Position numbers and translations under genes: made by a program
Source: Phoenix dactylifera
Lineage: Eukaryota; Streptophyta; Magnoliopsida; Arecales; Arecaceae
Reading direction: 5' to 3'
Assembly (NCBI RefSeq): GCF_009389715.1
Contig: NC_052397.1
Location: forward strand, 15,138,129-15,202,128
Length of the DNA: 64,000 bases
Shown: positions 1-64,000 of the stretch, piece by piece
Position numbering within the stretch: position 1 is the stretch's first letter
How the letters are laid out: every line of letters begins with the position of its first letter
The notes under the pieces: generated by a model
Databases searched by the model: none
What the model was told of the DNA's origin: nothing
The model's input: the letters and a program-made list of their open reading frames with translations, nothing else

Positions 1-96
1 ATGAATACATTAGTGAGAGGATTGGTAGAAGGGAAACAGATTACCAGAGAGGAAGCAATTGCTTACATTAATGATGCTGCTACCAGAGAGTTATAA
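1..96 (+). CDS. 3' end of an unidentified reading frame
   Basis: The first 96 bases read open from base 1 to a TAA and encode 31 residues, rich in charged and helix-forming residues (ending NDAATREL). The frame may continue upstream of the window, in which case this is the last exon of a gene. I do not recognise the family. The 3' flank is AT-rich with no further exon, which fits a 3' UTR. The alternative is a chance open frame. Confidence 0.3.
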   Translation: MNTLVRGLVEGKQITREEAIAYINDAATREL

Positions 97-1148
97 GTAC
101 TCCTTGGGCCCCTCATTTTTTCGCATGGCAAATTGTGTAGGTACAACGATTAACACTGGACCAAAAGCATACAGCTCGACCCTTCAGTGTGTATAGCTTG
201 TCTTTTAGAAGTTCTTGTATGGTCTGCACAAGAGTGTGTTATTAGAAAATGTTTTTTGTTGATATGGTTCGTCTTTAATTTGGTTTTGTTCGTCTTTAAT
301 TATTAAACTGATAAGAGTTAAATATGTAGGATCGCAAACTTTATTCCATATGCTTGCATTCGTCATTCTAAGAAGCTTTAAAATTACAAGCTTTTACAAA
401 TCTGATATTTTTATCGTCTGAATGCCCATTCATAATATGAGAAATCTAAGCGTGGCGGACGTGCAGGAGGACCTCGTACAGGCGTCGCTTCCTCCCCTCC
501 GCCATGGATTCGCCTCTCGAGCGCTGGACTCAAGGTGACCAGAATTTTTTCTTGACTGTCCAATCTTCTATTAGGATGAACAGCAAGCCATTAGATCTAT
601 TTCTGATAACCTCCAAATTCTTTTCTTTCCCTAACCGAGCCCGAGTAATATATTTTAGATTCATCTCAGCATCCACTATTTTAATCAGAATTTGGGTCAA
701 TTTTAATCAGAACTTGGGTCTAAAAAGAATTTACCAGCAACCTATAGGTTTCAGCATTGCTTCCCAACTTAAACTTTCCGAGACACTTGTGCCTCTTAAA
801 CATCAAAAGTTCAAATGAAATTCAAAAGGTTTCATGTCTTTGAGGATGGGAGGTGCTCTTGCAAGGACTATTGGTAAGGCCTCGCCGAACCTGAAAATAA
901 CTCGGGAGTTTTGTGATATGACATGGGGCTTACCGCGTTCTAATTTTTTGATGTACATAACTTATTTGCAGATATATGTATCCATTATTTCAATTCTTCA
1001 AATATGAAAGTTATTCTTTATGTTTGTTGTATATAAAATAATCAGATGTTACAAAGTTATCTTTCAATAATGGTTTGGCTGTCATATTTTCCGACTTTCC
1101 TTCCACTTTTTTTCGAAAAATTAATATCTAAAATGAAATAGTACAGTG

Positions 1149-1191
<43 letters not shown>

Positions 1192-2540
1192 AGAGAGAAA
1201 GAGAGAGAGAGAAAGAGATGGACCAGGCTATATTCAATGTAGCTAGATCCGGATCCACTTGCCACTGCCATCCTTTGATCGACACGAATTTTGCAACATC
1301 CAAACAACATCCAAAGACCCGGTAATTGCCAATCCTTTGTAATAAAAAAACTAAATAATTAATGAGAACAGACAGGGCACACTGCCCATGCCCGTAATCC
1401 TCCCCCTTGGATGCATACCGTCCACGCTCTTTTTTTTTTTCTTTTTTTTTTTGTGTGGCTAGTACGGATCGATTATACCCGGCGTGAGCGGATAGATCCA
1501 ATAAAGTCAAAAAATAGAATACTTCGGAGTGCCAAGGGCAGCTCCCCAACACCATACCATAAGGTACCTCCGGAGTGACAAGCTACAAACGCTCCTTTTT
1601 TGAAGGAGCGACACCTCGGATTGGGTTTTGGCAGCGACAATTACCGGGTCATGCAAATTTGTGCACGTAAAGAATTCGGATTGGGTTTTGCAGCGACAAC
1701 TACTAGGAAGCTAACTGATATAATTGTAGACGAGACACCCTCGAATTGGATATTTGTCGCAGGAAAATGCTCCATTGCCACAAATAACCTAGTTAAAAGA
1801 GAGAGTTAACCATTTTTAATAGTAAGTCAAGCAACTTATACATGTATTTACCAAGTAAACAAGTTTGCTGGTGGACTTGATTCGATGTAACATGTTTATT
1901 AAACAGGAGGTTGGGTCTAGTTACCTGCTTATAAAGCATAACAGGTTTAGATGTCAAATCTTAATTTGTTCAATAGATAGGCCAAACTAAGGTTTGAGAT
2001 TTTCTAATCCGGTCCGTATCTACTCTGGTCTGATTCATGTCTGACCTGATCTAACGCATTTGCCGCCGCTCTTGCCCGTGCATGAGGCCATAGAGGCAAA
2101 AATGTCCAAAAGCATATACACGAAGGAAGAATGTGAAAATAGCATATAAAAATACATCGCTCCCATAAGAAGGCCATCTTCGACGAATATATCTTTTCCT
2201 TGTACTTTTTGAAAAACAAGCCATCTAAAAGCCGGACAGAAGACAAACTATCACGCTCTTATCTCATGATCATACGTCGTCGATGTAATAACTTAATAAT
2301 CTAATACTAGGTCAGAACGCAGAACAAATTAATAAAAGAAGGAACTACATCTTAAGCCGCCAAAAAAAGAAAGAAAAAAAAATTTACACAAACATCTCCT
2401 ACCCTGAAGGCTTGTAAGAGAACGCTACTACTCTTGTAGTTTCAGTGGAGGCTTGTGTTTGACTGAGATACTATTTCCACTTCGGCAAAACAACGCGCGC
2501 TAATGGGCGCTAGAATTTTCAGCTGCCGAGCTTCGCATCT
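97..2540. other. Intergenic region without a supported gene
   Basis: AT-rich spacer. It contains a GC-rich patch at about 455-535 with an ATG at 504 followed by a donor-like site near 530, but no partner exon was found. An imperfect 25-bp repeat occurs at about 1616 and 1676, and a microsatellite at 1153-1217. Long reading frames here are low-complexity or have no recognisable domain. Confidence 0.5.
1153..1217. repeat. Compound (TA)n-(GA)n microsatellite
   Basis: About 35 bp of uninterrupted TA dinucleotides run directly into about 30 bp of GA-rich dinucleotides. The long minus-strand reading frame across it (runs of Ser-Leu and Tyr-Ile) is an artefact of the repeat. Confidence 0.95.
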
Positions 2541-3608
2541 TCAGAAGGGCCGTAGGGAGTTTGCATAGGGAATCAAAACCGGATAACCTGAAGGGTAGCC
2601 TTTTTGCAATCCTTTCAACGCTCCTTTTTTGATATCGTAGCTATAGATAGAGCTATTCATCACAAAAACAAGCGTGTCGCTGTTGATCACTGTAAACGAG
2701 TGCACGTCTCCCGGACTTGTAAGCCCCATCTCCATCATGCTAACTTGATATTTTTCAACCCATACTATGCTCCCTTGATCCCGAGACATCACCCACAGCC
2801 TAAAAATTGAAGAACTCTGGCAACTTATCAAGCACAGAGATTTCTCACCCCACCTTGCGATCCGAATCTCATGGCAATCAGACGCCTTCGTTGCCACTCC
2901 CGGGATCGAAAGAATCTCGGAGCCCTCCTCTTCGATATCGAAGGCGACAATGTACGGAGCGGTATGCATGTAGGGCCCGCAAGTTGAAGCCAAATACACT
3001 GTACTGCCGCAAATAACCGGATACTCCAGTTGCAGATCTCTTGGACCTCCATTGACCGTCTTGTGGAACTTCCATGCACCGTCCGCCGAGGCGTAGACCC
3101 TGCACGAGTAAGGGGAGTGCCAATCTGGCGGCTTTGTGAGGCAGACCAGCTCGTAGCCTCTCGACTTCCGGTCGACGGCGACGCCGATGCATGACAGGTG
3201 GTGATGTTCTTCGCCGGTCGGCGGCGGGATGAAGCGAAGCGTGGCGATCGGAGCCACCGGATTGCAGACGCACAAGCTGCCTAAGATTCTAGACTTGTTT
3301 GAGCAGAGCACGAGACCGTTGGCTGAGGCCAGGACGACCCTTTCGGCGTGCTGCAAGAACCGGAGGCCTTCACTGGGTATGCCGGCATGAGGGTCGAGGA
3401 GAGTGAGGACGACGGAGCCATAGTATGGCCGAGTGAAGAAGCCCGAGTCGGCTTTGGTGTGACGAGATTGGGTAAGGAGGAAGTGATTGCATGCAGAGCG
3501 ACGCAGAACGCACCGACTGAGGGTTCGGAGCTTGGTGATGGCTTTCGCTGGGAGGAAGGAGAGGATCCCGGCGACTTCGTCCTCGGAGAGGCTCAATGGG
3601 GAGGCCAT
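2541..3608 (-). CDS. F-box protein, intronless
   Basis: Encodes a 355-residue protein. Residues about 6-50 form an F-box (LSLSEDEVAGILSFLPAK, then Leu, Ser and Cys positions typical of the Skp1-binding helix bundle). The remaining 300 residues look like an F-box-associated domain of beta strands with Trp- and Tyr-rich blocks. The family acts as the substrate-recruiting subunit of SCF E3 ubiquitin ligases; the target is unknown. The open frame extends 35 codons further upstream to 3713, but a good TATA box (TTATTTATAA at 3643-3652, TATA-like on the minus strand) lies between the two Met codons, so the start at 3608 is preferred. Length is normal for plant F-box/FBA proteins and the frame is intact. 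It is intronless, as many members of this fast-evolving family are. Confidence 0.85.
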   Translation of the reverse strand: MASPLSLSEDEVAGILSFLPAKAITKLRTLSRCVLRRSACNHFLLTQSRHTKADSGFFTRPYYGSVVLTLLDPHAGIPSEGLRFLQHAERVVLASANGLVLCSNKSRILGSLCVCNPVAPIATLRFIPPPTGEEHHHLSCIGVAVDRKSRGYELVCLTKPPDWHSPYSCRVYASADGAWKFHKTVNGGPRDLQLEYPVICGSTVYLASTCGPYMHTAPYIVAFDIEEEGSEILSIPGVATKASDCHEIRIARWGEKSLCLISCQSSSIFRLWVMSRDQGSIVWVEKYQVSMMEMGLTSPGDVHSFTVINSDTLVFVMNSSIYSYDIKKGALKGLQKGYPSGYPVLIPYANSLRPF

Positions 3609-3642
3609 GGCTGATGATGGTTCGCATGGCCAGGAGCTCGGG

Positions 3643-3652
3643 TTATTTATAA
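3643..3652 (-). promoter_or_regulatory. Probable TATA box of the F-box gene
   Basis: Reads TTATAAATAA on the minus strand, about 35-45 bp upstream of the Met at 3608. A transcript starting about 30 bp downstream would exclude the upstream in-frame Met at 3713 and would have a very short 5' UTR. Confidence 0.5.
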
Positions 3653-3820
3653 TATCCCGCGGATACTCCCAGTTCGAGTCGGAATCTAGTGATGCAGTCC
3701 GTGATTTCATCACCCACCGTCATACGTGGCAAGGGAATCGACAATCCCACTTAGAGTAGGAAAGTGATGCAAGTTTGTATTGATATCAACTACCTCCATC
3801 GTACGTGGCGAGGGATTCCG

Positions 3821-4320
3821 CCTTCGGTGAGAACCTAGGAAATATATTCCTTTCCTCTGTCTCGCTGGACCCTTTTATGGTTTTGATTAATGACTTTTTA
3901 TGGTTGATGACCGAATCTGGATATGATGCATTTAATCGTTTCTGCAATCTCAATTGTTGGTGTTTTCTGAATTGTTCAGCTTCATGCATAAACTATTATA
4001 GGCGCAATTTTTATGGCATTTTAGAAAATGATATCCATGATGCCTTCGGTAAGAACCTAGGAAATCTATTCCTTTCCCATCTCGCTGGACCCTTTTATGG
4101 TTTTAATTAATGGTCTTTTATGGTTGATGGCCGAATTTGGGTATGATGCATTTAGTCGTTTCTGCAATCTCAATTGTTGGTGTTTTCTGAATTGTTCAGC
4201 TTCATGCATAAACTATTATAGGCGCAATTTCTATGGCATTTTAGGAAATGATATCCATGATGCCTTCGGTAAGAACCTAGGAAATCTATTCCTTTTCCGT
4301 GTCTCGCTGGACCCTTTACT
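3821..4320. repeat. Tandem repeat, 220-bp unit, about 2.3 copies
   Basis: Copies begin at about 3821, 4042 and 4262, each with GCCTTCGGT(G/A)AGAACCTAGG. The first two are full length and differ by a few percent; the third stops after about 58 bp. The unit contains ATGCATTTA(A/G)TCGTTTCTGC and a long shared block. No protein domain is recognisable in it. It directly precedes the histone deacetylase fragment and may have arisen with it. Confidence 0.9.
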
Positions 4321-4393
4321 AACTCTTTTGTGTGAAGTATGCATAATTATTGAACTTCAGTTTTTTTTTTTTTTTTTCACCACCAATGTCCAG

Positions 4394-5378
4394 GTGCGTA
4401 GTTCTGAGTGCCAAGGAAGCTGAGGACAAGTACATAGCATCTGTTCATACCCAAAGACATGTCAAACTGATCAAGAATATCAGCTCAAAAAAATTTAATT
4501 CTCGACGTCTTAGGATTGCCTCAAATTTCAATTCTATATATTTTAACAAGGGTTCATCTGAAGCTGCTTCCCTTGCAGCAGGTTCACTTATTGAGGTAAT
4601 TTCATGTTCAATATTCTTAACTGGTTGCAATTTAACTCATCTCCATCCAATTAGTTAGAAACATTCTAAAATAATTTCACACCATCTCTTAACTGGACGA
4701 GTTACTGAATTTTATAAAAATAAAGCACCTCAGTCAGCTGCATTCTACTCTTATAAAATAATAATGGTACCTTCTAGGTTAACATCAAATGCTGTTTTTG
4801 CTTATTCCTCCAGTAGGTGTCTGAAAAGGTGGCCAAAGGGGATTTGGATTCTGCTATTGCCATTGTCAGGCCTCCTGGCCATCATGCAGAACCTGATGAA
4901 GCTATGGGCTTTTGTCTCTTCAATAATGTTGCAATTGCAGCTAATTTTCTCTTGAATGAAAGGGTATGTAATAATTTTTGTTTGCAAATTCTTTACCAAA
5001 ACCCAATTTTAGGGTGGCATCTCTACAAAATCAGCCAAACATGTAGCTATCTGATACTGAATAATGAACAGGTAGACTATGCTGTTTTATTTTTTGTGAA
5101 TGTTAACTCGTTGTGAGGTGATCTCATTAACATGGCTGATCATAACAAGCATATTACATATTGTAGGTTTGATTTTGGAAGCTTCTATCCTGCTCGTGAT
5201 GATGGTTCATATTGCATGATTGGTGAAGGGCCGGGTGCAGGTTATAACATCAATGTTCCTTGGGAACAAGGACAATGTGGTGATGCAGACTATATTGCTG
5301 TCTGGGACCATGTATTGTTTCCTGTGGCTGAATCTTACAATCCTGACATTATAATGATTTCTGCTGGATTTGATGCAG
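4394..5378 (+). pseudogene. Histone deacetylase fragment (class II, HDA5/HDA18-like)
   Basis: Three exon-like blocks with good splice sites match plant class II histone deacetylases. Block 1 (4394-4595) contains CVVLSAKEAEDKYIASVH and ends in LAAGSLIE. Block 2 (4817-4963) holds the catalytic [15 protein letters not shown], including the His-His pair. Block 3 (5167-5378) reads FGSFYPARDDGSY through SAGFDA. The exon that should lie between blocks 2 and 3, carrying the DWDxHHGNGT zinc-binding motif, is absent from the 203-bp gap. Splicing block 2 to block 3 directly shifts the frame and gives a stop almost at once. The N-terminal exon and everything after GFDA are also missing. This is a truncated copy, not a working enzyme, unless the assembly lost exons. 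Intact relatives deacetylate lysines on histones. Confidence 0.85.
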
Positions 5379-6817
5379 GTTATTTTCTTTTTACTTTTGT
5401 CGAAATTAGTTTTCTTTTAGTTCATGTCTGCAAACCGTCTATTCAGATCAGGATTTTGTACCATATCTATTATTGACGTGCAATGGAATTTGTTCATCTG
5501 GATGCCTTTTGCATGCCGGATTTTCTGAACAAAATGTGCACTTGTATAGTCATAGATGCACCCACATAGATCTGTTAATATTAGATTATCTAATCCACCA
5601 ACAAGCTGATTGCATAGCAAAATTCAGCATTTTGGCTTTCCAGTGTTTCTTCATGCAGCTTTAGGCCTGATGGGTTGTTTCAAATGGTTTAAGCTTAGAT
5701 TTTTCAGCTTCTCATGTGATTTCAAACGGTTTCTATTGGAACAATCCCAAATTGGAAAATTTGTCAGTTAAATTGGATCAATTCAGATTGATACCATTAA
5801 AACATAATAATTATAATTATAAAAATCAGAAAAGAGTTCTTAGACAACTTCCGATATAAGTTTCTCTATTGTGTTGGAATGAAATCCTCAACTTGTTGGG
5901 TTAATGGTTTATTGGATCAACTCAGACAATCAATTTGAAAGTTATACATATTCCATCCAATTAATGCAAGACAAAGTTTCTAATGATGTAAAGATAAGCA
6001 GTCACATTTATAGATAGAAATATTTACTAAATCACTTGACAAAGCGTGTCTTGGTCTCTTGGGTCTTCATTCCTAGGACTAACAAAATTCTGGTGGTTTC
6101 ACTGGTTCCAAATTATGTTTTTCACATTACTTTTTGGCGATGCTTTATCCTAAATTGGTGGAAACTAGGTTAGCATGATCACTATATTTGAAGGTAGTAG
6201 AGACAAATATCTTTCGGTGTTTGTGAATATTACTTCATCAAGCTTGTAGGACTGTTGGACTTCTGCTCTCGATGCTTTTACAATGGTTCTAAACAGTAAA
6301 AGGCCATTTTTGGTGAGAAATAGTCATGTAGCTACTGCATTATTTGGAAGGGAGGAGCACTAGTCATACATTACTCATTACCAAAATTTATTACCACAAA
6401 CACCAAGGAACAATTTCTTAGTTTCCTCGGATATTTCTACTAGGCCAAAAAAAAAAAAATCCATATACAAGAGCCTTGGACAAGCATACGGAGACTTGGA
6501 AGCAAAAACTTGCTCCTTTAAAATACCAAAAGAAAGTTGCTTTCTTAAACCATGTTGAGAACATCATATCGTAGTACATCTGGACACCATCGGATAATCT
6601 GTAGGTTTACGTAACACTGCAGTTTGTGTCCTTTCTATCAGATGAAAAAAAGAAGAATCTGATGGAAATATAAGAATGTTGTAGTTCAATCCATTGAATA
6701 CGAGTATTTCTATTTCAATTGCCAGATTCCTCTGGGAAGCCTTGGCTTCCATTCTAAAAGACTCAATAATGCATCAAAATACAATCCCTTAATGGCTTCA
6801 CGAGAAAGCGCAGAAAC
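5379..6817. other. Intergenic region, no gene seen
   Basis: AT-rich sequence between the deacetylase fragment and the 3' end of the carrier gene. I looked for the missing downstream deacetylase exons (after SAGFDA, the conserved block with DPLGG and the ALEGGYN motif) and found none. The distal part, towards 6817, is probably the 3' UTR of the minus-strand carrier gene. Confidence 0.5.
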
Positions 6818-7949
6818 TCAAGCTGCTTTTCGAATTTTAGAGCTTGTGTCGATTGATAAGCTACTGACTTCATGGACATTGGCATCCAATTTCTCATTGA
6901 AATGACTCCTCAGGAACTCCACAGCCATAAAGGTGAGGGCAGAGGCTGGGACGTACCACATTATTCTAGGGACACTGCCTTTGAACATACCGTTCAAGCC
7001 CTCGTCCGCCCATATCCTTCTAAAAGCATCCAGCCATCCATTGTACCTGGCAAAGCAAAACCAAATCAAATGATGCAACTTTCTGTTCAAGCGGTAGACA
7101 CTGAAATAGCCTACTGACAGATTCTTCTGGATTTAGCTTAAGAGACCTCAAACCAAACTAACCACACATTAATTTTTTTCTAAAAAAAACAAACGATAAT
7201 AGCTCGAAAATGACATCAGAAACCAATGACAGTAGCTCTTTAAGAAAATATGAATCACTAGAGTACTTTAGAAAGTAAATAAAAGTGATAAAAAGCAAAA
7301 AAATTCTTTAGTTTGACAGCAGAATCAACTAGAGCACATTATTGCAGAAAACAAGGGTGTGTTTTCAGGTGATCTTAAGAATTGTCTTACACTATCATCA
7401 TAAATACAGAACAGAATAAACTTTTGAGGCAACTAAATAAGACTGGCAAGACAAAGCAATGATTGCTGTGACTTTTAGAAAGGATAAGAAGGGTCAGTGT
7501 ATAATTCAGAATGCCAGCAAATAGAAAGAGTGCATGAGCATGTTGAGGTGGACATATCGTAAAATCAGGTAGATATAGCCAGAAATTAGTGTAAAAAGGT
7601 AAGCTTAGGAACCAGAACTGCAAAGAATAAGATGTCCAGAACCGATATGAGGTGGTTAGATCACATTTCACAAAGAGACTAAAGAGCTTAGCTGTTTGTA
7701 GAAGGGTTCTTAAGCTTGCATATAGGGGTATATAGAAACTAATTCATGCGGGAATAGAAATCATATATCAAGCCAAATAAGATTATAAGAAGGACAGGGC
7801 TTGCTCTTTATGGTTGTCTAATTAGGAAGAGGAGAAGGAGAAAAGTTAAAAAGAGAGTAGAGACACAATTATAGCATCACTACAGGAAATTGGTAAACAT
7901 GCGGTGAAACTTACAACAATAAAATTATATGTGAGATAAACTACCTCTC

Positions 7950-7990
<41 letters not shown>

Positions 7991-10900
7991 TAAACTTAAG
8001 ACATATGGATCCTTAATTTAGAAATAACTACTGCACCTCATAGTGGACCCTTGTACTTGCATTCTTGTTTTTATCACATCCAAAGGAGTGGTGAGATATG
8101 CGCTAAATCCTGCAGAACCATTAACGACAATAAAAACTTTACCCATTTGCATGTCAAGACAAGAAGCTTATTGTTTCTAAGAGAGAAAAGAGAAACTGAT
8201 ATATACGCAAGAGCAAAACTTACCGCCAGCTAATCCTCCCAATAGCAGTCCCTCAAAAGAACTACTGATATGCAAGTCAGCATCAGGTATAAATTTTTGC
8301 CTCCCATGCTCTGTCAAATCTTTCAGCGCTTCATAAAAAGTAACCTGCAAATTGTAAAGATAATATTTGATCAAAAACCAGAACTCAAGGAAGAATAAAA
8401 TTTACATATTACAACAAAAAGCTTACAATAGTTCTGATTACATAAAAATATCAAAAATTGAGGTGAATAACTAAAGACAAGCAAAAGAGAAGAGAGAGGC
8501 GAGGCAAGGCAAGACAAAAAAGAAAATGAGAGGCACTCACAATTATTGAGGATAAACTCTCATAACAGTGGTTTAGGAATTTGAACTAGTTAATGTGGTG
8601 GAGCAGCTACTTGAGATAGACTGGCAATCAGACCTAATGCTCTATGACTCAATGCACCAACAAGCATTCAATTAAAATAACAATATCAAAACACCATCAA
8701 GTAATGTAAGTGATTTTGACCAGGACATACCATCAGTCCAGCAAAAGGCACATCCCTTGCAAGTGTAGACCAATATCTGAAAAAAATGACCCAATATACA
8801 TCACCATGAAAAAGAGAATTGCATATATACATAACTTCTCTCTGCATTAAAATAGTACTGATTAAAAGGGAACTCCATTAATGTTCACGGGCCCCAAGCA
8901 ACTTAGTTACGCCCTAAACTCTAAATGCATGATTTGGACATTCAAATCAATGATCAAAATCACGCATTATGATCTGTAATGTCCTAAATTGCCCCCCCCC
9001 CCCCCCCCAAACAAAAAAAAAAAGAAAAGAAAATCCAAATGCAGTAGGGACTTATAAATCAATGGTTTGAAATTTTGGCCAAAATTGATCAGCATGGGCA
9101 GGACCGAACCAAACTGACCCTTGATTTCGGGTTTTGATCAATGCTGACAATTCTGATTGGTTTTGGTCCAGTTTCAGTTGTTTCAGCCGCTACTAGCTGA
9201 AACTGATCAAAACTAGCTACAAATGCTTCTTTTAAGCATTATTTTGGTGTATACAATTATATCAACATGATTTTTTCCATCTAAGTACATAGTCTACATA
9301 ACTTGAGTTAAAAATGGGATCAAGAGTGAATATAACCTTGATGGGCCAAGGCGTCCAAAAAAACCATATTTATGACAACATATTGCAAAGACTAATTTAA
9401 ACAACTAAATACGAGAGATTTCAAAGATATAGCATCTTTCTTTTAATAAAATAAATAACATTTTTTAACTAAATGCAAATGATTAAATAGAAACTTAACT
9501 TCAAAAACATAAGATTCCAATGTATTCGTGACTACTATTAGAAAATAAGAACATATTTGAATGCATTTGGTACTAAAAGGCTTTAAAATTGGTAAATATA
9601 ATGAATCTTTTAACATCTGAAGTTCAAGAAGGGAATATTATATATTTTATACATAATATGTTGTTCAGCCAAATATAGCAATATATTGTTGGCCTAGTAC
9701 TCTCAAAAACTACAAATAAAGATTATATAGAACACAAAATACCCAAAATTTCACCAAATAAAATTTTCTGGTTTCTTTTATTTTTCTTCTATTTTTAAAT
9801 TTTTAAAAATATTTCTTGATTTTCTTGACCAAAAATTTGAAACTTGGAGCGAAACTTCCAGAACCACTGCAATGCCGAAATCTAAACTTCACAGATCCAA
9901 CCAAAACAGAAACCCAAACCGAGTTTTTAAACCATGGTTTTAAGAAGATAATGAGCAGTCTAGATCATCAACTTGGATGACCCCCAAGCATTTGGCACGG
10001 TTTTACATTTTTTTTCAAGAATTGATGGGAAACCCGTCATCTTCATTCAAAGAGATATTGAAGGGAGCCATAGTATAATTATGTCAGCAATGTTCTAGGA
10101 AAGCTTACTTCCCTTATATAGTTATCAGTAGGGTAAATGTAAGCATCAATGATGTGGAAAAGAACTAATGAACTATGCCAAATCCTTCTTTTAATGGTTA
10201 TACAAAGAAAGAATAGAGGGAAAACATAAGAACAGCAGACAGAGCAAATGAGGCCCATTCTAGCGACATGCTTCTATTCTACTTTAATCTTCCAGTGTTC
10301 AGACCCACCTCATAATATGCATGGGAGATATTGGCACAAGTGGCTCCTATATACTTCCCAGAGATAGCCATTTACCATGTCCCAAAGTTTTCTCAAATAC
10401 CAGTTGTTTCCTCTAGTGCTTTTCAAACATTGGAACAGAGGATCAACCATTCTGTTACTAAACCTTACCATGCAATAATATTAATATTGTATGTATGAAA
10501 AATTATGCATGGAATTGGATGACAGGCTACTGGCTTTTGATACTTGGTAATAGTCATATCAAAATTCCCAATCTAAATAATATTTTTAATAGAGAGAAAG
10601 CAGTCTTCCAACCTGACTCTTTCTAAATGGCAACAGAATCGGTCTGAGCCAGAACAAGGCATATACACTCAATTAAAAATATCTGACCTCTTCATCTTAG
10701 ATTTGAAAAGTAAAAAAGTCGAATCTGTGTTTACTAGGAATTGAATCAACCCAAAGAAAAATAAAATTGTGAAAATGCTATACTGATGTTCTTGCATTTG
10801 TAACTTTGACTTAATAAATATTGAGAAGATTATGATACCCAGCATATAATCCCTTCAGACCTTGCTCCTTCCAAATTGAGTGACCTGCTTGAAACATTCC

Positions 10901-13900
10901 TGTATAATAACCATACATCTGTATACCAGATTTTTGAGAGACATTTCCTTTCATCACAGTTGAATTCCAGGATTTTCTGATGCCTTGCACTTGCATGCGT
11001 TGTTTCATGACTTCACATGGCACATAAACAAAAGAGCCAAGTGTATCCCCTGAATAGAATAGGAAAAAAAACAACAGTACCAATCTATTATTCAAAATAT
11101 CAACTTTCTGCAGTTTTTTGACAATAAAAATTAACAGTTGAGTTTATAGCCGATGACCACAGACTGGGCAAAATGGAAGTTAGAAAAATATATGAATCCA
11201 TAAAATACTTCAGTGATCCTAGAAGTTACACAAGGACGATTGTTTATTTACTATGATTCTATCAATAAATAAATGAAGCAAATATTTCTTTTTAAGTAGG
11301 ATATATATAATCATGCCCTATCATATACCCTTTATCAAAAACATATAATATCTTCTGTCTCAAAATGAAGGTAGTATTTAGCAATGTATATAGGATGGTT
11401 AAGACAGATGCCTAGGTACCTGCTTTAGTTGCCCATCGCAATGTTTTGAATCATGTTCGAATACAGAGGATTATATTGATCTATGAATGAGTGTTAAATG
11501 TTTCCAAGTTGGTACTTCCCAATGACTAACTACATCTTCATTGATATGTTCTAGGTTTCATTTTCAGATCACTGAAAATCTTTAATATTTCTACCTTTTA
11601 TTTCTTTATTTTTTTGGACTGCCTAGATCTTTGGGCACTCACCTAGCCCCTAAGCATTACATGGCCCCCTGGCCACCAGTCTACCATCAACAATCTTTTG
11701 AAAAATAAGCACTAAGCTATATGTTGATCTTACTCACTAATATGGCATAAATTCTCTACTAATTTAAGAAAAAAGAATACATTGTACATCTTTATGCATA
11801 ATTTCTGACAATGATCTTGCTTGTCCCATAATTATGTTAACTAGTTAATATGTTTCATGTTTATTCAAATGTCTTGGTACTTTAGTGGACTAGAGGTGGC
11901 TAAATAGTATATGAAGGCATCAATTCTTGAAATTTACTGTGCATGATTGTTAAATTCCCCCTTGTGGAAACATGTTCCTCATGATCCTTCTATACTCACC
12001 GGTTTCTGACAGCAGTGTATAATTTCAAACCAAAAGGCAAGCTTCCAAAAGTTTAAACTTTTGCCTGCCAAAGCCTAGGAGAACACCATGGCAATCATAC
12101 ACATATTTTGGTCAGTTCTGGAGGAATATGTAGGATCTTCACACTGAAATGTACTTGTTTTTCCTTGGTGGCATATAAAATTTCAACACGTCTTGTTCTT
12201 GCTCCAAAATATTGATGCACAAATGACATATTCTAGGCAAGTATGGTCTATAGACATGATGTATTATTATCCTTCTCCATGGTTGATTCTTTTTCGTTTT
12301 TCGTATTTATTTTTTAAGTTCATTAATTTATGGCCTAAATTTTCCTGAAACAATATGTCAAAAGCGAAACATATCCTAAAATTGAAGCTTTTAACCTTGA
12401 TTAGATATCTTGGCCAGGTGTAGGAACCATCCAAATTAAGTATTTAACTTTTCAGAAGCAATGGAATTGCAGGATTACAAGGTTCCGATTTTTGTTCACC
12501 ATATAAGTAAGTCAAAGAAAGGCCTGTTATTATTCATGCACTAGTGGAACGTGTAAGATATCATATTATCACATGCCTGAAGTAAATCAATCAAATTTCT
12601 TTGAAACATTGAATCCTGCAAAACTCTAGTCTAGGCTCCAACTATTGTTGTTCTTGCCAGAAAAGTCAGTTTAGGAATGAAAACTATGGCAACCAACAAT
12701 AGCAAGTAACACCCCTTAAGTCAAAATGGCAATGGCTCCCTAATAGCAAGGAACTGAGGATGTCAGTGTACTACCAACAAATTAAGGACAGATTAGATTG
12801 TGAAAGTTTTCCAAATTATGTGTAAGTTGTTAATACAATCCAAGAAAATATAGTGTTTTAGCAGTCTTCACTACTCCATTTTTTATACATATCCCGATTG
12901 AGAGTACACCCTGTTACTTATTAGAATCCATAATAAAATACGTATGATGCAGGCCCAACATAAATTCTAGTAAGCAAATTAGAGCTAATAAAAAACAAGA
13001 AGAAACATATTTCAAGATATAATCTAGCACTAAGGATGGTGATGATGATGATGATTATCATTATTATGAGAATTATTACTATCATTACTATTAAAAATGC
13101 ATAATTTGGAGCCCATGAATGAAAGCAAAAGAAAGTGCCATTAAGAAGATACACATGCTGAAAGAAAAAGAAAAAGGCCTCGCACAGCACAGAAATCGCT
13201 TCTTACCAACTGCTCCTGCAATGAAGTGAGACCAGTGACCACCAAGCTTAGGATTTACTTCCTCCAACCATTTCTTAGTTGATTCTATTACCCCAAAGTA
13301 TGTGGCCCCTGTTGCAAGTGATCCAGTTACCCCTGGAGTGATCCCTCTATAAAATCCTAGAAAAATAACACAAAGAAATTAAAAAAGTTAGATACATATT
13401 ATACAGATGATTTCATAAAATGGACTTACAAGTGTTATTCAACCGCAAAAAAAGACACACACTGGATTCAAAAGAAACCAACTTGTGCATGTGATCAACA
13501 TAACACTTGAAAAAGATTGATATGTTTCCTTACTAAGTGCAATATATCTGCTATCGCTACTGTATAAATATTTGAGAAAGGAAGCAAAAGGCAGGTTCAG
13601 GTTACCTCCCAAACCATCTGCACGCCAGACGATCTGGAGCATCTGCAGTATGTTCTTCTGGGCCTGATGACACCAGGGGAAGGAAAAATTGAAAACGTGA
13701 TATCTTTTTTAATATCTCCCGTGATATATATTACATAATGTGCAAATGAACTGCACAAACAGCAACAGCATTTTCACAAACACTATCTGGCCAATCACAT
13801 TTACAAAATAGTGAAATAAAATGGCTCAAAAAAAAGTACCTGAGTACCCGTAAGCACGGCCTGGCTTTGAACTCGTGTTTTCAGAGTGTCAATTGGGTGC

Positions 13901-14384
13901 ATCATGCCTTCGCCAAATGCTCCCGCAAGTGCTCCCCAAACAAACTCTCTCCATACTGCATTGAATAGATTTAGCTCTCTAAGAATTCAACAGTAGATGA
14001 TACAAAACAGTCGATACAAAAGACTCGATTACAAGATATATTTCCAGGACGCACGCTCAAATTAAATGCAACTAACTCACTCCTTCAACTTTGCATTTAG
14101 GAGCATATCAAAACTTCAAATCATTCTCTACTTCCTTTCAAGAATCTGTTGTTGGTTTCTCCCATTCGAAAGAAAACAATCAAACATCCAGGAAATTAAA
14201 CATTTCCTTGCAATAAAATACTCGATATACGGGACCTAAAACTTCATTCGACTCGGCTCAGGAAACTATGAAATTTTGCGGCAAAGTGCTTGGAGAACTC
14301 GCCGAAGAAGTTATTGGGCGGGCGTTTGGAGAGGGCAGTCCTCGAATCCCCGACTGCTTGCGGAGAAGAGGCCGAGGCCGCCAT
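6818..14384 (-). CDS. Mitochondrial carrier family protein (At1g74240-like), nine exons
   Basis: Predicted 361-residue inner-membrane transporter of the SLC25 family. Exons in coding order: 14384-14303, 13955-13840, 13663-13606, 13356-13207, 11049-10839, 8776-8731, 8344-8224, 8109-8037, 7046-6818. All junction phases agree. The three tandem carrier repeats are marked by PIDTLK (about residue 48), PCEVMK (about 146) and PLDVIK (about 270), the Px[D/E]xx[K/R] signatures of odd helices that form the matrix salt-bridge network. Recalled similarity is strongest to Arabidopsis At1g74240, a carrier with no substrate I can name (364 residues in my recollection). Eight introns end in AG, and seven of them start with GT. 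The first appears to start with GC, which joins NNFF to VWREF as in the homologue; a weaker GT site 36 bp further on would also keep frame. Introns of 2.2 and 2.1 kb contain dispersed repeats but no gene. Confidence 0.9.
7954..7988. repeat. (GA)n microsatellite
   Basis: About 35 bp of GA dinucleotides in the last intron of the carrier gene. Confidence 0.95.
8992..9008. repeat. Poly-C tract
   Basis: Seventeen consecutive C residues followed by an A-rich run, inside a carrier-gene intron. Likely variable in length and prone to sequencing error. Confidence 0.9.
9050..9940. repeat. Possible non-autonomous dispersed element in a carrier intron
   Basis: The segment is bounded by CAATGGTTTGAAAT at about 9061 and an inverted relative, ending AACCATGG, at about 9935. 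Its ends are rich in GGTTTTGGTC and CCGAACC words and its interior is AT-rich and non-coding. It could be a degenerate terminal-inverted-repeat element or a decayed repeat of another kind; the ends match only loosely. Confidence 0.35.
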
Positions 14385-15019
14385 GGGTACCGATCCCAGT
14401 TGGAGAAATCGATCGCTTCCCTTCTCTCTCTATCCCCCTTCGTTCCTCGATTCGTAAAGGGTTTTGGTGGTCAGGGTTTTCGCAGCCTCAATTCGGGCAA
14501 GATATTTGGTTTAGTCATAAGATGAAAGCCTTGTCGCATTAAGGTCCCTCACTACTAGAAACAGAGATGTAATGTACTGCTTTTGTTTATGAATGAATGA
14601 TTGAGATTAAAATAGACAGCTTATATGCAAAAACCCCCCTTTCCTTTTTCTCTTTTTTTTTCTTTTTTTTTCTTTTTTTTTAGCAGCATGTGATGAGTCC
14701 CTTCTTCGGCCAATAGGTTAGAGGTATGTTAGGTGCTAAATTGCAATCAATCTAACTCCAATTGCAACAAATTGCCCTGATTTTGAATTGCATCGAACCA
14801 TATCGAATTGTATTAATGCGAGTTCGCTGAAACGAACCATAGAAATCTATTCTTTGTTGTTATATGCTTTTCTATCAAGGAGTTTATAAGCATGAGAAGA
14901 AAAGGAATACATTTCAAAGGAGCAGTTAATGGATCATTAATGTAATCAAGAGCTGCTACATGATTGTTATGTGTCAATTTTTCTCTTGACAAAACAGTGA
15001 TGGAATTTTCATCTAAAAT
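14385..15019. other. Carrier gene promoter side; no gene
   Basis: Starts with the CT-rich 5' flank of the minus-strand carrier gene, followed by T-rich tracts (14640-14683) and AT-rich sequence. No coding exon is recognisable. Confidence 0.5.
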
Positions 15020-15830
15020 ATAATTCATTGTGGCAAAGCATGATTCATAAGGCATATTGCAGTCGTAGAAACTTTGGACTCCGAGGAAGCAAGGGCTCTA
15101 ATCGCTCTCACATTTTTTGGAAAGATATTTGTAATATATACTTCAGCCATTTTGGTGCAGCCTTACTTTTATCTTGGAGTAATAGAGTAGCATCAGGTTT
15201 TAGGAAGATTGTTGGAACAGCAAAGTATCACTCTATTGTCTCTTTCCATCTTCATATCAGGCCTCTCTTAAGCAAAGTCTGGCCATTATGGAATTCTAGT
15301 AGAAGGAACTTTAATTGTCAAATCCCTGTCCAAAGTTCTTTAAGCATGGATGAACAAAAGGAATGGGGTGGTCCCTTTCAACTACTAAATCTAATTAAAC
15401 CTGGATCCAGTCTAGACAATGTGATTCTTTTTTTAATTCCGGAAGTCTTAAATCCCCCGTTTGTTCATCTCTGTGGTGTACTGCAGACCCAAAAAATTTA
15501 TAATTTTTAGGCAGAGTATTAGCTAAGAAAAGATGGCATATCATCTCCAAATGTTGCTTCTATGGAAAATAAGTGGAGACAATCAATCATATATTATTGC
15601 ACCATACCTTTATTAAGTAGATGTGGAGAAGAACTAAACAAGTAATTAGGTTCAAAGGTCATCCTCCAACTCTTCTGTCATTATGGATCATAAAAAGAAC
15701 GAGAGGAATTTCTAAGAGCATTAGAGCTACTTCGATAAGTAGTGCTTGCAAATCACATCGACAGGATGGAAAGAAAGAAATAATAGGATATTTTTTTCGA
15801 TAGAGATAAATATGTAGAGTTCATAACTAG
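15020..15830 (+). mobile_element. Degenerate LINE fragment (zf-RVT region)
   Basis: Conceptual translation in several frames gives pieces typical of the 3' part of plant L1 open reading frame 2. These include HIFWKDICN near 15110, a SLKSPVCSSLW block near 15440, and a zinc-knuckle-like KRWHIISKCCFYGK followed by VETINHILLHH near 15530-15600, then MWRRTKQVI. The Cys and His spacing resembles the zf-RVT domain after the reverse transcriptase. Stops and frame changes are many, so this is old. No poly-A tail or target duplication was identified. Confidence 0.5.
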
Positions 15831-17098
15831 TCATGCTATGTGTTTGTTCAAGGGCTTGGTTTGTCTTCAAAACTCAAAGATCCAAAAAGCTTATTCTAGG
15901 TTGTAGAATTTTATCTCAGTGATTGTACTATGGTATTATGCACATTCTTCTTCCTTTTTACTTTCTTTCTTCCTTCTGTCTCTCTTGTAAATATTTTCTT
16001 CCTACTGTGTGTTAATGTTGCTATCTACATGTATTGATTTATGCCTCCTATAGCCTGATCTAGTTAAAGAGGTAATGAGAGCTTAATCATAGGAACAAAT
16101 GATAAGTTCTCATCATTATCTAATCTATATCTCATTAATTATGGAATAGTTTTGGAGCAAAATCTGAACTTGCTATGATACACATCAACATTGTCCAAGA
16201 TATTTCTCATTAAATATGGAGTCATTATAGAGCAAAACCATGGAGATGGTTTCAAAAGAATAAGAAAAGAGATTGTGAGAAGCCATACAAGAAATTAAAA
16301 AAAAAATATAAGATTAAGACACTTCGCTTTGCTAGAAACAATATGTAAGCCAACAAGGCATTGTTGTTGGGATAAAAATCGTTGAAGGATGAAACAAAAG
16401 AAATCTTCAATACTTGAAAGATGTGCATTTCTAACCAATCTATGTTTGCTTCCACAATTTCTTCGCGAAGATTTAGTGATTCTACGAAGTTAGTACATAT
16501 AGTTGGTGCAACAAAAAAAATAAATAGAATATCTACAATTTTTGGAGTAGTAAGATAGAATATCTATTATTTATCTTCGAAACAAATTATTTTTGTTGTT
16601 GGATTAATTGGTAATATGCCGTTATAGGTGAATTTACCTTGCATAAAGGACCCTCATAAAATATGAAAGGTTAGTCCATTTAGTTGGTGCAACAAAAAAA
16701 ATATAAAACCTACTCTCTTAGCAACAAATCTTTTTTTTTATTTTTTTTCTTGTACTACAAAATAAGATTTTTGCATTTATAGAAAAAAATAAATTAAAAA
16801 CATCGCTGGAAGGAGGGATCAAACCTCAACTCCTTCTAGCAATTAAAGAAAAATATAAAATCTACTCTTTTTTTAAAGCATCCAGATAAAATATCAATCA
16901 TTTATCTTAGCTACATATTTTTTTTCTGCTCTTGGGTTTATATTACAAAATAAGGTTTTTGCTTTTCTAGGAAAATATTTCAAAATTTTAAATCTACTCG
17001 TTTTTCGGGAACGCCAGATCGTAAATCCATTTTAACAAAATAGATTTTTTTTTCCTATTTTCAGGGAAAAAAATTCAAGGCTGATATTTTTAAAAAGT
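15831..17098. other. AT-rich spacer with local duplications
   Basis: No gene. Two copies of a block containing TTTAGTTGGTGCAACAAAAA-like sequence occur near 16495 and 16675. Blocks containing ACAAAATAAG(A/G)TTTTTGC recur near 16755 and 16945, with a looser relative near 17035. The repeats lead up to the tRNA gene and to a partial copy of it at about 16804. Confidence 0.6.
16804..16842 (-). pseudogene. Partial tRNA-Asn copy (3' half)
   Basis: The plus strand reads TCGCTGGAAGGAGGGATCAA, matching TCGCTAGAAGGAGGGCTCGA at the 3' end of the tRNA-Asn gene 300 bp away, then diverges through a degraded T arm. The D arm and anticodon arm are absent. The same kind of AT-rich block precedes both copies, so a segmental duplication followed by decay is the simplest origin. 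Confidence 0.6.
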
Positions 17099-17172
17099 CG
17101 CTAGAAGGAGGGCTCGAACCTCCGACCTTATGGTTAACAGCCATACGCTCTAACCAACTGAGCTATTCCAGC
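17099..17172 (-). tRNA. tRNA-Asn (anticodon GTT)
   Basis: Folds into a complete cloverleaf on the minus strand. The acceptor stem GCTGGAA pairs with TTCTAGC (one G-T pair). The D arm reads GCTCAGTTGGTTAGAGC, the anticodon stem TATGG/CCATA encloses the loop CTGTTAA (GTT), the variable loop is AGGTC, and the T arm is GGAGG-TTCGAGC-CCTCC. The discriminator base is G and there is no intron. Internal A and B boxes are intact, and a run of five T follows within a few bases, a normal RNA polymerase III terminator. It matches the usual nuclear plant tRNA-Asn and reads AAC/AAU codons. Confidence 0.97.
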
Positions 17173-18539
17173 TTTAGAGAATACTTCTTCAAATATTTAT
17201 ATGGTAACAATAATAGTTGGGTTGATTGGTCCTTCCCCGTCAGTGAGACCCTGCGAAGTTTGATTGGCATAGCACAATGGAAAGAAGAAAAAACGAAAAG
17301 GAGCTTCTTGGCACTATCACCATATATGACGAAATTGAAGAAAAAAATTGAATTTGCAAAATATGCCTTGAAATCTTAAATTTATGTCATGCATATGTGA
17401 TGATGAGAATGTATACTTAGTCTTGCAGCATTGCTAATTGTTGGAACCAATCCTTGATTAATCCATGACCTACTACACAATTATCGCTTCCTACAAGTTT
17501 GAGGATGGATTTATGGATTTATTCAACTCATGGTCATTCATGGGTTGAAAGCCCGAACCCTTGCGAAAAATATTTATAATTGAGTTGGTCTCTGCTAACC
17601 CAAATGCAACTCAATCAAAAGAATAGAAAAATAAAAAATCTTAACAAACCATCTATTATGAATGGGTTCAAATGGATTGGCAGGTTCAAGTCATAAATTA
17701 TAAGGTGCATCTATATGGACTTGGACGCTGCTGGTGAGTGTGCTACTGGTCCGCTGGCAACCGGAGTGGTGCTAGGATGACGTACTCACACATGAGTAAC
17801 CATGAAAGAAAAAGGCAAGCGAAAATTTGTGACATGAATTCTAGCATATGCACGCGAAAAATCCATTGACCACTATTTTATCTTTCTCCTCTTCCTGCGA
17901 ACCAAACAAGTCCCAAAACATAATATCCTAATATCCATACAAGAGACTAATATTCAATGGATTTTTCGCAATAGCTCTTGCAAACATGAAAGCAAATCAT
18001 TTTCATAATTTAGCAAAGAAATCCAAAGCACTCCTACATCAGACTTCATCCTCGATTTTGTAACTTTCAAGGAAATATAGGGAGGCATATTGGCACTTAG
18101 CAAACCTGTATTTCCTTAAGCGGACAACATTGCCTGAAAACATCACCGCATAAGCCTGTAGATTCATAAACAAATATAAACTAAACCCTTAGAAAAAGGT
18201 AACATAGTTTAATTCATTCTGACAAAACTTCAAATTATGCCATTATCAGCGTCCTGATCGTTGCAGACTTCCACCTGCTCATGTCTGTGCTTGAGCGTAT
18301 TTTAAAGGGAGACAAATGATATTTGCCAGTAAAATTGTTGGAAAAAAAGGCCACTAATTCTTTATGGCTCTCACCGGAGATCAAATCCATCTTTCCATAC
18401 CAAGGAGCAAAATTTGTCATTTTAGCATAAAAATACAAAAAAAAAATGGACTGGACAAGTCATTGAGTCGTTGGAGTACATAAATCATACGCTTGACAGC
18501 CATTTGGTCCAAAAACATGAAACTACGAGTAATGAAAAG
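17173..18539. other. Spacer and probable 3' UTR of the SmG gene
   Basis: No coding exon seen. The part from about 18230 to 18539 is probably the 3' UTR of the minus-strand SmG gene. The rest is AT-rich; a phrase resembling GAATGGGTTCA occurs more than once but no defined repeat could be drawn. Confidence 0.45.
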
Positions 18540-21500
18540 CTATTGCGTTCTGCCGACTGGCTCCAGAGCTTCTATCATGACTACACTGTTCCCCCTGATA
18601 ACCTGTGGAAAATTTAGCACGGTTCAAATCATCAAATCACTGTTAAGTCTGAATCCACCATGTGCCCCTTTGAGGTTAGCTGCATGCCTTTCCATGAAGG
18701 AATCCAGAAAAGAAATGAAACTATTTTGAGACTACTTAACAAGAGACGAGAAGAATAGGCCTCCTATTAAATTATAATATATAGAGACTACTAAGGAACT
18801 GAATTGCAAAGAAACTTACCACCATTCCAATATCATTCTTCTCATTGCCGTTAACCTCCACAGTATTGTCAATCACCAGGTTCATAAATTGGTCAAATCC
18901 ACGAAGAGTGCCAACTATAACCCGGTTTGCGTTCAGCTTGACTGCAAAAATGATTTCAACACAGAAACGTTAGCATATACTTTGGTAGAGAAAGCAGAGA
19001 GAGAAGGCTTGCAAATAACTCAGTCAATGTTCAGTTCATTTTTCGAATATTAATAAGTTCCAAAATAATTATGTGAACAGCCAGAGGGGCATCATATTTT
19101 ACACAACCTCTGCATGCAAATATCAGACAAGGGCATAAAGATGAAGAATAAAATTAAGAAGAAAAAAAAATATCTCTAACAAAACTAAGTATATAATTTG
19201 AACACAAGAAAGCTGCAACTATGATATATCAAAATTAGGAAGAACAAACTAAACAAAAAAGAAACAAGACAGCAATCTCGTGAAGCACATGCCAACAGTA
19301 TAGTCAGATGCCTTCAAAGAGTTGGAAGATTCTCAGAAACACATACCAAATTAAAGCTTTTGCTAAACCTGATGAAATACAATATATAACAAACCCATCT
19401 GGTTATGCTCTATTCACGTACTACAAATCCGAGGAAAGCAAATGACAAATTGACAATGAGGGTTGAACATGCTAAGTTGCTGCCTGGCTGACAGATATCT
19501 AGCCCCTTTCTCATCTCCTTTAACTTGCTTCCACCACAACCAAGCAAAGCATGTAATACCTTTCTAGAGGTCCGAGGTTTTAATATTCCACACACCGTAC
19601 ATTAAGCAAAAGGCCTGATAAGAAAATGAAATTAATTCCACCTTTCCCCTATACTGGCATACAATTTCTTAAGTCTATTATCTTATTCACCACCAAATTG
19701 TAGAGGCAACTAACATACTGGAGGAGGAACCAAAACCGACAGAGGCATAAATGCAATTAGCACAACCCATGATCGACAAGCATGAAAGCTAGTTGTTTGG
19801 GTTTTCAATGTGGATAAAAACAGAAACAGGATGCAAATGTGCACACGTACCAGTCCCACGCCCCTTCAAAAAAGGGGCTGCCCTCACATCAATTTTTTTT
19901 GGGCATGTATGCGAGCAATCCAGGCATAAACAAGAAGCAACGTCCCAACTCCCAGGATAGCCCAATAAACAATTCTCTAACTCACCCAATCATAATCCAC
20001 TGGCAAAGGTTTATGCATGGAATAAAAAAAAAATTGAAAAAAAATCTAGAAGTTCACTGAGAAATAAATATCCCACTTTTAACATTAAATGCATATAAAG
20101 GAAAAAGCCCTATCAGAGTAACTATGACAAAAGCTTCATTGGAAAGGAATCCATAGCTTTCAAGAGGTATTCCTCATTTAGAGCCACTATTTCCAATATT
20201 CAACTTGGGAAAAAAAGAAAAAGAAATTAAACGAGACCAAACATGTTGTTGAGTGGATATTACCACCAAGCCACAAGCACATTGTGAATCAGTTACCAAG
20301 GATCAACTCTAGTGCGCTAACCCATATTCCAATGGCAAAAATTCTTAGATGGAACAAGATCTATAAAGAAATTAAATTTCAGTTCACCTAGAAATGAAAA
20401 TCCCATTTTTAACATTAAATATGAACAAAGCAGAAAACCCTATCAGAGTAACTATGACTAAAGCTTCATTTGGATATAAATCCATAGCTGCCAATAGGAT
20501 TCCTCATTTCGGGCTGCTATTTTCAATGGGCAAATTAAGTGTGAGAGATAGATTAAAAGTAGAATTATGATCCCAAAAAATAATCAACCAGCAAAAAACA
20601 ACTTTCTGGCCACTGAATCATACTCCAGTGGCAAAAGTTTTTGCATGTTACAAAAGCATTAAGAAATTTTAGAAGTTCATCTAGAAACACATGTACTATG
20701 TTTGAAAAGCAAAAAAGTTCAGAGAAGGGCCCTATCAGAGTAACTATGACTAAAACCTCATCTGGATATCAACCCATAGTTTCCAAGAGGCATTCCTCAT
20801 TTAGAGCCACCATTTCCAACAACCAACTTTTAAAAAATAGTAAATTAAACAATAAAATCACATACAGCTCCAGGTGCAAGTTAGCCATGGAATCAAAATG
20901 AGCATATTGATATAATGATACAATTACTAATAATATAAACAGACATGCAAATAAGAAACTATTATGGCACTGGTCTTGCCTTTTTCTATTAAAACTCCTC
21001 TGGCACTAATATAAGTACATATCCTCAATTGGATAATGTGTACCAACACAACTTTTTCATCAACTTGGGGTCATATTTATCAATCCCACTTCACCTTTTA
21101 CCCTAAAATTTTTCACACATAGTCGCAGCCAGTGTTGTTGGTTCATGTACCAAAGCAGTCGGCAAGTCACAATCGGCATTCACGGATAAATGAAGGATTG
21201 CATCTTACGTGCTGATATTCTTTCCCATGAACATAGATGGCCCATCACTCGAGAACCTCCTATGTAGAAAATTAGGGCACATCAACCCTCTTCAGTCCAT
21301 ATGGCAATTCAAGTTCTAATTTCTTTCCCTATATTTTCTCTACGCAACCGATGCAAGTCAAAAGCCAAATGTGATATCAGAAGCTAAAATACGAAGAATC
21401 CAATCACACCCAAATAAAAATAAGATTAAAAGAGCTATTTTTCTCTCATAGAAAACAATTTATTCCAAAAATATACCGATTAAAGAGATTTAAGCTACAT

Positions 21501-21828
21501 CAGCCGATTTCACTTATCCTTGTTCACAAACCCATGTTAGTTGGAAGCCCTAAGCCTACAAGAAATGTAGCGCGATAAAAAGGAAAAAAATCGAAGCAAG
21601 CATCCATTAGAAGCAGGAAGAAAAAAAAATGATGCATTAATGAATTAAACAACTTACTTTGAAGCTTCTTGTCCATGTACCTGTCACCCCATTCAAGAAC
21701 CAAAAAGAATAAGAAGAAAGGAAGAAGAATAAGTACATTCAAATCGCTTCAAGGGTAAAAAGGAGGAAATGGATCGAAGGGAGGGGAACTCACTTCTTGA
21801 GATCCGGTGGCTGGCCCGATCTACTCAT
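18540..21828 (-). CDS. Small nuclear ribonucleoprotein G (SmG), four exons
   Basis: Encodes an 80-residue Sm protein. Exons in coding order: 21828-21794, 21680-21658, 18941-18820, 18602-18540; all have GT-AG borders and consistent phases. The protein starts MSRSGQPPDLKKYMDKKLQ. It carries the Sm1 motif (NANRVIVGTLRGFDQFMNLV) and the Sm2 motif (VVIRGNSVVMIEAL), and ends EPVGRTQ. Length and sequence are those of plant SmG. SmG is one of seven Sm subunits that form the ring around U1, U2, U4 and U5 snRNAs, needed for snRNP assembly and pre-mRNA splicing in the nucleus. Intron 2 (2.7 kb) contains a threefold local repeat. A TATA box and telo-box-like motifs precede the start. The gene looks intact. 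Confidence 0.97.
19985..20900. repeat. Three diverged direct repeats of about 300 bp in SmG intron 2
   Basis: Each copy has a start resembling CACTGGCAAA(G)GTTTATGCATG (at about 19997, 20330 and 20629), a block containing CCCTATCAGAGTAACTATGA (at about 20109, 20437 and 20731) and an end resembling GGCATTCCTCATTTAGAGCC. Copies differ by roughly 15-25% with indels. The shared core is non-coding. This looks like an old local triplication. Confidence 0.85.
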
Positions 21829-21865
21829 GGTGGCAGGATTCGAGAGAGAAGAGAATACAAATAGT

Positions 21866-21914
21866 CTAGGGTTTTAGAAAGATCTCCGACCTCTTCCCCT
21901 CTCCAAAACCCTAG
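21866..21914 (-). promoter_or_regulatory. Telo-box-like AAACCCTAG motifs near the SmG start
   Basis: CTAGGGTTTTA at 21866-21876 and AAAACCCTAG at about 21905-21914 are the two orientations of the plant telo-box core. Such boxes are common just downstream of the start site in plant translation and RNA-processing genes, which fits SmG. Function here is inferred from position only. Confidence 0.5.
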
Positions 21915-21941
21915 TAAAATCCGACCTCATCGAGGCCGCTA

Positions 21942-21949
21942 CATTTATA
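21942..21949 (-). promoter_or_regulatory. Probable TATA box of the SmG gene
   Basis: Reads TATAAATG on the minus strand, about 115 bp upstream of the SmG start codon. It allows a 5' UTR of roughly 85-90 bases that contains the telo-box-like motifs. Confidence 0.5.
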
Positions 21950-22939
21950 GCAGGCGCGGAACCCTTGGGGAAATCCGGTTCAAGTCCGGTCCGGTTCATT
22001 TAAGAACCGGAGTAGGCCGGTCGCTCTATTCTCCCTTTATATACGGTGTGATTCAAGTTTTTAGTCATTTTTTATGAGCCACTTTTTGCGGAAATAAGCT
22101 TCGCGGAGTAGTCGAGCAGCATTGTGCTCTCCTCCATAGCTTCTTTTTCTCGCTGTTACATTATCTTTTTGCTACATTAATGATCAAATGCTAAGAGAGT
22201 GAATGCTTGGTAGATAGGTGTATCCAAAAAAATGTATATAGCCCTCATTGCATGGATGTAGAATATTGCTCCAATCATCAAGTGGTGATTACTACTTGAT
22301 TCATCGGATTGGAGATTGGTGCCAAACATAATAGGATTAGTAGTATCAGTTGGGCTCTACTTATGCTCATCAAATCGCCGATTTTCATATTCCTCGATGA
22401 ATTGAGTGGCGATCAGTAGCATGTAATTATGATGGCACATGTTAATTATTTTTTCCATCGATTGATTATTAGGTTTATAATAGATGAGTCTGATCTTAGG
22501 ATCTCGCCGCTTAACAAGACTAGGCTTGAAATAATGCTATTTAGGTCCAAGATGCAGGGTGAACCTCCATTGGTCCCATTTAGGTTTGTGGCTGTTTGAG
22601 ACCACTCATTGGTGAGTCAAGATTGGCACAAACTCATCTCAACATATCGGTATGTGGAACCATGTGAGAGGAGGGAGGGAGGGAGAGAGAGAGATCTAAT
22701 GGAGAGCTAAAGTAGGTTGGTGAGGTCTAATCAAAGTGGGCTGAGTGAGGCCAACTCAAGATAGAACAGATAGGGATGGTAATTGCTTGGCCGATTCTAG
22801 ACTAACTTAATAGCGTGGATTAGTTGGGACAAGTTCCTTGATAACATGGTTCATGTTTATCCAGGCCTTCTCAAAAATTGATTTAGACTGGGACCATGAT
22901 ACACGGGTGTCGGAAAAATGAATTGAGGGTCTAATCAAA
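21950..22939. other. Intergenic region, no gene seen
   Basis: Upstream flank of SmG followed by anonymous sequence with a short GGGA/GA-rich run at about 22670-22692. No reading frame with a recognisable domain. Confidence 0.5.
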
Positions 22940-24847
22940 TTAGATATAGTGCGGCATTAAGTTGGATTGCACGGGCTTCTAGGCAGGATGCGGTCGTCAT
23001 CCGACAGATATTGGGGGATTACTACATGGCTCGGGTCAACGGGTGAACCTCGTCAAGTCAACCATTTCTTTCAGCCCAAAGACTATGCATCAGGTGAAAA
23101 CTATGATCAAACAGATTCTGGGAGTGGGTGAGCAGGAGGGCACACTAAAGTATTTAGGGGTTCCGATAACCAGGCACCGTTTACGATGCAGTGATTGTCA
23201 TGACATCGAGCAGAGGGTCCGACATAGGTTGGAGGATTGGCAGGTGAAGACTCTTTCTATGATGGGCAGAATGATTCTGGTGCATTCGATTCTCAGTTCC
23301 ATGCCGATATACTTGATATCGAACATTATTGTGCCGGTGGCGGTGATAAAAGCTATGGAGCAGATGTTCTGGAACTTCATCTGAGGCAGGCGACATGGTA
23401 GAGATGGTATGCATATGATGGCGTGGGAGGTCATATGTCAGTCGGTCAGGACAGGAGGACTGGGGGTGCACTCTCTCTTGGTACGGCGGGAGGTCACAGC
23501 AGCGAGGCATGCAGTTAGGTACATTCTGAAGCTGGATAACTTATAGAGTGCCCTCTTGAGGGGCAAGTATGGTATGTGTTTGGCGGTGGATGATTTTTGG
23601 GTAGGTCGCCATGGTTCCTTCATCTGGAAGGAGATATGCACCTACACTCCAGTGGTCCTCCCAGCGATCAGATGGGCGATTGGTGATGGCGGTCAATCGA
23701 TGTCCTTCGAGATGCTTGGATGATTGATCAACCGCTCGGGATGTACCGGAGACTTGCAGGCGCTGATGGGCAGAGAGGCTACCCGGCAGATTGAGGGCAG
23801 GTGGATATGGAGGATACAGGTACACCCCCGAGTGGCATTATTTATATGTAAGGTGGCGTAGAGGTGTCTACCGACTCAGAGTGTTTTAGCCAGTAGGAGA
23901 GTCAGGTTCACCTCGTTGTGCAAGGAGTGTACAAACTTAGAGGAGAATGTCAGCCATGCTCTGCTTGGGTGCCTTTGGGTTGTGCAGGTCTGGCAGTGGG
24001 TGCCCATTTCCTTACCGACGGATGTGGAGTCAGTGGAGGATCTTGTGGCCTACTTGAGGTTGTTGGTAGTTTCACCTGGTACAGTGGAGAGAGGTATCAT
24101 ATGCGTTTATATGGCATATCATATTTGACTGGACCGAAATGCCCGTATTTTTTAGGGCAAGAGAATCCTTCCGAGGGTCGTGGTGGACATGGTCATCCGT
24201 TATGCGACTGAGATCATTGCCATTGCCCAGGCATTTCTACCGGGGTTGGCTAGGGATATCTAGGGTTCCCACTTCACTGCTGCAGTGCTTCAAGTGACTC
24301 TTGTTTCTTGGGAACCCCCACTTTCTGGCCATCTCAAGGTGAACTTTAACAGCAGTGCTTCGGCAGGAGGAGATAGAGGAGGGATGGGGTTTGTGATTCG
24401 GGATCATGCTTTCAGACTAGTCATGGCAGGCGGGTGACACACCGATGATATGATAGCCGTTGGAGCCAAGCTCAGAGCAGCATGGGAGGGAGTTACCTAT
24501 GCGAGGAGAAGCCTAGGGCAGACAACCTCATCCTGGAGGGAGACTCCTCTACGGTGACCAAGTGAATTCGGGATATCGGACGCTAGGGAGATGGCCACCC
24601 TATTCTCAGGGGCATTCAGAGGTTAGTGGCGGGCTGTCATTCAATTCAGGTTACCCATGTGTTTTGAGAGGCGAACAGGGTTGCAGACGGGGTCACCTCA
24701 AACGTTGCGCACCATTCGGAAGAGGTTCTTTAGATTGAGCCCAACTTTGTCCCCTCATCTTTATGTAGCCTGCTTTCTAGTGATGCTGAGGGTAGCATAA
24801 ATGCTAGGTTAACATGAACTACCATTGTACCAAAAAAAAAAAAAAAA
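22940..24847 (+). mobile_element. Decayed L1-type LINE with RNase H domain, 5' truncated
   Basis: Translation gives the C-terminal part of an L1 reverse transcriptase (VNLVKSTISFSPKT near 23045, YLGVPITRHRL near 23150, LSMMGRMILVHSILSSMP near 23255). Next comes a zinc-knuckle block CKECTNLEENVSHALLGC near 23918, and then an RNase H-like block with VNFNSSASAGGDRGG near 24345. It ends at a poly-A tract (24832-24847). The first catalytic Asp of the RNase H domain (usually FDGS) reads Asn here. Several stops and frame changes are present. It is clearly related to the better preserved LINE at 37490. The 5' end is only approximate and no target duplication was found. Confidence 0.85.
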
Positions 24848-26464
24848 CTATTAGTCCAAGTTTCATCCTAATTAGCTTCATATTCCACATCCGTATAAAT
24901 ATCAAAATGGCAGCTTTGAAATCAAGAAATATTCTTTCTCAGTTCTATTTATCAATTCTTATATCGAGAATATCTTTCTTATAAATAGGCTAATTATGCC
25001 ACCAGCTAAAAAAAAAGGAACAGAGGGACAAGAGCAAGAGTAAAAAGAATAGAGAAGAGATTTGCAAAAAGTCCCATTCGACATTCTTCCGGTGCATATG
25101 CTGGTACAAGAATTCAAACTAGAGCAAAGATATTCCTATTCATTTTCTCCATATTGAATTTTTAACGGTAGTGAAAATTCTTATTTTTTTTTCTAATACA
25201 AATCCCAAATTCTATTGGAGCCAAGTATTCCACGACACTGTTACTATTTTCATATACCTTAACAATGCATACAATGCCCTACCTCGTCCACAATCTTATA
25301 TAACAGTGGAGAAAAAAGTTTAATTGTTGTCCAAACTTCAAATGACATTGTCTTACTACTTTGTAAGAAGGCTTATCCATCAGAGCCTCACGAAAGAAAC
25401 TCTCTCTAAATCAACATGGAGAGGGTGAGCAATGGTAGGCGAGAAAGCTTTCATTTAAATAGTCTAAAACTGAGCTATTATAGCTGTATTCACTAGGAAA
25501 GCTGCTGCTTTGTTGTCTTTACGTAGAACATATTTACAAGAAAACTTTGATCCGGTGGAGAGAAAGGATCTAAACTATATAAATTCGAACTTTGATAGGA
25601 CTAGATTGGCCCAATCGGTTGAACTGGAGATCAGTCAACTAATTAGTCCAATATATGCTTCTTAAATCGGTTGGTCAAAATCGGTCAAAACCAAATAAAC
25701 TATCCGAACCGGATGAAAACGGTTGAATTAGTTGACTTGTTTAACCCGAACAAATCATAGAAATTTGATATATAAACTGGAATTTTGAGCTTAAATACTT
25801 TAATCTGAAAATTTAAATTACTATTTTACTATCCCCAATCCAAAAATCTAAAACCTCAAACTAATAAATAAATATAACAAAAAAAAACTCGACAGCATAT
25901 ATCACTATGTGGAGCAGCGTTAGGATTTTTTTTAATTTTTCTTATTTTCTTATTTTTTGGTTTTTTATTAAATTCAAATAATAAAATTTTTAATCATAAT
26001 ATTATGCTGATTTCAGTATTTTAAGAACTGGTTGAACCGGTTGAACCAAGAACCTACCAGGTTCAACGTTCTGTTTCGGTTTCTAAAATATATCATCACG
26101 GCTGATGCCGTGGCCGCCTAAAGCTTTTATGCGTGACCATTTTATATTGGTCAGCATCGTGCAATCTCCCTTACGGTCTATTTTTCCTTAAATACCCCTC
26201 GGCTCGTTTCCTCCCCGCACCCCCCTCCGCCCCGACGGGAACCGAAATCACGAGAAGATCTGCCTCGTCCTCCCCCAGCGCCGCCGCCGCTCCGGCACCG
26301 GAATCCTTCTCGGACCCCCTTTGTCCGCTTCACCCGGAAGCGGCGAACCGGACGAGGCCCAGGTCCTTCCCGCCACCGCCAGAGGGCGTTTGATCGTCAC
26401 GATCTCCTTTGATTCCTTCTCTTCCTCGTCTATTCGATTGCTTTTCGTTTCTGTTGATTGGAAG
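24848..26464. other. Spacer, dispersed repeat and RIK 5' region
   Basis: AT-rich sequence to about 25590. A low-copy-looking repeat block rich in GGTTGAACCGG-type words runs from about 25600 to 26070. The last 300 bp become GC- and CT-rich (26200-26400) and are probably the promoter and 5' UTR of the RIK gene. Confidence 0.5.
25600..26075. repeat. Possible non-autonomous repeat with GGTTGAAC-rich ends
   Basis: The left part contains ATCGGTTGAACTGG and several TCGGTCAAAACC-like words, and the right end GAACTGGTTGAACCGGTTG. The centre is AT-rich and non-coding. The ends are partly inverted but too degraded to define a target site. Similar words appear in the intronic repeat at 9.05-9.94 kb. 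Confidence 0.35.
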
Positions 26465-29400
26465 ATGACCGAAGACAGCAGTCAGAAGGCTTCTGATGAA
26501 TCCAGTGCGGCCGCGACCGCCGCGCGGCAAAGGTGCGCCCTTCTTGAAGCCCTAGCCCTAATTTTTGGTACTTGCGTTTTTTGAATTGCGCTTACCCTAA
26601 TTCTCTTTGCGATATAACGTGAATTCCTTGATTCGTGCTTCTTTTCATTGAATTTTCATTCAGGGTTTCGGATTCTCACCAGTTTTGGTTAGTAATATGC
26701 CGCTGAAGTCATGTCGAGGAGTTAATAGGGTTTCTCCATGTGCATAGTGTTGTTAGATTGGTTTCATACCTTATCGCCAGATCGTGTCTGGTAGTTGAAC
26801 GAGTTTGGAATACTTTCATGTCTAACAACGTTTTTCAGTTGTAAATTGAAAAGTAGCAATAAGGCATCGGCTAGCTATTCTGCACTGGTATAGGATCTGT
26901 GGTTGGAGCTTTACTGATGATGAATCTTGTTTGTGCACTCTTGGTAACTAAAGAAACTGAAATTTTAGTCTCAGCATCAACCCGAGCAACCAGATAAAGT
27001 CCGGAAAATGCCATCTTGCTGAAGCTGCCGTACTTTATTTTTGTTTACCAGTAAAAATATAAAATTTGAAGGAGACATCTGTATGTTTACTGACGATTTG
27101 GAGTATTTATCCAAAATAAGAGATCTGGAAAAAAAAATGAATGTTTAGGAATGTTTTGATGTCATGTCGTTTTGTTCTGATCTTTTCTTTTTTCATAATG
27201 TCTACTGAAAACACATCCTAGAGGTGAGAAAATACCATGTGGATGTGCGTGTTTGACTGCCCGTGTATAAGTTTTGCAGGGATATTGTCTCTAGTTCATT
27301 CATTTTGTTAAAACAAGCAACTGGAATTAGGATTCCATGGACCATCAATTACTAGTAATACAATTTTAAAAAAAGTATATGCATGTACAAATATGCATGT
27401 ACAAACACACATGTTATTCGATAACTATGTAAATTGATGGCAAAAATATGGATATTACTTGTAGCTTGAACTTTGAATGCTTTATTATTTTCATGTATTT
27501 AAAATAAGAATGCTGATTTGATCTAACTGAACCTATTTGTCTCGGTGATGTCTTGGTTTGCAAGCAATGTCGTCTTTTATTACTAAACTAAATCTGCCTT
27601 TTTTCCTGACAGGAAAAAACGAAAGTGGGACCAGCCTGCAGAGTCCTTGATATCTGCTGGAGTTGCTGTTCCAGGGGTCTCGTTGGGCATGGGTGGTGTT
27701 GTTGGGATTTCTCTCCCAGGAGTTGTTCCACTTTCTGGAGTTCCAGCAACTTTTGCTACTGTCTCTCAGTTGATACAGTCATCTTCACTCCCACAGAGTG
27801 CTGCTGCAATAGTTCAGAAATTAAATCAGGTGAGTCATGGAGGAGCAATTCTTCAAATTTCGCTTCGATTCTGGCTGCACTTTTACCAGTTTGCTGATTA
27901 AGGATCAAAATGTGCATTAAGAGTGGGAAAGCATTGTAGGAGTCATATTTGATAATTGGTACCTCCTTATCTTTACAGTTTATGGAGAAATGACTGTTTT
28001 TTCTCATCCCACGGTTCTTCTGTTTCTCATTTACATACTTGGATTGGATCTCTCTTTTACTGTGCAGTAGTCTAGGTTTTAGTAATAATATGAAATTTGG
28101 CTAACATGTCTTGCATTTTCTTTTTTCTTCCAGCCAAAAATTCAAGATGAATTAATAGCACGAGAAATTGTTATAAATGATGCAGAACCAGCCATCCGAT
28201 ATAAGCTTACAAAACGTCAAACACAAGAAGAGGTAAATCTAAGAATTTAGTTTGACATGATTTGCATAGTTACATAGCTATTTAGTAAATTCTACGAAGA
28301 AAGAATTCTTGTTGTGTGTAAGTGGCAGTGAAGTGCTTACAGTTTAACTTAAATACTTGCAGATTCAGAAATGCACAGGTGCTGTCGTCATAACCAGGTA
28401 TGTTGCAGAATGCATCAACTCTGACCTGGTGCTTTGCAGTCATTCTCATATACTTTTTTGGTGCAATATCTTATAGAGGCAAGTACCGCCCAAATGGATT
28501 GCCAGACAGTGAGAAGCCATTATATCTCCATATTTCTGCTGGGTCTCATGTAAGTTATATATTATAATCCACTGTCAATATAGACATTTCAAGCCCTAAC
28601 TTTGTGATTGATTTTTGAATTGTTCTCTAGGCCTTGTTGCTGCATGCAGTCCATTTAGTTTGCTCGACTACTATGAAATTTGTCCATAGTCCAAAAGCTT
28701 AAATCTCAGTAGCATGCTGTCTCACTTGCTCCTGGGACAGTACATAACTGGGACAGGATGGTATGGTCGGGACAGACCAAAGCAGACATTGATTTAACAA
28801 AAAAAAGAAAAAAGAAAAAAAAAACATCGCGATCCGTCTTGACTGTCCTGGTGTATCTCAAGTGCTAGGGTGCAATTAGAATGGTTGGGACTCTTGGTTC
28901 GAGAGAGAATCAGTATCCCACAGGGGTCCTGGGCCCTCATTAATTGTTGGAATGCTACAGTAGCAATGGTATATCCCACTCTAGTGGGATCTAAATTCTT
29001 GGTCCATACAGTTATGCTTGAGGTCTGGATGGTCTAAATTTCTCTAGATTCTGTAAATTGGTTTCTGGCTCTTAAGAGTGACAGCCAATTGACAAAAGCT
29101 ATCAGCTACCATCAGCTGGCTGGTAATAGGTATAGACACTATATATTGGTCCAAAACTGACCTGTCAAGGTCCAATTCCATTAGATGAACTACATGCATC
29201 AAGAAATGCTTGATTACATGATTAAATCATAATTATAGTCATAACATAACAAAGATCAGATAGCGAATAAAGGGATTCTTTTGTATGTCTAAGGTTTCAT
29301 CCTTTGCTTAAATGCTTTATAGAAGTATTCTTCATAATTTTGGTGGATGATCCCAGAATCGGAGGCCACAGGAGGCATATATGTATTTGTATCCAGGCCA

Positions 29401-32400
29401 CCTATTAAAGGACTTCCTCTAGAGAAGGCTACTTTGGTTCACTTTATTATTCTTCATTTGAAATAAGAATGAAATTGAAATGAATGTTTGGTGTTTATTT
29501 AGTGTAGGGGCACTTAGATATGGAGGCCCACCCTATTGGAGTAAATTATTTTTCGTTCAAAACATACTTATATATTACAATTATATGCCATAAAACTAGG
29601 AATCTAAGATAGTTGGAACATAGAAACTAGATGCTCTAGCTGAAAGCTTTTGGCACCAAAGGAAGATTACTGTCTATTGGGGGCCTGCATACACATATTT
29701 ATACACTTATTTCTGCAAAAGAGGAACAAAAGGAAAAAAAAGAGTTTCTCATCTCCAAACCTTCTCCTCATGTAGAATTAAAGCAACATGGAATCCACTA
29801 TGCAAAATAGGGAGAATTGCATCTCATTCATTTTCAGCCATCGCTCAGTATGTGGCAATACTCCTTATCTTTTTCAATTTTAGGAGACCCTTGTGGACAT
29901 CATGGTTGTAAAGACAGCTTTCGGCTCAACTAAATGGTCTGCCTAAGCAGAGCCACATAGGCATTCACCTTCATATTTTGCATAGTTTATGCTGGAAGAC
30001 ATTGTTTTCTAAATCAGTAATAGATGTTGCCAAGTTGATTGTTTCCGTTGCCAAGTATATTATATTTGTATTTTTTAGGTTTCTTCTTTATTTGTTATTT
30101 GTTTCTAAATTAAAATTTTTGGGCTCCCTTGCCCTCTAGGCACTTGAGGGCGAGCCTTGGCACAATGGTAAGCTTGCTCCATTGTGACCTGGTGTCATGG
30201 GTTTGAAACATGGAATAGCCTCTTCACACGCAGGGTAAAGCTGTGTCTATCTGATCCTCCTCACATCTGCAGTAGGGGGAGCCTTGTGGACTGGGATGCC
30301 CTTTCTTGACCTCTAAGCACTTGCTGAAGCACCCACCTAATGTCTAGGTACTAGGGAGCCCCCTAGCTGCCCGTGTGCCACCTACCACTTTAAAACATCG
30401 CCGAGCATACCTGTTTTAATTGGCTTTTGTTTTTTTCTCAAATATGATGGAGAATATAAAATGCTGCTAAATATTAATGGAGCATATAAGAAGGGTGAGG
30501 TGGTGATAAAGATTTGAGGCAGCTTATGCTGAAGGAAGATATGATCTTGGTAGAGATATTACAATGTGGATAATCCAAATTAATGGGAGATGTTTTTAAA
30601 TTTGTGCTAATGCAACATGTTTTCATGTTGATGACCTTTCTCACTTTTAAGATGCATATAAACATGGTTTTTGGAGAACAGCTCTAGTACCAGCATGAGG
30701 ACTTTTGTCTGAAAGTTGTTTTAAAAAAGGAATACATTTGAGTTGGTGCTTTTTATTATGTTTGTTCTGCAAAATGTTCAAAATTTACTTGTTCAAACCA
30801 TATCATCTGCACTTTTGACCAAACTCATGCCCAGATCTAAGGGAATTGGGATGTTGATCCCTGGTTGCATGAGTTTGAACTGCAATCAATAAGACAGTCT
30901 CCCTATTGTCCAGCTGGCCTCCTGAGTTTCATGGCAGGATCCTCTTTTGCCTGATAAGTTGCCCTGGTCAGGAACTAGGCAGTGCTTGGCTTGATAGCTA
31001 GTATAAAAATCTGCTGCAATCCTTGAATGAAGCCCCCCTGGACTTTGATATTTGCTCCATATGCAGCCTTATTTTGATGGAGAAAATCTTGAATGATAAT
31101 GAGGATGATAATAGTGATATCACCTTTTTCTGTAAAAATAGTTCTGGATGTATCTGTATATGATTTGGTGATGAAACTTTGTCTTGTTGGATATCTTTCT
31201 ACTTGATATACACTCTTCACTGTTATATATACTTCATATTGATCCCTTTATATTTCATTTGGAATCCTTATAAATTCTAATCCAGGTTTTTATCTGGTCA
31301 GATGTAAGATTGAAATACTGCAGGTTCTTATACTTGAGATATAAATATATCTCATATCTTTCTGTATCCAAGATAAACTTTTATGTTTGTTTTACTGGTT
31401 TGACAATGGGTCTTTAATAATGAAATTTGAATTGTTGCTTCATCTGTAGTTGAAAGACACCGTTGAACGCATTAAAGCAGTTGATCGTGCAGCTTCCATG
31501 GTTGAGGAAATATTGAAACAAGGACAGAATTCCCAGCCAGCTTCTACCCCTTTCCTCTCAGCTCTGAGTAATGGGGAGGTATTCCTTTTGTTTTTTATCA
31601 CAATATGTAAAAGCTGCTGGTTGAGAGGACAGTTTACATGAAGTTTGTGTTGTATGTAGCAGGTTGCTCAACCTCGGAGCACATGTGTATATCTGGGCTT
31701 TGATGCAGACCCATCATTAAATATTGCAGCTCGTATCCGTGGACCAAATGTATGTCCTCTTGAAAGTTATGATTTTATTTTGTCTGTCCTTCTTCATATA
31801 TTATCAGTTATCACTTAAGTTTCTATTGGCATTTTAATAAATCATAATCCCTCTACCCCTCTGCGTGTGTGGGTGTGTTCATGCGTGTTTGTGTGTCGAA
31901 AGTCCATCCTTATATTATTTCCACCCTTTTCTACCCATGTTCTGCTTTCTTACAATCTTTCAGTATATTGAAGGTTTTCTTTCTATCTTACTGTTATAAG
32001 ATATTCTAATGTGTTGAGCTTTCTCTGACATCTCCACACAAATGGGAGAAAATCTTTTTCTGCTGCTGGTGGTTCGGATTTGTGTATGCAGGACCAGTAT
32101 ATAAATCACATTATGAATGAAACAGGAGCAACTGTTGTACTGAGAGGATGGGGTTCTGGAAATCTTGATAGTTCTCATGCTGAAGGTACACCATTTCATC
32201 CGTTGGCATTAGTAAAGCAGCTGCTACTGGCTATATCTGATGATTTTTTCATCTAAATTGCAGCAGGGCAGCTACCCTTGCACTTATATCTGTCAAGTAC
32301 CAATCCAAAGAGTCTTGAAGATGCAAGGATTCTAGCTGAAAACCTTCTGGACACAATTTCTGCTGAATGTGGTGCTTCTAGGTTAGTAAGTGCAAGTTTT

Positions 32401-35393
32401 TATTGTTCATAAGCCACTTAGCATCTTGGTTAATAGAGGAGAACAGGGTCTGGTTTCTGATTTTGTTCTTCTTTTGGTAAACCTTGAACCAAGAGGTGGT
32501 TAAGTTCTTCACTTTCTGAACCTTTACATAAGCTGGGCCTGAGTTGTTGCTTGTAATTATGGTCATTTGCTGGTTGCTGAACCTGTGGATCCTCCTAAAA
32601 CTCCAATCCGTCAACTGGTCTTTTGCAGAGGGCTTTTCTGCTTCCATCATTTCTATGATGGATCCTGAAGTAACTCAGTTCAAGTAAATAATCCTTAGAA
32701 TTGCTTCTTCTAGGTCTCCTGAGAGAGATATTGCACAGCATCATCTGCTTATTGATTTTGAATGGTTTTGATTTCTAGTATTGGTTACCTTAAATGGTGT
32801 CGAGTCTTAATTACTGGTACTCATATTATCTTGAAACTTCTCTTCCTTTTGTCCTGGTTTCAGGAATCATCATAAGAAATTTCTTTGCCACAGGATTTCA
32901 TCATGTAAGGTATATGGTGCAGTTCCTCCCCCACAGCAATTGATGGCTGGAGTTCAAAATTCAAAGGTATCAGATGTAAACGGCAATCTAGTTGCTGGAT
33001 TGCCGTGCACTGCTGCTGGCTCTGCAGCAGCAACAGAGTCTTTTCCACCTACTGGAGTTTCAGTTTCTACAGGCTCCAATGTGTGTCCACCAGGGGCACT
33101 ATTAAAATCTGGGGCCCTGCTTAGTTATGGAAGCCCCCCAAGTATGGTTAGCTATACCCAACCCTCAGTGACCGGGGGAACATGCTATAGCGGATATGAA
33201 GGGATATATCCACAAGCCACACCATTGCAGCAAGTTGCTTTGGCACTCAGGCAGGCACCAGCTTCAACTGCTGTCATTTCATCCTCAGCTTCATTGACAA
33301 GCACAGCCCTAAAGATGAACTCAAGCTCAAATGCTGATGCAGACAAACGCCCTCCACAGAAACGGAAATTTCAGGAGCTACCAGTCACTTCGAAGGAGCC
33401 AGCAGTTCTTCATCAGGTATTGTGTGTGTTTTCTCTATGTAGTGTTACACTTCATGCTGGGCTTAGCTACTAGTAAAAGAATAACAGCCAAAAAAAGTTA
33501 ATCCTGTTAATCATTCGTCTTTTTTCTTCTTTATTAAAAAAAGATTTAGAAGTCCTTGAAGCTAAAATTGAAAGGATTCTTCATCTTGAAAACTTCTGTT
33601 AAGATGTTGTCCCTCAAGTTGTGGATGACATGAATAGCTGTTCTTTGTCATTGTCAGCAATCTTGAATTTCTATGAATGAAAAACCTGGTGATACCACAA
33701 TTTTGCTAGCATCTTTGTCAGCTTATCCTGTTTATGGGTGGGCATGCTATTTTACATTTCAAACCTGCAACTTTACATTTTAAAGCAGGAGAGAAAAAAA
33801 ATAAAAGGATAATGCTCTTATGGTTGGATTTTGTGTTGATGCATGTTATAACAGTGCACTAAAATATGCACGGGATTGTGTGGTTATTACTAGGCACTCA
33901 ACAGGTTGGTTGAGTCAGTAACAGTTAGTTGAGAACTTCTGAGACAAACATCAATCAGATTTTCCATTTATTTTGAGGGTTTCTTTTTTTTTTGTTCATT
34001 CTCACCATCATTTAAAGAATATCCAATTTTTCACTTAGTTTTTCTTTTGGAAGAATCTTTTTCCCATGGTCTAAATTTAATTATTTAAAGCTGTTCTACT
34101 CAATGATAACTGTCGCTTTGACATTGTTATGTGCATGCTTCTTGCATCACATGACTTTTTCTTTCAACTGATGGTACCATTGCTGACTTTTTAACTATTG
34201 TTCCAGGTATTTTCTCTGACCATCTCTGAAGCTGACAGGCTGGTACTGGACCTGTCTGTCTATTGGACTTGCATGTTTCACAGGGTTTTCAAGTCTGGAG
34301 TTGCAACAAGACCAGGGTGCTTACTAGTTGCAGCCTTCAACCAAGGCAACTTAGGATTTTGCCCCTTGCAGATGGCTTCATCCGGCAAAATAATATTTAC
34401 AATATCATTTTCACTTTTCCTCTGATTTGATACTAATATGTTGCACTACCGAATTTTATAGTAAAGTTCTTGCTGACCTTTCTTCCGAGAAATACCATAC
34501 ACAAGTAATGACCATAGCGGTTGTATCAGGCTCGATGGACATGATCAAATTCAAGTTTCTGTTTATCCAATTTTGATATACTTGTTCACTTACACCTTGC
34601 TCCCTTCATCCCTTCATCCCTTCTGACCTCCTGACTTTTGGCCATTTTCCTCTCTAATCCTTGGTAGCGAAGCTGGCTCATGTTCTTGCTTGAATTTTGA
34701 TAATCAAAGATTGGATTTTGCCTTTTTGATGTTTTTTGTTGCAGGGTTTGGATCTTTAGGAATTTTTATTTTTCAATCTAAGATGATGTTATTGAGAAAA
34801 TGGATTTTGTGTTTGGTTTTTCCAGAACTCACAACCGGGATCAGAATTTCTTAAGTCAGGTTCAGAGGATTCAGGTTTAGGGAGTGGTGTGTCCATGCCG
34901 CCGCCAAAGCTGGTTGAGCCTAGGTCAAATGGGATGCCACCACCTCCTTCACGGAATATGCCTTGCCCACCACCAAAGTTCTCGTTGCCACGATCAGCTG
35001 CCATCGAGAGTAGGGACTTTGATTTGAAGAAATCAAGTGCTCCACCACCTCCCCCAAGAAACATGCCTCCCCCACCACCAAAGTTCTCATCACAATCACC
35101 TCCCAAAGTTGAGAGTAGGAACTCGGTGGCGAAGAAATCAAGTTTGGAGCCTGTCTCTGGTACTGACCAAATATAAAAACAAAAGCAAAATAATAGACCC
35201 AAGTTTTCTTTCTTATGTGATGCATCTGATTATTAAAGTTCAGCATGCATAATATATTTTACCTTTTGTTCCAGATATACTGATGAAGCTTGCAGAGTAT
35301 GGAGATGAGGATGACAATGTTGATGACACCATTGAATTGCCCAAGGACAATCCAACTCGAACTTCAACCTCTAAACCATTTTGGGCCGTGTGA
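26465..35393 (+). CDS. RIK: RIK, KH-domain protein (ROUGH SHEATH2-interacting KH protein), twelve exons
   Basis: Predicted 631-residue nuclear protein. Exons: 26465-26532, 27613-27829, 28134-28232, 28363-28397, 28477-28549, 31450-31578, 31663-31749, 32092-32185, 32264-32381, 32894-33416, 34826-35159, 35275-35393; all phases agree and every intron is GT-AG. Residues 23-30 (KKRKWDQP) look like a nuclear signal. About residues 96-195 form a first KH-like module (ELIAREIVINDAEP, RGKYRPNGLPD). About 208-310 form the main KH domain (LGFDADPSLNIAARIRGPN, HIMNETGATVVLRG). The C-terminus has proline runs (MPPPPPKF) and ends KPFWAV. The family is the plant counterpart of human KHDC4/BLOM7. In maize RIK binds the MYB protein RS2/AS1 and is linked to knox-gene silencing. 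The acceptor of exon 7 could also lie 3 bp earlier, adding one Gln. The gene looks intact. Confidence 0.95.
30133..30146 (+). repeat. Left target-site duplication of the SINE
   Basis: CCTCTAGGCACTTG, matched with one difference by CCTCTAAGCACTTG at 30310-30323. Confidence 0.75.
30147..30309 (+). mobile_element. Au-like SINE in RIK intron 5
   Basis: About 163 bp of tRNA-derived sequence. The polymerase III A box region reads GAGCCTTGGCACAATGGTAA, and a B box region reads GGGTTTGAAAC. An internal GCAGGGTAAAGCTG and a 3' part GGGGGAGCCTTGTGGACTGG follow; all are hallmarks of the angiosperm Au SINE family. It is flanked by a 14-bp near-perfect target duplication. The divergence from the family pattern and the mismatch in the duplication suggest an old insertion. 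It has the same orientation as RIK. Confidence 0.8.
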
Positions 35394-37473
35394 TTTTTGA
35401 AGTGTTGCTGAGTGGTGTTTGAAAGAACCAGCCGACACTTTGGACATTTTCTGCCTCTTCTTGCTGCAGCCAATTTGCATCTGCGAGATGGGCACTGCTA
35501 GAGGATGCTGCATTGTCATTATTTTGATGACCACAAGTTGGACATTCAGCATTTGTTGAAGTGCTGATGTCCTATAATTTTTCAATGCATCGTCGAGAGC
35601 CTCGTGTTAAGATGCAGACAGGGAGCTGTAAGTTTTGACAGAGCAGATGGACATGAATATAGATATAATAGGTTATTTAGTTTTGTTTCTCAACAGTGGG
35701 CTGATGGTTACCATGTTTTCCTTGGCCCCTGGAGGCCCATTGGCATTAAGCACCAGTGTGTCCTAAATATTTACCCAACCTGTGGATTGCAGATGTAGTC
35801 GAGGATCATGTGCCTATGCTCATTGATGGTGTATGCAACTTTTTTATTAACATCAAAGGTCTTCTTATATCAATTTTTCCATTTGAACCTTGTGCGGGTT
35901 TTTAATAATGTGCCTTTATCCATTACTGAGACTCAATCAAGTGAAAGCGAGAACTTGTACTTCATGGTGGCTCTTGCTGGTGAACAAGAAACATGGACAC
36001 AATGAAGTCAGTCTTAAATTTCTTCAGTTGGAATCTCTGATCAGGAGCTGTGAATTCTGTGAGAGGGTATTTCTTTTGGTTTGGCTTTTACAGAAGGGAG
36101 ACCTCCTTTTGTTGGGCATTTCCCGCTGTTAATGGAAGCCAGAGGAGCCAGATGGACAGTTTTATTAAGCTTGAAACTTCAGAGAACCCTTTGTTTTCCC
36201 CCAAAAAAATGGGCTTAACAAGAAAAAACACACTATATAACATTATCAATTGCACTGTTTTGATAGCACAATTTAGCTGATGGGTGGTTTGACAATATGA
36301 ACGACAGCATGATCACAATGGGATGCCATTTTTTTTAATGTTCATTAAATAAATATAATCTAGGGAAAATGGAACTAAACACTTGGGGATGGTGAATCCC
36401 ATAAATAAGGAGTTGGGCTACAAACTAGTTAATGTTTTGAAGAGCAAAGCGTCTCCGTCCAGGTGTCTTTCATATCAGATGGAAACCAGTTCATCAGGTT
36501 ACTCCTCCATCACTCCTTTTTTGTTACTATTCCCAAAATTCCATCCCGTAAACAGCCATGAACACCTCTCCCTCTTCCTTGTCTGATCACAGATGCTGAT
36601 GAAGACGAGTTTTGAACATTAGATTCTCGGAGATTTCACTAACTTGAATAGCCAGAACCTCCTAAAAAAAATCAATTTGTTATTCGTGTATCAAGCAATG
36701 TCAATGAAAAGTATGGTGAAAAGGTTAACCCTAAATCTATAATTAGTATGTATATTTAAAAATTATGCAAGATTATAATTTCAAGATTTATGGGATTGAA
36801 CAAAAATAAAATGGAAGGCAAAGCATGACCATAGCTATTATACAGAAATAGAAGAAAGCTCGGCTGTTTGTGTCATGCAAATATGCAAATATTTCAAGAT
36901 ATTTGGAGAAACAAATAAAGTATGTGGAGATTCACCATTTTATGTTATAATAGAAGCCATCCCATGCCGTTATAGTATATTTCATAGTAGTTAGGCCGTA
37001 CCAAAATAATACACTCCATACTAGCCATCCTATGCAATAATAATATATGTCATAACAAGTGCTAGAATTCCATAATAATAAAAAGGATCTAATAAATTAA
37101 ATTTCAAAATTTAAATTTAAATATAAAGCCGCCTATCAGTCAAACCTACAATCACACCATCTTCACTAACTTTGGATAATGCATTAGAAAATTCCCACCT
37201 CAATGTAGGTAAGTAGATTAAGAAAAAAACATGATTAATTTGCTACAAAAAAGCAAACTTTTTTATTTCTTTTTTTTTTTTTGTGGTAGAAGATAGACAT
37301 TTGTCTTTATAAGCATGACTAACTAAGAATGCAAGCAAGGGCATCCACCAATGCATCAAAAGATGGACATCTCCTGCACGAATCTCAGAGATACTCATGC
37401 AGCGTCAAATAACCACACCCAATCAAAAAAGTGATGAAGAATATATTAAAGTTAACCTTTACTCTTTTTTTTT
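35394..37473. other. RIK 3' flank and spacer, no further gene
   Basis: The first few hundred bases are likely the RIK 3' UTR. The rest is AT-rich with short T-runs and no recognisable protein. The region ends at the target site of the LINE. Confidence 0.5.
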
Positions 37474-37489
37474 AAAAACCGATTAGCTG
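37474..37489 (+). repeat. Left target-site duplication of the LINE
   Basis: AAAAACCGATTAGCTG, repeated exactly after the LINE poly-A tail at 39639-39654. Confidence 0.9.
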
Positions 37490-39642
37490 TCTATGTCCCA
37501 GCACCGGGGGTGGGACCTATCTCTCATTTATTGTTTGCTGACGACTGTCTTCTTTTGACCAGGGCGCATGCTTCTGATGCACGGGTACTCGCTAGAGTGC
37601 TGGCAGGTTACTGCGCGGCGTCCGGACAGAGAGTTAACTTCATGAAGTCAGCCATTCAGTTCAGCCCTAGCACGGAGATCAGAGTCAGACTGGAGATCAG
37701 GAGGATTCTGCATATACCAGAGCAGGAGGGGACATTGGTCTACCTAGGAGTCCCTATCACAGGCCGGAGACTGCGGGCGACAGAGTGCTCGGGGCTGGTA
37801 CAGCGGGTCGAGGGCAGGCTGGAAGGATGGAGGGCATCATCTCTATCCATGATGGGGAGATTGACACTGGTCAGATCGGTGTTAGGATCTATGCCGGTAT
37901 ATCTCATGGCCAACACTGTGGTCCCAAAGACGACTCTGTTGAAGATTGAACGTCTTCTTCGGAGCTTCTTGTGGGGGTCTCATAGTGGGGGCCATGGGGT
38001 ACATTTGGTGGCTTGGGAGCAGGTCTGCCTCCCCATCAGTGAGGGGGGCCTGGGAGTGCATTCCCTCATGGAGCGGCGTGAGGCCCTTGTTGCTCGACAC
38101 GCAGCCCGTTTCTTGCTGGAGCCGCAGGGGCTTTGGAGCAGGGTGATGGCAGCCAGATATGGTCGAGGGGGCTCTGAGGTGGCACGGAGTGGCCGCCGAA
38201 CTTCCTTTATGTGGCGCGAGATTGGGAGGTATTTGCCGACTGTGTCGGCTAACACCAGGTGGCTGATAGGCGATGGGCGGAGCATCGATGTGACCGATGA
38301 TCCATGGGTGGACACTCTGCCTTTGAGATGTTGGCCGACGATGGTGGATACTGAGGCAGCAGAGGGGCTTCGGGTGTGTGACCTCCTAGCACCAGGGAGG
38401 ACATAGTGGGATCACACCAGACTACATCAGCTGTTTGGGACACATCTTGCTGAGAGGGTACGCTCCCTTCCAGTACCAGATTGCGAGGGACCAGACGTTA
38501 GGGTCTGGGGCACCTCATGCAGGGCCAGTGTCAGGCTGGGTGATCTATCCCGGGTCATCCAGCGGGAGCATGAGCGAGGACCGGACTGCACCTGGATTTG
38601 GAGGTCCGGACTCCATCCGAGGGCAGCACTCTTTTTATGGAAGGTGATGTGGGACCGCCTTCCGACGAGAGCAGTGTTGAGCCGGCGTGGTCTGGGGATC
38701 CCCGCGGAGTGCGGGAATTGCGATGTAGATGAGACTGTGGATCATGTACTATTTCAGTGCACTTGGGCGAGATCGACATGGCTGTGGACAGGTATCCCGG
38801 AGGAGGTGTGGCAGGAGAGGAGACTCTTCCTGCAATTGATACGACAGGGGTTGGCCAGTTCCGGGTCATGCCAGGAGGCCACCCGAGCGACTTGCACAGC
38901 CCATCAGATTTCTGGCTGGCAAGGAACGCTCGCACCTTCAGCGGGCGCAGGATGTCGCCGAGATTTGTTGCGGAGTCTGCTCGAGCACTAGCGATGGAGT
39001 CCAGATTTCCTACCCCCTTAGACACACCCTTGATAGCTTGGGACACCTGGGGTTCCTCTTCTGCTCAGGCAGCTCCTCGGACGGTGTTTTTCACCTGGGA
39101 GCCCCCACCCCCGAGCTTCTTCAAGGTAAACTTTGATGGGTCGGTGCTGGATAGAGGTACGCGAGGCGGGGCAGGCTTCGTCATACGGGACCCTCACTCT
39201 AGGGTTGTGGCAGCGGGTGGCTGCCGGTTGTTCGACACATCAGTTCCAGGGGCAGAGCTGCGAGCCGCCTGGGCAGGTCTTCGCCATGCCCGGCGGGTAC
39301 TGCAGGCCAGCTCGATTATCCTGGAGGGTGACTCGGCTACAGTTATTGGGTGGATCCGGCAGGGACTGAGTGGTGAGAGCAGTGACCATCCTCTGATCCG
39401 GGACATTAGGATGATGGTGAGGGATGGCGTGGCCTTTGAGGCCAAGCATGTATTCAGGGAGGCCAACGGGGCGGCTGATTGGGTGGCTGCATTCGCGGCC
39501 CACCATTCCGGATACGCTCTGTGGGCTGGAGAGAGAGAGTTGCCATTGGCACTTCGTGAGATTGTGTATTTTGACTTTATTGGGTGTATTCAGACACGCG
39601 TTGTCTGAAACCCGGTTTTAGCAAAAAAAAAAAAAAAAAAAA
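37490..39642 (+). mobile_element. 5'-truncated L1-type LINE with RNase H domain
   Basis: A retrotransposon that inserted in the sense direction of the downstream gene. The body opens inside the reverse transcriptase with ISHLLFADDCLLL (catalytic Asp pair) and continues through YLGVPITGRRL and LSMMGRLTLVRSVLGSMP. A zinc-knuckle domain follows (CGNCDVDETVDHVLFQC, near 38710-38760). The end is an RNase H domain (VNFDGSVLDRG, a central Glu, EGDSATVIGW, then REANGAADWVA), with its Asp and Glu residues still in place. There is one in-frame TAG at 38404 and a frame change between about 38835 and 38900; otherwise the frames are open. A poly-A tail of about 20 and a 16-bp exact target duplication show a recent insertion. 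The family fits plant L1 elements that acquired an archaea-like RNase H. Confidence 0.93.
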
Positions 39643-39654
39643 ACCGATTAGCTG
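39639..39654 (+). repeat. Right target-site duplication of the LINE
   Basis: AAAAACCGATTAGCTG; its first As merge with the poly-A tail. Confidence 0.9.
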
Positions 39655-40344
39655 GTATCCAATGGACAATACCACGACCACCCTCCGAATTTATCGGCAC
39701 AAACTCTTTTTTGTACAAATAATGCGGCCAGGCTGATATTTCGGGTCCTCCTGCCTTCGGACGTCGGACTCTTTTTTCTTCGTCTTGTTCTTCAAATGGT
39801 TTGACTTCGATCCGTCCCATCCCTTCTCCAACCTATTTTGTTCGTATCTCACCAAATATAGGCTAAGATTCTTTTTCTGATGGAGGTTCTACTCTTGTCA
39901 CATGATCAGATATGTTCTTTATTCTGAAACTGGAACCCTTTAAGCTTCTTACTCTGTGGCTTTATTGGGATCAGGTAAGGTCCTTATTTCTCTCTCCCTC
40001 TTGCTTTGTTATGTTTTAAAGGTTGTTTTCTGGGGATTTTCTGGAACCAGTTTCTTATCTCAGTGATTGAATGAACGAATAGAGTTACCTTTTATTGTTG
40101 TGTGAAATGTTGTTCTATTGGACTTTGGCTTGTACATTGATTCTCTTTGCCTGGAGTTAATTTTTGGCCTGGCAATTTCTGGAATTGGTTTCCTTCAGCA
40201 GCTGATATAAACATATCTCTATCTGTTTCATTGAGGAACTGTTTATCTCTTGTTGGTCCATGTACTATAAGAGTAACCAAACAAAATGATTGATGTGGTG
40301 GAAATTTAATCTTTTTGAACTTAAATTCTCAGGTTTTGGGCAAG
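39655..40344 (+). promoter_or_regulatory. Promoter and 5' UTR region of the phosphatase gene
   Basis: A probable non-coding first exon ends at 39974 with the donor CAG/GTAAGG. The matching acceptor TCTCAG lies just before the start codon (exon from about 40332). The LINE insertion leaves at most about 300 bp of older upstream sequence next to this exon. I looked for the phosphate-starvation motif GNATATNC and did not see one. Confidence 0.45.
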
Positions 40345-43300
40345 ATGAGGTTTAGTAGGTTCTTTTTGTTGGTGATTACTATGAGCCTCTTGAGCTCTGG
40401 GATGGGAAGACATAGTGGGGAGCAGCCCCTTTCGAGGATTGCTATTGAGAGATCTACATTTGCCATTCATGATTTGGCCTATATTAGAGTTTCTCCTCTT
40501 GTTCTCGGGTTGGAGGTATTCTTCTTTGACTTATTTCTCAAGGATTAACTGTTCTTTGTTCTTTTTGGTGAGAATTGAATCTCCATGAATGCATGGTAAG
40601 CCTAAGAGAAATGAATAATCTATGCATGATTACGAGCGCACTATGTATTACTATGACTGCATTATTTCTGCCGTCTTATGAAACTAGCTATTATTGTTTA
40701 TCCCAAAAAAAAGAAAGAAACTTGCTATTATCATCACTGATAGATAGCAGCTGCCTGTTGTATCAATCAATTGTTGCATAAACATAATATTTCGAACATT
40801 CAAAGACTAGCTACATCACTAACTTAAAAGATTAAGAGAGAACATATCATGGAATGGACAATAACAAAATATAATTTAGCAGAAGAATTATTTTCCTTTT
40901 CCTTATATTATTGTTTTTTCCAGTTTGAGTTATCATATCTACTTTGTTGTGGGTCATCTGGAAACTAGGAAAGAGAACCACTCAAGGAAAATAATATTTT
41001 CAGAAATTAGTAACGATCTTTTTATAGTTATGACTATCTTGTTTTTTTGTTAGGACTGTACTTGATTATGTATACAAATGCAGAAACTCATGTACCTAGA
41101 GAAAGTTATATGAATGGGCATCAACCTATCTGAAGTGCATAATGGACTATTTCCCTCCTTTAGTGGATTCTTTGCATTGTGTGAATCTTCCAATAGACAA
41201 ACTTGAACTCTCCAAATTGAGATTTTGTGGTCTACCATCAAGATCCAGCTACCTAATCACTGCTAGTTTCCAAGAAAGTTGTTAGACAAATGAACTACAT
41301 ATGGGGCCATGGTCTGAATCTTGGAACCACTTTGTTCATGGTGTTGGATGGGCAAAAAATAGGTTACTGCTGATCTATCTTCCCATTGTCAGCATTTACC
41401 GATACAAACACTGTTTTTATCACAACTTCTTACACATTTTTGGAGTCTCTTATAGTTCTTTTGGACCATTCTTGCTTCATCAAGAGCCATCAACTCAAGC
41501 TTTTTTTTCATCAGAGAATTCCAATATCTCAAACCTCCAATGCATCAAGCAAACCTACTCAGTTCCAATTAATTTGCTTTTCATTTACTTAATTCATGTC
41601 ATAAAACTATTGGAGTGACTTTCTTAATCTACTTAGATTTTAAGTCTTTTCTGTCCTTCTACTGGACTTTGTTTTCGTGGTTCTTTAATTATGTAGAATT
41701 GAATTTTAAGTTTTTTGAGCCTTTGATACATTGTTTAGTCGATATCATCAGTCAACATTTTTTCACTTATCTTATTTAGTTAATTTACACTTGTAAGCAT
41801 TGTTTCTTGATGCTCTCATTTTATACTCTGAGTCCTGATGGCTCTCTTTTACTGGAACTACTTTTCTGGCACTTACCCTATCATACTTGTTACCTCATTA
41901 CTTAACCATGTATTTGTTTTACTGTACATGATACTTTATCTGCCATCCTGTGCTTCATTTTACTTTAAGAACATTCACTTGCATAGTTTTACCAATTCTA
42001 GACGTTTGTCTGGGGATAACTGAAAATTTGGAATGCACAGTCAGATTAATTCACAGCTATCTCAGGAGGTGTGGTAAAGCAAAGATCTAGGATTGGCTTG
42101 TATCGGATTAAAAACTATTCATGCTGACAGCTATACTTTCCACAAGCAGTTAAATGGGAACACTAGTTGTTTTGAGCAAGGCAGAATTCAATAGGGAGAC
42201 TGCCCAATGCAAGAGTTACCATGACTCACAGTTAAATATTGGAGAGAGTGCTTTGAGCTAGGGAGCTAATGTTTGTAACTTCCTGCCTGATGGAGACATG
42301 AATATCTTAAGCATTATTTCATATGCTTGTACCAACTACACTCTTAAGAGTCAATTTCTTTACAGTAACCCCACATCACCTTTTAATGCCTTAAATGAGC
42401 TTTCTGCTGAGGTTTTCTGGGCCTTCTGTCCCATATGGTTCTTAGACTATTTTCTTGCTACTTCTCTTTCTACTTTAGATTCCTAGTTTTCTTGCAAGTC
42501 TAGCTTCTAATGGTGTGTTTGTTATCAGTCCATAAATCATCGAAAGAATATTAATTATAGGCGGTGTGTGTGTGTAAATGCATGCTCTTTTTAGGATGAT
42601 CGTGTATTTTTAGCTGACATCTTTTTATCTTGTAATCCGAGTTGTATCATTTCCTCTTCAGTAGTGGAGCTGATTGGCTTTTATAAGTTAAGTTGTCTAA
42701 GTTGACATAATTATCTGTTTCAATATAAATTATTTTTCTCCACTGATTAACATTGTTCAAAATTTGCAGTGAAGAATATCCTCATTGGAGCTTCACTTTC
42801 GTATAATGGATCTTTATTGCCTATAAAATTAATAAACAAACAAAGAGAAAATCATTGTGGAAAAAATAAAAGAAAGGGAAGCATTCAAGGCTTCTTTCTC
42901 CTTATGTGTTATCTGTAAAGGTCTGTGGTTTGTGAATGCAATGCTAGGATTTGGCTTAAAAGGAAATGCAAGTATTATCATATCACATCCATTTACGCAA
43001 CTTAAGTTGTGGTGACCGTTCCATAAATTATTTAATTGCATATTGCATCTACTTAAAATTGAGATACAGGAGATATCCAGTGGATGTAAATGATAGGTTA
43101 TGATTAAGGTAATTATGCTTATGCAAATGTATACAATCAAAGTCATTGCTTCATTACTCATTTGGTGCAGTGAAACTTTCCAGTATTTGATAGCTAGCTT
43201 TCCTTTGCAAACCAATAAAATCAAATAGTCCTATGTCAATACTAAGTTATGTGCATAATTTGTTACAGGGGCAAAATAGTGAATGGGTGACTTTAGAATA

Positions 43301-46300
43301 TAGTCGTCCAAATTCATCAAATGATGATTGGATTGGAGTTTTTTCTCCTGCAACTTTCAGGTAAAAATACTTCCTGTTGTAAAATAAGAACTATTTCTCT
43401 GAACGTATCTCCTAGAAATGGAAAAGAAGGATTAAAGTAACAAACAGCCAATTAAATTGTGTAGATTGCTTGTCAAAATCCAAAATCTAAAAAATTTGTC
43501 CAGGAGAAGGTGATGCTTTTGTATATTTAATGGTTGTTTTTTGTTTGTTTCAGGGAAGTGACTAATCTTTACATAAGTTGTAACTAATGTCAGAGAAGAA
43601 AAGGATTCATAAAGCCTAAATGATTCTAAAGAAATGATTCCAAGGATTCATAAAGCCTAAATGATTCTAAAGAAATGAGATTAGGTTTGTAGTAAAGGTT
43701 GCGATTCATTGTTAATCACAAAAGGGGATCTAATATGATTGCTTGCTAAAATTTCAGTGCCTCCATCTGTGAATCAGACGGTGTATGGGTGGAACCACCA
43801 TTGCTGTGCACTTCCCCTGTTAAGGTTCGTACTGACTTTTTAATTTTGTGTCCTTTTTTAATGTGAAAATCGAATTTACTATACAACAATGCTTTGAAAA
43901 TGTGACATATGTATAGAATGTGAACGTTGAAGACTCATGCATGTTTTGCAGTATCAATATGCCAATTACACAAGTGCTGGCTACTATAAAACAGGAAAAG
44001 GGACATTGAAGCTTCAGCTAATCAATCAGAGAGAGGACTTCTCCTTTGCATTATTTTCTGGTGGGCTCTCAAATGTATGTACCACAAGACTTTTAATTGT
44101 TTGGATACGTGAAAAGATTATAGTAAATTAACCATGCTGTTATGACTTTGCACTTAATTCTTCATGCTGTTAAAAAAGTTTAGCATGCTGATCCTTTCGG
44201 AAATTTATGTTTTTCATTTTGTCAAAAGATAGCAAGGGACCTCTTCCGAGATTAAAAATTCATATCAGGCACCATTTTCCATGAATTTGAAACGGGAATC
44301 CATTTTTTTTTGAATCTGTCCTGTTCTTTCTAAGATTTTAGAAAAAGGGCAATATTAATCATTTTTCAGGATAGCGATCAGTATTTAATGTTAGTCCTGG
44401 TTTGCTTCTTTAACTAATATTCTACAACATAGTAGAGTAAATTTTATTTCAAGTGGTGGAGGCTTTACGTCCTATGTCTATTAGTCGCTAAGCTATGTCA
44501 ACATGACCTGAATTTGCAGAAATGTGCATTCTTACACATCCAACTATTGATGCATTCTAACTTGGAATGTATGAAATATGTATCCACCGAAATGACAGCC
44601 AAAGATGATTGCTGTTTCGGAAACTGTAACTTTTGCAAATCCAAAGGCGCCTGTGTACCCACGGTTGGCTCATGGAAAGTCTTAGAATGAAGTAAGCATT
44701 CTTCATCCTTTTCTTTGTGAACTGAATGTTCCTAATTGCTAATACTGAATCAACTGAAGCAATCTTATTTTATTGCTTGCTCTCTTTTACTGTGTGGACC
44801 ACTGAAGTCCTGGAGTTCTGCAATCAATATAGACAACCATATGTTTAAATATGTAGATGTACACCATGCAAAGCATGACCTCAATTTTTCTTCCACTTCC
44901 AAATTCTGATGTGGTATTCCTATGTTTAGATGATATGAATGGAAAACAAATTTAAGTAATGACAACCAGTATTAAGCAATGCTTAGAGTTCAAGTATAAA
45001 ACTAATGTAGCATTCACAATAAACTTCCTATGAATCCTAAGATGGTAGCGAAAACCAAATTTACATTTGGGGGACTGTCAAACAAGACTTACCTACCAAG
45101 CTGGCTCAGCCATGTGGGTCTTAATTGGTTCCTGGTCCTGATCCAACACCTATGCAATTAGAATGTGTTTACACTAGATTTCCACTTAATCATACAGATT
45201 TTTTTTTTTATGATATACTCCTTTCCTTCAACTCATATATTTCACTCCCTCCACTGAATTGTGGCATGCATTGTGGTTTTTCCAATATCCAGATCATCAC
45301 AAATAGTTTTCCTTCCATTAATCCTCTATTACTGCCACTTCTAACTAACTCTCAAACATACTTGTTGCCCAGAGATGGTCACCCAAGAGGGGGGTGAATT
45401 GGGTGTTTTAAAACTTTTTGTCTAATTAAAACAAAACACACAAGTGTATGTGCAAAGGTGAAGCTAAAGTTGCAACCACAATCAAACGCAAACACACAAA
45501 GATTTATAGTGGTTCGGAGCTTCCACTGCTGCTACATCCACTCCCCAAACACGTTTGGGAATTTCCACTATAATCAGCGATTACAGTCCGGTAGTTTTGC
45601 GAGTGCACTACCCAACTCGTTGTTTTACCCCGGGCTAACAACGAACCCTACAATCCCCCAATTTAACCTAGGCTTGGGACGCCTATCCCTTGTTCCAAGT
45701 CCCTTGACTGGAACAAGCACAATAATCAAATGTTTTACAAAGATTTGAAAGCTCTTATGAAAGCAAATATATCAATGAAAAACAACAAAACCGGAAGAAC
45801 CCTTTTTGCCGTTGGAAGCGTGGGTGATGGTGGTTCTTCCGATGTGGATCACGTTGGCTTGAATGCTAGCTTTCAATGCCGAGTGGGAGTGAGTAGTTGA
45901 GCACGAAATCAGATGGGAAAGCTTGAATGCACTTGATTTCTCCTCTTGAAAGCACTAACTCCCTTGAACCTCTTTCTCTTTCTTCTCTCTTGAATGATCT
46001 TGTGTTTGGTTGGTTAGAAGTCGTTTTAAAGGCACTTAAAAGCTCCCTTTTATAGCCCTACAAGCAATAGATCCGTTAGACACAAAGAAATGACCGTTTG
46101 AAATTCAAACAAACCTGCAAAAGTGTGTCAGTCGCGTCCCAGGCGCTCCGGAGACGTCTCCGCTTCAACGCGAGACGTCTCGGCTGTATAAAAATTCTTT
46201 TGACGATGTTTGGAGTCGACTCGGCGTTTTACGGGGACGTCTCTGAAGAAGAACAGCTTGAATGCTTGTTTTTCTGTTTTTCTGAGAGAGTCGGCTCGGC

Positions 46301-49300
46301 ACTTTACGGGGACGTCTCGGGATGTTTGCGCTTTTTGCATGGGGACGACTCCGCGACCTTCGGAGACGACTCGCGCGCATCCCTTGAAATCGGCCTTTCT
46401 GCCGTCTCTGAGAGAGTCGACTCCGCAGAGTCAGGAGTCGACTCCGACCCTGCGAGACGCCTCGCCAGGTGCCGAGGACGTCTCCAGACGTGCCAATTCA
46501 TCCTTTTCGTGCCAAAGACGTCTCTGGGACAAACCGGAGACGTCTCGGCTGTCCCTGATCTGTTTTCTTCATCTCAAAAAATCTTCAAAAAATCCTTGAA
46601 AAATATGGGAACATGCCTTGACAATTCTTAACAAAATTCTTAGTTAAACACCTGAAATCCTCAAATAAATTGTTAATATAAAGGGAATTATACTCTAGTG
46701 TTTTGTATTCATCAAAATCCATTAGGGGGTCAACAATCTCCCCCTTTCTGATGATGACAAAACACTGAGTATATGCAAAATTCGAAATTTAAACATATAC
46801 ACAGTATTTGATCAGATGTACAAGTATTGTGTTTTGGTTAGAGCTAGATACAGTGTGCATAATTCAATATAGTCAACTTTCAGTTCTATCCTTATGCATA
46901 AGTATTGATCTTAGTAGCTCTTGAGCAATTTTGGCATATCAACTGAATTTGAATCAAGTTAAAATGTAAATTAATGAAATATTGATGCTAAAGACAATTG
47001 AAAGCTAAATACTTTTTGACTCTCCCTTTCTTTTCCAGAAGGACAATTGTCTTAAAGCCAATATTCTTCAATTTTATCTTTTCTTAATTCAACTTTTAAG
47101 TATTAGTGTAAACTTTGTATTTTGCATTCCATATATTGGTTCTATTCCATATATTGGTTCTACTCCCCCTTTTTGTCATCAACAATGAAGGGGACAAATT
47201 TTCCTTAGGTACCTAAAACGCAATTTCTATTAGAATTCAGCATATTACCATGAATCACTCAAGGATATTCAAGTTATGCTCCCTCTTTCCAAGTTATTTC
47301 TATTAATGAATTCAGCATTCATTTCACTCTCCCTTTGTTTTGGAATTCATTTCAGACCTTTCAAATGCAGTTATTACAGGTTGTGGTCCCCCTTTTTCAT
47401 ATGCATTGTCAAGTTGGGAAAGGAGTAATATTATTGCACATTGTTAAGTTTGATCATTCAAAGCATCAGAATTAGAAACATACACAGAGTTTGATACCAC
47501 AGAATTAGAAATATACACAAAGTTTCAAAAAGAAAGGTATGACCTTCATATTGTATTACAATCATTTGAAGTCATTACAAGTATTGATGGCTAATACAAA
47601 AGAAGTTTCAAATAAGCCTAGGGTTTTACAAAATGATGAACCCTAGATGTCTACAAAATGTCCCTCACCGGCGACCATGCTCAATAGCCCCAGCAGCAGC
47701 CTCTATAAACCCAGTTATTGCATCCATTAGGGTTTTAAATTGATTTCCCTGAGACTGATTGAAAGCTGTCACTAGTGCTTCAAATTCATGAGTTGCCCTT
47801 TCAATTCTTCCTCTAAGTTGGGCAGCCACAGTGCCCACATTGCCTCCAGGGCTCGTCAACTCTTGAAGACCATCCGATATGATCTTCAATTCAGCCTGTA
47901 TCTCAATTGATCTTAAGGTTTGGCTTGTTCCCACATGAACCAATTCTGACGCTGTAGCTTCTATCTGAGCTTTGATTTCCTTCAATTCTTGTAGGAGTGC
48001 TTCATGTGAGGTACGGATGGGAGCTAACTCAGCAGAGACTATTGATCTCATCTCTTCCCTCATCTGCTGGCATATCACAGATGCTAGGGTGTGCATCTGC
48101 TCATCTGATAGGGACAGTGATCCACTGACTGGAGGAGGCACTGAGGTGGATGGTCCAGCCGAGCTGGAAGGTACATCAGGAAAGGCCATAGGGCTATGTG
48201 GAGGAGAGAGGTGGTCAGGCTCCTGATGTGGGATCTCAGGCTCTATGGTTTGGGATTTTCTTTTAGGGGCCTTAACCCAAGACCCGTCTTTCTTGTGAAA
48301 CTCCATCCTATGTAATGTGCTCTCATTGTAGTAGTCAGTGTTTCTCAAAGGTTTTTCTGGCTCATTTTCAGGAATTGAAACCTTAAAATGTTTGAACAGT
48401 AGGGTGAAAACCATCCCATATGGTATGCTAAATCTGGAATACCTATGACATATGGAGATGTAGTTCAACATGAGCCTAGGGAGGTTTAGGGGAATCCCTA
48501 GCAAGATATGGTGCATAATAGCTAAGTCTCGCTCCGAAACGAAATCGAAGCGACCGATTTTTGGAAACAAGACCCGGTTAACTATGCTCAAAAGCAATCT
48601 CATTTCGGCATTGAGGTCTTGGGACTTAACTATGTCAAGAGGGCCGCAGTCCTCTCTTCCTAAAAGTAGGTTTAGGGCAATCTCCCTTTGGGGATGTGAG
48701 GTCGGAGCCTCACCGTATTTGGGGATTTGTAACAAGTTAGATAGGATGTCCTCATTAATTTCTATCAATGTGCCTCGGACATATCCGGTATACCCCGAGT
48801 CCCCTAAGGCCATATTGCTAAACATTTCTCTCACTAGGCCGGGATATGTTGACATATTTAGGGAACATAGGTGTTTCCAACCTTGGGCACGGAGTCTCTC
48901 TCCAATAGAGAACCCCTCACTAGCTAGAAACTGGAAATCTATATATATACCTGTGGTTACTGTGCGATTTGCACAGGAGAGGGTCACGGTTGGCGGAGCA
49001 ACCGGAGGAGGCGGCGCGGAGGGCTCTTCCCTCCGTTCCTCGTCGTCGTTTGCTACTCTAGAACGCCTCCCACCCGTTCGCCTAGCTTTCTTAGGTGCCA
49101 TGGATTGGAAATCTAGAAAAATGGGGAGAGATTTTGGTTCGGTTTGTGGTGGAGAGAAAATGGAGGCTAGGGTTTGTGTTTTCGTTGGGGACGAAAGAAG
49201 GTAGCTCGGGTCGGCTCGAGCTGTTTCGACCTAATTTAAAAACTTTCATTCGGTCCCCGAGACGTCTCCGCGACTAATGCGAGACGTCTTGCCGGGGGAC

Positions 49301-52300
49301 GTCTCTGTGATTTGCCAGAGACGTCTCCGGCACTGAAAAATTTCACAATGATTTCTATCTTTTCCCAATTTATTTTATTCAACCACAATAATCAGCGTGA
49401 TTTCTTTTGGTGAATATAGAGTGAGTTTGCTTGTGATCCTTTCCTTCAATAATACATCCTATAAAAGTTTGATAATGATTTTTTGAATTATCAATATTGA
49501 AATGAGGAATGTTTGACCAAATTTCGAATGCCTATGAAATAGGCTCTGAAAATATCTCCATGAAGAGTCCAAGGGAGGGTAACCATCCTCCGGAAAGTCA
49601 AACAATTCGTCATCTAACTTTGATAGATTCATGTTTTCACTTATTAGATACTAGGTTTGCTATTTGTGACCTTGAAGTGTATTATTAGTTTGAGTAGCAT
49701 TCACATGTATCTCTAGAGCTTACAAAGCATTGCCACAAGATGAATCCTCTGAAATTTACCAGTCTTAACTGTTAGTTTCATATTACAAGTTCAATCTATT
49801 TGCTAGGATCATACAAGCACAAAGCATTCCTTAAAAAATTGAACCTATCTTTACAAAGAGGCTTTGTAAAGATATCGGCCAATTGATTTTCAGTACATAC
49901 ATACTCAATCATCACATCATTTTTCAGCACATGATCCCTTATAAAGTGATGCCTAATCTCTATGTGTTTTGATTTAGAGTGTTGAACAGAATTTTTTGTT
50001 AAATTAATTGCACTTGTATTATCACATCTAATTGGTATGTTGTCCATTTTGATACCGAAATCTTCAAGTTGTTGCTTAATCCAAAGAACTTGGGCACAAC
50101 AGCTTCCAGCTGCAATGTACTCAGCCTCAGCTGTGGACAAGGCAACTGAATTCTGTTTCTTGCTAAACCAAGAAACCAAATTAGCACCCAAGAATTGACA
50201 TGTGCCACTTGTGCTTTTTCTGTCGAGTTTGCATCCGGCAAAATCAGCATCGGAATAAGCAATTAAATTTATATCAGATTGTTTAGAATACCATAAGCCT
50301 GCATTAGATGTCCCTACTAGATATCTGAATATTCTTTTAACAGCTTGCAAGTGTGATTCCTTAGGACATGCTTGGTATCTAGCACACATGCAAACACTGA
50401 ATAATATGTCTGGTCTACTAGCAGTAAGGTAAAGTAAAGAACCTATCATACCTCTGTACAATTTGCATTCTATACTTTTACCTTTTTCATCTTTGTCAAG
50501 CTTGCAACTTGAGCCCATGGGTCTGCTGATTTCCTTTGCATCCTTCATCTTGAATTTTTCCAACATTTCCTTGATGTATTTGGACTGACTGATGAAGATG
50601 CCTTCCTCTGATTGTTTTATTTGTAGCCCAAGGAAGAAGTTGAGCTCACCCATCATGCTCATTTCAAATTCTCCCTGCATAAGCTTAGCAAACTCTTGAC
50701 AAAGACTATCATTAGTAGCACCAAAAATTATATCATCCACATAAATTTGCACAAGCAATAAGTCATTCCCTTTTCTTTTAATGAAGAGGGTTTTGTCTAC
50801 ATTTCCTCTCTTAAACTTATTTTCAATTAGGAAATTACTTAATCTTTCATACCATGCCCTAGGGGCTTGCTTAAGTCCATACAATGCTTTATGCAATTTA
50901 AAAACATAATCTGGATGTAAGTGGTTCTCAAAACCTGGAGGTTGTCCTACATAAACTTCCTCCATTATATAACCATTTAAAAAGGCACTTTTTACATCAA
51001 TTTGATAGAGTTTGAAATCCATGAAGCATGCATATGCCAAAAGTAGTCTAATAGCCTCTAACCTAGCAACAGGAGCAAAAGTTTCATCAAAATCTATTCC
51101 TTCCTCCTGATTATATCCTTTGGCTACTAGCCTAGCTTTGTTTCTTATTACTATTCCATCTTCATCTAGTTTATTTCTATATACCCACTTGGTGCCTATA
51201 ATTGAAACATTAGGGGGCCTTTTCATTAGAGTCCAAACTTGATTTCGTTCAAATTGGTTTAATTCCTCTTGCATAGCATTCATCCAATTTTCATCTTTTT
51301 CGGCTTCTTCTAGTGATTTAGGCTCTATCTGTGAAACGAATGCAAGATAATTACTAGTGTTTCTTAAAGAGGATCTTGTCCTTATCCCTTGTGAAGGATC
51401 ACCAAGGATTAGATCCCTTGGATGACCATGTGCATACCTCCATTCCTTAGGAAGATCTTGATTTCTCGCTGGAGGTTGATCTTCTTCATCTTGCTGAATT
51501 GTATCTTCTTTGATTTCATCCTCATGTTGTTTGTCTTGTATGGAGAATTCCTTCATTCTGTCTTCAAGTATACCTGCATCACCATCTTCTTCTTTTCTAG
51601 AAGAATCTCCATTAGCTTAATCAAAAACAACATGAATGGATTCTTCAACAACGAGAGTTCTCTTGTTGAAGACCCTGTATGCTCTACTAGATGAGGAATA
51701 ACCTAAGAAGATCCCCTCATCTGATTTAGCACTAAATTTACTTAGATTGTCCTTTCCATTATTTAAAATAAAGCAGCGACAACCGAAAATATGAAAATAG
51801 CTTATATTAGGCTTCTTATTTTTCAACAACTCATAAGGTGTTTTCTTTAAGATAGATCTAACTAAAGCACGGTTTAAAATATGACATGTAGTATTTATTG
51901 CTTCAGCCCAAAAGTACTTTGGTAGATCCGATTCGCACAACATGGTACGAGCCATATCTGCTAGTGTGCGATTCTTCCTTTCTACCACCCCATTTTGTTG
52001 GGGTGTCCTAGGGGCCGAGAAATTGTGATTGATATCGTTTTCTTCACAAAATTTTTCAAAATGCTGATTTTCAAACTCGGTACCATGATCACTCCTAATT
52101 GCTTTTAGTTTTAGATTAAGTTCATTCGAAATCCTATTATGAAACTTGATAAAAGCGGGAAAGGACTCATCTTTGTGTGCAAGAAATGAAACCCATGTAA
52201 AACGTGAAAAATCATCAACAATTACAAGACCAAACTTCTTACCCCCTAGACTAGCAGTTCTAGTGGGTCCAAATAAATCCATGTGAATTAGTTCTAGGGG

Positions 52301-55300
52301 TTTTGATGTTGAGACTATGTTCTTAGACTTGAAGGAACTTCTTGTCTGTTTCCCTAGTTGACATGCAGCACAAATTTTGTTCTTTTCAAAGTCTATTTTT
52401 GGTAGTCCTTTGACTAGATCTTTTGTAATCAATTTAGAAATTAGATCCATGCTAGCATGCCCTAACCTACGATGCCATAACCAGCTAGTCTCATTGACTT
52501 TGGCATCCTTCATGGTGAGATCATCAAGATCTACCATATAAACATTTCCACGCCTATGTCCCGTAAGTATGATCTCATTGTCAACTGGACTACTAATTAT
52601 GCATAGTAAAGATTCAAAAGACACTTTAAAGCCCTTGTCACAAAATTGACTTATACTTAATAAATTATGTTTTAATCCATTAACTAACAATACATTGTCA
52701 ATAAATGAGGAGGATGATATGGAGATTTTACCAACGCCAATGATTTGACCTTTAGCATTGTCTCCAAATGTGACTACTCCTTTTGATTTCAAGGTGACGA
52801 AAAGGCTCTTGTCACCGGTCATGTGCCTTGAGCAACCACTATCAAGATACCACATTCTCTTTTTACTTCCGGCTGCAAGGCATACCTGCAAAATAATCAT
52901 GTGAAGCTCTTAGGTACCCAAGTTTTCTTGGGTCCTTCTTGGTTAGTGTAGTTGGTTCCCTTAGGCACCCACACTTTAGTTGTGTTTTTACTCTTTACAA
53001 ATGTATTCTTGTTAGTTTGAATCTTTCTTTGAATGCAAGAATAGGCTTTGTGTCCACTTTTCCCACAATGAAAGCATGTAGGTTTTTCAGTTTTGATATC
53101 TTTTGCTTTCACAAAAAAATTCTTTAGATATTTTTGTTGTTTGCTAGTTTTGTATCCTAATCCGGCTTTATTAAAAACAGCTCTTTGATTGGATAGAATG
53201 AGATTTAATTTTTCAGAGCTATGTGTAAATTTCTCCACAATTGGTTTGTACTTATGTACCTCATTTTTAAGATCCAAATTTTCTTTAGCCGATTCTTCCT
53301 TATCATTTTTAAGGGATTCAACATTTTGTGCAAGTGAGGTATTACTATTGAGTAGGAATTTAACTTTTAGATTTAATTCCTTAATGAGTGTTTTTGCCGT
53401 TTCATTTTCAATGCTAAGTTTTGAATTTTTATTCTCTAGGTCAATGGTGTTAACATTTTCAAAGCTCTCCTTTTCAATCAATAGGTTTTTAATGTCATCC
53501 TTTAGTTTTTGATTGGAGGCCTTTAATTCTTTATTTTTTGCTCCTAACATACTACAATCACTCATGAGCTCTTGGAAGGCTTCATATAATTCTTCTAAAG
53601 TAAAATCTGTAGTTGAGCTTTGACATACCTCATCGTCGTCGAATGCCATGAAACACAAGTTGGCGGTCTCTTCCTTCTCTTCCTCGGAGGAGGATGTGTC
53701 ACTATCATCCCAAGTTGCTTTCAACGCCTTCTTCTTCTTCTTTCCATAGTGCTTCTTCTGTTGAGGGCATTCAGAGCGGATGTGTCCCGGTCTCTTGCAA
53801 TCATAACATATGATTGGGTCTCTTTCTTTTTCTTTTTCCTTTTCCCAATCATTTCTCCCTCCAAACTTCTTTCTTGGGAAGGGTTTCTTTCTTCTCATGA
53901 ATTTTTTGAACTTCCTTACTATTAAACCCAAGTCTTCATCTTCACTTTCTTCTTCACTCTCACTGCTTTCTTCTTCACAAACACTTGAAGTAGCCTTGAG
54001 TGCGATTGTCTTCTTCTTTGGCACATCTTCTTCATGTTGCTTCATTGTGAGCTCATGCGTCATCAATGAGCCCAATAGTTGTTCAAGTGCCAATGTGTTG
54101 AGGTCTTTAGCTTCTACGATCGCCGTGACCTTCGCTTCCCAAGCTTTTGGCAAGGACCTGAGAATTTTACTCACAAGTTCTGGGTTAGTGTAAGATTTAC
54201 CCAAATTCTTTAGACCATTTATTATATCAGTGAAGCGTGTGAATATGCATGATATAGTTTCGTTGGGTTCCATCTTAAATAACTCATATTTGAGAACTAG
54301 AATGTTCACTTTAGACTCTTTGACTTAATTGGTACCCTCGTGGGTAACTTCAAGCCTATCCCATATTTCCTTGGCGGAACTACAGGTGGAGACTCTATTG
54401 AACTCATTTACATCTAGAGCACAAAATAATGAGTTCATGGCTCTAGCATTGAGTTGAACCATCCTACTATCATTCTCATCCCAATCCTCTTCAGGTTTGG
54501 AAACTTGAATGCCATTAACTATGTGATATGGTTCGTGTGGTCCTTTGATTATGACCCTCCACAAGGCATAATCTTGTGCTTGAATAAAAATTCTCATTCT
54601 AGTCTTCCAATAGGAATAATTTGTCCCATTGAAGAGTGGAGGTCTATTGGTAGCCTGCCCCTCAGCAGGAACATTGTTGAAGGGTGTTGCCATCTTGATC
54701 TTTGGCAAAGACGGTTAGGTCTTCAAGAAATACATAGAGCACCTGCTCTGATACCACTTGTTGCCCAGAGATGGTCACCCAAGAGGGGGGTGAATTGGGT
54801 GTTTTAAAATTTTTTGTCTAATTAAAACAAAACACATAAGTGTATGTGCAAAGGTGAAGCTAAAGTTGCAACCACAATCAAACGCAAACACACAAAGATT
54901 TATAGTGGTTCGGAGCTTCCACTGCTCCTACATCCACTCCCCAAACACCTTTGGGAATTTTCACTATAATCAGCGATTACAGTCCGGTAGTTTTGCGAGT
55001 GCACTACCCAACTCGTTGTTTTACCCCGGGCTAACAACGAACCCTACAATCCCCCAATTTAACCTAGGCTTGGGACGCCTATCCCTTGTTCCAAGTCCCT
55101 TGACTGGAACAAGCACAATAATCAAATATTTTACAAAGATTTGAAAGCTCTTATGAAAGCAAATATATCAATGAAAAACAACAAAACCGGAAGAACCCTT
55201 TTTGCCGTTGGAAGCGTGGGTGATGGTGGTTCTTCCGATGTGGATCACGTTGGCTTGAATGCTAGCTTTCAATGCCGAGTGGGAGTGAGTAGTTGAGCAC

Positions 55301-58300
55301 GAAATCAGATGGGAAAGCTTGAATGCACTTGATTTCTCCTCTTGAAAGCACTAACTCCCTTGAACCTCTTTCTCTTTCTTCTCTCTTGAATGATCTTGTG
55401 TTTGGTTGGTTAGAAGTCGTTTTAAAGGCACTTAAAAGCTCCCTTTTATAGCCCTACAAGCAATAGATCCGTTAGACACAAAGAAATGACCGTTTGAAAT
55501 TCAAACAAACCTGCAAAAGTGTGTCAGTCGCGTCCCAGGCGCTCCGGAGACGTCTCCGCTTCAACGCGAGACGTCTCGGCTGTATAAAAATTCTTTTGAC
55601 GATGTTTGGAGTCGACTCGGCGTTTTACGGGGACGTCTCTGAAGAAGAACAGCTTGAATGCTTGTTTTTCTGTTTTTCTGAGAGAGTCGGCTCGGCACTT
55701 TACGGGGACGTCTCGGGATGTTTGCGCTTTTTGCATGGGGACGACTCCGCGACCTTCGGAGACGACTCGCGCGCATCCCTTGTGTTGAGATTAATGGGCA
55801 CAAACTCACTGTATCCGGCTTACCAATTAAGAATTGGACTCATTCAGACATTCCATCAAACACATCACAGGCATGAAAAGATAAGCACAAAGACACCAAA
55901 TTTACGTGGTTCGGCAGCAAGTGCATACATCCACGGGGAGGAGGAGCAATCCACTATATCAATCTTCCCAATAGGGTACAAACGTAGATACATAAGAGCC
56001 CAAAATATGAACTGCCAAATGATCACAATAGGAGGCAAGATAAAACAACTATAAAGCAAGAAACAACCTGATCGGATCACCCTTCTGCAGCCACAATGAT
56101 AGATCAAAAGTGTAGTATGCAAATCAACCTTTCTACGGCTCCAATGGTAGATCAAATGAGTATCAAAAACATACCTTCCCTTGTTGCATTTACTGTGAAC
56201 AGCAAAGAAGAAAGAGGCTCACGGAAACAGGGAAGTCACAGGAAGAAGCCACGGTTGAAGAAGGGAAGAAGGAAGAAAAGCCTCCAGCGAGTGAAGACAG
56301 AAGGGAACCCAAGTTGAATGTTGCCAGGAGACCGAGAGCGCACGGGAGGATGAAGAAGATGGGTGCGGCGGCGGCTGAAATCCCTTTCACCCTAAAAACA
56401 AAACAAAACCCTTCATCCCACGGGAAAAGAGGTAACATGTACCTTTTATATAATGAAATGTCATTTTGCAAATAGGTCCCTCTCAAAACCAATATTTGGA
56501 GCAAAGTCCAAAATAGTCAACAATCCTCGTCCTTGCGACAAATTATGTACCTATCATCAAATATGGATTGATAAAATAACCTCCTCTTCACCACAAGCCC
56601 GGAAGGGCATTAACAAGTGCTCACACCAATCAAGTTCAGGAAAGTCCTGAACTTAACTGCTGTGATTGGTTTAGTGAACATATCAGCCGGATTATGAGCA
56701 GTGTAGATTTTCTGAATCCGGACATCACTATTCTCCACCAAATCTCTGATGAAGTGATACCTGACATCTATATGCTTAGTGCGTTCGTGATACATCTGAT
56801 CTCTGGCAAGATGCAAAGCACTTTGACTGTCACAATTAATATCCAAACGGTCCTGCTCGAGACCCAAATCCTGTACTAGTCCTCTTAACCAAATAGCTTC
56901 CTTTGCTGCCTCTGTCAACGCCATATACTCTGCTTCTGTAGTAGACAAAGCAACTGTAGGCTGCAAAGTAGCCTTCCAACTGACTGCACAACCAGAGAGA
57001 GTAAATACATATCCGGTTAATGACCTCCTCCTGTCCAAATCACTAGCATAATCTGAATCAGAAAATTCTGTAACAGTGCAATTACTCTATGCGGAGAATA
57101 CCAATCCCAAATTGGAAGTGCCTTTTAGATATCTAAGTATCCATTTCACAGCTGACCAGTGAGCCTTTCCAGGCTATCCATGTATCTGCTTACTACGCTT
57201 ACTGCCTGTGAAATATCAGGTCGAGTGCAGACCATTGCATACATGATGCTACCTACTGCACTTGCATATGGCACTCTGGACATATATCTCTCCTCATCCT
57301 CAGTCTAGGGACAGAGTGTGGCAGATAATTTGAAATGACTGGCAAAAGGAGTAGTGACTGGCTTGACCGTGGACATACCAAATCTATCCAAGACTTTCTT
57401 AATATATCCATGCTGAGTAAGAAAAAGTCTTCCCAACTGCCTGTCATGACTGATCTCCATCCCAAGTATTTTCTTTGCCGGTCCAAGATCCTTCATCTCA
57501 AATGCAGTACTGAGCTCAGCTTTCAGATTTCGGATGATTGATATATCCTTGGCTGCTATCATCATATCATCCACATACAGTAATAAGTAACAAAAGGATC
57601 CATCTGAAAACCGCTGGTGATATACGCAACTGTCATATGGAGATCTGTTGTATCCATGGTCGACCATAAACTTATCAAATTTGCGATACCACTGTCTTGG
57701 AGACTGCTTGAGACCATATAATGATCTCTTGAGCAAACATACATGATCTTCCTTGTCTGGAACCTCAAAACCAGGTGGTTGTTGCATATAAATCTGTTCC
57801 TCTAAATCACCGTGAAGAAAAGCTGTTTTAACATCTAGCTGTTCCAACTCTAAATTCTGAGAAACAACTAAGGCAAACAACACACGAATAGAAGAGTGTT
57901 TAACTACAGGAGAAAATATTTCCTTATAGTCAATTCCCTCCCGTTGACAATAGCCCTTAGCTATTAACCTGGCCTTATATCTAAAATCCTGATGACTGGC
58001 TCCCTCTTTATTCTTGAAGATCCATTTGCAGCCTATTGCCTTCTTGCCCTCTGGTAATCTGACTAATTTCCAAGTCCGATTCTTCTCTAAAGATTGTAAT
58101 TCTTCAACCATAGCCATGGTCCATTGTTCAGCCTGCGGACTACTAATAGCCTCCTGATATGTGGTCGGCTCATCACCAATAGTGTCTGCAATGCTCAGAG
58201 CATAATAAACTAACCCAGCACAAGCTGAATCCTCAAAACCATACCTTTGTGGTGTTCTGATCTGACGCCTGGGTCTACGAGTGGCAATGCTATCAATCTG

Positions 58301-61300
58301 ATCCTGACCTTCCATGGTAACCTCCTCCTGAGTCTGTATCTCTGCATCTGTCTGCTGTTGCTGCTCATTCAGAATTAAAGTATCTTCATTTGCCTGCTGC
58401 TGCTGTGATCTGATAGTCTGATCAATATTCATAACAGTCCTATCTATCTGATCCTGACCCTGATCTCTCTCAGAAGAACTTGGTTGTAGCTGCCTTAAAG
58501 GAGTAGCTATCTCATGAAATGTCACATCCCTACTGACTAAAAAATCTTGGGATCCAGGCTCTGTGCACCATAATCTATAGCCTTTTACCCCAGATGCGTA
58601 TCCAAGAAATACGCACTTCTTAGCCCTAGGGTCCAACTTTCCATCTCTTACATGTGCATAAGCTGGACACCCAAAGACTCTGAGTACTGAATAGTCTGTA
58701 GGTCTTCCTGTCCACATTTCTTCCGGAGTTTTCATGCCCAATGCTGATGCTGGAGATCGGTTTATAATGTAGCAGGCTGTGTGAGCGGCCTCTGCCCAAA
58801 AATCTCTAGTTAATCAGAACTAGATAGCATAGATCTGACTCTCTCAATTAGTGTGCGATTCATGCGTTCTGCCACACCATTCTGTTGAGGTGTACCCACT
58901 GTGGTTCTGTGTCTGACAATGCCCTCTAATTTGCAAAAGTCATTAAACTCAGTAGAACAAAATTCTAATCCATTGTCAGTTCGGAAGGTTTTCAACTTCC
59001 TATCAGTATGCCTCTCGACCATAGCCTTCCACTTCTTGAACGTGTCAAACACATCACTCTTAATTCTGATAGTGTATATCCAGACTTTGCGGGAGCAGTC
59101 ATCAATAAAAGTGAGTAAATACCTAGATCCACCCTTGGATGTAATTGGAGCAGGCCCCCATAGGTCAGAATGAATATAATCTAATATACCAGCTGTCCTG
59201 TGCACGCCTGTAGAAAAACTGACCCTGTGTTGTTTTCCGAACACACAATGCTCACAGAATCCAAGTGCACCAACCTTCTGACCACTTAGCAAACCACGTC
59301 TGCTCAGCTCCTGTAAACCTTTGTCTGAGATGTGGCCCAATCTCTGATGCCACAGGTGTGTTAACTGCTCAGTAGATGACTGTACTGCTAAAGCCTGTCC
59401 AACTATTGTACTACCATCCAAATAGTAAAGGGTCCCACACAATTTCCCTTTCAATAAAGTCAATACTCCTTTATTGATAGTTATTGATCCTCTACCCCAT
59501 CTGCCCTCGAAACCTGCACTATCGAAAGCATGTACTGAGAGAAGGTTTCTCTTTAGTTGAGGAACATATCTGACATCGTCCAAAGTCACCACAGTGTTTG
59601 CATTAGATTTAATTTGAACTGTACCAACACCTTCCACTTTGCAAATGCCATCGTCTCCAAGAAGAACGGTGCCCCCCTCACATGATCTAAAAGAAGAGAA
59701 CCATTTCTTATGGGGTGTCATGTGGAAAGATGCTCCAGAGTCCACAATCCAAGTATCAGGATGACTGACACTGCAAGCAGCTGTAAATACTGCATCATTA
59801 TCATTACTGTTGTGACCTGCTGATGAAACTGCAACCGTTGCCGAGTCTGAAACGGTTCCTTTATCCTTTTGTTCCCTCTCTTTCTTAGACTGTAGTAGTC
59901 TACATTCTGATTTCCAGTGGCCTGGCTTCTTACAATAGTGACAAACACCTGGTCTTCTAGTCCTAGACTTTGATCTGGTTTTGGATTTGCTTCTACCTTG
60001 TCCACCTTTCTTCTGCTCATCTCTACCTCTAACTATAAGTCCTTGAGCTGGAGTCTGAACTTGATGTTGTAGCTGTACTTTCAATCTAAGCTCATTGGAT
60101 AACAAAGTAGCTTCTACCTCTTCAAGACTTATTGTCTCTTTTCCATAGAGCATAGTAGTAGTAATATGCTCAAAGGACTTAGGCAATGAGTAGATGAGGA
60201 TCAAAGCCTTGTCTTCTTCATCTACTTCAACACCAATATTTGATAAATCAAGTAGGAGCTTATTATACTCATCCAAGTGATCTTTGAGTGAAGTCCCTTC
60301 TGCCATACGAAATGTGTGCAACTTTCCCCTCAAATACAATCTATTAGTAAGGGATTTTGCCATATATAGACTCTCCAATTTTTCCCATACTCCCTTAGCT
60401 GTATCAAGATCCACAACATTGCGCAGGACTTTATCACTCAAACCCGAAAACAAAGTTCCTAGTGCTCTCTCATTAATCTCTTCTTTGACAGCCTCATTAT
60501 CTCCTGGGATTGCATCCATACCCTTGAGGGCTTTTGCTACACCCTCTTTAACCAACAAGTATTTCATTCTTACCTTCCATAGTGAGAAGTCTCCTATGCC
60601 ATCAAATACAACCACTTCATGCCTTATGGTAGTGGAATGAGAAACAGAAGCCGAATCGTTAGCCCTAGATGAATTTTGTTGCCCAACAGTAGCCATAGCT
60701 CTGATACCAATTGTTGAGATTAATGGGCACAAACTCACTGTATCCGGCTTACCAATTAAGAATTGGACTCATTCAGACATTCCATCAAACACATCACAGG
60801 CATGAAAAGATAAGCACAAAGACACCAAATTTACGTGGTTCGGCAGCAAGTGCCTACATCCACGGGGAGGAGGAGCAATCCACTATATCAATCTTCCCAA
60901 TAGGGTACAAACATAGATACATAAGAGCCCAAAATATGAACTGCTAAATGATCACAATAGGAGGCAAGATAAAACAACTATAAAGCAAGAAACAACCTGA
61001 TCGGATCACCCTTCTGCAGCCACAATGATAGATCAAAAGTGTAGTATGCAAATCAACCTTTCTACGGCTCCAATGGTAGATCAAATGAGTATCAAAAACA
61101 TACCTTTCCTTGTTGCATTTACTGTGAACAGCAAAGAAGAAAGAGGCTCACGGAAACAGGGAAGTCACAGGAAGAAGCCACGGTTGAAGAAGGAAAGAAG
61201 AAAAGCCTCCAGCGAGTGAAGACAGAAGGGAACCCAAGTTGAATGTTGCCAGGAGACCGAGAGCGCACGGGAGGATGAAGAAGATGGGTGCGGCGGCGGC

Positions 61301-63752
61301 TGAAATCCCTTTCACCCTAAAAACAAAACAAAACCCTTCATCCCACGGGAAAAGAGGTAACATGTACCTTTTATATAATGAAATGTCATTTTGCAAATAG
61401 GTCCCTCTCAAAACCAATATTTGGAGCAAAGTCCAAAATAGTCAACACCTTGAAATCGGCCTTTCTGCCGTCTCTGAGAGAGTCGACTCCGCAGAGTCGG
61501 GAGTCGACTCCGACCCTGCGAGACGCCTCGCCAGGTGCCGGGGGCGTCTCCAGACGTGCCAATTCATCCTCTTCGTGCCAGAGACGTCTCTGGGACAAAC
61601 CGGAGACGTCTCGGCTGTCCCTGATCTGTTTTCTTCATCTCAAAAAATCTTCAAAAAATTCTTGAAAAATATGGGAACATGCCTTGACAATTCTTAACAA
61701 TATTCTTAGTTAAACACCTGAAATCCTCAAATAAATTGTTAATATAAAGGGAATTATACTCTAGTGTTTTGTATTCATCAAAATCCATTAGGGGGTCAAC
61801 AATACTCCTTGCAATTATTAGCACATTAATCTCAGTGGTTCAACATCCTCAGCTCTGCGACTCCTACCTGATGCACATGGTCTCCCTGGTTTACATTAAG
61901 TTCAACATACAAGTGCATGATTACTCTTATACTGGAATTTGTTTTCAGATTCATATTTAAATGACAATCACATTACACTCAAAAGGGGAATGTCACTTCA
62001 TAGACTTAATAATCCTATTCAAGACATCTCTGTCTATCCACAAGTCATGTTTTGCAGAAGATTCAAGAAGATGAAAATGATATATTTGGGGATCTTTGGT
62101 TTGAAACCCTTGATTCTTCCCGTATTATGACTAAAGTTCCATGTGCTCTGTTTGGGCCCAACTAATTTTCAAACCTTTAGGTCTCCTAAAATTTCCTTCC
62201 ATAGAATTGCCATTCATTTATTCCTCAACAAACAGCACATGCACTAAAGAACACCCTCTTGGATATCTATAGTTCATGCGTAAAAAAGGGAAAGATAGGA
62301 CCACTAAATTGGCTCCAAAAGCCGCTTGTCCTCAAGCGCTCTTGCATCTCTTCATGTACCTACTAAGTGTTTTTTTTTTTTAAAAAGGGTGGCCCGATGC
62401 TAAGGTTTGCCATCTTAGTACCGGACCCCATACCGGTGCCACACTAGTACTATGTTGGTACGGTACGGTACGGTACAAAGTCTTTTCAGCATACGAAGTA
62501 TTGGTACACCTCCCGTAACGAATACTAGAACTGAACCAATAGGTACGGTACGCCAAGACTCAACTTCTTGAAATCCATCTCTATGTTTATTAAACTATAT
62601 TTTCTGCCTATTATACTACTCTTCCTTATATGTACGAGCCCAGCGCCCCACCCAAAAAAACATGGTTTTGTGAATTTAATCGTCCTCATTCTGTATTCAC
62701 TAAATAAGATCCAAATCTCTAATCTTTTGTCCCATTTTTGACTCTAAAATTACATGTCATATATAACATAATAAAACATGGTCCTTTTTCTCTATCTGTT
62801 GAAATTTATCATATTGACTCAATGCTCTCATCTATTATAGAGATTGGACTTCGGGTTTTTTATTCTATTTGTTATTTTTCATTTGTGGTACTATACCATG
62901 TTGACTTAGTGCTTTCACCTATTATAATGAATAGACTCTAGGGTAGTTAAGCAGCATTGTTAATCTTTTCCTAGCAACATGATAGTGCCTGTTTTCTCCT
63001 CATAAGTAACCTCTTTGAGATTAGGGGTAAATTAAACTTACACCCAATAGTTTGAAAACCTACATTTTTCCTCTAAGATTTTGTTTTCGAACACTTGAAC
63101 CCATAACTTAATAGAGCATTAGTTAAACCATTAATCTTAAATGAGACCCAAATACCCCATCAAAAAAAATTTAAAAATAACCAAAATAACCTTAAGTGAC
63201 ATAACAGCCACCCAAGGATATAAGAGAACATGTGTATGCTCCTCCCCACCCAAAGGCACTTTCAACTCTTCACATAAGGTAAACAATTTCATTAAGGTTC
63301 GGCGTCTCAGTGTCGGACCTCGTACCGGTGCCACACTAGCACTGTGTTGGTATGGTACGATACAGAATTTTTTTAGCATACCGAATGTCAGTACGCCATC
63401 CGTACTGGGTACTAGTACCGAATTGATATGGTATGCCCCGTACCGCCCGGTTCGGCCCGGTATGGCGAACCATGGGTTTCACTAATGCTGTTGATTTAAC
63501 TGGTTATAGGTATAGATTTTACAAACTATTGGATGTAAGTGTAAGAAACGTAAACCTCAAAGGGATTTTTGTAATTTACTCTATTTTTTTAAGGTTATGA
63601 CTTCAGAAATTTGTGATGCCAGATGGCTGTAACATGGACAAGTGGATACAGTATCAATGAGGCAGAACCTTTTGTTGAATGGGGTCTACAAGGAGAAGCT
63701 CAAATCCGTTCCCCAGCTGGAACATTGACTTTCAGTCGTAGCAGCATGTGTG
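40345..63752 (+). CDS. Purple acid phosphatase (PAP1/PAP24/PAP27-like), 5' part, with in-frame stop
   Basis: Exons seen: 40345-40515, 43269-43360, 43758-43824, 43952-44074, 44599-44691 and 63623-63752; the gene runs past the window. The protein starts with a signal peptide ([19 protein letters not shown]) and the N-terminal domain of the large plant PAPs. Blocks include [63 protein letters not shown] and [17 protein letters not shown]. The metal-binding catalytic domain would lie downstream. Some members of this group are annotated as probably inactive; they are secreted or wall-associated metallophosphatases. At 44683-44685, where relatives read GKSWNEM, the Trp codon is TAG, ending the protein after 179 residues. 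The next intron is 18.9 kb, swollen by nested Copia elements. Either the gene is a pseudogene in this haplotype or there is a base error. Confidence 0.88.
43601..43678. repeat. 41-bp tandem duplication in a phosphatase intron
   Basis: A unit beginning AAGGATTCATAAAGCCTAAA occurs at 43601 and again, identical over about 37 bp, at 43642. Recent replication-slippage type duplication in the intron between exons 2 and 3. Confidence 0.9.
44692..45357 (+). other. Intron of the phosphatase gene, left of element A
   Basis: Normal AT-rich intron sequence between exon 5 and the target duplication of element A. No gene. Confidence 0.6.
45358..45362. repeat. Left target-site duplication of element A (ATACT)
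   Basis: ATACT directly precedes the left LTR and is repeated at 61802-61806 after the right LTR. Confidence 0.9.
46047..46054 (-). promoter_or_regulatory. LTR TATA box of element A
   Basis: TATAAAAG on the minus strand, immediately downstream of the palindrome cluster; the other LTR copy has the same site. It marks the probable U3/R region. Confidence 0.6.
46149..46550. repeat. Palindrome cluster in U3 of element A
   Basis: About fourteen copies or near copies of a 10-bp palindrome in 400 bp. Examples are GAGACGTCTC (46151, 46172 and near 46538) and GAGTCGACTC (46213 and twice between 46410 and 46445), with mixed forms such as GAGACGACTC. The centre is ACGT or TCGA, so every copy carries CpG. 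The same cluster is in the right LTR, where element B cuts through it. Confidence 0.9.
46736..46747 (-). other. Polypurine tract of element A
   Basis: AAAGGGGGAGAT on the minus strand, directly next to the 3' LTR; this is the plus-strand primer site. Related purine-rich copies occur at about 47020, 47163, 47279, 47328 and 47387, a multiplication known from Sireviruses. Confidence 0.85.
47665..49101 (-). CDS. Accessory reading frame of element A (478 codons)
   Basis: An open frame on the element's coding strand between RNase H and the 3' LTR, where Sireviruses carry their extra or env-like gene. The N-terminus is basic ([15 protein letters not shown]). A middle region with [18 protein letters not shown] and [19 protein letters not shown] recalls the plant-transposon-protein domain seen in many LTR elements. 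Residues about 330-470 look like a coiled coil (regular Leu, Ile, Glu and Gln spacing). I see no clear membrane segment or signal peptide, so a true envelope role is doubtful. The frame is open from start to end. Four copies of the LTR palindrome lie about 155-235 bp upstream of its start. Confidence 0.7.
   Translation of the reverse strand: MAPKKARRTGGRRSRVANDDEERREEPSAPPPPVAPPTVTLSCANRTVTTGIYIDFQFLASEGFSIGERLRAQGWKHLCSLNMSTYPGLVREMFSNMALGDSGYTGYVRGTLIEINEDILSNLLQIPKYGEAPTSHPQREIALNLLLGREDCGPLDIVKSQDLNAEMRLLLSIVNRVLFPKIGRFDFVSERDLAIMHHILLGIPLNLPRLMLNYISICHRYSRFSIPYGMVFTLLFKHFKVSIPENEPEKPLRNTDYYNESTLHRMEFHKKDGSWVKAPKRKSQTIEPEIPHQEPDHLSPPHSPMAFPDVPSSSAGPSTSVPPPVSGSLSLSDEQMHTLASVICQQMREEMRSIVSAELAPIRTSHEALLQELKEIKAQIEATASELVHVGTSQTLRSIEIQAELKIISDGLQELTSPGGNVGTVAAQLRGRIERATHEFEALVTAFNQSQGNQFKTLMDAITGFIEAAAGAIEHGRR
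49256..49335. repeat. Internal palindrome cluster upstream of the accessory frame
   Basis: Four copies of the GACGTC-centred palindrome of the LTR (GAGACGTCTC, GAGACGTCTT, GGGACGTCTC, GAGACGTCTC) in 80 bp. A TTTAAATT stretch lies between the cluster and the start of the accessory frame, an arrangement like that in the LTR (cluster, TATA, transcript). Confidence 0.85.
49796..54708 (-). pseudogene. gag-pol region of element A (fossil)
   Basis: Copia-type order on the minus strand. Gag opens near 54700 with [18 protein letters not shown]. The CCHC knuckles are at about 53770-53810 ([14 protein letters not shown]) and 53035-53080 ([14 protein letters not shown]). The protease [11 protein letters not shown] is near 52830, followed by integrase with its HHCC-like zinc site and DDE core at about 52500-51900. 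Reverse transcriptase YVDD is near 50740. RNase H ends near 49800 with LADIFTKPL. Broken, with about three interruptions; domain motifs are still well preserved, in line with the young LTRs. Confidence 0.93.
54745..54756 (-). other. Primer binding site of element A (tRNA-iMet)
   Basis: TGGTATCAGAGC on the minus strand, two bases inside the 5' LTR, complementary to the 3' end of initiator tRNA-Met as in most plant Copia elements. Confidence 0.95.
55778..55782. repeat. Left target-site duplication of element B (CCTTG)
   Basis: CCTTG precedes element B and is repeated at 61448-61452; the uninterrupted LTR of A has a single CCTTG at the same place. Confidence 0.95.
55783..56522 (-). repeat. 3' LTR of element B (left copy)
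   Basis: 740 bp with TG...CA ends (plus strand TGTTGAGATT ... AGTCAACA). It differs from the right copy by about five or six substitutions and one 4-bp length change. Confidence 0.95.
56523..56535 (-). other. Polypurine tract of element B
   Basis: Purine-rich AAGGACGAGGAT on the minus strand, directly bordering the 3' LTR. Interrupted by one C, so weaker than that of A. Confidence 0.6.
56610..60690 (-). pseudogene. gag-pol region of element B (fossil)
   Basis: Minus-strand order: Gag near 60600-60000 ([20 protein letters not shown]), CCHC knuckle at about 59905-59945, and protease [10 protein letters not shown] near 59735. Then come a GAG-pre-integrase and integrase core ([30 protein letters not shown]) at about 59350-58830, reverse transcriptase with YVDD near 57570, and RNase H ending near 56640 with ADMFTKPI. 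Broken, with about two or three interruptions. Confidence 0.92.
60698..60709 (-). other. Primer binding site of element B (tRNA-iMet)
   Basis: TGGTATCAGAGC on the minus strand, two bases inside the 5' LTR. Confidence 0.95.
60712..61447 (-). repeat. 5' LTR of element B (right copy)
   Basis: 736 bp, ends TG...CA, nearly identical to the left copy at 55783-56522. Confidence 0.95.
61802..61806. repeat. Right target-site duplication of element A (ATACT)
   Basis: Matches 45358-45362 exactly and fixes the outer borders of element A. Confidence 0.9.
62385..62560 (+). repeat. GGTACGGTAC-type dispersed repeat, copy 1
   Basis: Contains ACCGGTGCCACACTAGTACT, TTGGTACGGTACGGTACGG and CAGCATACGAAGTATTGGTA; shares its order of words with the copy at 63295-63475. 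Confidence 0.8.
63295..63475 (+). repeat. GGTACGGTAC-type dispersed repeat, copy 2
   Basis: Contains ACCGGTGCCACACTAGCACT, TTGGTATGGTACGATACAG and CCCGTACCGCCCGG. Same orientation as copy 1 and about 75% alike by eye. Non-coding. Confidence 0.8.
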
Positions 63753-64000
63753 GTTTGTTATTTTTTCCTTGTCTCCAGAATCTAATTTAACATCGGGAAC
63801 CATCTGACAATCCAAAATTGAATCATAAAAGAGTTGAAAATTCTTCTTTTGAAATGTGTTACTTTTAAGCATTCAATTATTTGACTTTGTAATCCTGCTA
63901 AATCTAAATGTGTTTGATAATAGCATGTAAGAATGTACATTAATTTTGAAATAACATTATAAATATTCAAGCTTTAGTAATAATCGATGGGCTGCCTGCT
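63753..64000 (+). other. Start of the next phosphatase intron
   Basis: AT-rich sequence after the donor at 63753; the next exon, expected to start with the GAPARTVGW-like block, is not reached within the window. Confidence 0.5.

Follow-up and report, generated by a model that had tools for sequence, protein, structure and literature searches.

An array of paired sites in the U3 of a Sirevirus

The analysed stretch (the window) comprises 64,000 nucleotides of date palm (Phoenix dactylifera) DNA and carries a retrotransposon whose LTRs, genes and other features are listed in Table 1. This element, the host of the array described below, is an ENV-type Sirevirus on the minus strand. In the passages of Bousios et al. 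2010 (PMC2829016) that characterize Sireviruses, the polypurine tract (PPT) octamer AGGGGGAG is followed by AT/TG at the 3' LTR, and the window element has AAAGGGGGAGATTG at this junction; the same passages give CA/A(T or G)TGG and then TATCAGAGC for the 5' LTR/PBS junction, where we found CAACAAGTGGTATCAGAGC, as well as a conserved TATA box and, close to the LTR end, a C-rich integrase signal, here CTATAAAAG and CACCCCCCTC, respectively. They also describe additional PPT copies in the linker, four on average (PMC2829016); after ENV the window element has one further exact octamer within 47163-47174, and positions 47387 and 47279 carry near copies. The 5' LTR has the same array as the 3' LTR, interrupted by a nested element.

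Table 1. Features of the Sirevirus in the window
Feature	Position	Strand	Details
3' LTR	45363..46735	-	1,373 bp; TSD ATACT at 45358-45362
LTR TATA box CTATAAAAG, TATAAA	46049..46054	-	96 bp downstream of last array site
U3 array, 14 GAGWCGWCTC sites, seven pairs	46151..46546	-	motif matching, shuffles and spacing test
Array pairs, by site start			46151+46172, 46213+46234, 46288+46309, 46342+46363, 46414+46435, 46454+46475, 46515+46537
Terminal polypurine tract and Sirevirus AT/TG attachment site	46737..46749	-	judged against passages of PMC2829016
Third ORF (ORF3, ENV position)	47665..49101	-	478 aa; PF20167 Transposase_32; start codon 106 bp after linker cluster
Linker cluster, same motif	49208..49327	-	49318, 49296, 49281, 49259 and degenerate 49208; ahead of third ORF
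Reverse transcriptase ORF (RVT_2)	49796..51556	-	
Integrase ORF	51617..52900	-	
gag ORF	52897..54309	-	zinc knuckle
5' LTR, first piece	54759..55782	-	8/14 array sites (55547-55768)
5' LTR, second piece	61448..61801	-	6/14 array sites (61480-61612); TSD ATACT at 61802-61806

The initial annotation had described about fourteen 10-bp palindromes, ending just upstream of the LTR TATA box. Matching of GAGWCGWCTC to 46130-46560 gave 7 exact sites, 13 with at most one mismatch and 14 with at most two, far above the numbers in 500 dinucleotide shuffles of the same segment (means 0.018, 0.30 and 2.1, maxima 1, 3 and 8, respectively), and the position relative to the TATA box was confirmed; however, perfect 10-bp palindromes were only 6 of the 14 sites (shuffle mean 0.53, maximum 4). 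The array starts 189 bp into the LTR and extends over 396 bp, with a CpG observed/expected ratio of 1.40 versus 0.50 in the window. ACGT- and TCGA-centred forms had been thought to alternate, but the centres in order of rising coordinate are ACGT, ACGT, TCGA, ACGT, TCGG, ACGT, ACGA, ACGA, TCGA, TCGA, ACGC, ACGT, ACGT and ACGT. Since asymmetric sites also occur (GAGACGACTC in the window, GAGTCGTCTC in other copies), the base beside the central CG is free as A or T on each side, and what had been taken for a two-centre design is a single motif whose A/T position is variable. The two forms differ widely in number in the date palm assembly, with 274,308 exact copies of the TCGA form GAGTCGACTC (approximately 1 per 2.8 kb; backward-read control, 393) versus 15,016 of the ACGT form GAGACGTCTC (control, 383). 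A bZIP/ACGT factor, to which the ACGT cores had been linked, would cover only the minority form, and was rejected as the common binder because TCGA sites dominate. Another candidate considered was the RYCGAC-type site of AP2/CBF factors. At 274,308 exact copies of GAGTCGACTC, the sink of sites confronting any binder would be very large.

The spacing within pairs is 21 bp in six pairs and 22 bp in one (p 0.0017 for pairing at 21-22 bp, a spacing chosen post hoc). Among 175,630 motif pairs separated by 4-34 bp genome-wide, the spacer was exactly 11 bp in 116,322. The array was present with near-constant spacing in all 38 fetched LTR places, which were picked by array similarity and thus show conserved layout and not prevalence, and neither spacing nor copies are unique to this element. 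Family A copies carry 13 to 18 sites each, and the distance from the array end to the TATA-like box was steady (96, 90 and 90 bp) among families with arrays too different to be aligned. The 21-bp pairing, the linker cluster at 49208-49327, the split array of the second LTR and the abundance in the genome go beyond the initial annotation.

Conservation and helical phasing of the sites

The possibility that the palindromes evolve as fast as their neighbours was largely not borne out: motifs were more conserved than spacers and flanks, clearly in four of five diverged comparisons and weakly in one (window versus L013). Between the diverged subfamilies B1 and B2, 22 of 24 sites were in register and identity was 95.4% in motifs, 70.4% in spacers and 78.0% in flanks, and the corresponding values for L011-L013 were 98.3, 81.2 and 89.2%. 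Motif identity reached 0.83-0.97 whereas spacer sequences were near random (inner spacer identity, 0.31-0.36 versus 0.27-0.30 expected). In tallies that leave out L013, non-CpG variability in family A was 1.1% for motifs versus 2.4% for spacers (p 0.022), and CpG decay amounted to 4.3, 5.5 and 9.5% of cells in motifs, spacers and flanks, respectively. The two LTRs of the window element showed no lower divergence of palindromes (3 differences in 140 bases, versus 2 in 262 in array spacers and 8 in the remaining LTR), but these counts are too small to carry weight.

Longer gaps between sites followed the helical repeat in related elements. At six sampled loci, which all lie within 165 kb of sequence on a single contig and include several homologues (68-92% identical), 47 of 48 gaps of 25-100 bp deviated by no more than 0.2 turn from a whole number of helical turns, odd as well as even, when the linker stretches L051 and L053 were excluded. 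L054 alone had 9 of 9 gaps in phase, with a resultant of 0.92 over 22 sites; phasing was not significant for L055 alone (p 0.16), and the inter-pair phasing of the family A long form gave p 0.60. All five inter-pair gaps of the window were in phase, but not significantly (p 0.075; p 0.19 in another test), so that phasing in the window itself is only suggestive. Judging from these positions, the sites in related elements probably line up on one DNA face, where they would anchor paired regulatory proteins in a row.

Such regularity could also be incidental, arising where tandem duplication and gene conversion copied a 21-bp unit whose spacing was not under selection. Clear duplicate units do exist (window pairs 2 and 3 have similar spacers, and L055 contains near-identical units), and family A copies differ in site number (13 to 18), as this explanation expects. 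However, inner spacers are close to random, the odd-turn gaps of 32, 51, 53, 73 and 93 bp are not multiples of 21, and the pooled gap resultant was 0.34 at 21 bp compared to 0.81 at 10.5 bp; we therefore regard duplication as a very improbable source of the spacing.

A cluster of the same motif ahead of ORF3

The linker cluster of the window has gaps of 22, 15, 22 and 51 in element orientation. Linker clusters with at least four sites were found in 13 of the 38 fetched stretches, and in 12 of these 13 copies the gap pattern was 22, 16, 22, 51, with the ORF3 start codon lying 106 bp past the cluster in 11 of the 13. The 15-18-bp gaps inside linker clusters are out of phase and argue against the phasing model there.

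ORF3 itself is conserved, with a dN/dS of 0.28 overall and 0.20 in the N-terminal part among 11 uninterrupted copies (loci without an uninterrupted ORF3 of at least 440 aa being left out), and 70 of 89 scored copies, counted by eye, had no stop. By analogy with VANC proteins, which bind non-coding parts of their elements where short motifs form dense arrays (passages of PMC5735166), this PF20167 protein might bind the array both in the U3 and ahead of the gene that encodes it, thereby countering silencing, and the presence of clusters in both LTRs and directly before ORF3 agrees with that. On the other hand, a domain search of ORF3 returned no DNA-binding domain, fold searches with its poor predicted structure (mean pLDDT 55.7) gave no match at E <= 0.001, and Table 3 of PMC2829016 has four elements with the LTR motif but without an ENV gene. 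We consider an element-encoded binder quite unlikely. Its fullest form would be a self-encoded recognition system of palm Sireviruses, in which dimers of the conserved ORF3 product sit on one DNA face over phased GAGWC palindromes in the U3 and at their own gene, where the resulting nucleoprotein array would stop silencing from closing the LTR promoter, and in which the change from CGG to GAG half-sites would reflect protein/site co-evolution; this carries only a very slight chance.

Proposed function of the array

The palindromes might instead act in RNA, where U3 transcripts would form hairpins between self-complementary sites and feed small RNAs, making the array mainly a structural or silencing feature. 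The U3 strand does fold strongly (-174.9 versus -140.5 kcal/mol for shuffles, z -6.6, 0/100 shuffles), and structured palindrome clusters of maize Sireviruses show excess small RNA mapping (PMC10760457, in the passages citing Bousios 2016). However, RNA pairing requires neither fixed 11-bp spacers nor whole-turn gaps, and sites whose A/T position disrupts the palindrome (GAGTCGTCTC and GAGACGACTC) persist across copies, so that we hold an RNA role to be unlikely.

Spacers of fixed length but random sequence and gaps of whole helical turns point to dimers bound to the DNA along one face. We thus favour, with moderate confidence, a helically phased array of putative dimer-binding sites that would act as LTR enhancer and ORF3 promoter, in line with the regulatory role put forward in the initial annotation. 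The array would consist of candidate sites at which a DNA-binding protein attaches as a dimer; the most likely binder would be a transcription factor of the host, and each 10-bp site, an inverted repeat of the GAGWC half-site, would take one dimer. Paired sites would stand two helical turns apart, with longer runs in sister families, and blocks would be separated by whole numbers of turns, which would place the dimers on one DNA face, 90-96 bp ahead of the LTR TATA box, and make cooperative binding possible. The linker sites 106 bp ahead of ORF3 would probably form an internal promoter for this gene. What the Sirevirus repeated-motif (RM) boxes do was left open by Bousios et al. 2010 (in the passages of PMC2829016), and a reading as DNA-bound dimers turns this into a simply testable question; the change of half-site from CGG to GAG would then offer a natural experiment in factor/site co-evolution.

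Comparison with known systems

Protein-guided scans for relatives outside the date palm genome found none. A pattern scan of IMG/VR gave two records, both unrelated to the palm array: by eye, a repeat of protein-coding appearance in L001, a phage-like contig, and a stretch of low complexity in L002. Among the matches listed for the 10-mers in print, no title was that of a plant LTR retrotransposon paper; one retrotransposon paper by title, on PwRn1 of a fluke (PMC2582038), had one occurrence. No title on these palm arrays appeared among the matches listed for palm and Sirevirus literature.

Target arrays of VANC in VANDAL transposons resemble the palm array as dense short-motif arrays in non-coding parts, but belong to a DNA transposon and consist of a directional AT-rich motif whose binder has been shown, whereas the palm array is known from its sites (passages of PMC5735166). 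Maize Sirevirus LTRs likewise have palindrome clusters in their cis-regulatory part (Bousios et al. 2016, via passages of PMC10760457), but with the motif CACCGGACNNNGTCCGGTG, and there they have been interpreted as giving rise to structured RNA and to small RNAs.

The closest counterpart is the RM box, described in the passages of PMC2829016 as palindromic, in at least eight copies, located in the upper LTR half before the TATA box and starting at 200-400 bp. The palm array shares with it the palindromic form, the many (at least eight) U3 copies before the TATA box and the extra copies ahead of the ENV gene, and agrees with the CpG-island description of PMC2829016 as judged by its CpG observed/expected ratio. 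Its zero-spacer centres are as in the Vitis (CGGTCGACCG) and Usier (GTCGGACGTCCGAC) boxes, and the left half is CGGWC in 9 of the 13 elements of Table 3 as we read it (PMC2829016), so that the WC part of the half-site is common to the palm motif. As the initial annotation had recognized, the sequence differs: the half-site is GAGWC, without the CGG-CCG core signature, which Tnd-1 likewise lacks (PMC2829016). The palm array differs further in that sites of the A and of the T state occur together in it, and in its strict 21-bp pairing and helical phasing, of which the passages of PMC2829016 make no mention. The array represents the repeated motif published for Sireviruses, in a new version with GAG-CTC half-sites in place of CGG-CCG.

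RESULTS

Structure of the element

The element, an ENV-type Sirevirus on the minus strand, is flanked by ATACT at both outer ends, and every Sirevirus hallmark checked from the accessible part of PMC2829016 was present in it. Its ORFs encode gag, integrase, reverse transcriptase (93% identical to Phoenix dactylifera protein P0045 over 74% of the ORF) and a 478-aa third product with PF20167 (ORF3). In the 5' LTR, the nested copia-type element is inserted within the U3 array, where it separates pair four from pair five. Thirteen differences distinguish the two LTRs: 3 fall within the 140 palindrome bases, 2 within the 262 bases of array spacers and 8 in the remainder. A tandem duplication was also seen in the window, near an ORF with F-box-associated domains.

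Features of the element and of the window
Feature	Position	Strand	Remarks
3' LTR	45363-46735	-	1,373 bp
5' LTR, two pieces	54759-55782 and 61448-61801	-	split inside its array by nested element
Nested copia-type element	55783-61447		740-bp LTRs, 98.8% identical; 5-bp duplication CCTTG
U3 array	46151-46546		
ORF3	47665-49101		
Linker site cluster, before ORF3	49208-49327		
Word AAACCCTAG	within 49101-49208		between linker cluster and ORF3
Tandem duplication	3860-4299		220 bp, 95% identical
ORF with F-box-associated domains	2541-3713		

Composition and abundance of the sites

The U3 array holds 14 GAGWCGWCTC sites at two or fewer mismatches (7 exact), far more than in 500 shuffles; the "about fourteen palindromes" of the initial annotation thus stand as motif sites, although only 6 of the 14 are perfect palindromes. 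When these sites were tallied with 4 from the linker (degenerate 49208 site excluded), position 3 (G), the central CG and position 8 (C) were invariant in 18/18, positions 1-2 were mostly GA, and the base beside the central CG was A or T save on one side of two sites. Since this base is free to be A or T, the ACGT and TCGA forms represent alternative states of a single position, and the two-centre design proposed earlier is not supported. The U3 sites form seven pairs with a within-pair distance of 21 bp (22 in one; p = 0.0017 under random placement, the spacing being picked post hoc among 10-59 bp with tolerance 1). CpG observed/expected was 1.40 in the array vs 0.50 in the window.

In the genome (773,078,369 bases, 2,391 contigs; control, the word read backward), GAGTCGACTC occurred 274,308 times vs 393 in the control, GAGACGTCTC 15,016 vs 383, and GAGWCGWCTC pairs 175,630 vs 8 with a 4-34-bp spacer and 116,322 vs 0 with exactly 11 bp. 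The zero-spacer CGG type, CGGWCGWCCG, occurred 1,292 times vs 1,719; because this control lacks CpG, the word itself having three, and CpG runs at roughly half the expected level, the word could still be in modest excess. By eye, only a single pair lay within 100 bp among the 50 places listed, so no CGGWCGWCCG arrays were seen.

Conservation among copies

From 2,144 first-look candidates, 40 were scored and 38 loci outside the window taken as family A, the window element's relatives. All 38 carry 13-18 sites (mostly about four beyond the window element's number) and a nearly identical gap string, array presence being by selection because loci were picked by array similarity. Arrays of a second family, B (diverged subfamilies B1 and B2), lie in the flanks of loci L027, L039 and L041 (27, 24 and 23 sites); 24 of the 27 and 19 of the 24 sites are exact GAGTCGACTC. 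Families A and B can be aligned for about 170 bp on the downstream side of the array (77-79%); outside this stretch, matches are all short. The oriented L030 flank holds a degenerate array in 21-bp register; there and in L055, 21-bp-register arrays carry variant motifs (GAGTCGACCC) or units that are nearly identical, and resemble separate families or families in decay. In viral contig L001 (1-1430), a repeat of 21 bp that includes GAGACGTCTC was set aside as a chance look-alike; it is probably a seven-residue protein repeat.

Inside arrays, motif-to-motif identity was 0.83-0.97, and that of the 11-bp spacers 0.40-0.45 (inner 7 bases 0.31-0.36 vs 0.27-0.30 by composition). Between copies, motifs were conserved above spacers and flanks clearly in four of five comparisons and weakly in the fifth, in all of which calling sites by motif match in one of two sequences somewhat favours motif identity (motif/spacer/flank: B1-B2, 95.4/70.4/78.0%, 22/24 sites in register; L011-L013, 98.3/81.2/89.2%; L017-L013, 98.3/85.4/89.2%; window-L017, 99.2/94.4/94.8%; window-L013, 90.8/84.6/89.3%, a weak contrast). 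Variability across family A (38 rows, L013 excluded) was 1.3% in motifs, 2.6% in spacers and 3.6% in flanks; without CpG it was 1.1% in motifs vs 2.4% in spacers (p = 0.022). CpG decay cells (motifs 29/670, spacers 80/1,448, flanks 39/410) gave no sign of special protection or mutability of motif CpGs.

Helical phasing and fixed distances

Phasing was evaluated in eight further stretches, all within one 165-kb part of contig C1. L054 has 22 sites over 754 bp (resultant 0.92 at 10.5 bp), and among 25-100-bp gaps of six loci, 47/48 deviated from whole turns by no more than 0.2 turn (expected, 40%); with each gap length counted once, 16/17 were near whole turns, where 31/76 integers would qualify (binomial 6e-6). 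A 21-bp repeat with lost units was ruled out by odd-turn gaps (32, 51, 53, 73, 93), the pooled resultant being 0.81 at 10.5 bp vs 0.34 at 21 bp. From the gaps alone, periods of 10.0-10.6 fit almost equally well; site positions peak at 10.3-10.55 in LTR arrays, and at 11.8 and 10.25 in stretches L051 and L053, presumed linkers from other families. Counting against phasing, several loci are 68-92% identical with gaps in common, and linkers hold 15-18-bp gaps. Phasing was not significant in L055 (p = 0.16), p was 0.60 for the family A long form, and 5/5 long gaps of the window array were in phase, though not significantly (p = 0.075; other test, 0.19).

A TATA-like box follows the end of the array at a distance of 96 bp in A and of 90 bp in both B1 and B2. 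In 12 of the 13 copies whose linker holds four sites or more, gaps before ORF3 were 22, 16, 22, 51, and the ORF3 start codon followed the cluster by 106 bp in 11/13 (107 in one; one without a start codon found); gap strings within L051 and L053 were 22, 16, 22 and 21, 16, 22. Purifying selection acts on ORF3 (dN/dS 0.28 for 55 pairs from 11 uninterrupted copies, namely 10/38 loci and the window; 0.20 for residues 1-250, 0.38 beyond), and by eye 70 of 89 copies scored among 9,774 candidates, the window's included, had no stop. Its predicted structure was a poor model without a match in structure/fold searches. AAACCCTAG is a telo-box-like word, and L051 and L053 contain words similar to it; telo-box-like words are common near plant transcription starts.

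DISCUSSION

We infer that protein binds the array sites, possibly a putative binder encoded by the element itself, and a row of DNA-bound dimers would then lie over the array on one face of the helix. The array might instead act through RNA hairpins, as the U3 RNA folds strongly (z -6.6), and both may hold together; however, fixed-length spacers of random sequence, gaps of whole turns and the constant distance to the TATA box fit hairpins less well, and for these reasons the dimer row is preferred.

On array geometry, the accessible text of PMC2829016 says nothing as far as found, and the geometry is provisionally novel. Compared with the 13 repeated Sirevirus motifs published there (Table 3), the window array matches them in kind but has an altered half-site, in agreement with the initial annotation that some Sirevirus LTRs carry palindromic elements of different sequence.
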